A DNA stretch of 64,000 nt from Fibrobacterota bacterium (lineage in GTDB: Bacteria; Fibrobacterota; Fibrobacteria; UBA11236): NCBI GenBank assembly GCA_028287465.1, contig JAQBPO010000041.1:1-64000 (forward strand), in the 5' to 3' direction. The notes beneath the pieces are model-generated. The model worked only from the letters and a program-made list of their open reading frames with translations. It was not told where the DNA came from and ran no database searches. Below are positions 1 through 64,000 of this stretch, piece by piece (the first letter of the stretch is position 1; each line of letters begins with the position of its first letter). The translations under genes and the position numbers were made by a program.

Positions 1-23
1 GGCAGCCGGCGCGTTCTGGGTGT

Positions 24-29
24 TATAGT
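24..29 (+). promoter_or_regulatory. Candidate -10 box upstream of first secreted protein
   Basis: TATAGT lies about 50 bases before the start codon at 78. The matching -35 region would fall at the very edge of the window and cannot be judged. The leader then carries a short hairpin (GGCTTC/GAAGCC around 42-56) and a GGAGGGG ribosome-binding site at about 69-75. Confidence 0.35.
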
Positions 30-77
30 GGGAAGGTACCGAGGCTTCCCGGAAGCCCGTCAAAAACGGAGGGGTCC

Positions 78-1472
78 ATGCGCCCTGGTTCAATGCTTTT
101 CTGCTTCGCCGCCAACGCGCTGTCCCTGGCCCTGCCCTCCGTGCGGGCGGTTCCCCTTGAGGTCGATTTCACCGTGACGGACAAGTTGGGGAAACCGGTT
201 TCCGGCGCGCGCATCTGCCTGCAGGAGGACGATACCCAGTGCACCCAGACCAATGGCGACGGCCGGTCCTCCTTTTCCGCGGCGGTGGGTAACCGCAGCG
301 TCACCCCCTCCCCCGCCGGCATCTCCGTTTCCCTGCGCAATGGCCGCCTATCCATCGCGTCCCCTTCGTCCCAGGCGGCGCGCATCGCCCGCTTCGACTC
401 CCGCGGCCGGTCCATGGGCCCGGTCCTGGAAATGGACCTCAGGCCCGGCGCCAACGGCCTGGATCTGCCGGGTCGCCGGGAAGGATTGTTCTTTTTCCAG
501 GTGACCGTTCCCGGGCATTCCTTTTCGGGCAAAGCCCTGTCCCTGGCCGGGTCTTCCGCATCCGGCGCGGGAGCCGGAGGCGCGGGAACGGATGCGACTC
601 CGCGCGTGGCGGCCCTGGGCAAGGTGGCCACGGCCAACCTGCATGCCTTGATCCTTTCCAAGAACGGCTACCGGTCCATCCTCTATCGTCCCAAGACGGA
701 TCGGGATACCGGGGTGGTCGTCCGCATGGCGGCGACGTCCGATACCGGCGTGCAATACGCCGGCATCATCCGGGCCAAGGTCGTGTCCATCGACTCCGCG
801 AACCATGCCCTCAATTACGCCTATACGGAGACGCGTTGCTCCGGTTCCAGCCAGGTGAGCCTGGAGCAGAATGCCTCCCTCCCTTTCTGGATCAAGGACG
901 GGAAATGGTATTTCCCCGCGGGCAACTGCCAAGGCGTGGTGCTCGGCAAGACCGGCACGGGCATCTACGGGGCCTGGAAGACCTTGGGGGTGGAGGGATA
1001 CCCGCCCGGTCTCTTCCCCATCGGTTGCGATCCCATCAAGGACTCGGTGATCACCGGGGTCCTGAACCTGTTCTTCCTGAGCCAGAGCGGCGGATGGGAC
1101 ATCGACCTGCGGCAGGATTCCATGACCATCGCCATCCATCGCGAACTTTGCCCCGGGAACCAGGCGATTTACGATATCGCCTATTACGACGGCCTGGAAG
1201 GGCGCCCCTTGCTGGTCAAGAATACCTGCCGGGAAGTGGAATTCCGGAACGCGGCCGATGAGCCCGGGATCTATTCCTTCGCGAACGGGGCGGATTCCCT
1301 GGGCGGGAAGTTCACCTATAAGGACAAGACCTGCCCGATGCCGGGGATCCCCACCTCCGTGGAGACGACCGCGCCCAAGACCTGCCCGGAAACCCAATCG
1401 GCGCCCCTGGCCGCGGATACCACCTTCCAGCGCTGCGTCCGCAATACCGGGTTCATACCCTCCACCCCCTGA
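78..1472 (+). CDS. Secreted three-module protein with carboxypeptidase-regulatory-like and sorting-domain-like segments
   Basis: 464 aa. A signal peptide (residues 1 to about 24, ending SVRA) suggests export. Residues 28-70 resemble a carboxypeptidase-regulatory-like beta-sandwich (GKPVSGARICL, then TNGDGRSSF). Residues about 95-150 look like a T9SS/Por-type sorting module (ARIARFDSRGRSMG, later GLFFFQVT), but lie inside the protein and not at the C terminus. The remaining 240 residues are an unrecognised, Cys-rich domain. A paralogue with the same order of modules lies at 6229-7776. The start is set by a GGAGGGG site and the signal peptide. Function is unknown; a surface or secreted binding protein is the cautious inference. 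Confidence 0.8.
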   Translation: MRPGSMLFCFAANALSLALPSVRAVPLEVDFTVTDKLGKPVSGARICLQEDDTQCTQTNGDGRSSFSAAVGNRSVTPSPAGISVSLRNGRLSIASPSSQAARIARFDSRGRSMGPVLEMDLRPGANGLDLPGRREGLFFFQVTVPGHSFSGKALSLAGSSASGAGAGGAGTDATPRVAALGKVATANLHALILSKNGYRSILYRPKTDRDTGVVVRMAATSDTGVQYAGIIRAKVVSIDSANHALNYAYTETRCSGSSQVSLEQNASLPFWIKDGKWYFPAGNCQGVVLGKTGTGIYGAWKTLGVEGYPPGLFPIGCDPIKDSVITGVLNLFFLSQSGGWDIDLRQDSMTIAIHRELCPGNQAIYDIAYYDGLEGRPLLVKNTCREVEFRNAADEPGIYSFANGADSLGGKFTYKDKTCPMPGIPTSVETTAPKTCPETQSAPLAADTTFQRCVRNTGFIPSTP

Positions 1473-1484
1473 AGCCCCGGCCCT

Positions 1485-1506
1485 TGGGTAACATATGGGT
1501 TACCCA
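1485..1506. terminator. Inverted repeat between convergent genes
   Basis: TGGGTAAC and GTTACCCA form an 8-bp perfect stem with a 6-base loop, 13 bases past the stop of the upstream gene and about 40 bases before the end of the convergent TonB receptor gene. There is no T-tract, so a bidirectional terminator is plausible but not certain. Confidence 0.45.
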
Positions 1507-1547
1507 CCGATCCGGGCCCGACCGGACGGTCCCGGCCTCCCACGGCC

Positions 1548-4181
1548 TCACCAGCGATAGCTCAGCCCCATGAAGAGGATTGGGATGGGATAGTTCGCGT
1601 CGAAGAACTTCCAGTTCCGGGTCTTCTGGTCCTGCATGATGAAGTTCGGGGTGTTGAAGGCGTTCCAGATCTCCATGTAGGAGGACATCTGGTGCTTGAA
1701 AACGGGGAATTCCTTGGACAGGCGGATGTCCCAGCGGCTGTAAGGCACGTAGCGGGAGGAGTTGCGGGGCTCCAGGTAGAAGAGGGTGTCCTTCCCCAGG
1801 GTGGAGCCGGGCAGGAGCGGGGTGGAGAAGTTGGTATAGGGCAGGCCCGCGGCGAACCGGCCGCGCAGGGAGAGTTCGTAATTGCTGGGCATGTGGAAAT
1901 AGTTGACCCAGTTGAAGGCCCAGGGGCGATGGTAGCGGAAGTCGTAGACCCGTTCGCCGGGCAGATCGCGGCGTTTGGAATAGCTGACCTCGCCGGATAC
2001 CCAGCCGCTCCAGGATTTCCAAGGATCATAGAAGAAGGAAACCTCCCCGCCGCCCGCCTTGCCGATCCCTTGGTTGGTGTAATCCAGATCCTTTTCCCCG
2101 AATCGTTCGATCAGGATCCTCTGGAGGACGGGATCCAGGTTCTTGAACCCCGCGCTGTCGATGCCTTGCAGGTTGCCCTTCCCGAAATCGATATGCCCGG
2201 TGTTCCTGAGGATGGGCACGGCCAGATCGTAATAGTTCTTCTGGTAGAGCTGGGTCTCCAGGCGGTAGCTCTTGGAGAAATGATGGGTCCATTCGGCGTT
2301 GACATGGAAGGCCTTTTCCGGCTTCAGGTCCGGGTTCACGTCCCGCAGGTTGAAGGCGAAGTCCGATTGCGAATACAGGCCCGAGGCCAGGGTGATCTCG
2401 TCCTTGTCCCCCAAGCCCTGGAAATAGGCCGCGCGCGGGCTGAGGAAGGCGTCGCCGGACCAGGTGTCCACCTCGTAGCGGAATCCCGTGGTGAGGCGAT
2501 GGTCCCCGTCCAGGTTCCAGACATCGGACAGGTATCCGCCCACGAAGGCGCCGGAGTTCCGGCCGTCGAAGTCGAAGCGGATCAGGTCCGGGAGATCCAT
2601 CAGGTAGTTGGCGTCCGGGTTGGCGCCGAAGTCCCCCTCGCGGATGACGGTGCCGTTCGGATCGAGATAGCTCAACCCGTCCGTCAGATCGACGCTGCCT
2701 TCGACGATGATGCCGTAGATGCTCTTCTCCATCTTGGTCTTGAAATCGAAGGTGCGGTAGGATTGGAACAGCCCCATCTTGATCAGGTGGTCCTCCGCGG
2801 CCTGCCATTTGGAGTTGAGGTTCCAGTCGATGGCCTGCTTGCCCAATCGCATGTAGCGCACGCTGGGGCCGAAGGTCTTGTAGCCGGCGTACCTGCCTCC
2901 GGGCCCTACGGAATCGTGCCAGGTGGCCTCGTCGGAGAATTTGACGTGCCAGTCCTGCCGCTGGTAGGCCACGTTCTGATCCACGTCCCAGGCGCCAGTG
3001 GGCCGCCAATGCAAGTGGATGCCGTGCACCTGGTTGTCGACCGCCACGTTGGCGATGGTGTCCAGGGTCTGGCGCTGGGTCCATTTGTTGCCGATGGTAT
3101 CCGGATTGTTGTCGCGGAACCATTGCTCCGAAACCTCACGGCCGTTCTGGTAATAGCGCGTGCCGGGGTTGCGCGAATGGAACCCGTCCCGGGAGATGAG
3201 TCCGGCGTAGTCCGCCCGGAGCTTGTCGGTAGCCAGCCAGTTGACCCCGAACTGCGCATCGCGGAAATTGGGCAATTCAAGGTAGCGGCGGAAATCCTCC
3301 TTCTGCGCGGTGAAGGCGCTGTCGCTCTGGACCAGGTCGGCCATGTCCCAGACCCGGTTGACCACCCAATCGTACCAGAAGGCCTGGTAGGATAGGGAGA
3401 CCCCCAATTTGTTTTTGACGATGGGGATGCCCACATAGGTATTGCCGCGCAGGAAAGAGAGATCGGCGAACAGCCTCAAGCTGTCCAGCGGGGCCGGGCG
3501 CGCCTGCATGAGGAGGGCCGCGGAAAGGGCATTGCCCGCTTCCACGGGAAAGCCGCCGCTGTAGAGGGTCATGCTTTCGAGGGACTCGGTATTGAAGATG
3601 GAATAGATGGTGCCGAAGTGGTAGGGCTGGAGCAGGGGGACGCCGTCCCACAGGATCTGGGTCTCCTCGGCCTTGCCCCCGCGGACGAAGGGCCGCACGC
3701 TGAGGTCGTTCTGGTTGGTGACGCCGGGGAGGGTGCTGAGCACCTTGAGCGGATCGCCTTGCGCCGCGGCCACGCGCTGGATGTCCCGCCGGTTCAGGCG
3801 GATGCGGCTGACCTCTTTTTCCCGGTGGATCCGGGTGCCGCGGGCCTTGACGTTCTTTTCCATCAGCTCCAGGGCGGAATCCGCGGAGGCCGTACCGGCG
3901 GACCCGGGTCCCGGCCCTCCGAGGCCGGCATGGATCGGGACGCGCGCGGAATCCCCGGCGTGGTTGCGCGCCGAATCTCCGTCCGCGGTGCGCGCGGAGT
4001 CCTTGGTTTCCCCGGAAAGGCTGTCGGCGGTCCGGGTCCGGTCCATGGGATCCGCCTGGTAGACCGATTCTCCCGTATCCGCGGCCAGGGCCGTCGCGAG
4101 CCCGGAGGCCGAGGCCTTTCCCGCGAAGGCCAAGGGGAAGGCCAAGAGGAAGCCCACAACAAAAGCGTTGGGGAAGCGCAT
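1548..4181 (-). CDS. TonB-dependent outer-membrane receptor
   Basis: 877 aa from the ATG at 4181. A signal peptide covers residues 1 to about 26 (FVVGFLLAFPLAFAGKASAS). An Asp-Ser-Ala-Arg-rich stretch (DSAR at roughly 55, 62 and 70) follows, then a plug-like domain (RDIQRVAAAQGDPLKVLSTL, VRGGKAEETQILWDGVPLL) and a long beta-barrel ending in the aromatic GLSYRW. Family knowledge: such receptors take up large substrates across the outer membrane using TonB energy; the substrate cannot be read here. The start codon overlaps the stop of the upstream lipoprotein gene (TGATG), so the two are translationally coupled. The frame stays open upstream to 4805 but that part runs inside the neighbour and lacks a signal peptide. 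Confidence 0.85.
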   Translation of the reverse strand: MRFPNAFVVGFLLAFPLAFAGKASASGLATALAADTGESVYQADPMDRTRTADSLSGETKDSARTADGDSARNHAGDSARVPIHAGLGGPGPGSAGTASADSALELMEKNVKARGTRIHREKEVSRIRLNRRDIQRVAAAQGDPLKVLSTLPGVTNQNDLSVRPFVRGGKAEETQILWDGVPLLQPYHFGTIYSIFNTESLESMTLYSGGFPVEAGNALSAALLMQARPAPLDSLRLFADLSFLRGNTYVGIPIVKNKLGVSLSYQAFWYDWVVNRVWDMADLVQSDSAFTAQKEDFRRYLELPNFRDAQFGVNWLATDKLRADYAGLISRDGFHSRNPGTRYYQNGREVSEQWFRDNNPDTIGNKWTQRQTLDTIANVAVDNQVHGIHLHWRPTGAWDVDQNVAYQRQDWHVKFSDEATWHDSVGPGGRYAGYKTFGPSVRYMRLGKQAIDWNLNSKWQAAEDHLIKMGLFQSYRTFDFKTKMEKSIYGIIVEGSVDLTDGLSYLDPNGTVIREGDFGANPDANYLMDLPDLIRFDFDGRNSGAFVGGYLSDVWNLDGDHRLTTGFRYEVDTWSGDAFLSPRAAYFQGLGDKDEITLASGLYSQSDFAFNLRDVNPDLKPEKAFHVNAEWTHHFSKSYRLETQLYQKNYYDLAVPILRNTGHIDFGKGNLQGIDSAGFKNLDPVLQRILIERFGEKDLDYTNQGIGKAGGGEVSFFYDPWKSWSGWVSGEVSYSKRRDLPGERVYDFRYHRPWAFNWVNYFHMPSNYELSLRGRFAAGLPYTNFSTPLLPGSTLGKDTLFYLEPRNSSRYVPYSRWDIRLSKEFPVFKHQMSSYMEIWNAFNTPNFIMQDQKTRNWKFFDANYPIPILFMGLSYRW

Positions 4182-5053
4182 CAGAAATTCCAACCGAAGC
4201 CGAAATTGAAATTCATCGAAAAGGGATCCAGCAGGGACGGGCTGATGACGCTTAAGGCCGGGGTGATGGGCGCGGTGAAGATGACCTGGGGCGTAATGAA
4301 GTCCGGGACCAAGGTCCAATCCGGGAGCCGGAGGTACGCCCCCAGCGCGGCCTGGTGGGCGTAATGGCGGTGGGAGACGAATTTCCAGTTGTCGAAAGAG
4401 GAGTTGATGTCCGCGGGCTGGGAGGCCAGCCAGGTGTACCGGTAATTGCCGTAGAGGGCATGCTTCCCGAAATTGCGCGAGGCCGCATATTCCAGGAACC
4501 AGGAATTGTCCGCCCACATGCCCACGCCCCAGCCTCCGGACACGCTGTGCTGCGCCGAGAAGCGCTTGGGGATGGGAAGGCCGAACTTGAGATCGAATTC
4601 GATGGTGCCCGGATTGGTGACCGCTTCCACCTGCCAGCCCATTTCCACTCCCGTGAACGGGCCCCAGGGCCCGCGGACGCCCAGACGATAGCTCAGGCTG
4701 AATTTGGGAATGGTGACGTGGGTGACTTCCATGGGAACCCGGTTCGTATCCGCTGCGACCGGAGGGCCCTCGATTCCGCTGGGACCGCCGAGAATGCGTT
4801 CGCAATGGGAGGCATCGTCCGGGGACCGCACATAGGTTTCCGGGCAGTCCTGGTCGTAGATCTCGGAACGGCCCAGCCCGAAGGTCACGGCGGTCTTGCC
4901 CGGCTCCAGGATCCTGCCGGAATTGAAATGATGGGTGGTATACAGGCAGCCGGAAAGCAGCGATGCCGCGCCCAGGGCCGCGGCCCGCAACAGGTTCCGG
5001 ACCCTTTCGATCGCCGGAGGGCTCGTGGCTTTACGGTTCAAGCGGCGGTCCAT
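4181..5053 (-). CDS. Outer-membrane lipoprotein, predicted beta-barrel, partner of the TonB receptor
   Basis: 290 aa. The N terminus has a charged region, a hydrophobic stretch and a lipobox (SLLSGC, Cys about residue 36), so it should be lipidated. The remainder has alternating hydrophobic strands and ends in NFGFGWNF, as outer-membrane barrel proteins do. It is immediately upstream of the TonB receptor on the same strand with a one-base stop/start overlap, so both are probably one transcript and one uptake system. No known family was recognised; the lipobox and barrel reading are from sequence, the role is inferred from the neighbour. Confidence 0.7.
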   Translation of the reverse strand: MDRRLNRKATSPPAIERVRNLLRAAALGAASLLSGCLYTTHHFNSGRILEPGKTAVTFGLGRSEIYDQDCPETYVRSPDDASHCERILGGPSGIEGPPVAADTNRVPMEVTHVTIPKFSLSYRLGVRGPWGPFTGVEMGWQVEAVTNPGTIEFDLKFGLPIPKRFSAQHSVSGGWGVGMWADNSWFLEYAASRNFGKHALYGNYRYTWLASQPADINSSFDNWKFVSHRHYAHQAALGAYLRLPDWTLVPDFITPQVIFTAPITPALSVISPSLLDPFSMNFNFGFGWNF

Positions 5054-5201
5054 TCAGGCGGTTCGGTCCCGGATCCTCGCGGAAAGCGGGGGGTGTATGG
5101 AAGCGGTAAAATAGATAGAATCCCCGCGGCCGCCCGCCCGGGTCCCGCTTCCAGGACGAATGGATGGGGCGGAACCGCTACCGGGAAGTTAACTTTAAGG
5201 C

Positions 5202-6134
5202 ATGCGAACAGCCTCCCCCGCCCTGGTTACGGACCCTGGATCCGATGCGCGCCCCGGCATCCTCGCCTTCTTATCCGGGCTTTGCGTCCTGGCGGCGCTT
5301 ATGGGGCTGGGCGGTTGCGTCGGCGGCCACGTCACCCCCCTGAATGGCCCCCGGCCGACCTATCCGTTCCGCGCCCTGGAGACCCATTCCCCGCAATGGA
5401 TCCTGGCGGACAGCCTTTGGGACCTGCGGGCGGATCCCGCCGAGGCCATCCGCTGCCTGAAAACCTACCGCAAGGCGGTGAAGCGGCAGAAAAAGGTTCC
5501 CGAGCTCCAGGCCAGGCTGTCACATGCGTGTTACTTCGTGGCGGCTTTCGTGGAAACCTCCCTGGAAAAGAAGGACGCCCTGTTCCGCGAAGGCGAGGAA
5601 GCGGCGGAGAAGGCCATGCTGCAGCATCCCGGCTACGCGGCCCGGTACCGCGAGAGCGGCGACGAGACGGATGCGGCGCGGGAACTGGACTCCGCCTACG
5701 TCGAGGCTTTGTATTGGTACGTGGCCAACCTGGGCCGCGAACTGAACCAGGAGAGCGCCATCATCCGGCAGGGCAACAAGGATCGCGTCGTGGCCCTGAC
5801 CAACCGGCTGCTGGAAATGGACGATACCTTCTATTACGGCGGCCCCCATCGTATCGCGGGCGCCATCCCGACACGCCTGCCGAACGGGGACCTGAAGGAA
5901 GCCAAGGCGCATTTCGAAAAGGCCATCGCCTTGGCTCCCGGCTTCCTGGGCAACCGCCTCGCGTACGCGGACTTCTACGCCACCCGGGCGGGCGACAAGC
6001 GATTGTTCCTGGAACAGCTCGCGCAGGTTACGGCGGCCCGGGCGGATTCCCTGCCGGAAATCGGCCCAGAAAACCGGTTCGCCCAGGAAATGGCGAAGGC
6101 CATGGCCGCCAAGGCGAGCACCCTGTTCAAATAA
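5202..6134 (+). CDS. TatT-like (TRAP-associated) helical lipoprotein
   Basis: 310 aa. A signal peptide with lipobox (LMGLGGC, Cys about 41) is followed by an all-helical, TPR-like protein. The motif YYGGPHRIAGAIPTRLPNGD with the following AKAHFEKAIALAPGFLGNR closely matches the TatT (TRAP transporter T-component) family, periplasmic lipoproteins that form a ligand-binding helical trimer. No TRAP transporter subunits lie nearby, so it acts alone or with genes elsewhere. The ATG at 5202 follows an AT-rich patch; no clear ribosome-binding site is visible. It sits between the receptor genes and the second secreted paralogue. Confidence 0.7.
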   Translation: MRTASPALVTDPGSDARPGILAFLSGLCVLAALMGLGGCVGGHVTPLNGPRPTYPFRALETHSPQWILADSLWDLRADPAEAIRCLKTYRKAVKRQKKVPELQARLSHACYFVAAFVETSLEKKDALFREGEEAAEKAMLQHPGYAARYRESGDETDAARELDSAYVEALYWYVANLGRELNQESAIIRQGNKDRVVALTNRLLEMDDTFYYGGPHRIAGAIPTRLPNGDLKEAKAHFEKAIALAPGFLGNRLAYADFYATRAGDKRLFLEQLAQVTAARADSLPEIGPENRFAQEMAKAMAAKASTLFK

Positions 6135-6228
6135 GCTTTTTACCTGGAATCCGGATTGCGAATAAGCAATCTTGGATTGGGCTTTCCCGGATTCTCCCTC
6201 CTCCTTTATCGCAGAAAGGGGACACCCC

Positions 6229-7776
6229 ATGCGGTTCAAGTTCCTCGCCTTCGTATCCACCCTCGCATTCGGCATTCTCCAGGCGCGCGCCGTGGACGTA
6301 TCCGGCAATGTCCTGAGCAAGCTGGGGGACCCCATACCCGGGGCCAAGGTCTGCATCAAATCCGATCCCACCAAGTGCGTCACCACGGATGCGCAAGGCG
6401 CCTTCCGCATCGCCAGCGGCGCCATCGGGATCCGGAAACCCGCGCCCTCCTCCGTACCCGACGGCGCGGCCTACCGCATGGACTTCCGTAACGGGATCCT
6501 TTTCCTGGACGCGCCCGCCGCTTCCGGCGCCCGCCTGGAATGGACGGCAGCCTCGGGCCGCACCCTCTTCGCCGCGACGGACGTCAAACTGGCGCGAGGC
6601 CGCAATGCCCTGGCCCTGCCCCGGGGACTGCCGGAAAACGGCATCTGCTTCATCCGCCTGCAGACCCCCGATCATTCCCTGGTCTGGAAGGCCGTAGTGG
6701 CGGGGCCGCAGGGAAAGGCATCCTTCAACGGCGGGGAACCGGCCTCCGGGCGCGTTCTCGCGCTCTCCAAAGCCGCGAGCGCCGGCACCCTGGAAATCTC
6801 CAAGACCGGTTTCCGCACCCGCACCTATGAACCGGCATCGGATCCGGAAACGGGCGCCATCATCATGCTGGGAACCCCGGACGATATCGGCCTCACCTTC
6901 ACCGGGAGCTTCTCCGCCAAGGTGATTTCCATCGATCGCGCGAACCGGTCCATGATCGTGGAGAACGTGGATGCCTTCTGCGAAGGCGGCGCGGTGGCCC
7001 GCGATACCACCCGGGACACCAGCCTGTACGCGTTCCGGAACGGGAAGTTCTGGTTGTGGGAAAAGGGCGCATGCCAGGCGCAAGTGTTCAACGGCACCGG
7101 GACCGATCCGGTGGGAACCTTCACCTTGGCGGATCCGGAGGCGGAATTGCCCGCGGATCTCCGGGCCGGGTGCACGGATTCATCGGCCGGCAACGATATC
7201 CCCTTCCAAAGCTTCAATGCGATATACGTGGTGACGGAAACCCGGATCACCGGGGACCTGTCCCTCGAGCTTTGCGCGGGCGACCTCTACGGCCCTTTCA
7301 TCGGAGCCCTGCTGGGCCAGGACACGGGCGTCACCATGACCAAGAATACCTGCAACCAGGTCGTCTTCGCCAATAAGGCCGAGAACGGCGTCCTCGACTT
7401 CACCCGCAAGGGCGATTCCCTGCATTTCAAATTCACCTACAAGTCCAAGACCTGCACGGCCGACCAGGACTTCGCCTTTTCGGACCGGGATCCGATCTGC
7501 CCGGAGGATACCACTTCCATCGATTCTTTCCTGGAATGCATGATCACCTCCGGCTTCGTGGACACCGCCGCCTTCAGCCAATCCGGCGGCCCATCCCCCA
7601 TGGCCAAAGCCTCGGCCGCCACCCGGCCCGCGACCCTGGTCCGCGCCCCCTGGCCCATGTCCATGGAATCGAGGCCTCCGCGGATCGGACCGGCGTCCTT
7701 GCCCGTCCGTTCCCCTGCGGCGGGCCTCCGCGAAAGTATATTGTCCCGATATGGATGGCGTTCGAAAATCCCCTGA
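6229..7776 (+). CDS. Secreted three-module protein, paralogue of the first gene
   Basis: 515 aa from the ATG at 6229, chosen because AGAAAGGGGA precedes it by 7 bases and a signal peptide starts there (FLAFVSTLAFGILQARA). Module order equals that of the gene at 78: a regulatory-like sandwich (GDPIPGAKVCI), an internal sorting-like segment (ARLEWTAASGRTLF to GICFIRLQTPDHS) and a C-terminal domain with paired Cys. Homology to the paralogue ends near residue 450. About 65 further residues are low-complexity Ala/Pro/Arg and overlap the next gene by 26 bases, which looks like an extension after loss of an original stop. Function unknown; secretion is supported. Confidence 0.75.
   Translation: MRFKFLAFVSTLAFGILQARAVDVSGNVLSKLGDPIPGAKVCIKSDPTKCVTTDAQGAFRIASGAIGIRKPAPSSVPDGAAYRMDFRNGILFLDAPAASGARLEWTAASGRTLFAATDVKLARGRNALALPRGLPENGICFIRLQTPDHSLVWKAVVAGPQGKASFNGGEPASGRVLALSKAASAGTLEISKTGFRTRTYEPASDPETGAIIMLGTPDDIGLTFTGSFSAKVISIDRANRSMIVENVDAFCEGGAVARDTTRDTSLYAFRNGKFWLWEKGACQAQVFNGTGTDPVGTFTLADPEAELPADLRAGCTDSSAGNDIPFQSFNAIYVVTETRITGDLSLELCAGDLYGPFIGALLGQDTGVTMTKNTCNQVVFANKAENGVLDFTRKGDSLHFKFTYKSKTCTADQDFAFSDRDPICPEDTTSIDSFLECMITSGFVDTAAFSQSGGPSPMAKASAATRPATLVRAPWPMSMESRPPRIGPASLPVRSPAAGLRESILSRYGWRSKIP
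7737..7742 (+). promoter_or_regulatory. Candidate -10 box of the Nudix-Kir operon
   Basis: TATATT ends 8 bases before the ATG at 7751 and no ribosome-binding site lies between them. If used, the mRNA would be leaderless. No convincing -35 box is seen. The box lies inside the low-complexity tail of the upstream coding region. Confidence 0.35.
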
Positions 7777-8389
7777 AGGTCCCGACCGTATAGGCCCGTG
7801 GACCCGGCTCGAGAGCCGCGAGATTTACGAGAACCCCTGGATCCGCGTGCGCGAGGACAAGGTCGCGCGCCCGGACGGTTCCCCCGGCATATACGGAATC
7901 ATCCATTACAAGAACATCGCGGTGGCGGTGGTCCCCATCGATGCGGAGGGGAAGGTGATCCTGGTCGGCCAGCACCGCTACGTCTTCGACCGGTATTTCT
8001 GGGAGGTGCCGGAAGGCGGTTGCCCCATCGGCAAGGAGTCCCCGGAAGCCGCGGCCATGCGGGAACTGCGCGAAGAGACGGGATACACGGCCGCGCGTTG
8101 GGATTACCTGGGCACCTTGGAATTGTCCAACTCCACCTCCGATGAAATCGGGCACCTGTACCTGGCCCGGGACCTGACTCCGGGCTCCCAGGAGCCGGAC
8201 GAAACCGAAGAGATCGAGATCAAGCGCATCGATTTCGCGGAAGCATGGCGCATGGCCATGGAAGGCGCAATCACGGAATCCCTGACCGTGGCGGCTCTGG
8301 CCCGCGCCCGGCATTTCCTGGACCGCGAGGCCGCGGCCCATCCACCCGGGGATACGCCGGCGGACCCGGACCCGGGGAAGCGGCCATGA
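7751..8389 (+). CDS. Nudix hydrolase, ADP-ribose pyrophosphatase-like
   Basis: 212 aa. The Nudix box is complete: G90, E96, then RELREETGY at 104-112, giving the Mg2+-binding helix. The upstream WEVPEGG is typical of ADP-sugar pyrophosphatases of the NudF type, which hydrolyse ADP-ribose and related nucleotide sugars. Substrate cannot be fixed from sequence. It is the first gene of a four-gene operon; its stop overlaps the methyltransferase start (ATGA). The start overlaps the previous gene by 26 bases and has a -10-like box 8 bases upstream but no ribosome-binding site. Confidence 0.85.
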   Translation: MDGVRKSPEGPDRIGPWTRLESREIYENPWIRVREDKVARPDGSPGIYGIIHYKNIAVAVVPIDAEGKVILVGQHRYVFDRYFWEVPEGGCPIGKESPEAAAMRELREETGYTAARWDYLGTLELSNSTSDEIGHLYLARDLTPGSQEPDETEEIEIKRIDFAEAWRMAMEGAITESLTVAALARARHFLDREAAAHPPGDTPADPDPGKRP

Positions 8390-9177
8390 GCGGGGCGCCG
8401 GGCTTCAAGGATCATTTCTCCGGCCATTCCGGCGGCTATGCCCGCGCCCGGCCCGTCTATCCGGAATCCCTGTTCGATCACCTGGCCTCCCTGGTCCCGG
8501 CACGCGACGCCGTCTGGGATTGCGGCACCGGCACCGGCCAGGCCGCGCGCTCCCTGGCCTCCCGTTTCCGCACCGTGATCGCCACGGACGCCAGCGCCAA
8601 CCAGGTCGCCAGCGCGGGGAGGTCTCCCGGCGGGAATGCAGATCCTCAGGGCATCCAGCGCATCCTGTTCGCCGCGGCCCCGGCCGAACGCGCGCCCTTG
8701 CGCGACGGGAGCATGGATCTCATCACCGTGGCCCAGGCCCTGCATTGGTTCGACTTCCCCGCCTTCTTCGCGGAGGCGAGGCGTGTGGCCAAACCCGGCG
8801 GCGCCGTCGCGGTCTGGTGCTACGGTAACTGCCGCATTACCCCGGCCGTGGACGCGGTCTACCATGGATTCTACCAAGGGGTGGTCGGGCCTTACTGGCC
8901 CCCCGAGCGCGCCCATATCGAGGACGGGTACGCGTCCATCCCGTTCCCCTTCGCGCCCCTCCCCTGCCCCGCCTTCGCCATCGAAGCGCGCTGGGACATG
9001 GAGGAGCTCCTGGCCTACCTGGACACCTGGTCAGCGGTGCAATATTACCGAAAGGCCAAGGCCGAGGATCCCCTCGCCCTGGTGCGCGACGCGATGGCCC
9101 GGGCCTGGGGCGATCCCGGGGAACCCCGCCTCATCACCTGGCCCCTATCGCTCAAGGCGGGAAGAGTGGACGCATGA
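8386..9177 (+). CDS. Class I SAM-dependent methyltransferase
   Basis: 263 aa. Residues 43-52 give the SAM-binding motif I (VWDCGTGTGQ), with the acidic post-I strand (VIATDAS) and a WFDFPAFFAEARRVAKPGG segment typical of the Methyltransf_11 group. The N-terminal FKDHFSGHSGGYARARPVYP is the usual start of a widespread small-molecule methyltransferase family with unknown substrate. The ATG overlaps the Nudix stop and the gene's own TGA overlaps the channel start (ATGA at both ends), so the three are coupled. The open frame upstream of 8386 is rejected because it lies inside the Nudix gene. Confidence 0.85.
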   Translation: MSGAPGFKDHFSGHSGGYARARPVYPESLFDHLASLVPARDAVWDCGTGTGQAARSLASRFRTVIATDASANQVASAGRSPGGNADPQGIQRILFAAAPAERAPLRDGSMDLITVAQALHWFDFPAFFAEARRVAKPGGAVAVWCYGNCRITPAVDAVYHGFYQGVVGPYWPPERAHIEDGYASIPFPFAPLPCPAFAIEARWDMEELLAYLDTWSAVQYYRKAKAEDPLALVRDAMARAWGDPGEPRLITWPLSLKAGRVDA

Positions 9178-10187
9178 ATACCGAGATCCATCCGCACGTA
9201 AAGCCCCGGACCCCGCAGAAACCGGCGCCCGAGGAATTCAAGGACCTGGGCTTCGGCACCCGGCTGGCCGCCCAGGACGCGCGCCTGCTCAACCGGGACG
9301 GGAGCTTCAACGTCGAACGCCGCGGCCTCCCGCCCCTGTTCGCGCTCAATATCTACCAAGAGCTCATCAAGCAGACCTGGCCCCGCTTCATCCTGACCGT
9401 CCTGTGCTTTTACGTGGCGGTGAACATGCTGTTCTCCCTGCTGTACATGGCGATCGGGGTGCGGCATCTGGCGGGCCTGGATACGTCCTCCGTTTCCAAC
9501 CGCTTCTGGGACGCGTTCTTCTTCAGCGCCCAGACCCTGACCACGGTCGGCTACGGGCGCATCAGCCCGGTCGGCTTCATCACCAGCATGACCGCGGCTT
9601 TCGAGTCCCTCGCGGGCCTGATGGGGTTCGCCTTGGCCACGGGCCTCCTGTACGCCCGCTTCTCCCGCCCCCAGGCGCGCATGCTGTTCAGCAAGAACGC
9701 CCTGATCAGCCCCTACCGCGGGGGCACGGCCTTGATGTTCAGGGTGGCCAACGGGCGCCGCAACGAGATGATCGAAACGGAAATCCAGGTGGCCCTGTCC
9801 TTGCCCGCCCCGGACGGGAAGCGCCGGTTCTACGATCTGCCCCTGGAACGCCGCAGCATCAACTTCTTCCCCCTCAGCTGGACCGTGGTGCATCCCATCG
9901 ACGCGGAGAGCCCTTTGTACGGCATGGGCGCGGAACACTTCAAGGACGCCGGCGAGATCTTCATCCAGATGAAATCCTTCGACGACGTATTCTCCCAGAC
10001 CCTCTATATCCGCAGCTCCTACCGGTTCGAGGACATCGTGTACGGGGCAAGCTTCACCTTCATCTTCGGCCGCAACGAGCGGGGGGCCACCACCATCGAC
10101 CTGCACCGGCTGGATGAGCACGAACCGGCGGAGCTGCCCCTGTTGGATCCCGCGGAAACGCGGCCGGAAGCCCGGGAGCCCGCATGA
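9174..10187 (+). CDS. Inward-rectifier (Kir-type) potassium channel
   Basis: 337 aa. Two membrane segments (about 70-93 and 137-160) flank a pore helix and the potassium selectivity filter TVGYG at 124-128. The cytoplasmic part from about 165 is the Kir beta-rich domain (MFRVANGRRNEMIETEIQV, SWTVVHPIDAESPLYG, YRFEDIVYGASF). Length and layout match bacterial KirBac channels, which pass K+ across the inner membrane. It is coupled by ATGA overlaps to the methyltransferase before and the deaminase after it. An N-terminal DARLLNRDGSFNV stretch is also typical of Kir proteins. High confidence on family; gating ligand unknown. Confidence 0.93.
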   Translation: MNTEIHPHVKPRTPQKPAPEEFKDLGFGTRLAAQDARLLNRDGSFNVERRGLPPLFALNIYQELIKQTWPRFILTVLCFYVAVNMLFSLLYMAIGVRHLAGLDTSSVSNRFWDAFFFSAQTLTTVGYGRISPVGFITSMTAAFESLAGLMGFALATGLLYARFSRPQARMLFSKNALISPYRGGTALMFRVANGRRNEMIETEIQVALSLPAPDGKRRFYDLPLERRSINFFPLSWTVVHPIDAESPLYGMGAEHFKDAGEIFIQMKSFDDVFSQTLYIRSSYRFEDIVYGASFTFIFGRNERGATTIDLHRLDEHEPAELPLLDPAETRPEAREPA

Positions 10188-10765
10188 GAGGCAAGGCCGG
10201 AAAGCCGGCGGCGAAGGCCCGCATCAAGGCGAAGGCCGCGGCGGGAACGGGCGCCGGTAGCCTGGGGGATACCCTCGAAACGGCCGGCCGCCTGATGGCC
10301 AAGGCCATCGCCCTGTCCCTCAAGGGCATGCGCGCCGGGAACGGCGGGCCCTTCGGGGCCGTGGTGGCCCGCAACGGCAGGATCGTCGGAAAGGGGAGCA
10401 ACCAGGTGGTGGCCTCCTCGGATCCCACGGCCCATGCGGAAGTGGTGGCCATCCGGGACGCCTGCCGCGCCTTGAAAACCTTCCAGCTGGACGGCTGCGT
10501 CCTGTACACCTCCTGCGAGCCGTGCCCCATGTGCCTGGCGGCGGCCTATTGGGCCCGCGTGGATCGCATCGTCTTCGCCAATTCGCGCGTCGATGCGGCC
10601 AGGATCGGCTTCGGGGACGATTTCATCTACCGGGAGATCCCGTTGCCGGCGGGAAAGCGCAAGCTCCCGATCACGCGGCTGATGGGGAAGGAAGCGCTGG
10701 CCGTCTTCCGCGAGTGGGAGCGTAAGACGGACAAGATCCCCTATGGGCCGGATCTCCTGGACTGA
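10184..10765 (+). CDS. guaD: Guanine deaminase-like zinc nucleoside/base deaminase
   Basis: 193 aa. Zinc site: HAE at 84-86 with the catalytic Glu, and CEPCPMC at 111-117 giving two Cys ligands. The GPFGAVV, AHAEVVAIRDAC and FGDDFIYREI segments follow the Bacillus GuaD type of guanine deaminase more closely than tRNA adenosine deaminase TadA; guanine would be converted to xanthine. The first 25 residues are a Lys/Ala-rich extension absent from the family. Last gene of the Nudix operon, joined by an ATGA overlap to the channel gene and followed by a terminator-like hairpin. Confidence 0.8.
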   Translation: MRGKAGKPAAKARIKAKAAAGTGAGSLGDTLETAGRLMAKAIALSLKGMRAGNGGPFGAVVARNGRIVGKGSNQVVASSDPTAHAEVVAIRDACRALKTFQLDGCVLYTSCEPCPMCLAAAYWARVDRIVFANSRVDAARIGFGDDFIYREIPLPAGKRKLPITRLMGKEALAVFREWERKTDKIPYGPDLLD

Positions 10766-10777
10766 TTTGATTCGCTT

Positions 10778-10798
10778 TTGCCCGCCCCCCGCGGGCAA
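10778..10798 (+). terminator. Terminator-like hairpin after the Nudix-Kir-deaminase operon
   Basis: TTGCCCGC and GCGGGCAA pair over 8 bp around a CCCCC loop, 12 bases past the deaminase stop. No T-tract follows, so Rho-independent action is uncertain, but the position between an operon end and a new promoter supports it. Confidence 0.5.
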
Positions 10799-10831
10799 CC
10801 CCCGTAAGTCCTTTGTACATAGCGGGTTCGG

Positions 10832-10861
10832 TTGCACTCGCCGGAATCGCAATCGTATAAT
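10832..10861 (+). promoter_or_regulatory. Sigma70-type promoter of the glycan cluster
   Basis: TTGCAC (10832-10837), 18-base spacer, and a perfect TATAAT (10856-10861). The in-frame GTG at 10868 is only 6 bases after the -10 box, where transcription should begin, so the first cluster gene may be translated from a leaderless mRNA. Confidence 0.7.
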
Positions 10862-10867
10862 GGCTGG

Positions 10868-11602
10868 GTGCTTCAAACCCCGAAAGACAGGCCGGGCGAT
10901 TACGGGATAATCGTCCAGGCCCGCATGGGATCCACCCGGCTTCCGGGCAAGGTCCTGCGCGAGGCTTTGGGCAAGCCCATGCTGCGATACCAGCTGGAAA
11001 CCCTGCTCCGGGCCGATTTGGGACCGGTGGTGGTGGCCACCTCCGACCTGCCGGCCGATGACGGCATCGAGGCGCTTTGCGCGAAGGTGGGAACCCCTTG
11101 CCTGCGCGGGGACGAAGCCGACGTGGCGTCCCGGTTCTCCGCGGCGATCGAACGGTTCGGCTTCCGGGCCTTCGTGCGCGTATGCGGGGACAGCCCCCTG
11201 ATGGACGCGGAACTCATCCGGAGGGCCTTGCGCGAATTCGCGTCCGGTCCCTGCGATCTGGCGACCAATACCTTCCCCCGCAGCTTCCCCAAGGGCCAAT
11301 CCGTGGAAGTCCTGGGCAGCCCGGCATTCAATGCCGCCCGTTCCCGCTTCGATGCCGGGGATCGGGAGCACGTAACGCGTTATTTCTACCGCCATCCCGG
11401 CGAATTCCTCATCCGCAATTTCTCCGCCGGACGCGATTGCGGGGCGATCCAATTGTCCGTGGACACGCCGGAGGACTTCGAGCGTTTCGAAGCCCTGGTA
11501 GCGGGCGCGGACCGGCCCCATTGGCAGTACGGATGGTCCGATTGGGTCTCGGCCGCAGAGGCCCTTGCGAAGTCCCGCGCCGGCGACCGGGGCCGGGCAT
11601 GA
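10868..11602 (+). CDS. spsF: SpsF-like cytidylyltransferase family protein
   Basis: 244 aa from GTG 10868. Residues about 10-35 carry the nucleotidyltransferase loop IIVQARMGSTRLPGKVL; VRVCGDSPLMDAELI follows, as in CMP-Kdo/CMP-sialate synthetases and SpsF (spore-coat polysaccharide) proteins. These enzymes activate an acid sugar with CTP. It is first in a run that includes a NeuB synthase, and no standard NeuA is present, so it may activate the cluster's nonulosonic acid (inference). A TTG at 10832 is also in frame but is part of the -35 box. Its TGA overlaps the next ATG. Confidence 0.75.
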   Translation: MLQTPKDRPGDYGIIVQARMGSTRLPGKVLREALGKPMLRYQLETLLRADLGPVVVATSDLPADDGIEALCAKVGTPCLRGDEADVASRFSAAIERFGFRAFVRVCGDSPLMDAELIRRALREFASGPCDLATNTFPRSFPKGQSVEVLGSPAFNAARSRFDAGDREHVTRYFYRHPGEFLIRNFSAGRDCGAIQLSVDTPEDFERFEALVAGADRPHWQYGWSDWVSAAEALAKSRAGDRGRA

Positions 11603-12603
11603 AGCCCTTGCGCCTGGGAGTCATCGGATTGGGCGTGGGCGAACAGCATATCCTGGCCGCCCGAGCGCGCCCGGGCTGGGAATTGGCCGCCCTTTGCGAC
11701 TTCTCCCCGGAAAAGCTCGCGGAGGTCTCGGCGCGGCATCCGGGCATCCCCGCCACCGCGGATGCGGATTCCGTGATCGACGATCCCTCCATCGATCTGG
11801 TCACCATCGCCTCATGGGACAATTTCCACCATGCCCAGATCCTGCGCGCCCTGGAGAAAGGCAAGCACGTCTTCGTGGAGAAGCCCTTGTGCCTTTCCCG
11901 CGAAGAGGCGAAGGACATCCGGAGCGCCTTGCGGGCCCATCCCCGCCTCAGGCTTTCCTCCAACCTGATCCTGCGCCGCTCCCTGCGTTTCATGCAGGTG
12001 AAGGCCCTGATCGACGCGGGCCGCCTGGGCGATCTCTATCATCTGGAGGCGGATTACAATTACGGCCGCCTAGGGAAGATCACCGAGGGCTGGCGGGCGG
12101 AGATCCCGTTCTATTCCGTGATCTACGGCGGCGGCGTGCACATGGTGGATCTGATGATGTGGTTCACCGGCGGCGACGTGACCGAGGTGACGGCCTACGG
12201 CAACCGCCTGGCCACGCGGGGCACGGCCTTCCGCTTCGACGATTGCGTGACCTCCATCCTGCGCTTCCGGAACGGCGCGACCGGGAAGATGGGCGCCAAT
12301 TTCGGCTGCGTGTATCCGCATTTCCACCAGGTCTCCGTGTACGGCACCAAAGCCACTTTCCAGAACACCCTCGAAGGCGGGAAGCTCGTGGTCGATCGCG
12401 CCCCCGGCGCCCCGGTCGAAGCGGTCGATGCGCCCTATCCCGGCTGCCAGAAGGGCGAACTGCTCGGCGGTTTCATGGACGGGATCCTGGCGGGCCGGGA
12501 ACCGGAAATCCCCGCCGACGCGGTTTTCCGGACCATGTCGGTCTGTTTCGCCATCGAGGAATCGGCCCGCAAAGGGATCCCGGTGACGGTGGAATACGTA
12601 TGA
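11599..12603 (+). CDS. Gfo/Idh/MocA-family sugar oxidoreductase
   Basis: 334 aa. The N-terminal Rossmann fold is marked by GVIGLGVGEQH (residues 7-17) and the family signature GKHVFVEKPLCLS around 90-102, which includes the conserved EKP lysine. The C-terminal beta-sheet domain includes GGGVHMVDLMMWF, with the His usually near the active site. Family members oxidise or reduce a hydroxyl on sugars or nucleotide sugars with NAD(P). Here it probably makes the keto group used by the DegT aminotransferase downstream. Coupled to spsF by an ATGA overlap. Confidence 0.88.
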   Translation: MKPLRLGVIGLGVGEQHILAARARPGWELAALCDFSPEKLAEVSARHPGIPATADADSVIDDPSIDLVTIASWDNFHHAQILRALEKGKHVFVEKPLCLSREEAKDIRSALRAHPRLRLSSNLILRRSLRFMQVKALIDAGRLGDLYHLEADYNYGRLGKITEGWRAEIPFYSVIYGGGVHMVDLMMWFTGGDVTEVTAYGNRLATRGTAFRFDDCVTSILRFRNGATGKMGANFGCVYPHFHQVSVYGTKATFQNTLEGGKLVVDRAPGAPVEAVDAPYPGCQKGELLGGFMDGILAGREPEIPADAVFRTMSVCFAIEESARKGIPVTVEYV

Positions 12604-12703
12604 ACGGATGGCGTCGGAAGCGAAGCGGATGGGCTTGGAAGGGCATGGAAGCGCATGCGAAGCACATGGAACGAGCGGTGAAAGCGAATCGAAAGGGAAG
12701 GCA

Positions 12704-13861
12704 ATGAACGAGATAGTTTTCGGACGTCCGATTTTCGGCGAAGAGGAAGGCCAGGCCGTGCTCAAGGTGATGGCCTCGGGAACCCTCGTGCACGGCCCCA
12801 AGCTCAAGGAGTTCGAAGCGGACTTCTGCAAATTCACCGGCGCGCCCTATGCGGTGGCCGTATCCAATTGCACCGCGGCCCTGCACCTGGCCTACTTCTA
12901 CCTGGGCCTGGGCCCGGGCGACGAGGTGATCGTGCCGGCGCAGACCCATACCGCCACGGCCCATGCGGTGGAACTGACGGGCGCGAAACCCGTATTCGTG
13001 GACGCGGAGGCCCTGACGGGCAATATCGATATCGGACGCATCGAAGCCGCCATCACGCCCCGCACCAAGGCCCTTTCCATCGTCCACTTCCTGGGCATGC
13101 CCGTCGAGATGGACAAGGTGATGGCCATCGCGAAGAAGCGCGGCCTGTTCGTGGTGGAGGATTGCGCCCTGGCCACGGGGACCTACTATAACGGCGTCCA
13201 CGCCGGACTGCACGGGGACGTGGGGTGCTTCTCCTTCTACCCGGCCAAGCACATGACCACGTCCGAAGGCGGGATGTTGATCACCCGGCACGAGAAGATC
13301 GCCCAGACCATCGGCCGCCAGCGTGCCTTCGGCATGGACCGCCACGTGGGGGAGCGCACGATCCCGGGCGTCTACGACGTACAGGGGCTGGGCTTCAATT
13401 ACCGGATGAGCGAGATCAACGCGGCCTTGGGCGTGGAACAGCTGAAGCGCCTTCCCGGATTCCTGGCCAAGCGCGCCGAGAACCATAAGGCCCTGACCGC
13501 GGCCCTTCAAGGCGTCAAAGGCCTTTCCATGCTGCTTTCCGAACGCGCGGGGTCGGTCCACAGCCATTACTGCCATACCGTCCTGCTGGACGACGCCATC
13601 GCCCCCAAAAGGGTCGAGATCATCAAATACCTCAACGGCAACGGGGTCGGGACGAGCATCTACTACCCCCACCCCGTCCCGTACATGACTTTTTATCGTC
13701 AAAAATACGGTTATAAGGAGGGGGATTTCCCCGTTGCGGCCCGGATAAGCGACAATTCCATCGCTCTGCCCGTCGGACCGCATATAGGGCTAAAGGAAAT
13801 GGAAATAATTGCCGAAACCCTTAAGAAGGCATTAAAGGCCGTTCAGGGAGAACTCAAATGA
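12704..13861 (+). CDS. DegT/DnrJ/EryC1 PLP-dependent sugar aminotransferase
   Basis: 385 aa from the ATG at 12704, preceded by AAGGGAAGGC. The family core is clear: VSNCTAALHLAYFYLGLGPGDEVI binds PLP phosphate, VVEDCAL gives the PLP-stacking acidic residue, and FYPAKHMTTSEGG holds the Schiff-base lysine. Family members transfer an amino group from Glu to a keto-sugar nucleotide. It follows the oxidoreductase gene, from which about 100 bases of purine-rich DNA separate it; the reading frame is open through that stretch but lacks conserved sequence. The stop overlaps the epimerase start. Confidence 0.88.
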   Translation: MNEIVFGRPIFGEEEGQAVLKVMASGTLVHGPKLKEFEADFCKFTGAPYAVAVSNCTAALHLAYFYLGLGPGDEVIVPAQTHTATAHAVELTGAKPVFVDAEALTGNIDIGRIEAAITPRTKALSIVHFLGMPVEMDKVMAIAKKRGLFVVEDCALATGTYYNGVHAGLHGDVGCFSFYPAKHMTTSEGGMLITRHEKIAQTIGRQRAFGMDRHVGERTIPGVYDVQGLGFNYRMSEINAALGVEQLKRLPGFLAKRAENHKALTAALQGVKGLSMLLSERAGSVHSHYCHTVLLDDAIAPKRVEIIKYLNGNGVGTSIYYPHPVPYMTFYRQKYGYKEGDFPVAARISDNSIALPVGPHIGLKEMEIIAETLKKALKAVQGELK

Positions 13862-14925
13862 TCAATCTCAAAGGCAAGCGCGTATTACTGGTCGGGGGCG
13901 CCGGATTCATCGGCCACCATTTGGCGATTTCCCTCAAGAAGAGGGGCGTCGAAGTAGAGATCATGGACAGCCTCCAGGTGAACAACCTCTGCGCTTTCCA
14001 GAACAGCGCCATGGACATCCCCAACCGGGACCGTTACGTGGGCATCCTGAACGAGCGCCTGGAACTGCTCCGCCGGGCCGGCATACCCGTCCATGTCCAG
14101 GACGCCCGCGACTACCATGGCCTTTCCCAACTGGTCGCCAAGTTCAAGCCCAATGCCCTGATCCATCTCGCCGCCATTTCCCATGCCGGCAAATCCAACA
14201 AGGATCCCTACAGCACTTTCGATCATAATCTCCGCACCCTTGAGAACGCCCTGGACGCGTGCCGGGACACGGTCGAGCACTTCATCTTCTTCTCCTCGAG
14301 CATGGTGTACGGCAACTTCCCCAACGGCTTCGCGAGCGAGGATACGCCCTGCAACCCCATCGGCATCTACGGCGCCCTCAAGTTCGCCGGGGAGAAGATG
14401 GTCATCGCCTACAACCAGGTGTTCAACCTCCCCTATACCATAGTGCGCCCCTCCGCCCTCTACGGCGAGCGTTGCGTGAGCCGCCGCGTGGGCCAGATCT
14501 TCATCGAAAGCGCCATGGACGGGCTCGAAATCAACGTGAACGGCAAAGGCAGCGACGGCCTGGATTTCACCTACGTGGAAGACCTGGTCGGCGGCGTCGT
14601 GAACGTCCTCGAGAACGAGAAATCCAAGAACGAGATCTTCAACCTCACCTTCGGCCAGAGCCGTTCGCTGACGGAAATGATCGGCATCCTGTCGGAGAAC
14701 TTCCCCGACGTGAAGGTCAACTACCTGCCCAAGGACGTGCTGATGCCGGACCGCGGCACCCTGGACATCTCCAAGGCCCGCCGTTTGATCGGGTACAACC
14801 CCAAGAATCCCCTTGAAAAGGGCTACCTGCGCTACATAAACTGGTACAAGGAGTCCATGGCCAATCCGGATTGGAGTTTCGGGGGCAAAATCACCAAGCA
14901 TGCGTTCGTACCGACCGGAACCTGA
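13858..14925 (+). CDS. NAD-dependent epimerase/dehydratase (extended SDR)
   Basis: 355 aa. NAD-binding GGAGFIG at about 13-19, HLAAISHAG after the fourth strand, the Ser-rich FFSSSMVYG and the catalytic YGALK (Tyr-x-x-x-Lys) around 177-181 identify the UDP-glucose 4-epimerase/4,6-dehydratase superfamily. RPSALYGERC is the usual substrate-binding segment. The exact reaction on the nucleotide sugar is not determined. Coupled to the aminotransferase by an ATGA overlap; the last 26 bases overlap the next gene. Confidence 0.87.
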   Translation: MINLKGKRVLLVGGAGFIGHHLAISLKKRGVEVEIMDSLQVNNLCAFQNSAMDIPNRDRYVGILNERLELLRRAGIPVHVQDARDYHGLSQLVAKFKPNALIHLAAISHAGKSNKDPYSTFDHNLRTLENALDACRDTVEHFIFFSSSMVYGNFPNGFASEDTPCNPIGIYGALKFAGEKMVIAYNQVFNLPYTIVRPSALYGERCVSRRVGQIFIESAMDGLEINVNGKGSDGLDFTYVEDLVGGVVNVLENEKSKNEIFNLTFGQSRSLTEMIGILSENFPDVKVNYLPKDVLMPDRGTLDISKARRLIGYNPKNPLEKGYLRYINWYKESMANPDWSFGGKITKHAFVPTGT

Positions 14926-15664
14926 TCTTTGGCTGGGCGGAATCCTGGGCCATGAGGCCTACCGCCTGACCCCGGTCCCTACCGGCGACATGGATGTGGA
15001 AAACCTTCCTTCGCGGGACGCTCCCGCAAGGAAGGTTTTCATTTATGCCAAAACCGAAGTGACCGCCCCGGACGAGTCCCGGTTCCTGGAGGCGAACGGA
15101 TTCCGCCTTACGGATACCAACCTGACCTTCGCGCGCCGGCGCATCGAACCGGAGCCCTCCATGGAAACGCGGGTGCGCCTGGCCGTCCCCTCGGACGAGG
15201 AGGCCGTCGTGGCCTTGGCCCGCGGGAGTTTCACCTTGGATCGGTTCCATCTGGATCCGGAAGTGCCCAAGGCGACGGCGGATCGCCTGAAAGGGGAATG
15301 GGTGCGCAATTACTTCAAAGGCGAGCGGGGCGCCGCCATGGCCGTGGCCGAGTCCGGAACCGGGAAAGGGATCGCGGGCTTCCTGCTCTTCCTCCTGGCC
15401 GGGAACGCCCTTGTCATCGACCTCGTCGCGGTATCCCCGGACCACCGCAACCAGGGCCTGGCCGGGGCCATGACCCGTTTCGGGGAACGATGCTTCCCCA
15501 AGGCCGAAACCCTGAGGGTAGGCACGCAAATCGGGAACGCAGGCGCCATCCGGTGCTACCAGAACCTGGGGTTCCGCCTGGAGCATTCCCACTACGTATT
15601 CCACTATCACGGACCGATGCCGGCGTTCGCCCGGGCCGTCGGCACGGGCAAGGCGGCTTCATGA
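14900..15664 (+). CDS. WecD-like GNAT sugar N-acetyltransferase
   Basis: 254 aa. The C-terminal GNAT domain (about 90-235) has the acetyl-CoA loop DHRNQGLAGAM and a GNAGAIRCYQNLGF segment. The N-terminal region, including FLEANGFRLTDTNLTF, parallels the extra domain of WecD, which acetylates a dTDP-4-amino sugar, so the early start at 14900 is kept although it overlaps the epimerase gene by 26 bases. It probably acetylates the amino group introduced by the DegT enzyme. A strong hairpin with flanking A- and T-tracts lies inside codons 34-47. Its stop overlaps the neuB-like start. Confidence 0.75.
   Translation: MRSYRPEPDLWLGGILGHEAYRLTPVPTGDMDVENLPSRDAPARKVFIYAKTEVTAPDESRFLEANGFRLTDTNLTFARRRIEPEPSMETRVRLAVPSDEEAVVALARGSFTLDRFHLDPEVPKATADRLKGEWVRNYFKGERGAAMAVAESGTGKGIAGFLLFLLAGNALVIDLVAVSPDHRNQGLAGAMTRFGERCFPKAETLRVGTQIGNAGAIRCYQNLGFRLEHSHYVFHYHGPMPAFARAVGTGKAAS
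15000..15039 (+). terminator. Strong intragenic hairpin, terminator-like
   Basis: An 18-bp stem (AAAACCTTCC... against ...GGAAGGTTTT, one bulged C at 15012) closes on a CGC loop, and TTTTCATTT follows. It has the A-tract, GC stem and T-rich tail of a Rho-independent terminator yet lies inside the acetyltransferase coding region, about 75 bases after the epimerase stop. It could attenuate transcription of the downstream cluster genes. Confidence 0.5.
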
Positions 15665-16668
15665 GAATCGGCGGCATCGATCTGGATCGCGAGGTCCTGG
15701 TCATCGCGGAAATAGGCAACAACCACGAAGGCAGTTTCGCCTTGGCGGAAGAGATGGTCGGATTGGCCGCGGAGAGCGGGGCCCAGGCCGTCAAATTCCA
15801 GACCTTCCGGACCGAGCATTACGTCACCCGCAAGGATGCGGATCGCTTCGCCCGCCTGAAGTCATACGAGCTCGGGGACCGGGCCTTCGAAAAGCTGGCG
15901 GCCCAGGCCCGCAAGGCCGGGCTGCTCTTCCTCTCCACGCCCTTCGATCTGGAAAGCGCCCGCTTCCTGGGCCCCCTTGTCGACGCGTACAAGGTTTCCT
16001 CCTCGGACAACGTCTTCTATCCCCTGCTCGAGGAAATCGCCAAGGGCGGCAAGCCGGTCATCCTCTCCTGCGGCCTCGCGGGCCTGGACGATATCGCCTA
16101 TTCGGCCGCCTTCGTGAAGCAAGCATGGAAACGTCTCGGCAAGGATCAGGGACTGGCCGTGCTCCATTGCGTCACCGCCTACCCCGTGCCCCCGGAGGAA
16201 GCGAACCTGGGGGCCATCCGCGCCATGCAACGCCTGGGCCTTACCGTGGGCTATTCGGATCATACCCTGGGAATCGATGCGGCCGTGCTTTCCGTGGCCC
16301 TGGGCGCGCGCATCATCGAGAAGCATTTCACCCTGGACAAGAACCACAGCAGCTTCCGCGATCACCAGATTTCCGCCGACCCCGCGGAGATGAGCCTGCT
16401 CGTGCGCAAGGTGAAGGAAGCGGCGGTATTGCTGGGCTCGGGAGAAAAGATCCCGCAGCAGGCGGAATTGAAGAACCTGACCGCGGTCCGGCGTTCCATC
16501 GTGGCCGGCCGGGATCTCGCCGCGGGAGAGACCCTGCGCTGGGAGGATCTCACCTGGACCCGGCCTTCCGGAGGCCTGGCCCCCGGCAACGAAGCGCCCC
16601 TCCTGGGCCGCAAGCTGGCGAAGCCCCTGAAGCAGGGCGATTGGATCACCCCGGACGCCCTCGCCTGA
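15661..16668 (+). CDS. neuB: NeuB-type nonulosonic acid synthase
   Basis: 335 aa. The TIM-barrel domain starts with VIAEIGNNHEGS and continues with AVKFQTF, STPFDLESA, CVTAYPVP, and GYSDHTLG, all diagnostic of the sialic, legionaminic and pseudaminic acid synthases. EKHFTLDKN and DHQISADP complete the active site, where phosphoenolpyruvate condenses with a six-carbon amino sugar. Residues about 280-335 form the antifreeze-like SAF domain (RRSIVAGRDLAAGETL). The exact product cannot be read. It anchors the reading of the cluster as nonulosonic acid biosynthesis. Start by ATGA overlap with the acetyltransferase gene. Confidence 0.9.
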   Translation: MRIGGIDLDREVLVIAEIGNNHEGSFALAEEMVGLAAESGAQAVKFQTFRTEHYVTRKDADRFARLKSYELGDRAFEKLAAQARKAGLLFLSTPFDLESARFLGPLVDAYKVSSSDNVFYPLLEEIAKGGKPVILSCGLAGLDDIAYSAAFVKQAWKRLGKDQGLAVLHCVTAYPVPPEEANLGAIRAMQRLGLTVGYSDHTLGIDAAVLSVALGARIIEKHFTLDKNHSSFRDHQISADPAEMSLLVRKVKEAAVLLGSGEKIPQQAELKNLTAVRRSIVAGRDLAAGETLRWEDLTWTRPSGGLAPGNEAPLLGRKLAKPLKQGDWITPDALA

Positions 16669-16675
16669 AAGCGGC

Positions 16676-17425
16676 ATGAAGCTCGCCATCTTAACCACGG
16701 AAACCCTCCATCATGCCTGGTTCGTCCGGGAACTGGCGAGAGCCTATCCGCTTTCCGCGGCGGTGATCGAAAGGAAATCCCTCAAGGCCCCGTTCGAGAC
16801 GGCGCATCCCATGGAGGCGATGCGGGAGGATTTCGAGCGGGAAGCCTTTTTCGGGGGAAAAGCGCCGGCCATCGCCGATCTCGTTCCGACCCATGCCTTC
16901 GATTCCATCAACGATCCGGCCGCGCGCGCCCTGGTGGCGTCCCTGGATCCGGACCTTATCCTGGTCTTCGGCACCGGCAAGATAGGGCGGGAACTCATTT
17001 CCGTGAAACCGCGATCCATCCTGAACCTGCACGGAGGCGACCCTCGGGAGTACCGCGGGCTGGACTCGCACCTATGGGCCATCTACCACTCGGATTTCGG
17101 CGGGCTGGTGACCACCTTGCACCATTTGAATGCGGACCTGGACGACGGCGATATCGTCCTGCAGGGGGAGCTGGCCGTGACGAAGGGGATGGAGTTGCAT
17201 CAGCTGCGGAAGGCCAACACCGAAGTCTGCGTTTCGATGTGCCTGTCCGCCATCGACATGCAGGCCCGCCTGGGAGCCCCGGTCTCCGCGCCCCAGGGGA
17301 AACGCGGGCGTTACTATTCCTTCATGCCCGCGCCCCTGAAGGAGGTTTGCCTCCGGAAATTCAGGAAGCATACCTCATCGCTCCCCGCAAAGAACTCCGA
17401 AAGGCCCCTCGATGGACATGGGTAA
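16676..17425 (+). CDS. Formyltransferase-family protein
   Basis: 249 aa. The segment ILVFGTGKIGRELI followed by ILNLHGGDPREYRGLDS matches the Formyl_trans_N fold, with the HGG/RG pocket that binds 10-formyltetrahydrofolate, and LHHLNADLDDGDIVLQ is typical of this group. The classical Asn-His-Asp triad is represented by LNLHGG and a later DDGDI. Members N-formylate methionyl-tRNA or amino sugars. Beside neuB and an aminotransferase, a sugar N-formyltransferase is the likely role. Starts 7 bases after neuB and overlaps the deacetylase gene by 14 bases. Confidence 0.75.
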   Translation: MKLAILTTETLHHAWFVRELARAYPLSAAVIERKSLKAPFETAHPMEAMREDFEREAFFGGKAPAIADLVPTHAFDSINDPAARALVASLDPDLILVFGTGKIGRELISVKPRSILNLHGGDPREYRGLDSHLWAIYHSDFGGLVTTLHHLNADLDDGDIVLQGELAVTKGMELHQLRKANTEVCVSMCLSAIDMQARLGAPVSAPQGKRGRYYSFMPAPLKEVCLRKFRKHTSSLPAKNSERPLDGHG

Positions 17426-18386
17426 CGCTAATGCCGTCGAAGGCGCCGCGAAGGGCGCCGTTCTCGGCGCCGCCGGGCCGGGAGGCTATGCCGCGCATCT
17501 TTCCCCGGATCGCCTCGCCATATACCTGTTGCACGGCGTGGTGGAAGGAAGCTCCTACCGCGTGCGCAACTACAACCGCAAGCACCTGGAGGCGGATTAC
17601 TTCCGGGATTTCCTGAAGGGCCTGCTCGCCAAGGGCCGTCCGCTCTCCATGGACGACGCCGTGCGCCACCATCAGGAGGGCCGTCCCTATCCCCCCCATT
17701 CCTTCGCCATCACCTTCGACGATGGATTCTGGAACAACCTCTCGGTGGCCGCGCCCATCCTCAAGGATCTGGGCATCCCCGCGATGTTCTACGTCACCTC
17801 CGGGTTCGTCGAGGACAATGCCATGTCCTGGATCGATCGCATCGAGGAATGCATCGAGGCGGCGTCCCCGGACGCGGTCAAATTGCCCTGGCGGAAGGAG
17901 CCCGATAGGCTCCGCAACCGCGAGGAAGGCATCCTGTTCCTGGACGAGGTCCGCCGGAAGGTCAAAGGCGATCCCGCGGTGGACGTCGACGCCCTCATCG
18001 CCGACATCGCCCGGCAATGCGGCATGCCGGCCCCGATAAGCTCCGCCTCCCCTTTGGACCGGAAAATGACCTGGCCGGAAGTGCGGGAATTGGCGGGTGG
18101 GGACGGCTTCACGGTCGGGGGGCATTCCCACCGGCATGGGGTGCTGGCCTTCCTGGGCCAGGAGGAATTGGAGCGGGAAATCGACACCAGCCTCGATTTG
18201 ATGCGGGAAAAGGCCGGCCTCGCGACCCGCCATTACTCCTATCCGGAGGGCCTGGCCCACTGTTTCGACGAACGGGTCATCCGGGCGTTGAAGGAAAGGG
18301 GGATTGTCTGTTCCCCCACCGCCATGCCCGGCACCAACGCCCCGGAGGACGATCTATTCCTCCTGCGCCGCATTCTTGTCATCTGA
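17412..18386 (+). CDS. Polysaccharide deacetylase (NodB/CE4) family protein
   Basis: 324 aa. CE4 motif 1 appears as AITFDDGFWNN (about 98-108, with the catalytic Asp and metal-binding Asp), motif 2 as GHSHRHG (about 237-243, two metal His), and a motif 3-like RHYSYPEG follows. Family members remove N-acetyl groups from glycans; here the substrate may be the cluster's amino sugar or a chain carrying it. No signal peptide is evident, so action may be cytoplasmic. It is the last gene of the first transcription block; a promoter begins inside its 3-prime end. Confidence 0.82.
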   Translation: MDMGNANAVEGAAKGAVLGAAGPGGYAAHLSPDRLAIYLLHGVVEGSSYRVRNYNRKHLEADYFRDFLKGLLAKGRPLSMDDAVRHHQEGRPYPPHSFAITFDDGFWNNLSVAAPILKDLGIPAMFYVTSGFVEDNAMSWIDRIEECIEAASPDAVKLPWRKEPDRLRNREEGILFLDEVRRKVKGDPAVDVDALIADIARQCGMPAPISSASPLDRKMTWPEVRELAGGDGFTVGGHSHRHGVLAFLGQEELEREIDTSLDLMREKAGLATRHYSYPEGLAHCFDERVIRALKERGIVCSPTAMPGTNAPEDDLFLLRRILVI

Positions 18387-18405
18387 ATTACGGCCATGGT
18401 ATAGT
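18376..18405 (+). promoter_or_regulatory. Sigma70-type promoter inside the glycan cluster
   Basis: TTGTCA (18376-18381), 18-base spacer and TATAGT (18400-18405), overlapping the end of the deacetylase gene. It would drive the small unknown gene at 18469 and the genes after it, with a leader of about 57 bases. Confidence 0.6.
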
Positions 18406-18468
18406 GGCTGTTAGGTATGGGGGGCCGCTAGTCGCTAGCTGCCACCGCCGCCAGGGACGGACCATTAC

Positions 18469-18843
18469 ATGAAATACCATCCGAAAAACCCGCCCCGTGA
18501 ATACCGGGTCGGCAAGGACGGGGCCATCACGATAAAGGATTGCGCCCATATCGAACTCGCTCCCGAAGAGCAGATCACCCTGACCACCCCTTCCGGCACG
18601 GAGTTCGACGTCCTCAAGAAGGAATGGGGGTATTACGCCACCCCTTCCCTGAACGGCCGCCTGCCCGAGTTCGGCCTCAAATCCGCCCTGGTCCGCAGCC
18701 CCATCGGCAGGTACTTCCTGGTGCTGGTGGAAGCGGCCAAGCGCGAGGACTTCCTCGCCTATATCGCCTTCGAAAACCTGGAAGTGGCCGCCTGGCTGGA
18801 CGACGACGCTTCCCTGGAAAGGATCCGGCAGCTGCCGCATTAG
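18469..18843 (+). CDS. Conserved small protein of unknown function in polysaccharide cluster
   Basis: 124 aa, no signal peptide or membrane segment. Clear features are the basic start (KYHPKNPPREYRVGKDG), a KDCAHIEL segment, YYATPSLNGRLPEFGL, and the C-terminal VAAWLDDD. I recall similar proteins in surface-polysaccharide loci of other bacteria but cannot name a function, and that recollection is unverified. It has its own promoter and is the first gene of the second transcription block, which suggests it matters for the pathway. No ribosome-binding site of note. The start is the first ATG after the promoter in this frame. Confidence 0.7.
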   Translation: MKYHPKNPPREYRVGKDGAITIKDCAHIELAPEEQITLTTPSGTEFDVLKKEWGYYATPSLNGRLPEFGLKSALVRSPIGRYFLVLVEAAKREDFLAYIAFENLEVAAWLDDDASLERIRQLPH

Positions 18844-18914
18844 GCGCCCGGACCGATGGGATTGGGAATGCAGCCCGGAATACCGGCCGGACCGGACGCG
18901 TCCCTGGAAAGGAT
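18805..18914. repeat. 20-bp direct repeat across a gene boundary
   Basis: Positions 18805-18824 and 18895-18914 match at 19 of 20 bases; both read DASLER in their gene's frame, one at the end of the unknown gene and one near the start of the methyltransferase gene. It may be a small tandem duplication scar. Confidence 0.6.
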
Positions 18915-19611
18915 AAGGGCGGAAGCTACGTCCTGCCTGCCTCCTACGGCCACCAATGTCTGGTCCAATGATGCGCGTCTGCTGGAGGCCTATCGCAAGC
19001 GTTGCCGCAGGGAGACCGAAGAGATGACCTGCGCCGCCCAGGCCGCGGAAATCCTGGCGCCCCTGGTGGCACCGGGCGAAACCCTGCTGGATGCCGGTTG
19101 CGCGGGAGGCTATTACCATTGGTCCTTCGAGTCCCGCGGCGTACCCGTGGAGTACCACGGCCTGGACTACACCCCAGAATGCATCGCCTTGGCCCGGGAA
19201 GAGATGGGCTCGGCCGCGGGCCTCCCGGCCGAAAGGTTCATCCCCGGCTCGATCGAAAGCCTGGACCGCGCCTTCGACAATGTCCTCTGCTTCAACGTCC
19301 TCACCCACAACGCCCATTTCGGGAAACCCCTGGAAGCCCTGCTCCGCTGCGCCCGCAAGCGGATCCTGATCCGCGAATCCCTCGGGGACGCCTTGAGCGT
19401 CGACTTCCGCGCGGACGCCTTCATCGACGAGGGCAAGCGCCACCTGCGCACCTACTTCAACACCTACCCCAGGGTGGAAGTGGAACGCCTGATGGACGAG
19501 GCGGGTTTCACCGTGACCCGGATCCGCGATCGGCGCACGGGGGACGGCACGGAAACCGTCTGCGGCGTGCCCGCGCATTGGCGCATCCTGCTCGGGGAGA
19601 AGCGCCGGTAG
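18856..19611 (+). CDS. Class I SAM-dependent methyltransferase
   Basis: 251 aa. SAM motif I is LLDAGCAGGYY (about 77-87), followed by YHGLDYTPECIALA (acidic loop) and FDNVLCFNVL in place of motif II. The first 45 residues are unusual and the start is not certain. Its codons 14-20 (DASLERIR) repeat the end of the preceding gene in both DNA and protein. Located between the unknown small gene and asnB, it probably methylates the glycan or a sugar intermediate. Confidence 0.75.
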   Translation: MGLGMQPGIPAGPDASLERIRAEATSCLPPTATNVWSNDARLLEAYRKRCRRETEEMTCAAQAAEILAPLVAPGETLLDAGCAGGYYHWSFESRGVPVEYHGLDYTPECIALAREEMGSAAGLPAERFIPGSIESLDRAFDNVLCFNVLTHNAHFGKPLEALLRCARKRILIRESLGDALSVDFRADAFIDEGKRHLRTYFNTYPRVEVERLMDEAGFTVTRIRDRRTGDGTETVCGVPAHWRILLGEKRR

Positions 19612-19619
19612 GCGCGGCC

Positions 19620-21452
19620 ATGTGCGGGATTGCGGGCTATTACGGCCCCGAGGAATTGGATCCGGCCGCCCTGGACGCGTGCCTGACCCTGATGGGACGG
19701 CGGGGACCGGACGCGCACGGCGCCTACCGCCATGTCTCGCCGCAAGGCCGCCACGTCTGCCTCCTGCACAGCCGCCTCAGCATCATCGATCTGGATCCGC
19801 GTTCCAACCAGCCCTTCCGGGACGCGTCCAAGGTGATCGCCTTCAACGGCGAAATCTACAACTACCTGGAATTGAGGAAACGCCTGGAAGGCGAAGGCCG
19901 GGCCTTCCGCACCCATGGCGATACGGAAGTCCTGATCGCGGCCCTGGGCGCCTACGGCGTCAAGGCCCTGGACCTGTGCGACGGCATGTGGGCCTTCGCC
20001 TGCTATGACGAGGGCACGGGCGACCTGATGCTGTCGCGCGATCGCTTCGGCGAGAAGCCCCTGTTCCTCTATAAACGGGGCGGCGGGATCTTCTTCGGAT
20101 CCGAAATCAAGTTCATCCGCGCCCTGTCCGGGGACGCGCCCGGCCTCAACGCGGAGAAGCTCAACCGTTACCTGGTGAACGGCTATCGCGCCCTGTTCAA
20201 GAGCGAGGACTCCTACTTCCTGGGGGTCGAGTCCCTGCCGGCCGCGACCGTGGAGATCGTGGACGCCGCCGGCGCGGGAACGCGCGAGCGTTATTGGGAT
20301 TTCGCCTTCCGCCCGGACGCGGGCATGGGTTATGGGGACGCGGTGGAGGAATTGCGGGCCATCCTGATCGACTCGGTGAAGCTGCGGCTCCGCGCGGACG
20401 TGCCCATCGCGTTCTGCATGAGCGGAGGCATCGACTCCAACTCCCTGGTGGCCATCGCCAAAAAACGGCTCGGTTACCAGGTCCACGGGTTCACCATCGC
20501 GAACACGGATTCCCGGTACGAGGAAATGGACCTGGTGGAGCAGGCGGTGCGCGAACTCGGCATCAAGCATACCGCCATACGGCTTTCCACGGAAGGGTTC
20601 CTGCCCAGGCTCAAGGATCTGGTGGCCTACCATGATTCGCCGGTGGCGACCATCTCCTATTACGTGCATTGGCTCCTCATGGAAAGCGTGCGGGACCATG
20701 GCTACAAGATTTCCGTCAGCGGCACCGCCGCGGACGAGCTGTTCACCGGGTACTATGATCACCACCTCGCCTACCTCCGCGAGGTGGAAGGGGACGCGGA
20801 ACTGTACGCGGCCTCCCTGGCCAACTGGAACCGGCATATCCGGCCGGTGGTGCGCAACCCGCATTTCCAGGACCCCCGCCTGTTCTCCGATCGGCCCGGG
20901 TTCCGCGGGCACCTCTACATGGAGACGGACGGTTTCTCCGCCTACCTGTCAAAGCCCTGGTCCGAAGCCTTCGCCGAGCGGGCCTATGCGGGCGATATCC
21001 TGCGCAACCGCATGCTGAACGAGATGTTCCACGAAGTGGTCCCCATGATCCTCCATGAGGACGATCTCAACGCCATGTATTTCTCCATCGAGAACCGCTC
21101 GCCGTTCCTTTCCAGGGACCTCTTCGAATTCTCGTTGCGCGTGCCCACCCGCCACCTGATCCGGGACGGGTACACCAAGGCCCTGTTGCGGGACGCCATG
21201 CATGGCCTGGTCCCCGAAGCCATCCTGCGCAAGCGCCAGAAGGTGGGCTTCAACGCGCCCGTGCTCGACCTGCTGGACGTGAAGGATCCCCAGGTGAAAG
21301 CGTACCTGCTGGACGACGGCCCCATCTTCGACCATATCGATCGGGCCAAGATGGAAACCCTGCTGGCGAAGCCCGCGATTTCCGATAGCGAAAACAAATT
21401 CCTCTTTTCCTTCCTTTCCGCGAAGGCCTTCCTGGAAGGGGCCGGGCCATGA
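19620..21452 (+). CDS. asnB: Glutamine-hydrolysing asparagine synthetase-like amidotransferase
   Basis: 610 aa. It starts MCGIAGYYG, so Cys2, the glutaminase nucleophile, is present once Met is removed. The N-terminal nucleophile domain has RRGPDAHGAY and FNGEIYNYLEL; the synthetase domain has the ATP pyrophosphatase P-loop SGGIDSNS at about 271. Family members adenylate a carboxylate and replace it with an amide using ammonia from Gln. In glycan clusters such enzymes often amidate uronic or aldulosonic acids. The next gene, an amidotransferase, overlaps by 4 bases. The frame is open upstream of 19620, inside the methyltransferase gene; that extension is rejected. Confidence 0.85.
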   Translation: MCGIAGYYGPEELDPAALDACLTLMGRRGPDAHGAYRHVSPQGRHVCLLHSRLSIIDLDPRSNQPFRDASKVIAFNGEIYNYLELRKRLEGEGRAFRTHGDTEVLIAALGAYGVKALDLCDGMWAFACYDEGTGDLMLSRDRFGEKPLFLYKRGGGIFFGSEIKFIRALSGDAPGLNAEKLNRYLVNGYRALFKSEDSYFLGVESLPAATVEIVDAAGAGTRERYWDFAFRPDAGMGYGDAVEELRAILIDSVKLRLRADVPIAFCMSGGIDSNSLVAIAKKRLGYQVHGFTIANTDSRYEEMDLVEQAVRELGIKHTAIRLSTEGFLPRLKDLVAYHDSPVATISYYVHWLLMESVRDHGYKISVSGTAADELFTGYYDHHLAYLREVEGDAELYAASLANWNRHIRPVVRNPHFQDPRLFSDRPGFRGHLYMETDGFSAYLSKPWSEAFAERAYAGDILRNRMLNEMFHEVVPMILHEDDLNAMYFSIENRSPFLSRDLFEFSLRVPTRHLIRDGYTKALLRDAMHGLVPEAILRKRQKVGFNAPVLDLLDVKDPQVKAYLLDDGPIFDHIDRAKMETLLAKPAISDSENKFLFSFLSAKAFLEGAGP

Positions 21453-22585
21453 GATATTGCGTACGATGCATCCTGCCGGACACGCGGCCCAACTTGGTTC
21501 TCGGTCCGGACGGCGTCTGCAATGCCTGCCGCAACCACGGCACCCGTCCCTCCATCGATTGGAAAGCCCGCTCCGCCGCCTTCGCGAAGGTGGTGGAAAC
21601 CGCCAAATCCCGATCGGAAGGGTACGATTGCCTGATCCCGGTCAGCGGGGGAAAGGACAGCACCTGGCAGGTCGTAACCTGCCTGGAGCATGGGCTGAAG
21701 CCGCTCGCCGTGACCTGGAAGACCCCGGGCCGGACCTCCATCGGGGAGAGCAACCTCCGGAACCTGATCTCCCTGGGCGTCGACCATATCGATTACTCCA
21801 TCAGCCCCAAGGTGGAAGCGGCGTTCATGATCGAGGCGCTCCGGCGCTTCGGCGATACGGCCATCCCCATGCATATGGCGCTTTTCAACATCCCCCTCAA
21901 GATCGCATCGCGGTTCCGGATCCCCCTGGTCGTATGGGGCGAGAACTCCGCCTTCGAATACGGTTCGGATGGGGAGGAGAACCTGGGCTTCAAGCTGGAC
22001 GCCGCCTGGCTGCGGAAGTTCGGGGTCACCCAAGGCACCACGGCTGCGGATTGGGTCTCGGACCGGATCTCCGGCAAGGATCTGACGCCCTACTTCGGTC
22101 CGGGCGACAAGGAGATGCAGGAGAACGATGTCGCCGCCGTGTTCATGGGATATTATTTCCCCTGGGACCCGGAAACCAGCCTTGCCGTGGCCTCGGCCCA
22201 TGGCTTCCGCCCCCGTGCGGAAGGGCCGCTCACCGGCTATTACGACTATGCGGACATCGACGACCACTTCATATCCATCCATCATTGGCTGAAATGGTAC
22301 AAGTTCGGCTTCACCCGCCTGTTCGACAACCTGTCCCTGGAAATCCGCAACGGCCGCATGACCCGGGATAAGGCCATCGGAGAGGTGCGCCGGCTGGGAA
22401 GCCAGAAGCCGGACGCCGATATCGCGCGGTTTTGCGATTTCGCCGGCATCGACATCGCCGAATTCCACGCCATCATCGAAAAGTTCCGGAATCCCGCCGT
22501 TTGGACGCGGACCGCCGGCGGAAGCGCGGCGGAAGCGCCCTGGATGATCCGCGATTTCCTGGTCCCGGATTGGCCCTGGGCCTGA
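21449..22585 (+). CDS. N-acetyl-sugar amidotransferase, PseA/WbpG type
   Basis: 378 aa. The start CVRCILPDT and later GVCNACRNHG provide four Cys for a zinc site; the ATP-binding PP-loop is IPVSGGKDST (about 63-72). Further landmarks are LAVTWKTPGRT and VVWGENSAFEYG. These match the family that turns a sugar N-acetyl group into an acetamidino group, with ammonia normally delivered by HisH/HisF-like partners. No such partners are visible in the window; the adjacent AsnB is the only glutaminase nearby. Coupled to asnB by an ATGA overlap. This is the end of a gene run before a new promoter. Confidence 0.82.
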   Translation: MRYCVRCILPDTRPNLVLGPDGVCNACRNHGTRPSIDWKARSAAFAKVVETAKSRSEGYDCLIPVSGGKDSTWQVVTCLEHGLKPLAVTWKTPGRTSIGESNLRNLISLGVDHIDYSISPKVEAAFMIEALRRFGDTAIPMHMALFNIPLKIASRFRIPLVVWGENSAFEYGSDGEENLGFKLDAAWLRKFGVTQGTTAADWVSDRISGKDLTPYFGPGDKEMQENDVAAVFMGYYFPWDPETSLAVASAHGFRPRAEGPLTGYYDYADIDDHFISIHHWLKWYKFGFTRLFDNLSLEIRNGRMTRDKAIGEVRRLGSQKPDADIARFCDFAGIDIAEFHAIIEKFRNPAVWTRTAGGSAAEAPWMIRDFLVPDWPWA

Positions 22586-22631
22586 ATCGGCCCCGGAACG
22601 GGCGCCACCTACGGGCAGGCGCCGTCCCCGG

Positions 22632-22661
22632 TTGCCCCGCGCATGCCCGGAGTTCTACAAT
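22632..22661 (+). promoter_or_regulatory. Sigma70-type promoter for second half of the glycan cluster
   Basis: TTGCCC (22632-22637), 18-base spacer, TACAAT (22656-22661). It lies in the 110-base gap before the methyltransferase gene at 22697, whose start is preceded by AAGGAG about 12 bases upstream. Confidence 0.55.
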
Positions 22662-22696
22662 ACAGATGCGAAATCGTTAAGGAGCAGGATAACACC

Positions 22697-23446
22697 ATGG
22701 AATACGCCAAACCTCCCAAGGACGTCTGGGAAGCCTCGTTCAAGGAACAGATCGCCAAGGGCGCCTACAATACCTCCCCCGTGGAGTCGCTCGTCCGCAC
22801 CGCGGCCTACCATATGCGGGACCGCCATCCGGACGGGGATTACTCCAAATTGCATTTCCTGGAAATGGGGTGCGGCGCCGGTCCCAACCTCAAGTGGGCG
22901 GCGGAAAAGGGAGTCAATATCAGCGGCGTGGACATCTCCACCACGGTCCTGGAGCTTTGCCGCAGGAACCTGGTGGCCGCCGGTTTCGAAAAGAAGATCG
23001 TCAAGCTGGTCGAGGCATCGGTGACGGATGTCCCTCTCCCGGACGCGTCCGTCGACGGGATATTCGAGTCCTGCGTGTTCCAGCATCTGGACAAGAAGGA
23101 TCGCGTCAAGGCCTTCTCGGAGGTGCGCAGGCTCCTGAAGCCCGGCGGGGCCTTCTTCGGGAACATGCTCGATTCCCGGCACGAAGTGTACCAGATGAAC
23201 AAAGACAAGACCCTCCCGAGCGATCCGGGCACCTTGCTGCTGGAACAAGGCGGCGCGAGCTTCTACCTGACCAACCAGGGCCTGACGCATTTTTACAGCC
23301 GCGAGGATCTCGACGAGCTGCTGAAGGGATTCAGCGTGATCGACCCCTCCCAGACCATCTATTACCTGCCCAAGTTCGAAGCGGCCAAGCGCGGGTACAA
23401 AGAACCCTACATGCAAAGCATGTGGACGGTCTACGCCGTTAAATAG
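22697..23446 (+). CDS. Class I SAM-dependent methyltransferase
   Basis: 249 aa from ATG 22697 (AAGGAG at 22679-22684). SAM motif I is FLEMGCGAGPN (about 53-63), the acidic loop is GVDIST, and the motif around DASVDGIFESCVFQHL then VRRLLKPGG is typical of Methyltransf_11. The C terminus (YYLPKFEAAKRGYKEPYMQSM) is unlike any group I can name. It has its own promoter and is the first gene of the block that contains the second AsnB-like protein. A sugar methyltransferase is the likely role. Confidence 0.82.
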   Translation: MEYAKPPKDVWEASFKEQIAKGAYNTSPVESLVRTAAYHMRDRHPDGDYSKLHFLEMGCGAGPNLKWAAEKGVNISGVDISTTVLELCRRNLVAAGFEKKIVKLVEASVTDVPLPDASVDGIFESCVFQHLDKKDRVKAFSEVRRLLKPGGAFFGNMLDSRHEVYQMNKDKTLPSDPGTLLLEQGGASFYLTNQGLTHFYSREDLDELLKGFSVIDPSQTIYYLPKFEAAKRGYKEPYMQSMWTVYAVK

Positions 23447-23461
23447 GGGAAAGGGGATCCG

Positions 23462-25321
23462 ATGGCGAGGCTGGCGGGGCAATGGACGGATGAAGGGGGC
23501 GCCGACGGCGCGCAGGATGCCGGGAACGATCCGGTATGCCGGGCCGCCGCGGGTTATGCCGCCAGGATGGGTTGGAAGATCCGCGCCCTCGGCAAGGATA
23601 AGGTGCGCATGGCCTGCGCGGCGCCGGACCTGGCGGATTGCGACGAGGTCGGCGGGCTCCTGATCGCGATCGACGGCATGTTCTACAACGGGGAATTCCC
23701 CGCGGGCAGGCAAGGGGAAAGCGGCGTCTTCGCGGATCTCTACCGCAAGCACGGTTTCGAAGGTGCGGTGAAAAAGGTCAACGGCGATTTCAGCATCGCC
23801 CTGTACGATCCGGGAACGCGCGAACTCTGGCTGGCGCGGGATCGGCTGGGCACCCGGCCTATGTATTACGCCTTCAAAGGCGGCCGCTTCGGATTCTCCT
23901 CGCGCCCATCCTTCCTCCTCCGCATGCCCGGCGTCTCCCCCGCTCCCCGCAAGGCCTTCCTGGGCATCTACGGCGGGAGCCATTACCGTTATATCGACAA
24001 CGATATCGATCGTTCCGCGTATGAGGATATCCTGCAACTCCCCTTCGGGAGCTTCCTGCGTTTCGACGGCCGGGATTGCAAGGTGGGCCGGTATTGGGAC
24101 CTGGAGGAACGGCCGGATTGGGCCGAGCCGGAATCCGTCCTGGCGGAAAAATACCGGGATCTGTTCCTGGACGCGGTCCGCCTGCGCATGCGGCGCGTGG
24201 ATCGCCCGGCCTTCACCCTTTCGGGCGGCATGGATTCCTCTTCGGTATTGGCCGCCACCGTAAAGCTTTCCGGGAAAAAGCAGATCGCGTTCTCCAGCGT
24301 CTACGAGGACAAGACCTACGATGAATCCGGGGAGATAGCCTCCATGCTCCCGGGGTACGTGGACAAATGGATCCCGTTCAGCATCGGCACCCCGGACGTG
24401 TGGGCCCTGGTGGACCGGATGGTGGAGGCGCATGATGAGCCGGTCCTGACGGCAACCTGGCTGTCCCACTTCCTGCTCTCCGAAGAGGTGGCCAAGCAGG
24501 GTTACAAGACCCTGTTCGGGGGGTTGGGCGGGGACGAATTGAACGCCGGCGAGTACGAGCATTTCTTCCCGTTCTTCGCGGACCTGATGAAGGCGGGACG
24601 GACCGCGGATCTTTCCGCCGAGGTGGCGATGTGGGTGAAGTACCACGACCATCCGATCTTCAAGAAGGATTACGGGGTGATGGAAGCCACCGTAAAGCGC
24701 ACCGCCGACCTGTCCCGCCAGGGCATCTGCCTGCCGGATCGCGTGCGCCTGGAGCGTTACGCCTCGGCCATGAACAGGGACTACTTCGACCTGAAGGCTT
24801 TCCAGCCGATCATGGATCACCCTTTCCAAAGCTACCTGAAGAACCGGCTCTACCAGGACATGACCCGCGAGACAATCCCTTGTTGCCTGCGGGCCGAGGA
24901 CCGCCAGACGGCCGCCTTCGGCCTGGAGAATTGCACGCCCTTCTTCGATCACCGCCTGGTGGAGTTCATGTACCGCGTGCCCGGGGACATGAAGATCCGC
25001 AAGGGCGTGACCAAGCACCTGCTGCGGGAGGCCATGACCGGCGTGCTGCCGGAAGAGACCCGCACGCGCACCAAGAAGGTGGGCTGGAACGCCCCCGCCC
25101 ACAAATGGTTCAGCGGCGCGGGGCTGGAAAGGCTCAAGGACATGGTGCACGACAAACGCTTCAAGGAGCGCGGCATCTACGACATTAAGGAAGTGACGCG
25201 CCTGCTGAACGAGCATGAGGACATCGTGGCCAACGGCAAGGCCATCGACAACCACATGATGTTCTTCTGGCAATTGGTCAACATGGAGACCTGGCTGCGG
25301 CGGCTGGATGCCGGAGCTTAG
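23462..25321 (+). CDS. Asparagine synthetase-like protein without glutaminase nucleophile
   Basis: 619 aa. The synthetase domain is intact, with SGGMDSSS (PP-loop, about 259-266), GLGGDELNAGEY and ENCTPFFDHRLVEF. The N-terminal domain still has the fold (FYNGEF, LARDRLGTRPMYY) but begins MARLAGQW and not MCG, so the Cys2 that releases ammonia is absent. It should therefore use free ammonia, take another acyl acceptor as in beta-lactam-synthetase-like relatives, or act as an amide-bond ligase. It overlaps the GT-B-like gene by 14 bases. The start at 23462 follows AGGGGAAAGGGG. Confidence 0.8.
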   Translation: MARLAGQWTDEGGADGAQDAGNDPVCRAAAGYAARMGWKIRALGKDKVRMACAAPDLADCDEVGGLLIAIDGMFYNGEFPAGRQGESGVFADLYRKHGFEGAVKKVNGDFSIALYDPGTRELWLARDRLGTRPMYYAFKGGRFGFSSRPSFLLRMPGVSPAPRKAFLGIYGGSHYRYIDNDIDRSAYEDILQLPFGSFLRFDGRDCKVGRYWDLEERPDWAEPESVLAEKYRDLFLDAVRLRMRRVDRPAFTLSGGMDSSSVLAATVKLSGKKQIAFSSVYEDKTYDESGEIASMLPGYVDKWIPFSIGTPDVWALVDRMVEAHDEPVLTATWLSHFLLSEEVAKQGYKTLFGGLGGDELNAGEYEHFFPFFADLMKAGRTADLSAEVAMWVKYHDHPIFKKDYGVMEATVKRTADLSRQGICLPDRVRLERYASAMNRDYFDLKAFQPIMDHPFQSYLKNRLYQDMTRETIPCCLRAEDRQTAAFGLENCTPFFDHRLVEFMYRVPGDMKIRKGVTKHLLREAMTGVLPEETRTRTKKVGWNAPAHKWFSGAGLERLKDMVHDKRFKERGIYDIKEVTRLLNEHEDIVANGKAIDNHMMFFWQLVNMETWLRRLDAGA

Positions 25322-26474
25322 CCGGGAAGATCCTTCCCGTCCGGACATCCTGATCTTCCTGGAAGACCCAGGTGCCGCCAACTTCGTCCTCGATTTCCCC
25401 GCCGCCTTCCGCGCGCGCGGCCTCGACTGCCGCCTGGCGGCGATGGGCCCTGCCCTTGGCTTCCTCGCTGAACGCGCCGTGGATTTTCTGCCCCTCGCCG
25501 GGGCCGCGTCGGCGGTGGAGGCTTTGGAACGTCTCCGCCCCTCGCTCGTCGGCCTGGGCACGGCGGATCGGCCCGATGCCCTGAACCTGTCCCTGGCGGA
25601 CCATTGCCGCGCCTCGGGCATCCCCTCGATCGGGTTGGTGGACGGATACGGGAACCTGGGACGGCGTTTCGGCGGCGCCTCCGGGAATCCCCTGGCGCAC
25701 GCCCCGGACTGGATCCTGACGCCGGACGCGAGGTCGCGTGCCGGTTACCTGGCCTACGGGTACGATCCCGGCCGGGTCCTGGACCTGGGCCATCCCGCGC
25801 TGGAGAAGGTGGCGTCGGAAAGGGAGCGGTTGTCCGCCCTGGATCGCCCCGCCCTCCGCTCGCGGCTGTTCCCGGCCGCGCCCGGGAACGCCCTCATCAT
25901 CGTATTCACCGCGGAAGTCTCGCGGACCCCGGACCCTGCGCAATACCGGCGGGATGCCGACTATACCCTCCATGGCAGCGGTCGGTTCCAGGGGCGCACG
26001 GAAATCGTGCTGGAGGAGGTGCTCGACGCCTTGGACGCCCTCCGCGCCTCCCCGGGCGGGCCGCTCCCCTTCGTGGTCCTGCGCCTGCACCCTAAGAACG
26101 ACCCTGGGGAATTCACACCCTTCCTGGGCCGCATCGGCCAGGTGAGCCGGGGCGGATCCGCCCATGAACTCGTATTCGCCGCGGACGCCGTGATCGGCAT
26201 GACCACGCTGTTGCTCCTGGAGGCCGCCTATCTCGGAAAGCCGATCCTGTCGGTGGTGCCCCGGGCTTCGGAAGCGGAATGGCTGTGGACCATAGGCGAA
26301 GGGATTACCCCCTGCGCGACCACGCGGGCCGGCGTGGCCGCGGGAACGGCGGCCTTGCTGGCCTCGGCCGCCTCGCCGGATCGGTCCCGGAAGGCCGCGC
26401 CGCTCCCCGATCCGCGCGGGGCCCTGGACCGCTATGTTGGCTTTTTTGAGGCGCTCCTCCGCGATCGCAGATAG
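25308..26474 (+). CDS. GT-B-like protein, possible glycosyltransferase or epimerase relative
   Basis: 388 aa. Two Rossmann-like halves can be seen. The first holds ILIFLEDPGAANFVL and GLVDGYGNLGRRF; the second holds VLRLHPKNDPGEF, AADAVIGMTTLLLLEAAYLGKPILSV, which resembles the donor-binding half of GT-B glycosyltransferases and UDP-GlcNAc 2-epimerases. No exact family was recognised. In nonulosonic-acid pathways a hydrolysing 2-epimerase is expected and none is otherwise visible, but the sequence fits a sugar or polysialic-type transferase equally well. Starts inside the preceding gene's end and is followed by an inverted repeat. Confidence 0.6.
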   Translation: MPELSREDPSRPDILIFLEDPGAANFVLDFPAAFRARGLDCRLAAMGPALGFLAERAVDFLPLAGAASAVEALERLRPSLVGLGTADRPDALNLSLADHCRASGIPSIGLVDGYGNLGRRFGGASGNPLAHAPDWILTPDARSRAGYLAYGYDPGRVLDLGHPALEKVASERERLSALDRPALRSRLFPAAPGNALIIVFTAEVSRTPDPAQYRRDADYTLHGSGRFQGRTEIVLEEVLDALDALRASPGGPLPFVVLRLHPKNDPGEFTPFLGRIGQVSRGGSAHELVFAADAVIGMTTLLLLEAAYLGKPILSVVPRASEAEWLWTIGEGITPCATTRAGVAAGTAALLASAASPDRSRKAAPLPDPRGALDRYVGFFEALLRDRR

Positions 26475-26476
26475 AG

Positions 26477-26493
26477 TTGAAGCGTCGCTTCAA
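26477..26493. terminator. Inverted repeat after the GT-B-like gene
   Basis: TTGAAGCG and CGCTTCAA are perfectly complementary around a single T, three bases after the stop codon. It is at most a 7-bp stem with a 3-base loop and has no T-tract, so a terminator is possible only. The 170-base gap that follows contains no gene. Confidence 0.35.
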
Positions 26494-26646
26494 GTTGGGC
26501 CGGAGGTTCCGCCGGATCGCGTACGGGGCAAGCGGGACAAGGGTTCCAGACGATCCGGCCGGCCGATTCTCCCCTTGCGGGGGCCGAGCGGGCCATAGTA
26601 CCATCAATGGCACGTATTGCGTCGGCCATCCCGAAGGGAGAATTCC

Positions 26647-28836
26647 ATGCGACCCTCCATCACCCTCATAAGGGTAAGGAACGACGGCGTTCCCGAAGAC
26701 CCGGCAAGCCCATTCCTGCGCGGCTTCTCCGCCGAGTTCGGCTCCGGCACGCAATTCCTGGAAATGCCCTATCCCGCCTACCATAGCGCCAGGGATTTCG
26801 CCCTCGACTTCCTCGATGCGATGTCCAAGGCGCGCAATGAATGGATCTACGTCATGCCCGACCTCGCCAACCCGGACGCCCGCGCGCTGGCCGACGTGGT
26901 CGAGCGGTTGGCCGCCGCGCAGTCCCAAGGGATCGCGGGCGCGGTGATGGCGGCCCGCATTTCCCTCCCGGACGGAAAGGAAGGCCGTTTGTTCACGGAT
27001 GGATTCACCCTCGACGCCATGGAATCCGGCAAGGCCGAGCATCCCTCCCTGGGCGATCCCTCCTGGCTGCTGTCCTTCTTCGTGATGAAGGCGTCCTTCG
27101 CCCGTTCCCTGGCGGAGGAGATGGTCCGCGCGGTCGATCCCGTGCCCGCCGTCCTTTCCTTCCTCGCCGCGGAAAAGGTCACGGCCCTCCTGAAGCAGGG
27201 GTTGTTCATGCCCATCGCCGAGGGAACGCTGTCCCTGGATGCGCCCCGGATCCCCGACGCCATCGCCACGCGCGCCTTGGCCGATTTCGAAGCGAACCGT
27301 TGCGATGATTCCCTCAAGGCGCTGGATTATCTCCGCTTCGCCTGGGGCGCGAACCCGGCTCTCGATCTGCATCGCGCCGTGCTCGCCGCGAAGATGGAGC
27401 GCTATTGGCTTTCCGGGCATATGATCCGGACCTTCCTGCAGAACAACAAAGGCAACGAGCACGGCCTCAAGCTGGCCGAAGCCCTCAAGACCCGCAAGGA
27501 CCAGACCGCCACCGGGTACGCGGCCGCCGCGCCCTTGTTGGATGCCGTCGACGCCGCCGCGGAAACCGATGGCGAGAAGAGGCTCTTCGAACTCGTGCAC
27601 GGCATGTACGAACAGGCCGTCATCCTGGAACTGGGCGACTTCCCCCTGCGCTCCACCGTGGCCATGGCCCTTGCCTGCCAAGGCACCGCGAAGAAGGTCG
27701 TGACCCTGTCCCCCTTCCGCGCCCGCAACGGCCGATTGGCCGAGTGCGGACGCGGCATCGATATCTGGAAGTCCGCCGTCAACCGTTATAACCTGGAACC
27801 CCATGCGGAAGCCTCGGTTTCCATGCGCGAGCGCCTGCGTTCCTGGGGCGACGCTCCCAAGCCCGATCTGGTCTACATCTCCCTCTACGACAACGATTCC
27901 TTCCGCGAAGAGATCGAGGCCGCGTTCTCCCTGCTCAAGGAAGGCGGAATCCTCATGGTCGAAGGCGCCGCCGCCGGCCGTCCCGCCGCCTGGAAATTCT
28001 GGATCGAATCGGCCGAACCGGCCCTGGCCGATAAGGGGCGGGACGGGATGTTGTCCTGGGGACGGAAGACCCTGGCGCCCTTGGGCGGGATCAAGCCGCC
28101 CGTCACCCTGCCGGAATTGTGGCGCCGCTCCCGCCTGCCGGAACCGCTGGAACGCACCATGGTGACGTTCGAGCGCTTCCGCAACGCCTTCACCCTCGCG
28201 CGCATCGCGGATATCCGCAAGCTGCCCGGCGCCATCGTGGAATGCGGCGTCTGGAAGGGCGGATGTTCGGCGTCCATGATGCTCGCGGTCCAGGAGACCG
28301 GCAGCCGGCGGGAACTGTGGGCTTTCGATTCCTTCCAGGGCCTGCCGCGGCCCACGGAAAAGGACGGGACGCGGGCCATCCAGAAAAGCGAGGAATGGGG
28401 GGGCGGGGGCTGCGAGGCCACCGAAGAGGATTTCCGCGAGACCCTGTTCAAGATAGCCGGTCTCAAGGACGAGAACATCCATATCCGGAAAGGCTGGTTC
28501 CAGGACACCGTGCCGCCGGCCAAGCACGAGGTGGGGCCCATCAGCATCCTGCGCCTGGACGGGGACTGGTACGATTCCGTCCTCGTCTGCCTGGAGCACC
28601 TCTATGACCAGGTGGTGCCGGGAGGGTACATCCTCATCGACGATTACGGTTGTTGGGAAGGGGCGCGCAAGGCCACGGACGAATTCCGCGCCAAACGGGG
28701 CATCAGCAGCCCGCTCATCACCACCGATTACGACGAGCGTTATTGGATCAAGCTGGACGAAAAGGAATCCTGGAAACCCGCCGGGACCGCGCGCGATTTC
28801 GCGATCGGGAACGGGAACGGACAAGGCGCCCGCTAG
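26647..28836 (+). CDS. Multidomain protein: GT2-like segment, helical segment, degenerate methyltransferase, TylF-type O-methyltransferase
   Basis: 729 aa from ATG 26647 (GAAGGGAGA upstream). Residues 1-200 resemble the second module of the 1687-aa protein (KARNEWIYVMPDLANPDARA, FFVMKASFARSLAEEM), perhaps an altered GT-A domain. A helical stretch (200-320) leads to a Methyltransf_24-like domain (ILELGDFPLRST, about 324; SLYDNDS in place of the metal site), which looks catalytically degraded. Residues about 500-720 are a TylF/macrocin-O-methyltransferase-like domain with ECGVWKGG, WAFDSFQGLP, LRLDGDWYDS and LIDDYG, complete with metal-binding Asp residues. Expected role: O-methylation of a cluster sugar. 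The same modules recur in the next two large genes. Confidence 0.78.
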   Translation: MRPSITLIRVRNDGVPEDPASPFLRGFSAEFGSGTQFLEMPYPAYHSARDFALDFLDAMSKARNEWIYVMPDLANPDARALADVVERLAAAQSQGIAGAVMAARISLPDGKEGRLFTDGFTLDAMESGKAEHPSLGDPSWLLSFFVMKASFARSLAEEMVRAVDPVPAVLSFLAAEKVTALLKQGLFMPIAEGTLSLDAPRIPDAIATRALADFEANRCDDSLKALDYLRFAWGANPALDLHRAVLAAKMERYWLSGHMIRTFLQNNKGNEHGLKLAEALKTRKDQTATGYAAAAPLLDAVDAAAETDGEKRLFELVHGMYEQAVILELGDFPLRSTVAMALACQGTAKKVVTLSPFRARNGRLAECGRGIDIWKSAVNRYNLEPHAEASVSMRERLRSWGDAPKPDLVYISLYDNDSFREEIEAAFSLLKEGGILMVEGAAAGRPAAWKFWIESAEPALADKGRDGMLSWGRKTLAPLGGIKPPVTLPELWRRSRLPEPLERTMVTFERFRNAFTLARIADIRKLPGAIVECGVWKGGCSASMMLAVQETGSRRELWAFDSFQGLPRPTEKDGTRAIQKSEEWGGGGCEATEEDFRETLFKIAGLKDENIHIRKGWFQDTVPPAKHEVGPISILRLDGDWYDSVLVCLEHLYDQVVPGGYILIDDYGCWEGARKATDEFRAKRGISSPLITTDYDERYWIKLDEKESWKPAGTARDFAIGNGNGQGAR

Positions 28837-28868
28837 GGCCCGGGAACGCGGAAGGATCGGAAGCGCGC

Positions 28869-31800
28869 ATGGCAGGCAAGAAGGTTTTGATATTCGCTCC
28901 CTATGGGGCCTGGATGGTCCATCACCAATTGGATGCGGTGATCGGGGCGGCGCTGGCGCACCGGGGATGCGAGGTGATGGTCGTGCTTTGCGACGGTTTC
29001 CTGCAAAGCTGCCTGATCGCCGGAAAGCCCCCGAGCCCGGATTTCTGCAGGGCCTGCGCGTTCACGGGCGAGAAGGTCTTTTCGAGCATGGGCGTGAAGA
29101 TCGTCCAGCTCCGGAGCCTGGCGACCGACGAGGATCGCGAAATCGCCGCCGCCTTCTCGCAATCGGCCGATCCCGCGCGCATGGGGGAAGTGCGGTATGA
29201 GCGCTATCCCCTGGGGAAATGGTGCCCCCCTTCCCTGCAGGGTTATTTCGCCACCGCCGATTTCCCCCTGGGCCAGGAGTGGGCCGTGAAGGCCATCCGG
29301 GACCAGTTCTCCAACGGCGTGCTGCTGGTCCGCACCCTGAACCGCCTGATGGATCGGTTCCGGCCGGACCAGGTGTTCTCCTACAACAGCACCCATTACT
29401 ATTACCGCATCGCCTCCGAACTGGGCAAGGAGCGGGGCTTGCCGGTGCTTGTCCATGAACGCGGCCACCTCAACGACAGCTTCACCTTGCTGGACGGGGA
29501 AAGCACCAATGCCAACCAGGGGCGGTTCGAGGCCTACAAGGCCTGGGAGGACGTCCCGCTCACGGAAGCCGAATGCCTCGAGGTGCGCGACTATTTCCGG
29601 GAGCGCGAAGAAGGCAAGAACGGCTTCTCGCAATTCTATTCCTTCAACAGCCAGGCCGAAGGCGTCCGCCGGACCCTGCGGATCCCGGAAGGGGCGCCCA
29701 TCCTGGCGCTTTTCGGCTCTGGGGATCGCGAACTGGGGGCTTTCGAAACGGTCCAGCGCAAGACCTTCTCGGGGCAGCTGGACTGGATCCGCGCGACGGC
29801 GGAGATATGCAGGAAACGCGGATGGTACCTGGTGATCCGGCACCATCCCAGCAATGTCATGAAGAACCTGGTGAATTTCCCCTTCATCACCGGGCTCGCG
29901 GAGTTGAACCGGGAAATGCCCGATTGCGTGCGCGTGGTGATGCCCCACGAGAAACTGACCTCCTACGCCATCCTGTGGAACGCGGACGGAGCGGTGACCC
30001 ATTTCAGCACCATGGGTTCCGAAACCCCCACCCGCGGCGTGGTGGGAGTCTGCGTGGGCGATTCCCTCTACCAGCCTTTGGGCGTGGAATGGGCGGGGTC
30101 GAGGGAGGATTACGAGAACGCCCTGGTGTCCAGCGTGGAAAAGACCCGGAACTTCGGGCTGGCCCACCTCCGGCGCGCCTATCGGGGGGCGCATTACGTG
30201 GTTTTCAAGCTGGGCTACAAGTTCAAGAGCTTCGGGATCCGCGATGTGTTCGCCCCTGAAATCCGGGTGACCAGCCTGGCCGAATTCGACCGCGGCAAGG
30301 ATCCCATCCTGGACCGCGTCTGCGACTATGTCATGGAAGGGAAACCGCTGCTTCCCGTTCCCGGTCCCTCGGACAAGGGCCGGGACGATGGCGAGGAGCG
30401 GGCCTTCCTGGAAGGGGAATTACGGGACGTGCAAGCCAGGAGGCGGGCCGTCAAGGCCGCTTCCCGCGCGGAAGGTCCGTCCGGAGGACCCTTGCTCACC
30501 GTACTCATCGCAGGGGGCGGGGACCCATCGGGGATCCGCGGGAAAAGCCTGGCCCGCAGCCGGGAAAAATCCCTGGAGCGCATCGAAGTCGGATTCGATC
30601 CTTCCGGGGACTATGCCGGCCTGTTCGGTTCGCTGCGTACGGAAGCCGAGCGCGCGCGCGGCCGCTATCTATACATCGCCCTGCCGGGAGTGGACGTCAA
30701 CGAATCGGTTTTTTCCGATTCCATCGATTTCCTGGAACGGGAAGGGAACCGGCAGGTGCCGGGGATCTCCTGGGGAGCCTGGCTGGGAGGCCCGGACGGA
30801 AAACTTACCGGCGAGCTTTTCACCGAAGCCAGGCCATGCCAATCCTTCGAGGACGCCATCGCGGCGCTGCCCTCCATGGCGGATCCGATGGTGCAGTTCC
30901 CCTTCATCGTGATGCGGAAGGAGTTCTTCTCCGACCTCATCGGGTGGCTGGAAGCCATGGCCGGATTCGACCCGAGGCAAATCGCCGCGACGCTTTTCAA
31001 CCTGATCCACGTCCCGAAGGCCGAAGGAACGTTCCACCGCATGAGCGTTCCCATGATCGCCATCTACCCTGAAGCGCCCCCGGCGCCGAACGAAACCACG
31101 GCAAAGGAGCCGGCAATGAAGATCCCGTCCGCCCATTCCCCGCATGCGACCCCTCAGGCCAAGGCCGACAAAGCGCCTGATCCGGCCATCCTGACCGTAA
31201 GCCCCGAAGAACTCAAGGCCCGGTTGGAGAAGGCGGCCACGGCATTCTCGGCCAATCCTTCGGATCTGGAAGCGGGCCTGGACTGCGCGGACCTGCTGGC
31301 CCGCTTGGGCGAGGGGGAAGGTTCCCGCCGCGTATTGCGCGCCCTGCAACAACGCCATCCCGATGAACCGCGCATCAAACCCATGCTGGACGGCGTGGAT
31401 TGGAAGGCCCGGCAAGGCCTGGCGGGCGTGGTCGAATGGGGCCTGCGCGGCAGGGGTTACCAGGACCTGCGCGAAAAGCGGACCCTCGATTCCTACGCGG
31501 ACGCCAAGCCCTACGTCGAATCCGTTCCCGGATGGATGCTGGACGGCCAGGAGCAATACCTCTTCGACAAGGTGAAATCGCTTCCGGACGGCGCCGTCAT
31601 CCTGGAAATGGGGGCGGACCGCGGACGCTCCACCAGCGCCATGGCCCTCGCCTGCAAGGGCACGAACAAGCGCATCTTCTCCATCGATACCTTCGCGGGC
31701 AATGACGGCATCATGGGCAAGACCTATGACTTCTACCATGAATGGCATGGCAACCTCGCGCGCCTGGGAGTCGATCAATACGTAACCGGGGTGCAGGGCT

Positions 31801-33932
31801 ACACCTTCGACGTCCTACCCGCCTGGAACACCAAGATCGATTTCGCCTTCATCGACGCCTCCCACGAATACATCGACGTTCTGAACGATTTCAGCCTGAC
31901 CTATCCCCATGTCAAGGAAGGCGGATGGATCGCGTTCCACGACGTGGAATCCGGCTGGCCGGGACCTTGGCGGGTATGGCTCGATTTCGGCATCCCCATG
32001 CTGGTCCAGCATCAGACGGTCGCGAACCTGGCCTGCGGCCGCAAGGCCGTCACCATGCCCTTGCGCCGGGACTTCAAGGACGGCGTGGCCTTTTCCTTCG
32101 CCAGGCATTGGATAGCCGAATTGAAAGCCTCCTGGGACCCTCAGGCCAGGGCCTTGTCCGCCGAGCTCCAGTGCGGGATGGATTCCCGCCCGGGGGAAAG
32201 GCAAAGCATGGATAGGGCCCGCGAGGCCGAACGTTCCGTCAAGGCCATGCCCGATTACCTGAAAACGAATCTCCGCAACATGATCCTGAAGGACGCCTTC
32301 CTGGACGGATGGCTGCATTACTGGCAGGGACTCGTCCTCGAGGCGGAAAACAAGGGCCCCGAAGCCGACAAGGAATTCCGCGAAGCCCTGAAGGTATCCT
32401 ACCCGGCGTCCAGGCACCTAGTGGAACCGCATCTGCGGGGAGCCGAGCCATCGAAGCCGCAACCCATCCGCGCCGAAGCCTGGTTCTCCTCCCGGCTCGC
32501 CGGTTCCCGCGTGGTCCTGGAATACGGCTCACGGGAAGGGACCCTGCTGCGCGAGCTGCCCGGCGAATCCAAGATCGGCATCGAGCCCGATGTCGGGCTT
32601 TGCAAGCGCGCTTCCCTGGAAGCGGGCATAGACGCGGTCAACCGGGCTGCGGACCTGCCCGATGCGTGCGCGGACGCCATCGTATGCGATCGCGCCCTGG
32701 AACGGGATCCCGCGCCCCTCCGGACCCTGGCATCCCTCCTTCCGAAATTGAAGCCGGGAGGAATGGCATTCTTCACGGTTTCCGCCTTGCATGGCGCGAA
32801 GCCGGCGGCTTCGCCATCCTCTTCCCCTTCCCTTTATGCCTGGACCCAGGATACCTTGCGGAATCTTTTCACGGCCGCCGGATTCGCGGTCGCGGATACC
32901 GGGTTCGCCGCCGCGGACGGTTCCGCCGCATCCAACGGATCCGCGGAATTCATCACCATAACCGCCGGACCCGCCGTCGACCGGCCCGCATCCGCCGCGA
33001 AAGGCCCGGATTGGGCCATGGTCCCCGCCGCGATCGGCGGATCGAATGCGGTTTCCAAGGGGCTCGATCCCCGCGACATCCCCGTGGCGCTGGTCGCCTA
33101 CAACCGCCCCGAACATACGCGGCAGGTGCTGCGGGCCCTCTCTGACAGGGGCATCCGCAATCTCCACATCTTCCTGGACGGCGCCAAGGGCAACGGGGAC
33201 GAGCAGTCCGTGCGCGAGACCCGCAAGTTGGCGGAATCCGTCGATTGGATCCGCCCCGAGATCCATACCGTGGATCGGAACCGCGGACTGGCCAAATCCA
33301 TCGTGGCCGCGGCCGACCTCCTGTTTTCGGAGCATGAACATATGGTGCTCCTCGAGGACGATTGCGTTCCCCAGAAGCATTGCTTCGACTTCATGGCCAA
33401 GGCCCTGGACAAATACCGGGACGATGAGAAGGTCTTCGGGATCTCCGGATACAGCGTGCCCATGACCCCGGACCTGCTCGCGCGGTATCCCTATGACGCG
33501 TACTTCTGCCCGCGCATAGGCAGTTGGGGATGGGCCACCTGGAAACGCGCCTGGCGCCTCATGGAAACGGATATCCTCACCGCCTGCCGCAAGGCGCTGG
33601 ACAAGGGCGTGGACCTGGACCAGGGAGGCAACGACATCCGTCCGTCCCTGGAAGGGCTGCTGCAGGGAACCGTCAAGGACGTGTGGACGCTCAACTGGGT
33701 ACTGACCGTCTACCTGCACGGAGGGCAGTTCCTGTATCCCATGGTCTCGCACATAGACAATATCGGAATGGACGGAACGGGCGTGCACTGCGGCAAGACC
33801 GACAGGTACCAGACGGTCCTGGCGCAAGCCCCGGCGACGCGTTTCCCGGATCGGATCGCGACCGATCCCGGCGTCATCGCGCGCTTCCGGAGCTTCTACG
33901 ATCAGCCCGCGTACCAAAGGGCCGGCGCATAA
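28869..33932 (+). CDS. Giant multidomain glycosyltransferase/methyltransferase protein
   Basis: 1687 aa from ATG 28869. In order: (1) residues 1-535, GT-B/capsule-transferase-like (KVLIFAPYG, VHERGHLND, VTHFSTMGSETP about 373); (2) 541-737, GT2-like degraded module shared with the 729-aa protein; (3) Pro/Thr/Ala linker and helices 740-900; (4) about 905-1060, Methyltransf_24-like (ILEMGADRGRS, FIDASHEY intact); (5) helices to about 1190; (6) about 1210-1365, Methyltransf_11-like (VVLEYGSREG, degenerate motif I); (7) 1400-1687, GT-A sugar transferase (VALVAYNRPEHT, LLEDDCVP, SWGWATWKRAW). A strong ribosome-binding site and ATG lie inside at 31116. It probably builds and methylates part of a surface glycan. 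Confidence 0.78.
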   Translation: MAGKKVLIFAPYGAWMVHHQLDAVIGAALAHRGCEVMVVLCDGFLQSCLIAGKPPSPDFCRACAFTGEKVFSSMGVKIVQLRSLATDEDREIAAAFSQSADPARMGEVRYERYPLGKWCPPSLQGYFATADFPLGQEWAVKAIRDQFSNGVLLVRTLNRLMDRFRPDQVFSYNSTHYYYRIASELGKERGLPVLVHERGHLNDSFTLLDGESTNANQGRFEAYKAWEDVPLTEAECLEVRDYFREREEGKNGFSQFYSFNSQAEGVRRTLRIPEGAPILALFGSGDRELGAFETVQRKTFSGQLDWIRATAEICRKRGWYLVIRHHPSNVMKNLVNFPFITGLAELNREMPDCVRVVMPHEKLTSYAILWNADGAVTHFSTMGSETPTRGVVGVCVGDSLYQPLGVEWAGSREDYENALVSSVEKTRNFGLAHLRRAYRGAHYVVFKLGYKFKSFGIRDVFAPEIRVTSLAEFDRGKDPILDRVCDYVMEGKPLLPVPGPSDKGRDDGEERAFLEGELRDVQARRRAVKAASRAEGPSGGPLLTVLIAGGGDPSGIRGKSLARSREKSLERIEVGFDPSGDYAGLFGSLRTEAERARGRYLYIALPGVDVNESVFSDSIDFLEREGNRQVPGISWGAWLGGPDGKLTGELFTEARPCQSFEDAIAALPSMADPMVQFPFIVMRKEFFSDLIGWLEAMAGFDPRQIAATLFNLIHVPKAEGTFHRMSVPMIAIYPEAPPAPNETTAKEPAMKIPSAHSPHATPQAKADKAPDPAILTVSPEELKARLEKAATAFSANPSDLEAGLDCADLLARLGEGEGSRRVLRALQQRHPDEPRIKPMLDGVDWKARQGLAGVVEWGLRGRGYQDLREKRTLDSYADAKPYVESVPGWMLDGQEQYLFDKVKSLPDGAVILEMGADRGRSTSAMALACKGTNKRIFSIDTFAGNDGIMGKTYDFYHEWHGNLARLGVDQYVTGVQGYTFDVLPAWNTKIDFAFIDASHEYIDVLNDFSLTYPHVKEGGWIAFHDVESGWPGPWRVWLDFGIPMLVQHQTVANLACGRKAVTMPLRRDFKDGVAFSFARHWIAELKASWDPQARALSAELQCGMDSRPGERQSMDRAREAERSVKAMPDYLKTNLRNMILKDAFLDGWLHYWQGLVLEAENKGPEADKEFREALKVSYPASRHLVEPHLRGAEPSKPQPIRAEAWFSSRLAGSRVVLEYGSREGTLLRELPGESKIGIEPDVGLCKRASLEAGIDAVNRAADLPDACADAIVCDRALERDPAPLRTLASLLPKLKPGGMAFFTVSALHGAKPAASPSSSPSLYAWTQDTLRNLFTAAGFAVADTGFAAADGSAASNGSAEFITITAGPAVDRPASAAKGPDWAMVPAAIGGSNAVSKGLDPRDIPVALVAYNRPEHTRQVLRALSDRGIRNLHIFLDGAKGNGDEQSVRETRKLAESVDWIRPEIHTVDRNRGLAKSIVAAADLLFSEHEHMVLLEDDCVPQKHCFDFMAKALDKYRDDEKVFGISGYSVPMTPDLLARYPYDAYFCPRIGSWGWATWKRAWRLMETDILTACRKALDKGVDLDQGGNDIRPSLEGLLQGTVKDVWTLNWVLTVYLHGGQFLYPMVSHIDNIGMDGTGVHCGKTDRYQTVLAQAPATRFPDRIATDPGVIARFRSFYDQPAYQRAGA
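31103..31118 (+). promoter_or_regulatory. Internal ribosome-binding site and start codon
   Basis: AAAGGAG (31103-31109) stands 6 bases before an in-frame ATG (31116), inside the giant gene at a linker between modules. Independent initiation would give a second protein of 938 aa (31116-33932) containing the methyltransferase and GT-A modules only. The linker position suggests a fusion point of two former genes. Confidence 0.5.
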
Positions 33933-34900
33933 TGGAGAAGGCGCAAGCCACGAGGCCGGACGGCACGGGGGCGGACGCCTCCGCGAACAAGGACTCCGTC
34001 GTCTGTTATTGCTTCAACAAGACCCGGGGGGATCTGGACGCCTCCTACAAGCGCTGCGGTTCCCTGGCCGGCGTCCAGGCCGAGACCCGCGTGGGCACCA
34101 ATTGCGGGGGATGCCGGCTCTTGCTGGAGTCCATGTTCGGGGAGGCCCCGGGAGACATCCTGGCGATGCGGGGGAGCCCCCTTACCAACAGCCGCTTCTG
34201 CGTCAAACCGGGAACGCGCATCATGAAGGGCTTCGTGGCCGCGGACCACGAGTTGGATACCCTCATCTACGCTTCCAACGGCGTTCCGCCCCAGTTCGGG
34301 AACCAGGACACCACCATCCCAGTGGAATACGCCCTTCTGGACGCGAACGGCAGGCGCGTCACGGGCCGCCGCTTCGAATGGAGGACGGGAGAGACGTTCT
34401 GCTTCGACACGTCCAAGGTCGACATCCCCAGGCCCCTGTACGGCATGTTCCTGTTCCAGATCGGCCGCGAGAACTACGGGGCGTCGCGGTTCAACCTGGT
34501 ATGGACGAACGGCGTTTCTTCATGCTCGACCCACGAAGTCAACGATTCGGGCCGCCCTTCCGTGGTCCTCCCCCTCTTCGCCGACCGGGCCTTCCTGGAA
34601 GGCCCGAACCGCGTCTTCGTTTCCGTCCAGAACCCCCACCCCAGGCCCATCAGGCTCCTTTTCAGCCTGTTCGACGAAGCGAACCGCCCGATCGCGGAAT
34701 TCCCGATCGCCTTGGATCCCGGTTCCACCCGATGGCTGGACGTGAACCGGGAATTCTACGGCCCCGCTCTCGCCCGCGCCCCGTCGGCGCGCGTGGCCAT
34801 GCGCATCGCGAGCGATCCCGTGGATGTATCGCAATCGCCCACCATCTATTTCTTCTTCCACAACCGGAATACGGGGATATGGACGGCAAACCACCTATGA
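33932..34900 (+). CDS. BFD-like [2Fe-2S] domain fused to beta-sandwich domains
   Basis: 322 aa. Residues about 22-72 fit a bacterioferritin-associated-ferredoxin (BFD-like) [2Fe-2S] domain: VCYCFNKTRGDL gives C-x-C, and TNCGGCRLLLE gives C-x2-C, 33-35 residues later. Residues 90-322 are predicted all-beta, probably two sandwiches, with FFFHNRNTGIWTANHL at the end. No signal peptide. Family known for Fe-S electron transfer, but its place in a glycan cluster is unexplained; a redox sensor or assembly factor is guesswork. The ATG overlaps the preceding stop (TAATG) and its TGA overlaps the next ATG, so it is coupled to the giant protein and to the beta-sandwich protein after it. Confidence 0.65.
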   Translation: MEKAQATRPDGTGADASANKDSVVCYCFNKTRGDLDASYKRCGSLAGVQAETRVGTNCGGCRLLLESMFGEAPGDILAMRGSPLTNSRFCVKPGTRIMKGFVAADHELDTLIYASNGVPPQFGNQDTTIPVEYALLDANGRRVTGRRFEWRTGETFCFDTSKVDIPRPLYGMFLFQIGRENYGASRFNLVWTNGVSSCSTHEVNDSGRPSVVLPLFADRAFLEGPNRVFVSVQNPHPRPIRLLFSLFDEANRPIAEFPIALDPGSTRWLDVNREFYGPALARAPSARVAMRIASDPVDVSQSPTIYFFFHNRNTGIWTANHL

Positions 34901-35658
34901 TACCCGACCCCGAATCCATGTCCATGGTCATGCTCGGCGGATACCTGCCCCCGACGGATCAATATTCGACCTTCATCCATCTTTTCCCGGGGAACAACGC
35001 CCACGCCCCTTGGGGCACATCGGGCCATTTCCATTTCGAGGTCACCGTATACGTGGGCGGCAAGGAAACGGGAAGGATCGCGAGTCCCATTTGCGACGAG
35101 AAGGGCAATATCCGCGTAGAGCTGAACCCGGCCGCCGAGGGCCCGGGGAAGGCCGTCAAGGGGATGTTCGTCGTGCACAGCCACCACGCCAGGGAAATCC
35201 CCGTGGAGGTCTACGCTTTCCACATCCACAAGGCCACCGGGACCTACGTGTCGTGCAATATCACGCCGTTCATCGGCGATCAGCTCTACCCGGCCGTCCA
35301 CAGCGACCAGATGGAGAATACCCTGTTCTGGCCGGGCATCATCGCGGACCAGGACAATGATCCGTATTCCATCCTCGTCAATCCGTATGACGTGGCCATG
35401 GGATACCAGATCCACCTCATCACCCCGGAAGGCGAAACCGTCCACGGGGAGAGCCTCAAACTGCGTCCCAAGCAATCGATCGAGCATTCCATCTGCGGCA
35501 TGTTCGAACGGTACGAAGCGGATATCCGCAAGCGGAACGGGAGGTATTCCTTTTGCGTATCCTCCCAATACAAGCTCGTCACCTATTTCATGCTCAAGAA
35601 CAAACCCCATCAGGTGATCGCCATGATGGATCACCTCCACAATTTCTGCCTGGCATGA
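34897..35658 (+). CDS. Predicted beta-sandwich protein, partner of the [2Fe-2S] protein
   Basis: 253 aa. Start set by the ATGA overlap at 34897; an in-frame ATG at 34879 is less likely. No signal peptide, membrane segment or known domain was recognised. It shares layout with the beta part of the preceding protein (DPYSILVNPYDVAMGYQIHL resembles NRVFVSVQNPHPRPIRLLFS). HFHFEVTVYVGG, VVHSHHAREI and the end MMDHLHNFCLA give several His that might bind metal, which is speculation. Followed by a 69-base gap and then the next methyltransferase gene. Confidence 0.65.
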   Translation: MIPDPESMSMVMLGGYLPPTDQYSTFIHLFPGNNAHAPWGTSGHFHFEVTVYVGGKETGRIASPICDEKGNIRVELNPAAEGPGKAVKGMFVVHSHHAREIPVEVYAFHIHKATGTYVSCNITPFIGDQLYPAVHSDQMENTLFWPGIIADQDNDPYSILVNPYDVAMGYQIHLITPEGETVHGESLKLRPKQSIEHSICGMFERYEADIRKRNGRYSFCVSSQYKLVTYFMLKNKPHQVIAMMDHLHNFCLA

Positions 35659-35727
35659 ATCCATTCCGGGACGGACCCAAGCAGCGGTGCGCGGCCCCTG
35701 GCCGCCCCGAACCCAGAGGAGACTCCC

Positions 35728-37512
35728 ATGGATGCGGCTGAACGCGACGTGGCCCGGATCATGGAAAGCCTGAAAAGCTGGAAGCCCTCGCCGGCTCCCG
35801 GCCATGCCTCGTACTCCGGATTCGCCGGCCTGGTGGAATCGGCGCCGGGACGGCTTACCCAGGCCCAGGGCCGGCTGCTTTTCGAAAAGGTGCAATCGCT
35901 TCCGGATGATGCGCGGATCCTGGAAATCGGATGCGACGGCTGCCGCTCGACCCTGGCCATGGCCTTCGCGTGCGCCGGAACGGGGAAACGGATATTCGCC
36001 ATCGACCCTTTCGAGCGGGAACGGCCGGAACACCCGGGCCAGGGTAACATGCTGGATACCCTGGCCGAATGGCGCGGCATCCTGGCCGGCCACGGGCTGG
36101 AAGCCTATGCGGAACCGATCAAGGGGCATGGATTCGACGTCCTTTCCGCCTGGCAGGGGCCTCCCCGGTTCGACCTCGTCCTCATGGGTGGCGCTCCGGG
36201 ATACGTGGACCTCGCCAGGAACCTCCGCCTCGCCTATCCCATGGTCCCGGCGGGAGGATGGATGGCCATCCGGGATGCGGAACCGGAAAACCCGGGCCCT
36301 TGGCGGGCCTGGCTGGAATACGGAAGGGCCCTGCTCTCGGATCATGAAACGTCCGGGTCCCTCGCTTGCGGAAGGACCGGCCCGGACAGGCCGTTGCACC
36401 GGGCGGATCGCGAACATGCCGATTTCAGCTTCGCCCGCGAATACATGCTGCACCTCGCCGATGCATCGGGCAAAGGCGCGGCGGCCCTTGCCGAAGCGAT
36501 GAAGAGGAGCCTGGAAGGCAGGTACGGAACGGAGGCGGAAAGGGAGCACGTCCATTCCGCGGAAATCGCCCTGGGAACCGGGGACGGCGACCCCGTCTTC
36601 CGCGTAACCCTGCGGTCCATGCTTTCGAGGGAAGCGCGCACGGACGGGCACCTGCTTCTCTGGAACGCCATGACCCTCATGGGGGAAGCCCGTTGGGAGG
36701 ATGCCTATCGGTACCTGCTGGAGTCCACCCGGGTCTCCCGTCCCGTTCCCGTGGAACGCATCCGCGAATATTGCGCCGTGCTGCGGGAAAACCTGGGGGA
36801 TGCGGCCGCGAAACTGCCGGAACCCGGAGCCCCCAACTTCGGATCGGTCGCCGCGGACGTTACGGGAGGGGCATCCGGTTCCGGCCATTACGGGCAGGAT
36901 TATTTCAATTGGCAGAAGCGCATCGGCGCCTTCGGTGGAGTCGCGAACCTTTTCAAGTTCAGGGAATTCATCCGTCCTTCCGACACCGTTATCGACCTGG
37001 GAAGCGGCGGGGGATTCCTATTGGGGAATGTCCGTTGCGCGCGGAAGATGGGCGTGGAGATCAATCCGTCGGCGCGCCGGGACGCGGCATTGTTCGCCGG
37101 GATCGACACCGTGGAACGGCCGGAGGACCTGCCCGATTCCTTCGCGGACATCGTCATCTCCAACCATGCCCTGGAGCATATGCACTCGCCCCTGGAGGTC
37201 CTCAGGACCTTGCTGCCCAAGCTCAAGCCGGGCGCCAGGCTGGTGCTGGTGGTTCCCAACGATCCCCCCCAGCAGGAATGGGACCCCGGGGACATCAACA
37301 AGCATTTGTTCACCTGGAATCCCATGACCCTGGGCAATCTGGTGGCGCTGGCGGGATACAAGGTCCAGAAGGTGGAGGCCATTCAACACCAATGGCCGCC
37401 GAATTTCACCGAAGTGTACGCCAGCCTCGGCGAAGAAGGTTTCCATCAGGCATGCCGGGATCAGGCCAAGCGGACCGGAACGTACCAAATCCGGGTGGTG
37501 GCCGTACGCTAG
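35728..37512 (+). CDS. Two-methyltransferase protein, stand-alone relative of the giant protein's middle
   Basis: 594 aa. AGAGGAG precedes the ATG. Residues about 45-215 copy the Methyltransf_24-like module of the giant protein (ILEIGCDGCRST, GKRIFAIDPF, PWRAWLEYG, SLACGR), but the metal-site motif DASHEY is replaced by GGAPGY, so the domain is probably inactive. A helical region (220-365) follows, then a Methyltransf_11/23-like domain (VIDLGSGGGFLLG about 420, SNHALEHMHSP, LVVPND) that looks active. It is the last plus-strand gene of the cluster and converges with the two minus-strand genes after it. Confidence 0.78.
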   Translation: MDAAERDVARIMESLKSWKPSPAPGHASYSGFAGLVESAPGRLTQAQGRLLFEKVQSLPDDARILEIGCDGCRSTLAMAFACAGTGKRIFAIDPFERERPEHPGQGNMLDTLAEWRGILAGHGLEAYAEPIKGHGFDVLSAWQGPPRFDLVLMGGAPGYVDLARNLRLAYPMVPAGGWMAIRDAEPENPGPWRAWLEYGRALLSDHETSGSLACGRTGPDRPLHRADREHADFSFAREYMLHLADASGKGAAALAEAMKRSLEGRYGTEAEREHVHSAEIALGTGDGDPVFRVTLRSMLSREARTDGHLLLWNAMTLMGEARWEDAYRYLLESTRVSRPVPVERIREYCAVLRENLGDAAAKLPEPGAPNFGSVAADVTGGASGSGHYGQDYFNWQKRIGAFGGVANLFKFREFIRPSDTVIDLGSGGGFLLGNVRCARKMGVEINPSARRDAALFAGIDTVERPEDLPDSFADIVISNHALEHMHSPLEVLRTLLPKLKPGARLVLVVPNDPPQQEWDPGDINKHLFTWNPMTLGNLVALAGYKVQKVEAIQHQWPPNFTEVYASLGEEGFHQACRDQAKRTGTYQIRVVAVR

Positions 37513-37542
37513 CGGGATCGCCCGCTCCGGAAGCCGGACGTT

Positions 37543-38451
37543 TCATTTCAGCTTGAGATAGGTGAGCCACCGGTAGGCGGGCATTTCCTGGTGCAAGACC
37601 AGGTATTCCTGATGGCGCCTCGCCTCGAACCTGCCGAGCAGGGACGGCTCCTGGATCAAGGAGCCTTCTATGGTGATCGGGAGGGAGTGCTCGAACACCG
37701 GCGGGAACACGTAGTAGGTTTCCAGGTTTTCCATCAGGAAGCGCTTCTCTTCCGGGAACCTGTCGTTCCCCTTCGGATCCTTTTCGTTCAGGCAGGCGGC
37801 GACGCTGAGGTGGCGGCTTCCCCGGTACTCAGGATAATTATCGTCGAACAGGATATGCCGGATGCCCAGGCCCAGGCATTTGCGCACGCAGGCGATCGCG
37901 TCGGCATGGTCATCGAAGACGGCCAGCGGCGCATCCCCCTCCGGCACGAGATCCGCCTCCAGGAATCCCACCTCCGCGTACTCCGCCTTCTCGGCCCGGT
38001 ATTCCAAGCGGCTCAGGTCCCGATCCATGCAGATGAGCGCGGAACCGGGCGAGCCTTTTTCCATCAACCAGGTGGTGAGTCCCTTGTTCACCCCGCATTC
38101 GAGGATGGAATGCGGCTTGAGGGCCCGCAGCATGAACCAGACTCCGAGGAGGCCGACGGCTCCCATCGATCCATCGGTACCCAGGATCGGACGGCGATCA
38201 TAAAGGTCCAGGAATTCCTCGATGCCGGCTATGATATCGCTTTCCTTCCAGGCCACGGGTCCGAAGGATGTGGAGGCTTCCACCCGATCCGCGTTCCGGG
38301 CCGGGTCGGCCGTCGATCCCGGTGCGGGCTGGATTCCCCTGATGGTCTCGGCGGGCGCGGACGCAAGGGGAGCGGAGCGCGTTCCCTGGGCCGCCGGCTC
38401 CGGAGGAGAACCGTCCCGGGACATCGGCGTCGGCTGCCATTTCTTCAGCAT
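37543..38451 (-). CDS. Class I methyltransferase-like protein, tandem paralogue A
   Basis: 302 aa. The N-terminal 65 residues are Pro/Ala-rich and probably disordered. The core has ILECGVNKGLTTWL (motif I), ICMDRDLS (acidic strand), and AVFDDHADA and LFDDNYPEYRGSRH, with acidic pairs that could bind metal. It ends YRWLTYLKLK, almost the same as its neighbour at 38462, so the two are duplicates. I would place it near the cephalosporin-hydroxylase/Methyltransf_24 group; no function is known. Transcribed opposite to the main cluster and 10 bases after its paralogue. The frame is consistent and the ATG is preceded by a GGGA. Confidence 0.72.
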   Translation of the reverse strand: MLKKWQPTPMSRDGSPPEPAAQGTRSAPLASAPAETIRGIQPAPGSTADPARNADRVEASTSFGPVAWKESDIIAGIEEFLDLYDRRPILGTDGSMGAVGLLGVWFMLRALKPHSILECGVNKGLTTWLMEKGSPGSALICMDRDLSRLEYRAEKAEYAEVGFLEADLVPEGDAPLAVFDDHADAIACVRKCLGLGIRHILFDDNYPEYRGSRHLSVAACLNEKDPKGNDRFPEEKRFLMENLETYYVFPPVFEHSLPITIEGSLIQEPSLLGRFEARRHQEYLVLHQEMPAYRWLTYLKLK

Positions 38452-38461
38452 GGTCCCGCGG

Positions 38462-39274
38462 CTATTTCAATTTGAGATAGGTCGTCCACCGGTACTCCGG
38501 CATGTCCTTCCAGTAGGACTCATAGCGGGCGTGCCGGGCCGGATCGAATCGCCCCATCAGGGACTCGGCCGTGATGCGGGATTTCTCCATGGTCAGGGGT
38601 TCGCCATAGTCGAAGATGGGCATGCAGACGTGGTAGGCGTCCAGGTTCCCGAGAAGCCAACGGCGTTCCTCCGGAAACCGGATCCCCCCGGAAGCGTCCC
38701 GATCGTTGAGCACGGCCGCGGCGCTGATATGCCGGTTCCCGGAGAATTCGGGATAGTTGTCGTCCAGGATGATGTGCTTGATTCCGAGGAACTGGCATTT
38801 CTTCAATCGCGGGATCACGTCCTGGTGATCATCGAAAAAGGCGAGGGATTCCCGGCCGTCCCATCCGAACGCGTTCAGGTCGATCCGCAGGAAATCCGTA
38901 TCGCTATAGCGGGCCTTGCCCGAAATGAATTCGCGGATTTGCAGGTTGATGTCGATGGAAACGATCCCGGCCCCGGGCAGGGTCTGTTCGATGAGCCAGG
39001 TGCTCTGGCCCTTCCAGATCCCGCTTTCCAGGACGGAGGCGGGCCGCAACCGGTTGAGCAGGAACCAGACGTTGAAAAGGCCCACGGAACGCATGCCGCC
39101 CTGGTTCTCGCGGATCGGCCGCCGATCGAAAAGCGGCAGGAATTGATCCAAGGCGTTCGACAGGTCCGTCCGGCTCCAAGGCACGCTCCCGAGGCTCTCG
39201 ATGCGTCCGGTATCCTGCCCGGCCGCGGTGTTTCCGCCCTCTCCTGGTTTCAAAGAATGCAAAGGGATGCGCAT
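38462..39274 (-). CDS. Class I methyltransferase-like protein, tandem paralogue B
   Basis: 270 aa from ATG 39274, chosen for the AGGAG ahead of it; the frame runs on upstream to 39298. Core motifs match the paralogue at 37543: VLESGIWKGQSTWL, IVSIDINLQ, AFFDDHQDV, ILDDNYPEFSGNRH, and the C-terminal YRWTTYLKLK. It lacks the long Pro/Ala-rich N-terminal part of its paralogue. It is first of the two minus-strand genes closing the glycan region. The promoter was not identified; a weak TACCAT at about 39306-39311 on the minus strand is possible. Confidence 0.72.
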   Translation of the reverse strand: MRIPLHSLKPGEGGNTAAGQDTGRIESLGSVPWSRTDLSNALDQFLPLFDRRPIRENQGGMRSVGLFNVWFLLNRLRPASVLESGIWKGQSTWLIEQTLPGAGIVSIDINLQIREFISGKARYSDTDFLRIDLNAFGWDGRESLAFFDDHQDVIPRLKKCQFLGIKHIILDDNYPEFSGNRHISAAAVLNDRDASGGIRFPEERRWLLGNLDAYHVCMPIFDYGEPLTMEKSRITAESLMGRFDPARHARYESYWKDMPEYRWTTYLKLK

Positions 39275-39399
39275 GGCTGCTCCTGGAAACGGGATCACTC
39301 AGTCCATGGTACCACGTCGGAAAGCCGGCGCGAAAGGGGAATGCGACGCCGGGGTTTGGGTTATTGGGGAAAGGCCGCGGACCGGGGGGACCGGGCCGT

Positions 39400-41433
39400 T
39401 CAATTCCCTTCCTGGATGCGGACGGGCAGGATGATGAAGGGGATCCCCATATGGTACAGCTTCCGTTGGAGCGCGAATACGAGGTTGTTGTGCAACAGCC
39501 TGGTGAAAATGGTCTCCTGGGGGAAAACCAGTTGGCCCATGAAGAACATGGCCTGGGGGAAACGTTCGCGCACGCGGTCGGCGACCGACACCGCGCCCTC
39601 GACCTGATCATGGCTCAGGACGGAGATGCCTTCCGCGTGGTACCCATGGCTGCGCATGAACGCGACGTACTCCAGAAGGTTCTTGTCCACGTCCGCCTGC
39701 AGCCTGCTGACCTCGTCCACGCCCTTGTAATTGCCCGCGTCCAGAACGCCCACCTCGATGAATACGAAGTTGCGGAACAGGTTCCCGAAGAGGCGCAGGA
39801 TGGCGAAGAGGGCGTGCAGCCCCAAGCCGTTGAAACCGCGCACCACCAGCACGGCCGTCTTGGCCTTGGGGTCGAAGCCCAGGGGACCATCGGATCGGAC
39901 GCCTTCCGGCATGAGGGGTTGGATCTCCCCCCGCTCCGCCTGGGACCGGGCCGTCCTCGCCGCTTTCACCAGGGAGTCCAGGCGGAGCAGCATCTTGAGG
40001 ACCTTGCGGTAATGGCCGCGGATGAGCAGGCATAGGCCCACCATCAGGGCCGTGGCCAGCAAGGTTATCCATCCGCCCTGATCGAACTTGAGGTAGATGA
40101 CGAAAAGGAGGATGGAGGAGGAGAGCAGGAACCCGGTTCCGTTGACCAGGAGGCCGCTCCGCCAAGGCTGATCGCGCTCCCGTTTCCGCAGCCAATGGCG
40201 CACCATGCCCAGTTGGGACAATACGAAAGCGATGAACACGGTGATGCTGTAGAGGACGACCAGGTGGCGCACCGAACCGCGCGTATAGAGCATGGTGGCC
40301 AAGGCGGCCGCGCCCATGATGAGGACCCCGTTCTGGGTCACCAGGCGGTCGCTCAGGTTGGCGAAGCGCGTGGGGAACCAGCGGTCCACGGCCATGTTCG
40401 CCAGCACGCGCGGTCCCCCCAGGAACCCGGCCTGGGCCGCGGCGAACAGGATCAGGGCTTCTGCGGTCAGGGTCACGATTACGAAGGCGGTGGAAAGCCC
40501 CGGCGGCCATCCGGAGGAAAGGGTCCACAGCAAGGTGGCGTTCAGGGTGCGGCCCGGCTCGCGCCGGACCTTGTAGAGCAGGTAGGCCACGATCAGGCCG
40601 AAGACCATGAAGGCGAGGGAAGCGGACATGAGGATCATGGTCCGCTTGGCTGTCCTGACCCTGGGTTCCCGGAGGATGGGGAGGCCGTTGCTGACCGCTT
40701 CGATACCCGTATAGGTGCCGGCGCCCATGCTGTAGGCCCTCAGGATGAGCAGGGTCATGCCGACCAGGCCCATCTCATGGCGGGTGGCGCTCACGTCCGC
40801 GGCGGTGTCGGAGGCGATGCGGCCGAAATCGGGGAGATGGGTGAAGACGGCGTACAGGATGGCGAACCCGTGCGCGAGCAGGAAAACCAGGAAGACCGGG
40901 ACCATGAGGGCCACCGATCCCTTCGCCCCGCGCAGGTTGAGGGTGATGATGATCAGGAGGCAAAGGTACGCGGCATCGAGCTTGAAATGGAGCCATTCCG
41001 GGGGCAGGAAGCTGAAGACCGCGTCGACGGCGGCCGCCGCCGAAATGGTGATGGTCAGGATATAATCGATGAGGAGCGCGCAGCCGGAAACCATCCCCAT
41101 GAAGGGCGAGAGCAGCTTGCTCGCCACCAGGTACCCGCCTCCCCCGGCGGGAAAGGCCTCGATGATCCGCATGTAACTCGCGCTGATGACCAGCACGGTG
41201 AGGGCGGAGGCGACCGCCACGAAGATCGCCAGATGGGAATGGGATCCCAGGGTCGCGAACGCTTCCTCCGGGCCGTAAGCGGAGGAGGAAAGGCCGTCCG
41301 AACCCAGGGCCACCCATGCGAAAAAAGCGATCAGGGAGACCTGATTGAAGGTGGACGTTTTGGACGGGTCCAATGCGCCCCCGATCCAGAAACGGCGAAG
41401 ACGCTTGGTCAGGTTGTTTTTCGGCTCGGGCAC
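39400..41433 (-). CDS. APC-superfamily permease with cytoplasmic tail, KimA-like
   Basis: 677 aa from a GTG start. About 12 membrane segments occupy residues 25-500. Motifs such as GSDGLSSSAYGPEEAF and YTGIEAVSNGLP point to APC transporters; the first, with a C-terminal cytoplasmic domain of about 170 residues (VVRGFNGLGLHALFAILRLF, FMGQLVFPQETIF), resembles the KimA (YdaO) group of potassium importers that respond to cyclic di-AMP. Substrate is therefore probably K+, but amino-acid transport cannot be excluded. The gene is separated by 125 bases from the glycan block and has a promoter candidate upstream. Confidence 0.72.
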   Translation of the reverse strand: MPEPKNNLTKRLRRFWIGGALDPSKTSTFNQVSLIAFFAWVALGSDGLSSSAYGPEEAFATLGSHSHLAIFVAVASALTVLVISASYMRIIEAFPAGGGGYLVASKLLSPFMGMVSGCALLIDYILTITISAAAAVDAVFSFLPPEWLHFKLDAAYLCLLIIITLNLRGAKGSVALMVPVFLVFLLAHGFAILYAVFTHLPDFGRIASDTAADVSATRHEMGLVGMTLLILRAYSMGAGTYTGIEAVSNGLPILREPRVRTAKRTMILMSASLAFMVFGLIVAYLLYKVRREPGRTLNATLLWTLSSGWPPGLSTAFVIVTLTAEALILFAAAQAGFLGGPRVLANMAVDRWFPTRFANLSDRLVTQNGVLIMGAAALATMLYTRGSVRHLVVLYSITVFIAFVLSQLGMVRHWLRKRERDQPWRSGLLVNGTGFLLSSSILLFVIYLKFDQGGWITLLATALMVGLCLLIRGHYRKVLKMLLRLDSLVKAARTARSQAERGEIQPLMPEGVRSDGPLGFDPKAKTAVLVVRGFNGLGLHALFAILRLFGNLFRNFVFIEVGVLDAGNYKGVDEVSRLQADVDKNLLEYVAFMRSHGYHAEGISVLSHDQVEGAVSVADRVRERFPQAMFFMGQLVFPQETIFTRLLHNNLVFALQRKLYHMGIPFIILPVRIQEGN

Positions 41434-41458
41434 GGCGGATCCGGTGGAATTTGGGTTT

Positions 41459-41487
41459 TAAATAAACTTCGCGGAGTCCCATGACAA
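41459..41487 (-). promoter_or_regulatory. Promoter candidate for the APC permease
   Basis: On the minus strand TTGTCA (41487-41482), 17-base spacer and TATTTA (41464-41459). The start codon GTG is at 41433, giving a leader of about 20 bases. Confidence 0.45.
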
Positions 41488-41613
41488 GGACAAGGCCTTT
41501 CGTTGACCCGAAAAGCCTCCCGGAAGGCATGGCCCGCCCATTCGGGGCGGATGGCCCCGGGAATTCAGGGCGGATTCGCCATTTATGGCCATGCGGGGTC
41601 GGGCCCGGCTGAC

Positions 41614-41619
41614 TATCAT
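41614..41619 (+). promoter_or_regulatory. Candidate -10 box, leaderless gene
   Basis: TATCAT ends 6 bases before the ATG at 41626. No good -35 was found. No ribosome-binding site lies in between, so the transcript may be leaderless. Confidence 0.3.
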
Positions 41620-41625
41620 TCACTC

Positions 41626-42315
41626 ATGCCCTTCCCCCGCCCCGCTGCCTTCCCCGGCCGCTTCGCCCGCCTGGCGCCATCCGTCCTGGCCGCGGCCATT
41701 TCCATGGCCTCCGGCGCCGACATGCAACCCCGGAGTTACTCCTACCTCCTTTCCCATGCGGACCTGGTCGCCGTAGGCACCGTCGACGGCGTCTCCACGG
41801 GGTTCCTGTCGGAGAACCGGAAGGCCGTCATCGACGTGAACGGCATCATCAAGGGCAAGGTCTTCACGAAGAAGATAGAGGTCGCCTGGAGCGACAAGGA
41901 GTTCGAGGAGACCGCCTACAAGGACGGGGCCAAGGTGGTCGTGTTCGCGGACATGGCCAAGGACACGACGTATACCCAGGTATCCCCGGGCATCTCCTGC
42001 TGGCCCGTCGAGAAGGTCAACTTCAAGGGCAAGCCCGTCCGCGCGGTGGAATACGCCTTCCCCATGGACCTGATGACGGAAGTGCCGAACGCCTCCTTGA
42101 AGGAGACGACGGAAGAGGTGGAGAAGTCCATGAACTTCCAGATGGCGAAGCGGAAAACCTGGATCCTCACCGATCAGTTGCTGCCGCCGGTGAAGCCCGT
42201 GGTCCTTCCCAAGCCCCCCAAGGCGAAGCCGGTCGCGAAATCCGCGTCCCGCATGCCCGCCAAGCCTACCAAACGGAAAGCCGCGAAGGGCAAAGGCGTG
42301 AAATCCATGTTCTGA
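41626..42315 (+). CDS. Secreted protein of unknown function with basic tail
   Basis: 229 aa from ATG 41626. A signal peptide (RLAPSVLAAAISMASGA, residues about 15-31) suggests export. The middle has a beta-rich segment (SHADLVAVGTVDG, NGIIKGKVF, VVVFADMAKDTTY) reminiscent of small domains that follow YLLSHADLV in unknown exported proteins. The last 50 residues are Lys/Pro/Ala-rich (KPVAKSASRMPAKPTKRKAAKG) and probably disordered. It converges with the histidine kinase gene, two bases apart. Function not recognised. Confidence 0.65.
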   Translation: MPFPRPAAFPGRFARLAPSVLAAAISMASGADMQPRSYSYLLSHADLVAVGTVDGVSTGFLSENRKAVIDVNGIIKGKVFTKKIEVAWSDKEFEETAYKDGAKVVVFADMAKDTTYTQVSPGISCWPVEKVNFKGKPVRAVEYAFPMDLMTEVPNASLKETTEEVEKSMNFQMAKRKTWILTDQLLPPVKPVVLPKPPKAKPVAKSASRMPAKPTKRKAAKGKGVKSMF

Positions 42316-42317
42316 GT

Positions 42318-44246
42318 TCAAGCCGCCCGGCGGACCTCCAGGACCGACCTGACCTTGGCTATCAAATCCGCATGGGAGAAGGGTTTTCCGATGAAGGCCC
42401 GGTTGGTTTCCAGGACCCCCTGCCGCACGTGCTGATGTTCGATGAAACCGGACATGAAGAGCACCTTGACCTTGGGGTCCAGGATCTCCAGGGTCTGGGC
42501 CAGCTCCAACCCGCCCATCCCCGGCATCACCACGTCCGCCAGAAGCAGGTCGATGGGCGACTGCGCGCGATGCACCAGTTCAAGGGCCTCCTGGCCGGAT
42601 CCCGCCACCAGAACCGAATACCCCTGGCCCTCCAGGATGGAGCGCACGAGGGCGCGCTGCGAATCCTCGTCTTCCGCGATGAGCACCAGCGGGCCGGCCG
42701 TGCCGAGCGCGGCCGAGCGCAGGGCCTCGATGTTGCCCGGGTTGTGGGCGCCGTCGAAGCGGGGCCAATAGAGGCGCAGGATGGTGCCTTCGCCCCGTTG
42801 GGAGGTGACCGAGATATGGCCCCCGCTCTGCTTGATGATCCCGTAGACGGCGGAAAGGCCCAGGCCCTGGGCCCGCCCCTTGGTGGAATAGAACGGTTCG
42901 AAGATGTGCGACTTGGTCTCATCGTCCATGCCCACGCCGGAATCCTGGACGGATAGCAGTACATAGGGCCCGGAGCGGGGTTCGCCTTCCAGGGGATCCG
43001 CGGGGAAGTCCCCCGGGCGGATCTCAGCGTTGTCGGTTTCGATCAGCAATCTGCCCCCTTGGGACATGGCATCCTTGGCGTTGAGGGCCAGGTTGAGGAC
43101 GACCTGTTCCACCTGGGCCGGATCCGCCTTGATGCGGGCGATCTGGCCCCCGGGCCTGAAACAGATCTCGATGGCGGGACCCATGAATTCGCCGAGCATC
43201 TTGCGCATGTCCCTGACCACGGCGTTGAGATCGAGGACCTTGGGGGCCAGGACCTGGCGCCGGCTGAAGGCGAGCAGTTGCCGGGTCAGGGTCGCGGCCC
43301 GTTCCCCCGCGCGGAGGATTTCCCGCATATGCGGGGCCAGATCGCTGTCGTCGCCCAGTTGCGCCAGCACCAGTTCGCTGTACCCGTTCACGGCGGTGAG
43401 CAGATTGTTGAAATCATGGGCGATGCCGCCGGCCAGCCGGCCGATCACTTCCAGGCGCTGGGACATGCGGCGCCGCTCTTCGCTCTTGCGCAGCATCTCC
43501 TCCGCCCGGCGGCGCTCCGTCATGTCCGTGACGAATCCCATCCACAGCCTGGGAGTGCCGGACCGATCGCGCATGACCTTGCCGCGGTCCAGCCAGTGCA
43601 TGACTTCGCCGTCCTTGCGCCTGATGCGGTATTCGATCTGGAAGGGCCCGCGTCCTTCCAGGTGGCGGGCGCGCGCGGCGAGGACCGTGGCGCGATCCTC
43701 CTCATGCACCGCATCCTCCCAGGCCGCCTCCAGGCGCGGGAAACCTTCACGTTGGAACCCGAGCAATTCGTCCACGGGCCCGAACCATTGGCGCGCTCCG
43801 GAGGCGAGATCGCATTCATAGAGCAGATCGCAGCCGCTCTCGAGGGCCACCCGGAACCGCTCCTGGTTCTGGCGCAACTCCTCCTCGGCGTCCTTCATCC
43901 CGGTGATATCGAGGTTGACCCCCACCCACGCGATCAGGTTCCCTTCCGAGTTGCGGACGGGCATGCCGCGGCTCAACAGGTGGCGCGTTCTTCCATCGGG
44001 CGCTGGCACGTGGTATTCATGATCCCACCGGGATCCGTCCCGCATGCAGTCGCGCCATTTCCCGATCACGGATTCCATCTCTTCCGCGGGCAGGTCCGAG
44101 GCCCAGCCCCGGGCCGTGGCGTTGCCTTCCCCGTCGCATACCCAAATCCCGAAGGGGAGCGTACCGTCGAGTACGCCGATGCAAAAGGATGGAGGGGATG
44201 CGTTTCCGAGGAAATCGAGATCTAATCCGATCGGGTCCGGAGTCAT
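42318..44246 (-). CDS. Hybrid histidine kinase with two PAS domains and receiver
   Basis: 642 aa from ATG 44246, with AGGA ahead. Two PAS domains (about 20-125 and 130-250, each ending in a PAC-like DITGMKDAEEEL or DMTERRRAEEM). The HisKA phosphoacceptor is in GGIAHDFNNLL (about 275), then the ATPase lid and nucleotide site (NLALNAKDAM, DSGVGMDDE, GLGLSAVYG), and a C-terminal receiver domain with phosphorylated Asp in LLLADVVMPG (about 572) and IGKPF Lys. No membrane segment, so a cytoplasmic sensor. The output partner is not adjacent. Long open frame upstream to 44999 is rejected; it overlaps the ferritin-like gene antisense. Confidence 0.88.
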   Translation of the reverse strand: MTPDPIGLDLDFLGNASPPSFCIGVLDGTLPFGIWVCDGEGNATARGWASDLPAEEMESVIGKWRDCMRDGSRWDHEYHVPAPDGRTRHLLSRGMPVRNSEGNLIAWVGVNLDITGMKDAEEELRQNQERFRVALESGCDLLYECDLASGARQWFGPVDELLGFQREGFPRLEAAWEDAVHEEDRATVLAARARHLEGRGPFQIEYRIRRKDGEVMHWLDRGKVMRDRSGTPRLWMGFVTDMTERRRAEEMLRKSEERRRMSQRLEVIGRLAGGIAHDFNNLLTAVNGYSELVLAQLGDDSDLAPHMREILRAGERAATLTRQLLAFSRRQVLAPKVLDLNAVVRDMRKMLGEFMGPAIEICFRPGGQIARIKADPAQVEQVVLNLALNAKDAMSQGGRLLIETDNAEIRPGDFPADPLEGEPRSGPYVLLSVQDSGVGMDDETKSHIFEPFYSTKGRAQGLGLSAVYGIIKQSGGHISVTSQRGEGTILRLYWPRFDGAHNPGNIEALRSAALGTAGPLVLIAEDEDSQRALVRSILEGQGYSVLVAGSGQEALELVHRAQSPIDLLLADVVMPGMGGLELAQTLEILDPKVKVLFMSGFIEHQHVRQGVLETNRAFIGKPFSHADLIAKVRSVLEVRRAA

Positions 44247-44420
44247 GGGCGCGTCCTGACGTTGGATCCCCAGCAATATAAAGATCCAGGGCCGCCCGCA
44301 AAAGGATTTTCGCCGCGCACGAAAAAACCCTGGCCCCCATGCAAAAGGTATTTTAAAGGAAAGCGTCGCGACCCGCGCCGCCGCAAGCATGGACCGGCCC
44401 CGTCGCCGGAAGGAGTCCGC

Positions 44421-44951
44421 ATGAACGAAGGCACGCTCACCGACGTCAGCACCCTGCGCGAAAGGGCCCGCAAGCATATCAGCGAAGGGGCCGTTACCGA
44501 GGGGTATTCCGCCGATCGCGAAACCGTTCTCAAACTCCTCAACGAGGCCCTCGCGACCGAAATCGTCTGCACCTTGCGCTACCGCCGCCATTATTTCATG
44601 GCCAATGGCGTGAACGCGGAATCCGTTAAGCTGGAATTCAAGGAGCACGCGGATCAGGAATTGGAACATGCCGATCTCATCGCCGAGCGGATCGTGCAAT
44701 TGGGCGGGGCCCCGGATTTCAATCCGGCCGGATTGACCGAGCGCAGCCACGCCGAATACATGGAAGGCACCAACCTTGAAGACATGATCAAGGAAGATCT
44801 GGTGGCGGAACGCATCGCCATCGACAGCTATCGGGAGATGATCCAGTATTTCGGCGACAAGGATCCCACCAGCCGCAGGTTGCTGGAAACCATCCTGGCC
44901 ACGGAAGAAGAGCATGCCGAGGATCTTTCCAGCCTGCTCGTGAAGAATTGA
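44421..44951 (+). CDS. Ferritin-like (bacterioferritin-type) diiron protein
   Basis: 176 aa from ATG 44421 (GGAAGGAG upstream). The four-helix-bundle diiron ligands are visible: LNEALATEI (Glu), EFKEHADQELEHADL (Glu and His), AERIAIDSYREMI, and ATEEEHAEDL (Glu and His). Family members store iron or handle peroxides, and some act in DNA protection. The length is near bacterioferritin, but the haem-binding Met is not evident. It is divergent from the histidine kinase gene (174-base shared upstream region) and is followed by two small membrane-protein genes. Confidence 0.8.
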   Translation: MNEGTLTDVSTLRERARKHISEGAVTEGYSADRETVLKLLNEALATEIVCTLRYRRHYFMANGVNAESVKLEFKEHADQELEHADLIAERIVQLGGAPDFNPAGLTERSHAEYMEGTNLEDMIKEDLVAERIAIDSYREMIQYFGDKDPTSRRLLETILATEEEHAEDLSSLLVKN

Positions 44952-44975
44952 CGGGAAGCGCAACCGGGAGGATCC

Positions 44976-45212
44976 ATGGCCGACGAGAATGAAGACCATT
45001 TGCCGATGAATTCGAAATTCGATTGGTTCAAGATCGTGGTCGTGCTCGCCGGGCTGTTCCTGATCAACGTCCTGGCCTTCCTGGTCTCATTCGGAGCCGG
45101 GGTCATCATCACCTTGCCGCTCACCATTTTCCTGGCCTTCCTGCTTATCCGGGACATCGCGCCCAGGCACCGCTTTCCGCGGGGAAGGTCCCCGCAAGGA
45201 ACAATCCCATGA
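44976..45212 (+). CDS. Small membrane protein
   Basis: 78 aa, with GGGAGGATCC before the ATG, a good ribosome-binding site. One long or two short hydrophobic segments (about 19-40, 44-60) carry the sequence IVVVLAGLFLINVLAFLV and IITLPLTIFLAFLL, and a positively charged end follows. No family recognised. It starts 24 bases after the ferritin-like gene, and its stop overlaps the next gene (ATGA), so the three probably form one operon. Confidence 0.65.
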   Translation: MADENEDHLPMNSKFDWFKIVVVLAGLFLINVLAFLVSFGAGVIITLPLTIFLAFLLIRDIAPRHRFPRGRSPQGTIP

Positions 45213-45523
45213 ACGAGAAACCCGAAATCGGGACCTTTGGAGACGATAGGAACGAACCCGGGCTTCCCAGGCGGCCGGGGCTCCGCAGGGGACCTCCGGC
45301 CGGTTGGCGCATGGCCACGGTCGCGTCCAGCCTCCTGCTCTTGAGCGCCGTGGCGGGGATGGCTTCGCTCCTGGCGGGCGCCGTGCTTCTCCTGCCGCTG
45401 GCGATCCTCGCCGCGCCGCTCATCCTCCGACGCCGCATGCGTCGGACCGGGGGCGGGCCCATCGGCGGGGGGAAATTCCCGTGGCGGCGGATGACGGGGT
45501 TCCGGGGACCCAGACCGGCCTGA
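45209..45523 (+). CDS. Small membrane protein, basic
   Basis: 104 aa, from the ATG that overlaps the previous stop (ATGA). Residues about 36-70 are hydrophobic (ASSLLLLSAVAGMASLLAGA, LLPLAILAAPLI), flanked by Arg/Gly-rich ends. Probably two membrane segments. Not recognised. Third gene of the ferritin-like operon; converges with the GT-C-like gene after 31 bases. Confidence 0.55.
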   Translation: MNEKPEIGTFGDDRNEPGLPRRPGLRRGPPAGWRMATVASSLLLLSAVAGMASLLAGAVLLLPLAILAAPLILRRRMRRTGGGPIGGGKFPWRRMTGFRGPRPA

Positions 45524-45554
45524 GATCCGCATTCCGGAATCGGAGCGATCGGCC

Positions 45555-47186
45555 TCAATCCGGCGGCTGGCGCCGCCACAATTCCATATTGTATCCATGG
45601 GGCGGAAGCCGCAGGATGCCTGCGGGCTCGTAACCCGCGTACAATCCGTCCTCCCCCGGATAGAGAAGGCCTTCGTCCCTGGCCAGGCGCAATCCCATGA
45701 TCCAATCCGGATCGAAACGATCCTGCAGGGCCGCCATGCGCAGGAAATACCCCTCCGCGGGTCCCAGGTAGGGCAACGCTTCCGGCGACAACAAGCCGTG
45801 GGTGTCCAGGATGCGCGCATGGGACCAATACCCGATGGCCCCTACCTCATCGATCATGACCAAGGGAACCTTGCCCGGCGCCGCCAGGGAATCCACGATG
45901 CGAGCGGCTTGGCGGTAACGCCCCTCGCGCGCCGCTTCCGCGAACACGTGCTTTTGCGGCAGCCGTTGCCGGAAGCTCTGGGCGGGGACATAGGCGAGGA
46001 ACGCGAGCAGAACCGCCCACGCGGCCTTGGAGGGAAGGCGGTCCCGGGCCAGGCGCCCTATTCCCGCGGCCAGGAAGAGGATCAGGAACGGAAGCACGGG
46101 CAGGTAATACCAGGTGAAAAGGATATAGCTGGAGCGGGTGACCGTGAAGAACAGGAAGTACAGGAAGGGCCAGGCCAGCAATTCCCAGGGGACCGCGCGT
46201 CCCGTGACTCCGGTTCCGGCACCAGGATCCCCTGGGCGCCGCGGCCGCAGGAATCCGGCGGCCGCGGCCGCCATGGCGGCCAGGTTCGCCAAGGTGACAA
46301 CCGTGGTACCCCCCAGGCAGGGCCCTTTGTAGAATACGTTCAGGATCCACGACCGCAGGCCTTCCGCGAAACCCACGTGGATTTCCAGGCGCTTGGCGAG
46401 GATGGAATGGGGCAGCCAACGGCCGTATGCATACAGGTTGAAGGCGAAGAACCCGGCAAGGCCAAGGGCGGACGCGGCGGCGCATAGGATCAAGCCGCCC
46501 GAGGGGCGGGTCAAGCCGCCCGAGGGGCGGGCCAAGCCGCGCGAAGGGCGGCCGCCCTCCTTGCGCCAGCGCAGGAGGATGAGCACGGCGGGCAGCAAGG
46601 CGCCTTCGGGACGGGCCAGGGGAGCCAGAAAGGCCACGGCCGCCAGGCCGCGCAGACCGGCCGCACCCGCTGAGCCGGCCGGAGGGGAGGACCCGGACCG
46701 CGATGGAGCCGCGTAGAATGCGAACCAGGAGCCGGCCAGGGCCAAGGCCGTATACATGGGCGTTTCCATCCCATAGGCCGAAACCGCCAGGAAGTTGACG
46801 CTGAGGGCGTATGCCGCCAGGGCCAGCAGGGCATAGGGTTCGGCCAAATCCAGGCCCCGCCTGGCGATGCGGTACAGAAAGAAGAGGCCGACCAGGTCCC
46901 ATGCCAGGTTGGTGAAGTAAGCCAGGGAAAGGTAATCGGAGGTCCGCAGCACGGCCCCCTCCAGGGCCAGGATGGCGGTATGGAGCGGGGTGCTGGTCGC
47001 GCAGACGGGATTCCACGCGGACATGACGGGTCCCAGGCCGGCGTTCCAGGATCGGGCATGGGCGAGGGTGATATAGGCGTCGTCGCAGATGAGGATGCCG
47101 AAGGCGTGCTTCAGGAAGGCATAGGCGGAAAGGCAGGCGGCCAGGCCGATCAGTCCCGGCAGGCCGGCGAAGCGGGAGGCCTTCAC
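45555..47186 (-). CDS. Polytopic membrane protein, GT-C glycosyltransferase-like
   Basis: 543 aa, GTG start. About 10-12 membrane segments. A DDAYITLAHARSWNAG segment near the N terminus follows the DD motif seen in GT-C transferases such as ArnT or PMT relatives, and a soluble C-terminal part contains YWSHARILDTHGLLSPEAL, as in similar membrane proteins that add sugars from lipid-linked donors. Acceptor unknown; a role with the glycan genes or pilin is guesswork. Around residue 215-235 a 7-residue unit (ARPSGGL-like) is repeated three times, from a 21-bp DNA repeat. Lies 7 bases after pilB on the same strand. Confidence 0.65.
   Translation of the reverse strand: MKASRFAGLPGLIGLAACLSAYAFLKHAFGILICDDAYITLAHARSWNAGLGPVMSAWNPVCATSTPLHTAILALEGAVLRTSDYLSLAYFTNLAWDLVGLFFLYRIARRGLDLAEPYALLALAAYALSVNFLAVSAYGMETPMYTALALAGSWFAFYAAPSRSGSSPPAGSAGAAGLRGLAAVAFLAPLARPEGALLPAVLILLRWRKEGGRPSRGLARPSGGLTRPSGGLILCAAASALGLAGFFAFNLYAYGRWLPHSILAKRLEIHVGFAEGLRSWILNVFYKGPCLGGTTVVTLANLAAMAAAAAGFLRPRRPGDPGAGTGVTGRAVPWELLAWPFLYFLFFTVTRSSYILFTWYYLPVLPFLILFLAAGIGRLARDRLPSKAAWAVLLAFLAYVPAQSFRQRLPQKHVFAEAAREGRYRQAARIVDSLAAPGKVPLVMIDEVGAIGYWSHARILDTHGLLSPEALPYLGPAEGYFLRMAALQDRFDPDWIMGLRLARDEGLLYPGEDGLYAGYEPAGILRLPPHGYNMELWRRQPPD
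46490..46552. repeat. Three 21-bp tandem repeats inside the GT-C-like gene
   Basis: Three consecutive 21-bp units (46490-46510, 46511-46531, 46532-46552). The first two are identical, the third differs at four positions. The unit is in frame and gives a RPSxGLx heptad repeat. Confidence 0.8.
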
Positions 47187-47193
47187 CGGTTCT

Positions 47194-49116
47194 TTACATT
47201 TCGGCTTGGGACACCGAGACCACCTGCTCGATGGTGGTGAGCCCGGCCAGCGCCTTTTCCAGGCCGTCGCGCCGGAGGGTGGCCATGCCCAGGGTGCGGA
47301 TGGCGTACATCTTGATCTCCTCGCTCGACTTGCGCTCGAGGATCATCTTGTGGACGTGCTCGTCCGGCACCAGCAATTCGAAGAGGGCGAGACGGCCGCG
47401 GTAACCGGTATTGTTGCAGGCCATGCATCCCTTGCCCTGGTAGAACGGGGTCCCGGGGCGGATGCCGATGCCCTCGAGCACGACGTCCGGAACCTGGATC
47501 TGCTGCTTGCATTTTTCGCAGATGCGGCGGACCAGCCGCTGGGCCAGGACGCCCTTCACGCAGGAAGTGACCAGGAAGGGTTCCACGCCCATGTCCAGGA
47601 GACGCGTAAAGGCTCCGGCGGCATCGTTGGTATGCAAGGTGCTTATGACGAGATGGCCCGTGAGCGCGGCCTGGATCGCCATTTCGGACGTTTCCTTATC
47701 GCGCATTTCCCCGAGCATGATGACGTCGGGATCCTGGCGCAGGATGGCGCGCATGCCCGCCGCGAAGGTGAACCCGGCCAGGTTGTTGATCTGGCCCTGG
47801 GAAATGCCGGGGATGTTCTTTTCCACCGGGTCTTCCATGGTCACGACGTTCACGGAGGGCGAGGCCACCTTCTGGATGAAGGCGTAGAGGGTGCTGGATT
47901 TTCCGCTTCCGGTCGGGCCGGTGGTCAGCAGGATCCCGTCGGGCAGCTCGATCAGCTGGTTGATGACGGGATAGACCGATTTGGAGAAGCCGATCTTGTC
48001 GATGGTGGCGATCTCGGAATTCGGATCGATGATGCGGAGCACCATCTTCTCGACGACGCCGCGCGACCGCAGCAGCAAGGGGAAGGTCGAAAGGCGCAAG
48101 TCCACCTCCTTGCCCTTGTATTGGATATGCGCGCGCCCGTCCAGGGGCTTGCGCTTTTCGGCGATGTCCATGCCGCCCAGCACCTTGAGGCGCGAGATGA
48201 TCTGCACCATCAGGCGCGCCGGGATCGGGTTCTGCTCCATGAGTTCGCCGTCGATGCGGTACCGGATGCGCATATTGCGCTCCTGGGGCTCCAGATGGAT
48301 GTCGGATGCGCCCAGGCGGATGGCTTCGCTCACGATCAGGTTCACGATCTTGATGATCTGGCGGCCTTCTTCGTCGCCGCCCTGCCCGATTCCGTCCTCT
48401 TCCTTGAGGGTCTTGTCGTTGGCCGCCTGGTCCAGCACCAGGTCCTTGTCCTCGTCCCCGCCGATCAGATCGCTGAGGGATTCCTTGCCGCCCACGTAGG
48501 CGCGGCCGATCGCGGCGAGGATCTCGGCCTCCGTGCCGATCACGGGCTCCACGTCCTTGCCGGTCTTGAACTTGATATGGTCCAGGGAGCGCAGGTTGGT
48601 GGGATCCACCATGGCCACGGTGAGGACGCCGTTGTTCTCGTACAACGGGATGACCTTATAGGACCGGGCCATCTCCTCGGTGATCATGCGCGTGATGGTC
48701 TGGTTGAACTTGAAATTCTCGAGATTGATATGCTGGAGATCCAGCTGGGCCGCCAGAACGTCGAGGAGCTTGGTTTCTTCGATGAAACCCAGCTTGACCA
48801 GGGCCTTGCCCAAGGGCAGGTTCATCGCCTTCTGCTGGGACAATCCTTCCTGCAGCTGGGCCGCCGATATGTACCCCTGGTCGACCAGGATTTCGCCGAT
48901 GCGCTTGCGGTAGGACAGCTCGAGCTGCTTGCCGAGCACCGCGTTCAGGGTGTCTTCGTCGATGAAGCCCAATTTGACCAGGACGGTGCCCAGGCTGATG
49001 CCGGTGCTGGAATGCTGCTCCAGGGCGTGTTCGAGCTGCTGGGCGTCGATATAGCCCTGCGCGAGGAGGATCTCCCCCACTTTCCGCTTATTGCGTTTGA
49101 CCTGTTGTATGCTCAT
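47194..49116 (-). CDS. pilB: Type IV pilus assembly ATPase PilB / GspE family
   Basis: 640 aa. Two tandem N-terminal MshEN/GspE-N domains (about 10-65 and 68-125), each with GEIL..QGYI and a LG..LVKLGFI repeat, typical of cyclic di-GMP-binding N domains. The C-terminal ATPase has Walker A GPTGSGKSS (about 400-408), the Asp box VVTMEDP, Walker B-like DPDVIMLGEMRD, His box HTNDAAG, and zinc Cys CEKCKQQ with CMACNNTGYRGR. It powers pilin polymerisation at the inner membrane. Gene lies downstream of thiL on the minus strand and apart from the pilM-Q operon. The ATG at 49116 is preceded only by a weak site. Confidence 0.93.
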   Translation of the reverse strand: MSIQQVKRNKRKVGEILLAQGYIDAQQLEHALEQHSSTGISLGTVLVKLGFIDEDTLNAVLGKQLELSYRKRIGEILVDQGYISAAQLQEGLSQQKAMNLPLGKALVKLGFIEETKLLDVLAAQLDLQHINLENFKFNQTITRMITEEMARSYKVIPLYENNGVLTVAMVDPTNLRSLDHIKFKTGKDVEPVIGTEAEILAAIGRAYVGGKESLSDLIGGDEDKDLVLDQAANDKTLKEEDGIGQGGDEEGRQIIKIVNLIVSEAIRLGASDIHLEPQERNMRIRYRIDGELMEQNPIPARLMVQIISRLKVLGGMDIAEKRKPLDGRAHIQYKGKEVDLRLSTFPLLLRSRGVVEKMVLRIIDPNSEIATIDKIGFSKSVYPVINQLIELPDGILLTTGPTGSGKSSTLYAFIQKVASPSVNVVTMEDPVEKNIPGISQGQINNLAGFTFAAGMRAILRQDPDVIMLGEMRDKETSEMAIQAALTGHLVISTLHTNDAAGAFTRLLDMGVEPFLVTSCVKGVLAQRLVRRICEKCKQQIQVPDVVLEGIGIRPGTPFYQGKGCMACNNTGYRGRLALFELLVPDEHVHKMILERKSSEEIKMYAIRTLGMATLRRDGLEKALAGLTTIEQVVSVSQAEM

Positions 49117-49143
49117 CGGTTCCGTATCGTGCGCGGGCGGCCG

Positions 49144-50124
49144 CTAGTGGCTCCACCCCGCGGCCTGCATTTCCTTTTCCGTTCCCGTCCCGTCCAAGAT
49201 GCCAACGCCTTCCCCGGCACTCACCTTTCCGATTTCCCGCACCTGCGCGAGCCCGCCGATAAGGCCGAGCTCCGCCGCGGAAAAATCGCCGGTGAAAAGG
49301 AGCTGGTACTCCTCCCCCCCGTTAAGGACCCAATCCGTCCACCCCTCCCCGCCGGGCAGATGGACCAGGCCGCCGTCATAGGGAAGCTTACCCCATTCCA
49401 CGGTCAGCCTGCAACCGGACTGCCGGGAAAGATGCCAGAGTTCCGAGGAAAGCCCGTCGCTGATGTCGATGGCCGCCGCGGGGTGGGCGCACGCCGCCAG
49501 GGCGGGTCCCAGGTCCAAGGGCGGCGATGGGCGGAGGTGAGCGGCGAAATAACGTTCCCACTCCTTTTCCCGGCCTCCGGGGCGGTTTCCCGCGCGGAGG
49601 AGCGCAAGGCCGGCCGCCGAGCCGCCCAGGCTCCCGCTTACGTAGATGCGGTGCCCGGGCCGGGCGTTCGATCGCAGCAGGGAATGCCCCTCCACCCGTC
49701 CCAGAACCGTAAAGGTGAAAAATCCTTCGCCATCCTTGCGGACGGTGTCGCCTCCCGCCACGCGGAAGCCGAAGCGTTGCTCCAGGCCGGAAAGGACCGC
49801 TCCCAGGCGGGCGATTTGCGCCTCGTCCCAGGAAGAGAGGGCGCCCAGGTTGAGGAAGGCCAGGGTGGCGCGCCCGCCCATGGCATTGATGTCGGAAAGG
49901 TTGGAGAGCAGGGCCTTTTCCAGCGCCGCTTCCGGCGAGGCCCAATCGAGGCGGTAGTGGATGCCTTCTACGCTGGTATCGGTTGAAATCGCCCAGGTCT
50001 CGCCGCCCACCTTCATCAGGTAACCATCGTCCCCCAGGCCTTGGCCGTCGCGGGAGAAGTGGGATGCGTCGAAAAGGGTTTCGATCAGGGAGAACTCCCT
50101 GCCCGCGGCGAAAAAACGGTTCAA
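49144..50124 (-). CDS. thiL: Thiamine-monophosphate kinase
   Basis: 326 aa from TTG 50124, which overlaps the stop of the small gene 50121-50285 (TTGA). Motifs: GDDGYLM (Mg2+ and nucleotide), ISTDTSVEGIHY, LSNLSDINAMGG, AGGDTVR and IDISDGLSSELWHL, all typical of ThiL. The enzyme phosphorylates thiamine monophosphate to the active cofactor. The frame is also open from an ATG at 50217, but the extension is Arg-rich, not conserved and overlaps the small gene. Downstream is pilB, so the vitamin enzyme is in an otherwise pilus-related run. Confidence 0.88.
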   Translation of the reverse strand: MNRFFAAGREFSLIETLFDASHFSRDGQGLGDDGYLMKVGGETWAISTDTSVEGIHYRLDWASPEAALEKALLSNLSDINAMGGRATLAFLNLGALSSWDEAQIARLGAVLSGLEQRFGFRVAGGDTVRKDGEGFFTFTVLGRVEGHSLLRSNARPGHRIYVSGSLGGSAAGLALLRAGNRPGGREKEWERYFAAHLRPSPPLDLGPALAACAHPAAAIDISDGLSSELWHLSRQSGCRLTVEWGKLPYDGGLVHLPGGEGWTDWVLNGGEEYQLLFTGDFSAAELGLIGGLAQVREIGKVSAGEGVGILDGTGTEKEMQAAGWSH

Positions 50125-50285
50125 GGAGCCGTGCCGGCCAGGTAGGGCGCGGAAACGGGAGCGCGGCCGTCCTCCTGATGCGCCGGCTTCTTCTTGCGCA
50201 TGGTCTTGGACGCGCATTGCATCATGCCGACCACCACGCCGATCAGGATGAAAACCATTATCATCAATCGCATGCCTCGAGTCAT
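50121..50285 (-). CDS. Small single-span membrane protein overlapping thiL start
   Basis: 54 aa. AGGAGAGG stands 5 bases ahead of the ATG at 50285, an excellent ribosome-binding site, and a perfect TATAAT (50323-50318, minus strand) lies about 35 bases upstream. The protein has one membrane segment (LMIMVFILIGVVVGMM) followed by Cys, a basic run KTMRKKKP and a short Pro-rich tail. Its TGA overlaps the thiL TTG start (TTGA), which couples the two. No family recognised. It is too short for most gene finders. Confidence 0.6.
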   Translation of the reverse strand: MTRGMRLMIMVFILIGVVVGMMQCASKTMRKKKPAHQEDGRAPVSAPYLAGTAP

Positions 50286-50317
50286 AGACACCTCTCCTGA
50301 ATCCGTCCTCAGGTCAA

Positions 50318-50323
50318 ATTATA
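50318..50323 (-). promoter_or_regulatory. -10 box for the small membrane gene and thiL
   Basis: Perfect TATAAT on the minus strand, about 32 bases before the start at 50285. No clear -35 box; the region upstream is the tail of the PEGA gene. Confidence 0.45.
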
Positions 50324-50362
50324 GCTGGAAACCGGGGTGGCGCCCATTGGATCCGCATGGAA

Positions 50363-50746
50363 TCAGGGAGCGTCCGCGGGCGAAAGCGTAATGTCCAGGC
50401 GCACGTTCTGCCTTGGAGCGATGCCGAAACGGCTCTCCTGGGGCTTGAACCCGGGTTTGGAGACGCTGACCACGTGATTGCCCGGGGCCACCGACACCAG
50501 CCAGACATCCTTGTCGAGATATTGGCCGTCCAGGGCGATTTCCACGTCGTCGGGATCGATCTGCAGCCATAAAAGGCCATAGGCGGGAAGGGCGGGAGCC
50601 AGCGGCGACGCGCCGGGAGCCAGCGGGGACGCGGCCGGATCCGGGAATGCCCCGGAAAGCAGGAAGAGCAAGGCGAGGGACCATCCGAGAAGCGGAAGGG
50701 ACCGGGGAAATGCGGGCGTGGAGCGGAGGGCCGGGGTATCGATCAC
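50363..50746 (-). CDS. PEGA-domain protein with signal sequence
   Basis: 127 aa from GTG 50746. A hydrophobic N-terminal segment (LGWSLALLFLLSGAFP) is a signal peptide or anchor. A duplicated ASPLAPG/ASPLAPA linker follows, and the C-terminal 70 residues form a PEGA-type beta domain (PDDVEIALDGQYLDK, VAPGNHVVSVSKPGFKP). PEGA domains are found on surface and periplasmic proteins, usually as ligand- or protein-binding units. A TATAAT box ends 8 bases before the start, so the mRNA may be leaderless. Divergent from the ABC ATPase gene. Confidence 0.65.
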   Translation of the reverse strand: MIDTPALRSTPAFPRSLPLLGWSLALLFLLSGAFPDPAASPLAPGASPLAPALPAYGLLWLQIDPDDVEIALDGQYLDKDVWLVSVAPGNHVVSVSKPGFKPQESRFGIAPRQNVRLDITLSPADAP

Positions 50747-50754
50747 TGCGGAAA

Positions 50755-50763
50755 ATTATAACA
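50755..50763 (-). promoter_or_regulatory. Extended -10 promoter of the PEGA gene
   Basis: On the minus strand TGTTATAAT, a TGn extended -10 joined to perfect TATAAT (50760-50755). It stands 8 bases before the GTG at 50746, so transcription would start at or next to the start codon. No good -35 needed for extended -10 promoters. Confidence 0.6.
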
Positions 50764-50813
50764 TTCTTTGCGACCCCGGATTCACGGGCGCGCGCGGTTC
50801 GAAGGCGGAGCGG

Positions 50814-51698
50814 ATGCCGAAGTTGAAGGAAATCTTACAGCGGGAATCGATGCGATCCATCAAGTCCGCGGCGGCTCCCGCAGCGGCGGGGAAGGCGCGC
50901 GGCGAAGAGGTGATCGGCCTCAAGGGCATCGTGCTGCGCCGGGAAGAACGCCTGGTCCTCAAGGACATCGGACTCTCCATCCAACGGGGCCAGCACTGGG
51001 TCCTGATCGGGCCCAACGGAAGCGGCAAGAGCTCCCTGCTCGGCGTCCTGCAAGGTCTGCTCTGGCCCATCGAAGGGGAGATCCGCGTGCTCGGCCGTCG
51101 TTTCGGGGAAAGCGACCTCAGCGAGCTGCGCCGCCTCATCGGCTGGGTCGGGAACGAAATCGAACCGGAGTTCCCGGCCTGGCAGAGCGTGGAGGAGATC
51201 ATCTGGTCCGGCGGCGTCGGGACGGTGGGCCTGCGCTTCGATCGACCCACCGCGGCGGACCGCGCCCGCGCCAAACGCCTCATGACCGCAGCAGGCATCG
51301 CCCACCTGGCCCATCGCCGGTTCCAATTCCTGAGCCAGGGGCAAAGACGCATGGCCACCATCGTCCGCGCCTTGATGGTCAAACCGGGGCTCCTCATCCT
51401 GGACGAACCCGCCTCGGGCCTGGATCCGGTGGCGCGGGAGGGTTTCCTGGCCCGGCTTTCGGCCCTGATGCGGACCCCGGCCGGACCGGTTATCCTCTAC
51501 GTGACCCACCATGTGGAGGAAATCATCCCGTCCTTTACCCATGTGCTGATGCTGAAGGGCGGGAAGGCCGTCAGCATGGGCGCTATCGAAGGGACCCTGA
51601 ACGCGAAGAACCTGGGCAAGGTGTTCGGGAAGGCGGTGGAATTGAAAAGGCTCGATGGGCGATATACCCTGAGACTGGCGGGCCGCCGAGGGGCGTAG
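50814..51698 (+). CDS. ABC transporter ATP-binding protein, ModF/YlmA-like
   Basis: 294 aa from ATG 50814 (GGCGGAG upstream). Walker A GPNGSGKSS, Q-loop region ELRRLIGWVGNEIEP, signature FLSQGQRR, Walker B LLILDEPASGLD, and the H-loop VTHHVEEII are all present, so it is a complete ATPase. The sequence is nearest to single-domain ATPases of the ModF/YlmA type. No permease or binding protein lies nearby. The frame is open upstream to 50718 but overlaps the PEGA gene promoter. Confidence 0.8.
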   Translation: MPKLKEILQRESMRSIKSAAAPAAAGKARGEEVIGLKGIVLRREERLVLKDIGLSIQRGQHWVLIGPNGSGKSSLLGVLQGLLWPIEGEIRVLGRRFGESDLSELRRLIGWVGNEIEPEFPAWQSVEEIIWSGGVGTVGLRFDRPTAADRARAKRLMTAAGIAHLAHRRFQFLSQGQRRMATIVRALMVKPGLLILDEPASGLDPVAREGFLARLSALMRTPAGPVILYVTHHVEEIIPSFTHVLMLKGGKAVSMGAIEGTLNAKNLGKVFGKAVELKRLDGRYTLRLAGRRGA

Positions 51699-51800
51699 CG
51701 GAGGGGGAAGAGCCCCTCACGAATCGTTCTCCGGGATCCGGACTCCCGACCCATTCCGCGATTGGACTCTTGGACCGGCCTTCAAGACCGGCCCCCGGTG

Positions 51801-53333
51801 CTACGGATAATCCGGCCTGGTCCTGGAGGAATCCCGGGTGGAGGGGGCGGGCTTGCTTTCCTGGGGCCGGGGATTGTAATCCCCGTATACGCCTTCGCTC
51901 TCCCTGGATTCCCGGATATCGTTCTTCGCGAGATCGTCCGGCCGGCCGGCCTGGGCCACGATATGCGGGGTCACGAAGATGATCAGATCGCGTTTGCTGG
52001 TCGAGCTCGCGGTATGCTTGAACAGGTAGCCGATCAGGGGGATGTCCTTGAGGAGCGGCACGCCGGTTTCCGTATTGGTTTCCTCCTTGGTCGTGAGCCC
52101 GGCTATGACGACCGTCTCGCCGTCGCTCACCACCACCGTGGTCTTGGCGGATTGCTTCTGCAGGATAGTGCCGGCGCTCGGATCCACGCGGAAGGAGTTC
52201 TTCTCCGGATTCAGGTCGAGGAGCACGCGGCCGTCCGCGGTGACATGGGGCGTGACGGTCAGGGAGGTGCCGGCATCCTGCAGCTGGATGGCCTGGCGCC
52301 CGTTCGCGTCCAACACCCGGATCGGGACCTGTTCGCCCATGAAGATGCGGGCCTCGGTATTGTCGATGGTGGTGATCTGCGGTTTCGCGAGCACCTCGCC
52401 GCGCAGGTTCTTGACCAGGTTGGCCACGGCCACGGCCAGGTTGCCGTTCAGCAGGCCGAAGGCGAATTGCGTCGTCGCTCCCGCCACGCCGCCGACCACG
52501 GCCGCCGCGGCGCCACCCGCCGCCGCGCCCGCGCCGGATCCGGAGGCCGATCCCGCATCGCCCGACTGCGCGCTCTGGTTGGAGGTTCCCAGCATCCCGA
52601 AATCCGTCTTCAGGCTCGCGTCCAGCTTACCGGGCTTGGTGGACAGGGCGGAGAGGATGCCGCTTCCCACGCCGAACTGCCAGTCGACGCCCACTTCCCG
52701 CAAAGCGTCCGCGTCCACCTGGATCAATTGGGCCTGGATGTTGACCTGATAGGTCTCGATGTCCAGATCCTTGACCGCCGCGCGGATCTCGCGGATGTTG
52801 GCCCGGGTGTCGAATACGAGCAAGGCGTTGTTGCGCTCGACCACGTTGACGCGGCCGCGCTGGGATAGGAGGCCCTTGATGGATTCCTCGAGATCCTTGG
52901 CCTTCGCGTTCTTGAGCTTGATGATATCGCGCATCAGCGGAGCCATCGAACCCGCCTGTTGCAGGGCGGCGGCGTTCTCGACCGAGGACTTGTTGAAGTC
53001 GGCCACGTTCTGCACGTAGAGGTAATTATCCTCCACCAGGTACTTCAGGCTGTACATCTGGCACAGGATGAGCATGGCTTCCTGCCAGGTCTTGTCGGTC
53101 AGCTGGAGGTTGACGTTCTGGCCCGTCACGTTGGGGGCCACCACGATATCCACCCGCCCCGAAACGGAGAGCGCCTTGAAGGCGGATCGGATCTCCATGT
53201 TGGAGAAGTTGAAATTCTGGCGGTGCGAGGGACCGCCCAGGGATTGGGGCGCGGGCGCCGTGGAATCCTGGGTGAACGCGGCGGTCGCGAGGCAGGCCAT
53301 CAGGCATATGCCCCGGAAAATCTGAAACGTCAT
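51801..53333 (-). CDS. pilQ: Type IV pilus secretin PilQ (short form)
   Basis: 510 aa with signal peptide (IFRGICLMACLATAAFTQ). After it come an STN-like domain (QNFNFSNMEIRSAFKALS to YLVEDNYLYVQN), secretin N repeats (LLSQRGRVNVVERNNALLVFD) and the secretin core (VLAKPQITTIDNTEARIFMGEQVPI, ETVVIAGLTTKEE, LLKDIPLIGYLF, RDLIIFVTPHI). A Gly/Ala-rich insertion (GSASGSGAGAAAGG) lies between N and core. It lacks the AMIN repeats usual in PilQ. It forms the outer-membrane ring. Its ATG overlaps the pilP stop (ATGA). Confidence 0.9.
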   Translation of the reverse strand: MTFQIFRGICLMACLATAAFTQDSTAPAPQSLGGPSHRQNFNFSNMEIRSAFKALSVSGRVDIVVAPNVTGQNVNLQLTDKTWQEAMLILCQMYSLKYLVEDNYLYVQNVADFNKSSVENAAALQQAGSMAPLMRDIIKLKNAKAKDLEESIKGLLSQRGRVNVVERNNALLVFDTRANIREIRAAVKDLDIETYQVNIQAQLIQVDADALREVGVDWQFGVGSGILSALSTKPGKLDASLKTDFGMLGTSNQSAQSGDAGSASGSGAGAAAGGAAAAVVGGVAGATTQFAFGLLNGNLAVAVANLVKNLRGEVLAKPQITTIDNTEARIFMGEQVPIRVLDANGRQAIQLQDAGTSLTVTPHVTADGRVLLDLNPEKNSFRVDPSAGTILQKQSAKTTVVVSDGETVVIAGLTTKEETNTETGVPLLKDIPLIGYLFKHTASSTSKRDLIIFVTPHIVAQAGRPDDLAKNDIRESRESEGVYGDYNPRPQESKPAPSTRDSSRTRPDYP

Positions 53334-55642
53334 TTTTTAGCCCCTTCCTTCGAGGAAACCAATTTCAAGCTATAGGATCGCGAGATCCCGTATTCGCTGA
53401 TGTCGAAGGTCACCGCGTCCTTGGAAATGCGCGCCACGCGTCCGTTGTGGACGGGATCGCCTTCCTTCACCGTAAAGGAGACCCCGGCCTCCTTGTTATG
53501 CTCGAGCACGGCCATCGGCTGCTGCGACTGCCAGATGATGCCCACCACTTTCATTTGATCGATGTCGATGCCGACGTCCGTGGAACCCTGTTCAACCGGG
53601 ATGAAGGGATCCCGGCGCCCGTAACTGTTGTAGGCGATGCGGTTCGCTTCCGGCTCGATGCGCTTCTTCTCGTCCTCCGCCGCGATTTTCTCCTGGGCCA
53701 GCTTGTTCGCCAGTTCCGGATTGTCCGCGATGGCCAGCTTGGGGCCGCCGGGGGACGCCATCGCGGCACCGTTGGAGGCCGCTTCCGGACCGGGATTCTT
53801 GCCGGCGGCCTGCGGGGCGCCGGGACGGGAACGGGCGTTCGCTTCCTGCAGGCCCTGGGGATCCTGCATGGCGGCGGCTTGGGCCTCCGCGTCGGCCTTC
53901 TTCTTGGCCAGCTCTTCCGCCTTGCGCGTCTTCTCGGCTTCCTTGGCGGCGAGGGCGGCCTGCTTGGCGTCCTCCTTGGCCTTGGCGGCGGCCGCTTTGG
54001 CTTCTTCCTTGGCGGCGGCGGCGGCCAGCCTTGCCTCTTCCTTCGCGGCGGCCGCGGCGGCCTTGGCCTGGGCGGCGGTCAGCTTGGATGCCTTGGCTTC
54101 GATTGTGCCCTTGATGGCCTTTTCCTGGCCCGGGGTCAGCTCATCCTCATAGACGGCCTCCGCGGCCCTGATGTATCCGGTATCGTTTCCCGATACCACG
54201 CGCAGGTTGGGGCCCTGGGCTTCGATCTTGGAGACCTTCTCTCCAATGGGGATCTTCCTCATCAATTTCCCTTTCGCCCCGGGCGCATCCTTCAAGGCGA
54301 CCGAATCCCGCAACAGGACCATGGTCTTGCTTCCCTTGCCCAGGGAGAAAATCCGGCTCGAGGACAGGCCTTTTCCAGCTCCGGCGCCCGCGCCGTTCCC
54401 GCGCCCCAGGCCGGCGGCCTCCAGGGCTTCGCCTTCCTGATGGGCGGATTTCACCGGCTCGCCGGTCTCCGCTACGCTTTCGCTGACCACGCCCTCGGGC
54501 TTGGCCGTGGTCCATTTGAACGCCGGGGCCGCGTCGCCCTTGCCGAGGCCGGACAGGGCCAGGCCGTTCTCTTGCGGGACGATCTGCACCGGGATATTGG
54601 GCGCCAACTGGATGCGCAATTGCAGGCGACCTTCCTTATTCGCGACCTTCAGCTTCCTGAAAACCGAGCTCTTGGGCAATACGTAATCCTTCTTGGCCAG
54701 GCCCGAGGTGACTCCCGCCAGGGACAGTTCCAGCCAGGAGGAGTCCTTGGGGTCCTTCTTGGGGACGTAATTCGGCGGGGAAGGCGGATCGAAAACCAGC
54801 AGGAGATCCTCTTGCGCCGAGGTCACCATCAGCTTCACTTCCTTAAGGCTGGCCGCGGGGGTTCCCTCCGCCTCATCCGCCGGGGCGCCCGGCCCGGGTT
54901 CGGACTTCGGGATGCCCGGCTCGACAGGTAACGCCGGAGTAACGGGCTCGGCCCGGGAAGCCTCCTTGTTCGCGATGGCTTCCAACGCATCCGTCTCCGG
55001 AACGGCCTTGGGGCCCTTGCCGGTCTTGCCTGCGATGCCGGCGGGCGGGGCGACCGCCTTGGCGGACAGGTAGGACTCTTCTTCTTTCAGGGATTTGGCC
55101 AGGGACCAGGAGAATTTGCCCTTCGCCTTGCCCAGCATCACGTTGAGGACGCCCTTCGGCATCGGCTGGACGGAGGCGTCCCCGAGCGGGGGCTGCTTGA
55201 ATTTCAATTCCACTCCCAGGAAGCTCTTCCCGCTGGGGCTGGTGATCTTCTTGAGGAGGATTTCCTCGAGATCCGGGGCCGCGGCTTCGAGGGGGTGGCG
55301 CCCCAGGGGATAGGCGGATTCCGTCTCCAGGAAAGAGAGGGTGATGGTTCCCTTGGCCATGTCCGTCTTCTGGAAATAGAGGGGGTAATCGCCTTCCGAC
55401 CCGTTGGGCGAGAAGCCCAGCTTCAGGTGGGTCTGCCCGCCCGCCGTGATGAGCGAGACCTCCTTCAGTTCATGAGCGCTGGACGCGACGGCCAGTAAGG
55501 CCGCGTACAGGAAGGCCGCGGCCGCCAATGCGGGAGCGGCTTTCAAGGCTGTGCGGATGCGGTCGGATTTTCTCATGTTTTCGATTCTGGATGCTTTCCA
55601 CGTGCAAGCCGGCCGGCGCCGGAAGGCCTGCCCCGATTTCAT
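53330..55642 (-). CDS. pilP: PilP fused to an AMIN-like, SH3-like and coiled-coil region
   Basis: 770 aa, far above the usual 170-200 for PilP. After a long N-terminal region and hydrophobic signal (ALAAAAFLYAALLAVASSA) comes an AMIN-like beta domain (ELKEVSLITAGGQTHLKL), then a disordered stretch, a second AMIN-like region, an SH3-like segment (MVLLRDSVALKDAPGAKGKL, ending GNDTGYIRA), an Ala/Lys/Glu coiled coil and finally the PilP domain (YGRRDPFIPVEQG, VVGIIWQSQQPMAVLEHN). The start is set by an ATGA overlap with pilO at 55642; an in-frame ATG at 55576 gives a more usual signal peptide. It links PilO/N to the secretin. Confidence 0.72.
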   Translation of the reverse strand: MKSGQAFRRRPACTWKASRIENMRKSDRIRTALKAAPALAAAAFLYAALLAVASSAHELKEVSLITAGGQTHLKLGFSPNGSEGDYPLYFQKTDMAKGTITLSFLETESAYPLGRHPLEAAAPDLEEILLKKITSPSGKSFLGVELKFKQPPLGDASVQPMPKGVLNVMLGKAKGKFSWSLAKSLKEEESYLSAKAVAPPAGIAGKTGKGPKAVPETDALEAIANKEASRAEPVTPALPVEPGIPKSEPGPGAPADEAEGTPAASLKEVKLMVTSAQEDLLLVFDPPSPPNYVPKKDPKDSSWLELSLAGVTSGLAKKDYVLPKSSVFRKLKVANKEGRLQLRIQLAPNIPVQIVPQENGLALSGLGKGDAAPAFKWTTAKPEGVVSESVAETGEPVKSAHQEGEALEAAGLGRGNGAGAGAGKGLSSSRIFSLGKGSKTMVLLRDSVALKDAPGAKGKLMRKIPIGEKVSKIEAQGPNLRVVSGNDTGYIRAAEAVYEDELTPGQEKAIKGTIEAKASKLTAAQAKAAAAAAKEEARLAAAAAKEEAKAAAAKAKEDAKQAALAAKEAEKTRKAEELAKKKADAEAQAAAMQDPQGLQEANARSRPGAPQAAGKNPGPEAASNGAAMASPGGPKLAIADNPELANKLAQEKIAAEDEKKRIEPEANRIAYNSYGRRDPFIPVEQGSTDVGIDIDQMKVVGIIWQSQQPMAVLEHNKEAGVSFTVKEGDPVHNGRVARISKDAVTFDISEYGISRSYSLKLVSSKEGAKK

Positions 55643-56235
55643 CGCTTGGAAGTGAACGTCGTAAGTTGGAAATTGGCTACGATGGTGCGCGGCGTCTCGC
55701 CGTGCTCCTTGGCGTCCTCCACCTCCTTGTCCAGGTCGGGAGCCTTCTCGATCTGGAGCTTGTTGATGGCGGTGGGATAGCGGAAGTTCGCCACCTCCCC
55801 GAAGAGCATGCCCAAGGCATGATAGCTCGACGAGATGGTGATGGCGTAATGGTTCTCCTTGTAGAATTCCTTCTCCTCCACGCGCAGGGGCAGGAACTTG
55901 GTGGGAATCGTAAGGGACTTGCGCGTCACCGCGGTCAAATCGATCAGGCGTCGGGGGATGAGCTCTTCGTCCGGGAACATCTCCTGGAGCTTGGCGAACT
56001 CGGTGTTGGCGAGCTCGATTTCGGACTCCAGGTCCTTGAGGCGCTGCTTCTGGGCCAGGATCTGGCGCAATTCGCCCTTCTTCTTCCGGATGTCGGTATC
56101 GAGGCGCTCGACCTTGTCGGAGTATTCCACGTATTCGGTCGCGTAGAAGTTGTAGCCCAGGTAGGCGATGATGAGCAGGGCGGCCCCGGCGAAGAGCCAG
56201 AGCCGGGCGTTCATGGTGAGGTTGAGGCCCTTCAC
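55639..56235 (-). CDS. pilO: Type IV pilus inner-membrane protein PilO
   Basis: 198 aa. One membrane segment (LWLFAGAALLIIAYLGYNFY, about 12-31), then a coiled coil (VERLDTDIRKKKGELRQILAQ), and a periplasmic ferredoxin-like domain with the YHALGMLFGEVANF motif of PilO. It dimerises with PilN and binds PilP. Overlaps pilN and pilP by four bases at either end (ATGA). Confidence 0.87.
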   Translation of the reverse strand: MKGLNLTMNARLWLFAGAALLIIAYLGYNFYATEYVEYSDKVERLDTDIRKKKGELRQILAQKQRLKDLESEIELANTEFAKLQEMFPDEELIPRRLIDLTAVTRKSLTIPTKFLPLRVEEKEFYKENHYAITISSSYHALGMLFGEVANFRYPTAINKLQIEKAPDLDKEVEDAKEHGETPRTIVANFQLTTFTSKR

Positions 56236-56885
56236 GCGCCCTCCTTGCGTTTCGCGGGCTGGACCATCAGCTGGTCTATGCCCACGTTCGGATTCAGGTT
56301 GATGCGGATGGTGTACATGAAGGAGCTCCGGTTGGCGTCCTTCTGGAGCTCGATGCTGTTCAGGAACACCTTGGCGAAGTATTCGTTCTTCTCCAGCTCC
56401 AGCATGTACTCGGCGATTTCCGGGAAGACGTAGGTGCGGCCCTTGACCTCCATCTCATTGTCGTTCTGCTCGGACTGCTTGATGGATTCGATCCACATGT
56501 TGAGGGGCATCGACTTGTTGATGCCCTCGAGGATGCGCACCCACTTGCGCTTGCTGACGCTGATGCTCTTGAGCGAATTGTTCTTCGCGGTCTTCTCGTC
56601 CCGGAGCTTCTCCAGCTCCTTGATGCGGGCGCCCACGTAGGAATTGGCGCCTATCTCCTTCTGGACCTCGGCCAGGGCCCCGCGCTTGCTTTCCAGGTTG
56701 GCCCGGAAGAAGGACTGCCCTATCAGATAGGCCGCCGCCACCCCGATCAGGGCGGTGGTCGAGACCAGTATGCGCATGTCGATCAGGAAGGAATAATCCT
56801 TCTTGACCACCCGGTACTCGATGGGCAGCAGGTTTACGTGGATGAAATCCGGCGCCTTCGCGCCCGTCAATTCTCTGGTGGCCAT
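56232..56885 (-). CDS. pilN: Type IV pilus inner-membrane protein PilN
   Basis: 217 aa. The N-terminal peptide FIHVNLLPIEYR is the segment that docks in the PilM groove. One membrane span (LVSTTALIGVAAAYLIG), a coiled coil and a periplasmic domain (KRKWVRILEGINKSMP, MWIESIKQSEQ) follow. Forms a heterodimer with PilO. Starts one base after the pilM stop (TAGC-ATG) and overlaps pilO. Confidence 0.88.
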   Translation of the reverse strand: MATRELTGAKAPDFIHVNLLPIEYRVVKKDYSFLIDMRILVSTTALIGVAAAYLIGQSFFRANLESKRGALAEVQKEIGANSYVGARIKELEKLRDEKTAKNNSLKSISVSKRKWVRILEGINKSMPLNMWIESIKQSEQNDNEMEVKGRTYVFPEIAEYMLELEKNEYFAKVFLNSIELQKDANRSSFMYTIRINLNPNVGIDQLMVQPAKRKEGA

Positions 56886-56886
56886 G

Positions 56887-57969
56887 CTATATCCGCCTCA
56901 AGGCCAGCCCGGTGGCCACCGTAAGGATGGTGGAGATGTTCTCCGGGATGGGGCCGCTGAATTTCTTCTCGTCGTACGCGATGTGCTGCAAGGGATTGGT
57001 GATCTCCACCTCGACGTTGTGCCGCTTGGCCAGGATGCCGGCCAGATCGCGGATGCAGGCGCCTCCGCCGCAAATCACCATCTTTTCCACCTTGAGGTTG
57101 TTCTCCGAGGACTGGAAATAGCTGAAGGCCAGGTCGATGCCCACGGAAAGCTCCTCGGCGGAGAATTCGATGCTCCGGTTGAGCGTGGCCGCGTTGTACT
57201 TGTCCGCGTTGTTGCCGCGCAGGATGTTGGCGGCCTCGTCGCGCTCCACCTTCAGGTTCTTCATGATGGTCTTCACGAAGAAGTCGCATGCGGTCGCGAT
57301 GTCGCGGGTGGAGTGGTAGGTGCCGTTCTTGAGGAAGGTGAGGTTGGTAAGGTGCTCGCCGATGTTGATGAGCGATACCACCTTGTTGGCGTCCTCCGCG
57401 GGGGCGGAGAGCAGGTAGGCGTTGGTCACGGCGAAGGCGTCCACGTCGATGACCACGGGGCGGAGCCCGGCCTCGTACAGCAGATCGATGTACGACTGCA
57501 TCACCTGCAGCTTGGCCGCCACCAGCAGCACTTCCATCTCGTCGTTCTCTTCGCTCTTGTGCAGGATCTTGTAATCGAGGGTGATGTTGTCCACGTCGAA
57601 GGGGCTGCGCTGCCCGGCCTCCATGAGGATGACCTCCTCGTCGCTCTCGCCCTTGCTGGACTTCAGCTTGATGCGATCCGCGATCACGCCGTAGGACCAG
57701 GACAGCGAAAGGATCACGTCCTTGATCTTGCCGGTGGGATCCGTGCGATGGACCAATGCCGTCAGGGACTGCAGCAGCTCGTCGCGGTTCTTGATCTCCC
57801 CGCCCACGATGGTGTCCGGCTTGAGCACGTGGATGCCGGCGCCCAACAGGACCGGGCCTCCGGGGCGATGCGCGATGCGCGAGATCTTGATGCTGTAATT
57901 GCCGATGTCGATGCCGACGGTCGTCGGTTCGCCCTGTATCGCGTTAAGCACTTTTTCCTTGAAGCCCAA
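56887..57969 (-). CDS. pilM: Type IV pilus cytoplasmic actin-like protein PilM
   Basis: 360 aa from TTG 57969, preceded by GGGGG six bases upstream. The actin/FtsA-like ATP site is GIDIGNYSIKISRI (about 18-31), and later VICGGGACIRDLAGIL. Binds the N-terminal peptide of PilN at the inner face of the membrane. It is first of pilM-N-O-P-Q, the order shared by most type IV pilus bacteria. A promoter (58035-58064, minus) lies 65 bases upstream. Confidence 0.92.
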   Translation of the reverse strand: MGFKEKVLNAIQGEPTTVGIDIGNYSIKISRIAHRPGGPVLLGAGIHVLKPDTIVGGEIKNRDELLQSLTALVHRTDPTGKIKDVILSLSWSYGVIADRIKLKSSKGESDEEVILMEAGQRSPFDVDNITLDYKILHKSEENDEMEVLLVAAKLQVMQSYIDLLYEAGLRPVVIDVDAFAVTNAYLLSAPAEDANKVVSLINIGEHLTNLTFLKNGTYHSTRDIATACDFFVKTIMKNLKVERDEAANILRGNNADKYNAATLNRSIEFSAEELSVGIDLAFSYFQSSENNLKVEKMVICGGGACIRDLAGILAKRHNVEVEITNPLQHIAYDEKKFSGPIPENISTILTVATGLALRRI

Positions 57970-58034
57970 CTAATGCCCCCGGCTCGGGATTCCCTGAACT
58001 TTCTCAATCCAGGCTTAATTTTCTCAACCCAGTT

Positions 58035-58064
58035 ATTATAGCACCGAGGGAAAACGGAATTCAA
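58035..58064 (-). promoter_or_regulatory. Promoter of the pilMNOPQ operon
   Basis: On the minus strand TTGAAT (58064-58059), 18-base spacer and perfect TATAAT (58040-58035). The leader to the pilM TTG is about 59 bases. The rest of the 280-base gap to the PilZ gene shows only purine-rich DNA and no gene. Confidence 0.65.
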
Positions 58065-58249
58065 TGAAGGAAGACGGGAAGAATTATGGACTTAGGGAAG
58101 GAGGAGGGAGGATCGCGGTCAAGGGGAAGTCAGATGCGGACGGCGCCGATGCCATTGGGCTCCGTTCCGTCGCGCGGACCCGGGCAGGGTGGACATCGGG
58201 GCACTAATGGAAACGGAAAAGGAGGGAAAGGGAAGCGGCGGTAAGCGCT

Positions 58250-59440
58250 TCAGTCGATCTTGATCGGTCCCCGCATCTGCGAATCGATCCGCTGCTTCTC
58301 GAACACGTAACGGACGATCTTCTCCTGGGCCGCGGTCTCCATGCTCATGAACTTCAGGTTATGCTCGAAGTCCTCGCGGTTGCCCTTGAGGACCGAGGTC
58401 ATGCGCATCACCTCGCTCTGCACGCCCCTCAGGGAGGTGCCGGGCAGATCGAAATTGACCGAAAGCTTGCATCCCTGGGGGATGGGCGACGAGAAACGCG
58501 CGCAGGTCCCGCCGCCGCTCAGATCAAGCATCCGGCCTTCCAGGACCATGCCTACGCCGGGCCCGCCGTTCTCCTTGGTCCATCCTTCCGGACGGGCCAT
58601 GACCGTGACCCGGCAGGGTATGTTCACGTCGATGCGGACCCAATTGCGCAATTGCTTGCGCTCCAGGGTGCGCGTATGCGGCAGGAAGATCTGGCGCTGG
58701 CCCAGGCGGGTGGCCATGATCGGGAGCCGCACCACGTATTCGCCGTCCCCGGAGCGGAGCAGGGAAAGGTCCACGGCCGCGCCCACCGCCACCGTGGGAG
58801 GGATTTCGGATTCGAGCGCCACCGTCCAGGTTTTCTCCTTCACCTCCATGACCCTGCCCTTGCGGACCGAGCCTTCGCCGTCGATGAGGCTCACGGGCAT
58901 GCCCTCCTCCAACTGGCGGGTGCTGTTGATGGGGACCTCGGGGGGCAGATGGGCGTAGCCCATCTTGAGGCGGAGGCCGCGCAGGAGGGCGTATTGCGTC
59001 TCGTCCCGGTCCAGTTGCCGGGCATTGTCCTTGAGGAAGGCCTCCAGGGCGTCCTCATAGATGAAAGAGGAATCGAAAACCATGTCCGCGCTGCTGACGT
59101 TGCCCTGTTCCACGATGCGGCGGAGGATGTCCGTCTCTTGCGGGGTGAGGCGCTTCAGCCCCGCCATCTCGGCGAAATACTGCCAGCCGATATCGATCTT
59201 CTCGCGCTGCTTGCTGTCCGATCGGATGATCTCGAAGACGACGAAGACGCCCATGATTGCCACGATGGCGAAGCCGCATACCGCGAGGGCGAAGGGGCTG
59301 ACCTTGCCGAACCCGCTGCCGAGCTCCTGCATCACTTCCAGGGAAGCGGCGGCGGAAGCCGGGCCCGGGAGGACGAGGGCGCAAACCACGGCGAGGGCGG
59401 CGCCCCGGGAAACCGGACGTATTGTGGCGTAAATCTTCAT
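58250..59440 (-). CDS. Membrane-anchored PilZ-domain protein, YcgR-like
   Basis: 396 aa. A signal-like start then a membrane span (FALAVCGFAIVAIMGVFVVFE, about 50-70), a cytoplasmic helical region, a YcgR-N-like beta domain (about 175-255), and a PilZ domain. The latter holds the RxxxR motif (LRNWVRIDV) and the DLSGGG motif that together bind cyclic di-GMP. Its position just upstream of the pil operon on the same strand suggests it regulates pilus or motility; that is inference. Followed by the 280-base pil promoter region. Confidence 0.8.
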   Translation of the reverse strand: MKIYATIRPVSRGAALAVVCALVLPGPASAAASLEVMQELGSGFGKVSPFALAVCGFAIVAIMGVFVVFEIIRSDSKQREKIDIGWQYFAEMAGLKRLTPQETDILRRIVEQGNVSSADMVFDSSFIYEDALEAFLKDNARQLDRDETQYALLRGLRLKMGYAHLPPEVPINSTRQLEEGMPVSLIDGEGSVRKGRVMEVKEKTWTVALESEIPPTVAVGAAVDLSLLRSGDGEYVVRLPIMATRLGQRQIFLPHTRTLERKQLRNWVRIDVNIPCRVTVMARPEGWTKENGGPGVGMVLEGRMLDLSGGGTCARFSSPIPQGCKLSVNFDLPGTSLRGVQSEVMRMTSVLKGNREDFEHNLKFMSMETAAQEKIVRYVFEKQRIDSQMRGPIKID

Positions 59441-59476
59441 TTTAATCGATCCAACCCAATTGTCGCATATTTTCAG

Positions 59477-59506
59477 TTGCCTGTCCTCCGTGGCGGGAGA
59501 TAAAAT
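59477..59506 (+). promoter_or_regulatory. Promoter of the HDOD gene
   Basis: TTGCCT (59477-59482), 18-base spacer and TAAAAT (59501-59506). The likely start codon at 59569 gives a leader of about 55 bases. Confidence 0.55.
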
Positions 59507-59568
59507 AAAGGCGCCGGATCCCGACCCTGTCTTTGGCAGGGGTGACGGGGAACCGGAGGGACGGTCGC

Positions 59569-60453
59569 TTGAACCCCGATTCCAATGAACTGAAGGCCCT
59601 GGTCCAAAAAATCACGGACCTGCCGACCTTGCCTGCCATGATGGCGACCATAACGCGCCTCATGCAGGATCCGCGTACGTCGGCCGAAGAACTCGGCCGC
59701 GCCATCGCGTCCGATCCGGCCCTGGTCTCGAAAGTCCTCAAACTGGTCAATTCCGCCTTCTACGGTTTCCCGGGACGCATCAGCACCATCACCCAGGCCA
59801 TCGTCATCCTGGGCTTCAGCACCATCCGCAATGTCGTCCTCACCACCTCCGTGCTCAAGGCTTTCGGCAAGAACGCCTCGCAGGGCGGATTCGACGTGGG
59901 CAAATTCTGGGAGCATTCCCTGCTGACCGGCGCCATCTCGCGCTCCCTGGCCGTGGAACGGGAGGCCAACTTCGTCGAAGAGACCTTCATCGCGGGCCTG
60001 CTCCACGATATGGGCCGCATCGTTCTCAGCCAGAAGCTCACGGCCGAATTCGAGAAAGTGCTCCTGGTCAAGGAGAAGGCGGGCATCAGCCAGTTGGCCG
60101 CGGAACAATCCGTGCTCAAGCTGACCCACGGCGACATCGGAGGATGGCTGGCGCGCAAATGGAACCTGCCCATCCCCTACGTCGAGGTGATGCGGTTGCA
60201 TCATTTCCCCGGGGAAGCGCTCAACCTGGAGCCGCCGTCCCAATCCGACACCACCAACCTCATCTATATCGTGCACGCGGCGGACGCCTTGTCCAAGGGA
60301 CTGAAGGACGGCAAGCCGGACCTGGCCAGCGCCGACGCCATCGATCCGGCGGTGCGGGCGGAATTGAAGATAGGGGCGGAAGGCTGGGAGCGCTTCCAGC
60401 TGCGCACCCAAGAGGAAATCGGGAAGGCGCGCGCCTTCCTGGAGATATTATGA
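59569..60453 (+). CDS. HDOD-domain protein
   Basis: 294 aa from TTG 59569, chosen because GGAGGG precedes it by 8 bases; longer starts (TTG 59533) have none. An HDOD domain covers most of the protein: LPTLPAMMATITRLMQDP, VSKVLKLVNSAFYGF, AIVILGFSTIRNVVL, and GLLHDMGRIVL. HDOD domains are catalytically inactive relatives of HD-GYP and act in signalling; no second domain is fused. Its stop is 37 bases before the FliN-like gene. Confidence 0.85.
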   Translation: MNPDSNELKALVQKITDLPTLPAMMATITRLMQDPRTSAEELGRAIASDPALVSKVLKLVNSAFYGFPGRISTITQAIVILGFSTIRNVVLTTSVLKAFGKNASQGGFDVGKFWEHSLLTGAISRSLAVEREANFVEETFIAGLLHDMGRIVLSQKLTAEFEKVLLVKEKAGISQLAAEQSVLKLTHGDIGGWLARKWNLPIPYVEVMRLHHFPGEALNLEPPSQSDTTNLIYIVHAADALSKGLKDGKPDLASADAIDPAVRAELKIGAEGWERFQLRTQEEIGKARAFLEIL

Positions 60454-60490
60454 AGCGGTACATCGGAACCATCTGCGCGGAGAGGTCCTA

Positions 60491-60781
60491 ATGCCTACCG
60501 AATACAAAAGATCGACCAAGAAGAAACTGTCCATGGAGCACCTCCAGGACATCACCTTGCCCGTGAGCCTGGAACTGGGGCACAAGCTCATGCGCGTCAA
60601 GGAACTGCTCGAGCTGACTCCGGGCCGCATCGTCAAACTGGACCGCCTGGCGGGCGAACCCGTGGATCTGGTCATCAACGGCAAGACCATCGCCAAGGGG
60701 GAGGTCGCCGTCATCGACGAGAACTTCGCCGTCCGCATCGTGACCCTGCTTTCCCCCGAAGAGCGCCTTAAGCTGCTTTGA
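60491..60781 (+). CDS. fliN: FliN-like SpoA-domain protein
   Basis: 96 aa. After a basic N terminus comes a single SpoA (FliN/YscQ C-terminal) domain: LPVSLELGHKLMRVKELLEL, GRIVKLDRLAGEPVDLVINGK, and KGEVAVIDENFAVRI. In flagella FliN forms the switch ring, and in type III secretion the homologue is the sorting platform. No other flagellar gene is in the window. It is between HDOD and response-regulator genes, as is frequent in chemotaxis-linked regions. Confidence 0.85.
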   Translation: MPTEYKRSTKKKLSMEHLQDITLPVSLELGHKLMRVKELLELTPGRIVKLDRLAGEPVDLVINGKTIAKGEVAVIDENFAVRIVTLLSPEERLKLL

Positions 60782-60800
60782 TCCCCTACCAGCGCCTTTT

Positions 60801-60830
60801 TTGATCATCCGTCCCGTTTGTTAGTAATTT
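60801..60830 (+). promoter_or_regulatory. Promoter of the response-regulator gene
   Basis: TTGATC (60801-60806), 18-base spacer and TAATTT (60825-60830). The ATG at 60838 is 7 bases after the -10, with no ribosome-binding site, so a leaderless transcript is likely. A short T-run (60797-60802) precedes it. Confidence 0.5.
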
Positions 60831-60837
60831 AACCGGT

Positions 60838-61209
60838 ATGGCCGATCCCGTTCTCCTGGTGGATGATGAACCCCTCATCCTGAATTTTTCGCGGATCGTG
60901 CTGGAACGGGCCGGATATGAGGTCGTGACCGCGGAAAACGGCCGGAAGGCCCTCGAGGTTTTCGACCGGCTCGTGGTCCCCGTCCCCGTCCTGGTAACGG
61001 ATATCCGCATGCCGGAAATGGGGGGCCTTGAATTGGCGAGGCGCATCAAGGCGATGGTACCGTCCATCCGGATCATCTTCCTTTCGGGATACCCGGCATC
61101 GGATGAATTGGTCGAGGAAATCCAGCATGGAGGCGCCTCCTTCCTCAGCAAGCCCTTCTCGGCCCAAAGCCTTTCCCTGGAAGTCGAAAAGGCCTATTCC
61201 CTGAAATAG
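60838..61209 (+). CDS. Single-domain response regulator
   Basis: 123 aa, only a receiver domain. Acidic pocket VDDEP, phosphoacceptor Asp in LVTDIRMPEMGG (about 53-57), Thr/Ser switch in IIFLSGYP, and Lys in LSKPF. No output domain, so it works by protein contacts like CheY or by handing on phosphate. The hybrid kinase at 42318 is not adjacent, so the partner is unknown. The start is marked by a promoter 7 bases upstream. Confidence 0.88.
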   Translation: MADPVLLVDDEPLILNFSRIVLERAGYEVVTAENGRKALEVFDRLVVPVPVLVTDIRMPEMGGLELARRIKAMVPSIRIIFLSGYPASDELVEEIQHGGASFLSKPFSAQSLSLEVEKAYSLK

Positions 61210-61241
61210 ATCGACTAATTCTTTCTATTTTAAACCCCCTG

Positions 61242-63821
61242 ATGAGTAGGGGTTCCCGCGCTGCAACCGGTCTTTGCGCCTTCCCCGCCGTCACGCTCCT
61301 GATTTCATTTCTGGCATCCTTTACGGCCGTCCCCGCGTCCGCGCAATTGCATCCCCTATCCCATTCGGTCCAGGACAGCCTGGCTGCCAAGGCCGTCGCG
61401 GATTCCGTGCGCGCCAAGGCGGATTCGGTCCGGGCGGATTCCCTGGGTACCGGGTCCGATACGGTGAGCTATTCGGCCAGGCGCATCCGGTACCGCAACG
61501 ATCGCTTCTCCCTCTCGGACAAGGCCCTGCTCACCTACCGCGGTTCCTCGTTGACTGCGGACTCCATCGTTTTCTACAGCCAGGACAACGTGGTGGAGGC
61601 CATGGGCGCGCCGCTGATCCAGGATCCGGCCAATCCGCCCATCCTCGGATACCGCATGCGTTACAACCTGAAGACCAAGGTGGGCGAGATCTACTACGGG
61701 TCTTCCAAGAAAGGGAACCAGACCTTCAACGGCGTGGAGATCCGCCGGCAGAAGAATGGGGACATCCTCATCGCCCGCGGGGATTTCTCGACCTGCGACT
61801 TGCCGGAGGACAAGCACTACTTTTTCTACAGCCGGCGCATGATCCTGCAGCCCAAGTCCAAGGTGCTCTCGGGGCCCGTCGTCATGAACGTCGGGGACGT
61901 TCCCGTGGCCATCCTTCCCATGATGGTCATGCCCCTGGGCACCGGACGCCGTTCCGGCCTGCTGCAGCCCAAGATCGGCGGGGACCAGTCCCAGGGATTC
62001 TACATGACGGGCCTGGGCTATTACTGGGCCATCAACGATTACACGGACTTCCTGACTTCCGGGGACGTCATCGAAGGCCAGGAAGGGACCTTCGACCGCA
62101 CCAACCTGAATTCCCAGTTCCGCTACAACAAGCGTTACGCCTTCAACGGGTCCCTGGGGAGCAAGCTTTACATCAGCGAGTTCGACTTGACCAATCCGGG
62201 TTGGATGGTGGACTATGCCCATGATCAGAACATCACTCCCGATCAGAGGCAGACCCTGAAAGGAACCGGCCGGTTCCAATCCGACCCGGGAATCGTGGAT
62301 CGGAACGCCTTGAATCAGGAAGAAAAAGAGAAGCAGACGGCGAACGCCACCCTGGGATACCGCCGCCAGTTCGAATGGAACCAAGCGACCTTTAACGCCG
62401 ATTTCATCCAGGAAAACAACCTTTCGGACAACCTCGTCGATCGCCAGATCCCCAACCTGGGTTTCCGCGTCAGCGGCCCCCTTTTCCCCAAATCCGACGA
62501 GGAAACCCCGCTCCGGTTCGGGGAGGATCCCTGGTACCGCAAGCTGACCTACAGCTACGACAACCGCTTCAACGTGGACATGGTCAGCCGCCCGACCAGG
62601 GCGTCGGTGCGCGGGGATTCCAACACCTACGTGGGATACGTGGATCACCTGAACTTCTCCGGCAAATACCCCTTGTTGCAGTATTTCAACATCACCCCCA
62701 CGGTGAACCTCAGCCAGATCTGGAGCCTGACGAGCCGCGGCGATTCTGCCAATCCGGTCCGGAACGCCTGGAACCCATCCGCGGGCGAGACCGGGGAATA
62801 CTTCGCGTTCTTCAATACGGGGGCGTCCCTGGATACCCGCATCTACGGCATCGCCCAGGCGGGGGACTCGCCCTGGCTGGGCAAGGTGATGGGGGTGCGC
62901 CACACCGTGATCCCGGCCCTGAGCTTCACCTACGCGCCCGAGCTCGATTCCAATCCGAATTTCATCCCCAATCCCAAGCTCGGCGGACGCGCCTTCCAGG
63001 AAGAGCTGAAGTCGGTGGGCTTCACCCTGGGCAACGAGGTGGACATGAAACTGGTCCCGCCCGGTAACCCCGCCGCTACCCCTGCGGCCCCGGTCCAGGG
63101 GGCCTCCAAGGCCGAGCCGGAAAAGGCCAAGGGGGAATCCTACAAGCTCCTCTCGGCCAACTCGTCCGTCAATTACAACTTCGCCAAGGATGTCCGGGAA
63201 TGGTCCTCCATCCCCAGCACCTTCAGCCTCTACCTGACCAAGAACGTGGCCTTCACCCTGAATACTGTCCATGTGCTTTACGATGATTTCTCCCCGGTCG
63301 CGGGGAGGGACCGCCTGGTCTCCCCCATCCTGACCTCGTACAATTTCGGCTGGCGCAAGGGCCTGCAGGTGGCCGGCAATTTCAACGACGGGGTGCGGGT
63401 CAAGGACACCCAGGGGTTTCCCACGGACCGTTTCGAGACCACGCCCTGGTCCGCGGACATGAATTACAGCTTCGATTTCAATTCGACCCGGGTGGGCGGG
63501 GACCAGGCCTCGGATTTCCAGCGCCTGTTCGGGATAAACGGCACCTTCCAGCGTACGCGCACCCATAGCGCCAACGGCAGCCTGAAGCTGAATCCCACCC
63601 CCGGCTGGCAGATGTCCTACGATACCGACTACAACTTCTCCGAAGGCAAGTTCTCCCGGCATTCCTTCGCCTTCCACCGGCTCCTGCATTGCTGGCAGAT
63701 GGATTTCCGGTGGACCCCGGAAGGCATCTCCCCGGGCTGGAACTTCAATATCCGGATCACGGATCTGCCCGACGTGAAGCTGGAAACCAGCGATACGCGG
63801 GCCCGTCGCCTGAATCGGTGA
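61242..63821 (+). CDS. lptD: LPS-assembly outer-membrane protein LptD
   Basis: 859 aa. A signal peptide (LISFLASFTAVPASA) is followed by a Asp-Ser-Val-Arg-rich segment (DSVRAKADSVRADSLG, about 46-67), an OstA/LptA-like domain (SLTADSIVFYSQDNVVEAMG), and a large barrel domain beginning with a LptD-type segment (FFYSRRMILQPKSKVLSG, VAILPMMVMPLG). It inserts lipopolysaccharide in the outer membrane with LptE. The presence of this gene supports a Gram-negative envelope with LPS or a similar glycolipid. Not in an lpt operon here; downstream is maf. Confidence 0.85.
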   Translation: MSRGSRAATGLCAFPAVTLLISFLASFTAVPASAQLHPLSHSVQDSLAAKAVADSVRAKADSVRADSLGTGSDTVSYSARRIRYRNDRFSLSDKALLTYRGSSLTADSIVFYSQDNVVEAMGAPLIQDPANPPILGYRMRYNLKTKVGEIYYGSSKKGNQTFNGVEIRRQKNGDILIARGDFSTCDLPEDKHYFFYSRRMILQPKSKVLSGPVVMNVGDVPVAILPMMVMPLGTGRRSGLLQPKIGGDQSQGFYMTGLGYYWAINDYTDFLTSGDVIEGQEGTFDRTNLNSQFRYNKRYAFNGSLGSKLYISEFDLTNPGWMVDYAHDQNITPDQRQTLKGTGRFQSDPGIVDRNALNQEEKEKQTANATLGYRRQFEWNQATFNADFIQENNLSDNLVDRQIPNLGFRVSGPLFPKSDEETPLRFGEDPWYRKLTYSYDNRFNVDMVSRPTRASVRGDSNTYVGYVDHLNFSGKYPLLQYFNITPTVNLSQIWSLTSRGDSANPVRNAWNPSAGETGEYFAFFNTGASLDTRIYGIAQAGDSPWLGKVMGVRHTVIPALSFTYAPELDSNPNFIPNPKLGGRAFQEELKSVGFTLGNEVDMKLVPPGNPAATPAAPVQGASKAEPEKAKGESYKLLSANSSVNYNFAKDVREWSSIPSTFSLYLTKNVAFTLNTVHVLYDDFSPVAGRDRLVSPILTSYNFGWRKGLQVAGNFNDGVRVKDTQGFPTDRFETTPWSADMNYSFDFNSTRVGGDQASDFQRLFGINGTFQRTRTHSANGSLKLNPTPGWQMSYDTDYNFSEGKFSRHSFAFHRLLHCWQMDFRWTPEGISPGWNFNIRITDLPDVKLETSDTRARRLNR

Positions 63822-63890
63822 CGATTAACTAACTTATGGGCATGCCGAACGGTTTCCGGATCCTCCCAACCCCTTGGATTGTCAGGTCTT

Positions 63891-64000
63891 ATGCCTGAAG
63901 CCAAGCTCGTCCTGGCGAGTCGATCGCCCCGCCGGGAGCAAATCCTCCGCATGCTCGGGCTGGACTTCACCGTATCGGTCCCGGACTATGAGGAAATCAA
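63891..64000 (+). CDS. maf: Maf-family nucleoside triphosphate pyrophosphatase (partial)
   Basis: The first 36 codons of an open frame that runs off the window. The start KLVLASRSPRREQILRMLG is the Maf signature (ASxSPRRxxLL). Maf proteins hydrolyse non-canonical nucleotides. The 3-prime end is not visible. Confidence 0.85.
   Translation, partial: MPEAKLVLASRSPRREQILRMLGLDFTVSVPDYEEI

Follow-up and report, generated by a model that had tools for sequence, protein, structure and literature searches.

Three large neighbouring genes in the genome of a Fibrobacterota bacterium raise the question of whether their products are built from common parts and, if so, which of those parts still work and what the proteins assemble. 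The window analysed is a 64,000-nt stretch of contig JAQBPO010000041.1 (assembly GCA_028287465.1), and the three proteins are referred to here by their lengths in amino acids as A729, B1687 and E594 (Table 1).

Table 1. Positions and domain content of the three genes and of the cluster that they close
Feature	Position	Strand	Modules, matches and remarks
CMP-sugar cytidylyltransferase (NeuA/PseF-like)	10832..11602	+	PF02348 5.6e-25
PseC/LegC-like aminotransferase and NAD-dependent sugar dehydratase	12608..14925	+	below NCBIfam equivalog cut-offs
GNAT acetyltransferase, NeuB-family nonulosonate synthase (15652-16668), formyltransferase	14900..17425	+	
Polysaccharide deacetylase, two SAM methyltransferases, two AsnB-type amidotransferases, WbuX-type N-acetyl sugar amidotransferase (21449-22585)	17412..25321	+	
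388-aa protein, possible GT-B-type transferase by eye	25308..26474	+	directly upstream of A729, same direction; no Pfam or NCBIfam match
A729	26647..28836	+	729 aa, intact ORF; degenerate GT-A-like 1-200; helical 200-285; MT24-like, catalytic residues lost, 286-478; TylF/NovP-type sugar O-methyltransferase 501-701
B1687	28869..33932	+	1687 aa, intact ORF; KpsC-like GT-B 1-480; degenerate GT-A-like 541-740; TPR-like 780-870; MT24, residues intact, 873-1064; helical linker 1064-1200; MT23/11, borderline, 1205-1365; GNT-I/POMGnT1-like GT-A 1400-1687
307-aa protein, N-terminal BFD-type [2Fe-2S] domain	33977..34900	+	between B1687 and E594; Pfam Fer2_BFD 7.9e-9
254-aa protein	34894..35658	+	between B1687 and E594; no Pfam or NCBIfam match
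E594	35728..37512	+	594 aa, intact ORF; MT24, catalytic residues lost, 26-220; helical linker 220-370; MT23/11, SAM motif intact, 410-550

Shared blocks in a common order

Purine-rich stretches precede all three start codons, and the GC content by codon position is of the coding type. Alignment revealed statistically secure blocks shared by A729 and B1687 (A59-157 with B593-692; A275-476 with B866-1061), by A729 and E594 (A275-474 with E10-217) and by B1687 and E594 (B875-1181 with E28-341; B1211-1342 with E416-547). Real pairs scored 80-247 bits, against a best of 26-30 bits for 200 shuffles of B1687, and Z-scores of single segments relative to shuffles were 12 for the GT-like domain, 32 for MT24, 15 for the B1687/E594 linker and 33 for MT23. 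B1687 and E594 are 33% identical over 520 aa (E 4e-70), a match spanning MT24, the helical linker and MT23/11, and A729 and B1687 have the GT-A-like remnant and MT24 in common. By sequence alignment, the blocks are homologous and colinear. Chance, or the very distant likeness that common Rossmann folds show across a superfamily, as opposed to descent of these particular modules, is almost inconceivable: MT24, TylF and MT23 do belong to one superfamily, and the A729 TylF domain reaches only Z 4.9 against the B1687 MT24, but the Z-scores of the shared blocks, the inclusion of the linker in the 520-aa match and the position of the B1687/E594 motifs PWR.WL and LACGR away from the SAM site already refute that explanation for B1687/E594 and for the A729 MT24.

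The central claim of the sequence-only reading, that three neighbouring large genes are built from common parts, is upheld by these controls. That reading had the modules shuffled into different orders; the order of every shared block is in fact identical across the proteins, and the pattern is one of modules gained, lost and fused about a core that stays colinear. A helical segment ahead of MT24, assigned to both A729 and B1687, has no detectable sequence homology between them (Z 0.5), and the linker is shared by B1687 and E594 only. Among the proposed landmarks, ILE.G....RST and AC.GT were recovered from all three proteins in slightly different spellings (E594 reads MAFAC where MALAC had been given); PWR.WL..G and LACGR proved specific to B1687 and E594, the A729 equivalents being AWKFWIES and LSWGRK.

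Intact and degenerate catalytic domains

The MT24 module is closest to the sugar 1-O-methyltransferase MeT1 of mycobacterial methylmannose polysaccharide, its nearest solved structure by profile and fold, although MeT1 is a single-domain enzyme and about 24% identical to the module. The B1687 copy matched MeT1 (6g7d) in a profile comparison (5e-7) and keeps FID(996)..H999 and H1024-D1025, its FIDASH and FHDV aligning with FIDGGH and IHDV of MeT1; the catalytic residues are also kept in cyanobacterial copies and in those of two congeneric species (G004 and G005). They are lost from A729, with ISLY and VEG at those positions, and from E594, with MGGAP and IRD instead. Pfam matched the E594 module at 1.9e-9, and the AF2 model of E594 (pLDDT 74) matched MeT1 in Foldseek with probability 1.00. 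A profile (A1) search of the genome's contigs returned three loci only.

The second domain of E594 carries SAM motif I (DLGSGGG, 423-429) and matched PF13489 (Methyltransf_23) at 65 bits (6.8e-18); its counterpart in B1687 reads EYGSREG (1218-1224), with the middle Gly changed to Arg, and is borderline at 40 bits against a cut-off of 27. The C-terminal domain of A729 matched TylF (PF05711) at 164 bits against a cut-off of 23 (3.6e-48) and, in the PDB, NovP (1.4e-30) and MycF (about 1e-27). The likeness to these sugar O-methyltransferases of the TylF family is full length and includes the acidic metal-site positions (LRLDGDWYDS and LIDDYG, aligned to LRMDGDLYES and VIVDDY of NovP), but NovP and MycF are stand-alone antibiotic enzymes. 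Judged by these residues, the copies appear to have degenerated in a complementary way: the MT24 of B1687 looks live and those of A729 and E594 dead, and the second methyltransferase of E594 is kept. A parallel in working mode for such split use of domains is offered by the nematode phosphoethanolamine methyltransferases PMT1 and PMT2, paralogues of which one relies on its N-terminal and the other on its C-terminal methyltransferase domain (PMC10269165). They were also a Foldseek match of the E594 model, but serve an unrelated pathway and have the superfamily fold, not family membership, in common with it.

The GT-B family of B1687 matched KpsC by profile at 0.005, over the C-terminal half of the GT-B, and its relatives matched Capsule_synth (PF05159) at 2e-9. 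Like the KpsC/WbbB beta-Kdo transferases of that family, B1687 has an HP motif (RHHP, 324-327; RxHP is invariant in the relatives' alignment). It differs from them in lacking the QXXXD nucleophile motif (PMC10148158), the equivalent strand reading FGSGDRE (SSxDE in relatives), and in an invariant Cys4 set (C41, C48, C60, C63) in the aligned family. In WbbB, the beta-Kdo transferase domain ends the O-antigen chain. The C-terminal GT-A of B1687 matched POMGNT1 (5ggf) by profile at 1.2e-7, and its EDD motif (VLLEDDC, 1493-1499) is invariant as E-D-D in the family alignment.

The front GT-like domain common to A729 and B1687 had been called GT2-like. GT2 identity was rejected: Pfam gave no match, hhalign gave a probability of 1%, and the PDB profile search returned only spurious matches such as acetolactate synthase. 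What may survive of the assignment is the GT-A superfold, to which a low-confidence model (pLDDT 51) points, the Foldseek matches listed being of GT-A/nucleotidyltransferase type at E about 1e-2 and TM <=0.4. A DXD metal motif is absent, with MPDLAN and LPGVDV near the expected position, differing between the two proteins, and no relatives of the domain were found in 151 phylum genomes.

A stand-alone gene for the MT24-linker-second methyltransferase didomain is present in the two congeneric species (G004, 600 aa; G005, 540 aa), the only other carriers among 168 phylum genomes, with MT24 55-57% identical to that of B1687. Their second domain has lost the SAM motif (IGRNAS/VGRDAS) and has no Pfam match, yet it appears to be maintained, as its dN/dS between the two species is about 0.22 with synonymous sites near saturation. 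The neighbours of this gene are DEAD-box helicase or PdxA-like genes and no recognised glycan cluster, so the didomain may not be glycan-specific. Neither the exact A729 and B1687 architectures nor orthologues of A729 or E594 were found in the other phylum genomes sampled.

The nonulosonate cluster and what it may assemble

The three genes close what is, by its sequence matches, a nonulosonate (sialic-acid-like sugar) cluster of a flagellated Fibrobacterota bacterium, with NeuA-, NeuB-, PseC- and WbuX-like members. Both a NeuB-type synthase (PF03102, 3e-64) and a CMP-sugar synthetase (PF02348), the pair by which we recognised a nonulosonate pathway, are encoded; PseC and NeuB fall below the NCBIfam equivalog cut-offs, so these matches do not fix the exact sugar. 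Another contig carries a further NeuB/NeuA pair, so the cluster is not the sole nonulosonate source. A flagellin gene lies 44 kb from the three genes, at 81.8 kb of the contig that carries them, and the genes in between (type IV pilus machinery, LptD) are unrelated. A search for a Maf-type flagellin transferase through PF01973 gave no match, but this archaeal-type model matched no bacterial control either, so the negative is uninformative. An ABC ATPase is encoded at 50718-51698.

The nearest solved relatives of the domains are mostly sugar enzymes (MeT1, NovP/MycF, KpsC, POMGNT1). We give an even chance to the reading that the three proteins are the glycan-assembly end of the cluster, that they transfer and O-methylate a surface glycan containing a nonulosonate, with flagellin as a possible carrier, and that their dead domains are kept in a structural or binding role. 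The copies would have arisen by duplication and fusion. B1687 would join one or two sugars, after which its MT24 would O-methylate the product; to judge from the HP motif that its GT-B has in common with CMP-sugar transferases, the donor may be a keto-sugar activated with CMP and supplied by the cluster's NeuB/NeuA pathway. A729 (TylF) and E594 (MT23) could add further O-methyl groups, each through its single intact methyltransferase, and the dead MT24 and GT-A-like domains may be retained for binding, dimerisation or positioning, keeping the enzymes together on one acceptor. The weakest step is the acceptor itself, which is perhaps flagellin or another surface protein that is glycosylated in the cytoplasm, since the scan of the cluster genes turned up nothing recognisable as lipid-linked export machinery and flagellin is encoded on the same contig. 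Of the function first proposed for these genes, modular glycan enzymes for glycosyl transfer and O-methylation are supported by the domains and the cluster; shuffling is not, and we found no evidence for processivity.

A different acceptor is a serious possibility, if short of an even chance: LPS O-antigen, exopolysaccharide or pilin glycan, with B1687 a multi-domain polymerising or terminating enzyme like WbbB. Its KpsC/WbbB-type GT-B with HP motif would fit, the nearby LptD gene implies an outer membrane, type IV pilus genes are present, and O-methylation is established as a chain terminator for other O-antigens. However, no flippase, polymerase or polysaccharide exporter was recognised among the scanned cluster genes, and B1687 lacks the beta-Kdo nucleophile motif.

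We consider it unlikely that the degenerate domains are roleless, decaying leftovers of duplications. The MT24 copies of A729 and E594 do sit on long branches (4.4 and 1.78, against 0.44 for B1687) of a tree that, with weak support, did not resolve the branching of these two copies, and other species yielded no orthologues of A729 or E594 that would show retention. Against decay stand the intact reading frames with normal codon-position GC, the maintained second domain of G004/G005 and the predicted model, in which the E594 MT24 folds as a methyltransferase domain. Quite improbable, in turn, is a pseudoenzyme-scaffolded glycan assembly line, in which the paralogous enzymes would physically interact and complementary dead methyltransferase and glycosyltransferase domains would dock all three into one multi-step transfer-and-methylation complex working on a nonulosonate glycan.

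A small glycosylated natural product, in place of a surface glycan, is very improbable as the output of the cluster. Antibiotic pathways typically include amidotransferases of the AsnB type and methyltransferases of the TylF type, the cluster has two AsnB homologues, and NovP and MycF are antibiotic deoxysugar methyltransferases; but polyketide synthase, NRPS and RiPP genes were not recognised among the scanned genes, and genes like NeuB, NeuA, PseC and WbuX (the last an N-acetyl sugar amidotransferase) belong to surface-glycan synthesis.

Related systems and significance

Fusions of glycosyltransferase and methyltransferase are described from flagellin glycosylation islands, as a GT41 with an AdoMet_MTase domain in Enterobacteriaceae and a GT2 in C. 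difficile type B (PMC4875605, PMC5207246). Like the proteins described here, they combine sugar transfer and SAM methylation on one polypeptide within a sugar-biosynthesis cluster; the present proteins differ in having more domains each and other GT families (KpsC-like GT-B and GNT-I-like GT-A, in B1687), and their flagellin gene is not adjacent. Giant cyanobacterial proteins (2214 aa in Cyanomargarita calcarea, L021; also L022, L087 and L088) carry an intact MT24, 46-50% identical to that of B1687, fused to GT2, GT1 or GT41, but with other partner domains and order and without the MT24-linker-MT23 didomain. In the literature searched, no paper dealt directly with TPR-GT-MT or pseudo-methyltransferase glycan enzymes. 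The theme is known from bacterial glycan gene clusters, and these genes are a local variant. The sequence-only reading, which recognised no described pathway and would have yielded to unrelated folds or a common, described architecture, is weakened in that the kind of protein is described, and stands in that the exact A729 and B1687 architectures are unmatched in the phylum sample.

The flagellar and surface glycans of this phylum appear, from a limited literature search, to be hardly studied. If the proposed reading is true, it would illustrate an origin of large multi-domain glycan enzymes, in which a stand-alone methyltransferase didomain is duplicated beside a sugar pathway and captures transferase domains, and the copies split catalysis through the loss of different active sites. 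With each domain present in both a live and a dead form, the genes would also make a clean natural set for probing the function of dead methyltransferase domains in glycan enzymes.

Colinear modules in three neighbouring proteins

Within the window, which lies on a contig of 85 kb (genome size 5.8 Mb), the ORFs of the 729-aa (A), 1687-aa (B) and 594-aa (E) proteins are uninterrupted, share one strand and have start-site contexts compatible with translation. BLASTP and phmmer comparison of the window proteins revealed matching blocks at A59-157/B593-692, A275-476/B866-1061, A275-474/E10-217, B875-1181/E28-341 and B1211-1342/E416-547, with 33% B–E identity across 520 aa (E-value 4e-70). Against 200 shuffles of B, A scored at most 30 bits and E at most 26 bits. 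Segment Z-scores against shuffles were 12 for the front domain (A/B) and, for MT24, 32 (A/B) and 30 (A/E); the B/E linker scored 15 and the second methyltransferase 33. The common modules proposed in the sequence-only reading therefore held, but their supposed shuffling did not: every shared block keeps the same order, indicating a colinear core that is extended in places and truncated in others. Segment comparison detected no A–B similarity in the helical stretch preceding MT24, which had been considered common to both; the linker shared by B and E is a different one.

Module identities

The C terminus of A is TylF (3.6e-48; nearest NovP and MycF). MT24 is nearest MeT1 (profile 5e-7; predicted structure of E, Foldseek probability 1.00, target TM about 0.73), the sugar 1-O-methyltransferase of mycobacterial methylmannose polysaccharide (PMC9883506). 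In the didomain of B and E it is followed by a helical linker and a Methyltransf_23/11 domain. The N terminus of B groups with GT-B proteins of the Capsule_synth/KpsC-like type (PF05159 match of relatives, 2e-9; family profile against KpsC, about 0.005). It has the HP motif in common with KpsC and WbbB but, in the family alignment, lacks the QXXXD motif that both require (PMC10148158), and so we call it KpsC-like rather than assigning it beta-Kdo transferase activity. Its invariant cysteines possibly form a metal or iron–sulphur site, which the parts of the literature searched do not describe for KpsC. The C terminus of B is a GNT-I/POMGnT1-like GT-A (1.2e-7), widespread in the phylum. The front domain (A 1-200, B 541-740) failed profile tests of its earlier GT2-like assignment and had no relatives in a family search across 151 phylum genomes; the suggestion of a GT-A/nucleotidyltransferase superfold comes from a model of low confidence (pLDDT 51).

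Degenerate methyltransferase domains

Here, dead means that expected residues are lost in the sequence. MT24 of B, of stand-alone didomains from two congeneric species (G004, G005) and of cyanobacterial copies retains the residues aligned with MeT1 FIDGGH and IHDV; these positions read MGGAP and IRD in E, and ISLY and VEG in A. In the second domain, E retains DLGSGGG, B is borderline (EYGSREG), and G004 (IGRNAS) and G005 (VGRDAS) have no Pfam match. The losses are complementary, most plainly when E (MT24 dead, second domain alive) is set against G004/G005 (MT24 alive, second domain dead); B, with an intact MT24, is intermediate. The degenerate domain of G004 and G005 is maintained, given a dN of 0.34 against a dS of 1.58 (near saturation) between the two. 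The A and E copies have long branches (4.4 and 1.78) in an MT24 tree that is poorly supported, which makes duplication inside the genus the most economical account of the three copies but not a proven one.

Distribution, neighbourhood and proposed role

Of 168 phylum genomes, those carrying the didomain belong to three species of a single genus: the window's own and the two congeneric ones. The complete A and B architectures were confined to this genome among those sampled. MT24 alone recurs in six cyanobacterial genomes, four of which carry it within giant GT/MT proteins (2214, 994, 1228 and 1472 aa), and other giant Fibrobacterota fusions join GNT-I-like or TylF modules to other GTs. These architectures make large modular GT/MT proteins a recurrent kind.

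Locations of proteins and neighbouring features (window positions unless a locus is named)
Feature	Location	Strand	Description
Potassium channel gene	9174-10187		Inward-rectifier type (IRK_C 1.8e-17), near glycan cluster start
A	26647-28836	+	729 aa
B	28869-33932	+	1687 aa
B GT-B	28869-30302	+	C41, C48, C60, C63 invariant in six aligned KpsC-like relatives (alignment A8)
Two proteins between B and E	33977-35658		307 aa (BFD [2Fe-2S], unassigned C-terminal part), then 254 aa
E	35728-37512	+	594 aa
Paralogue 1	37543-38451	-	302 aa; adjoins paralogue 2, 44% identical
Paralogue 2	38462-39298	-	278 aa
Type IV pilus/type II secretion genes	47194-57969	-	MshEN/T2SSE ATPase, secretin, PilM; adjoin glycan cluster
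Second NeuB/NeuA nonulosonate locus	G000:C13:133005-136016		Same genome
Cyanomargarita calcarea protein	L021:6591-13235		2214-aa single chain; GT2, MT24, GT1, GT41
Other Fibrobacterota genome	L058:6513-10706		GNT-I-like+GT1+MT+GT2, 1397 aa
Other Fibrobacterota genome	L059:1343-3988		GT-B+TylF, 881 aa
Other Fibrobacterota genome	L060:1517-4375		GNT-I-like+GT11+GT1, 952 aa

Upstream lies a cluster whose sugar we name only as a nonulosonate, since its PseC- and NeuB-like proteins score below NCBIfam equivalog cut-offs. Scanning part of the cluster's ORFs turned up no recognisable flippase, polymerase or polysaccharide exporter. The 254-aa protein matched no family in family searches; the minus-strand paralogues have no Pfam match and, by eye, resemble a SAM-methyltransferase fold (LECGVNKG, FDDNYPE). 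The genome encodes five flagellins, one at 81.8 kb on this contig, and the adjoining pilus/secretion genes make pilin another possible acceptor.

GT–methyltransferase fusions as such are already known: they are published for flagellin glycosylation loci, where nearly all GT41 enzymes carry methyltransferase domains (PMC4875605), and include C. difficile GT2 (PMC5207246), while nematode PMT1 and PMT2, paralogues using the N-terminal or the C-terminal methyltransferase domain (PMC10269165), set a precedent for divided catalysis. The module finding itself is real and sensible. Any role for the dead domains, and the identity of the acceptor, we infer. Most likely, all three proteins act on a nonulosonate-containing glycan, whose sugars they would transfer and O-methylate; A and E would each rely on a single live domain for methylation.
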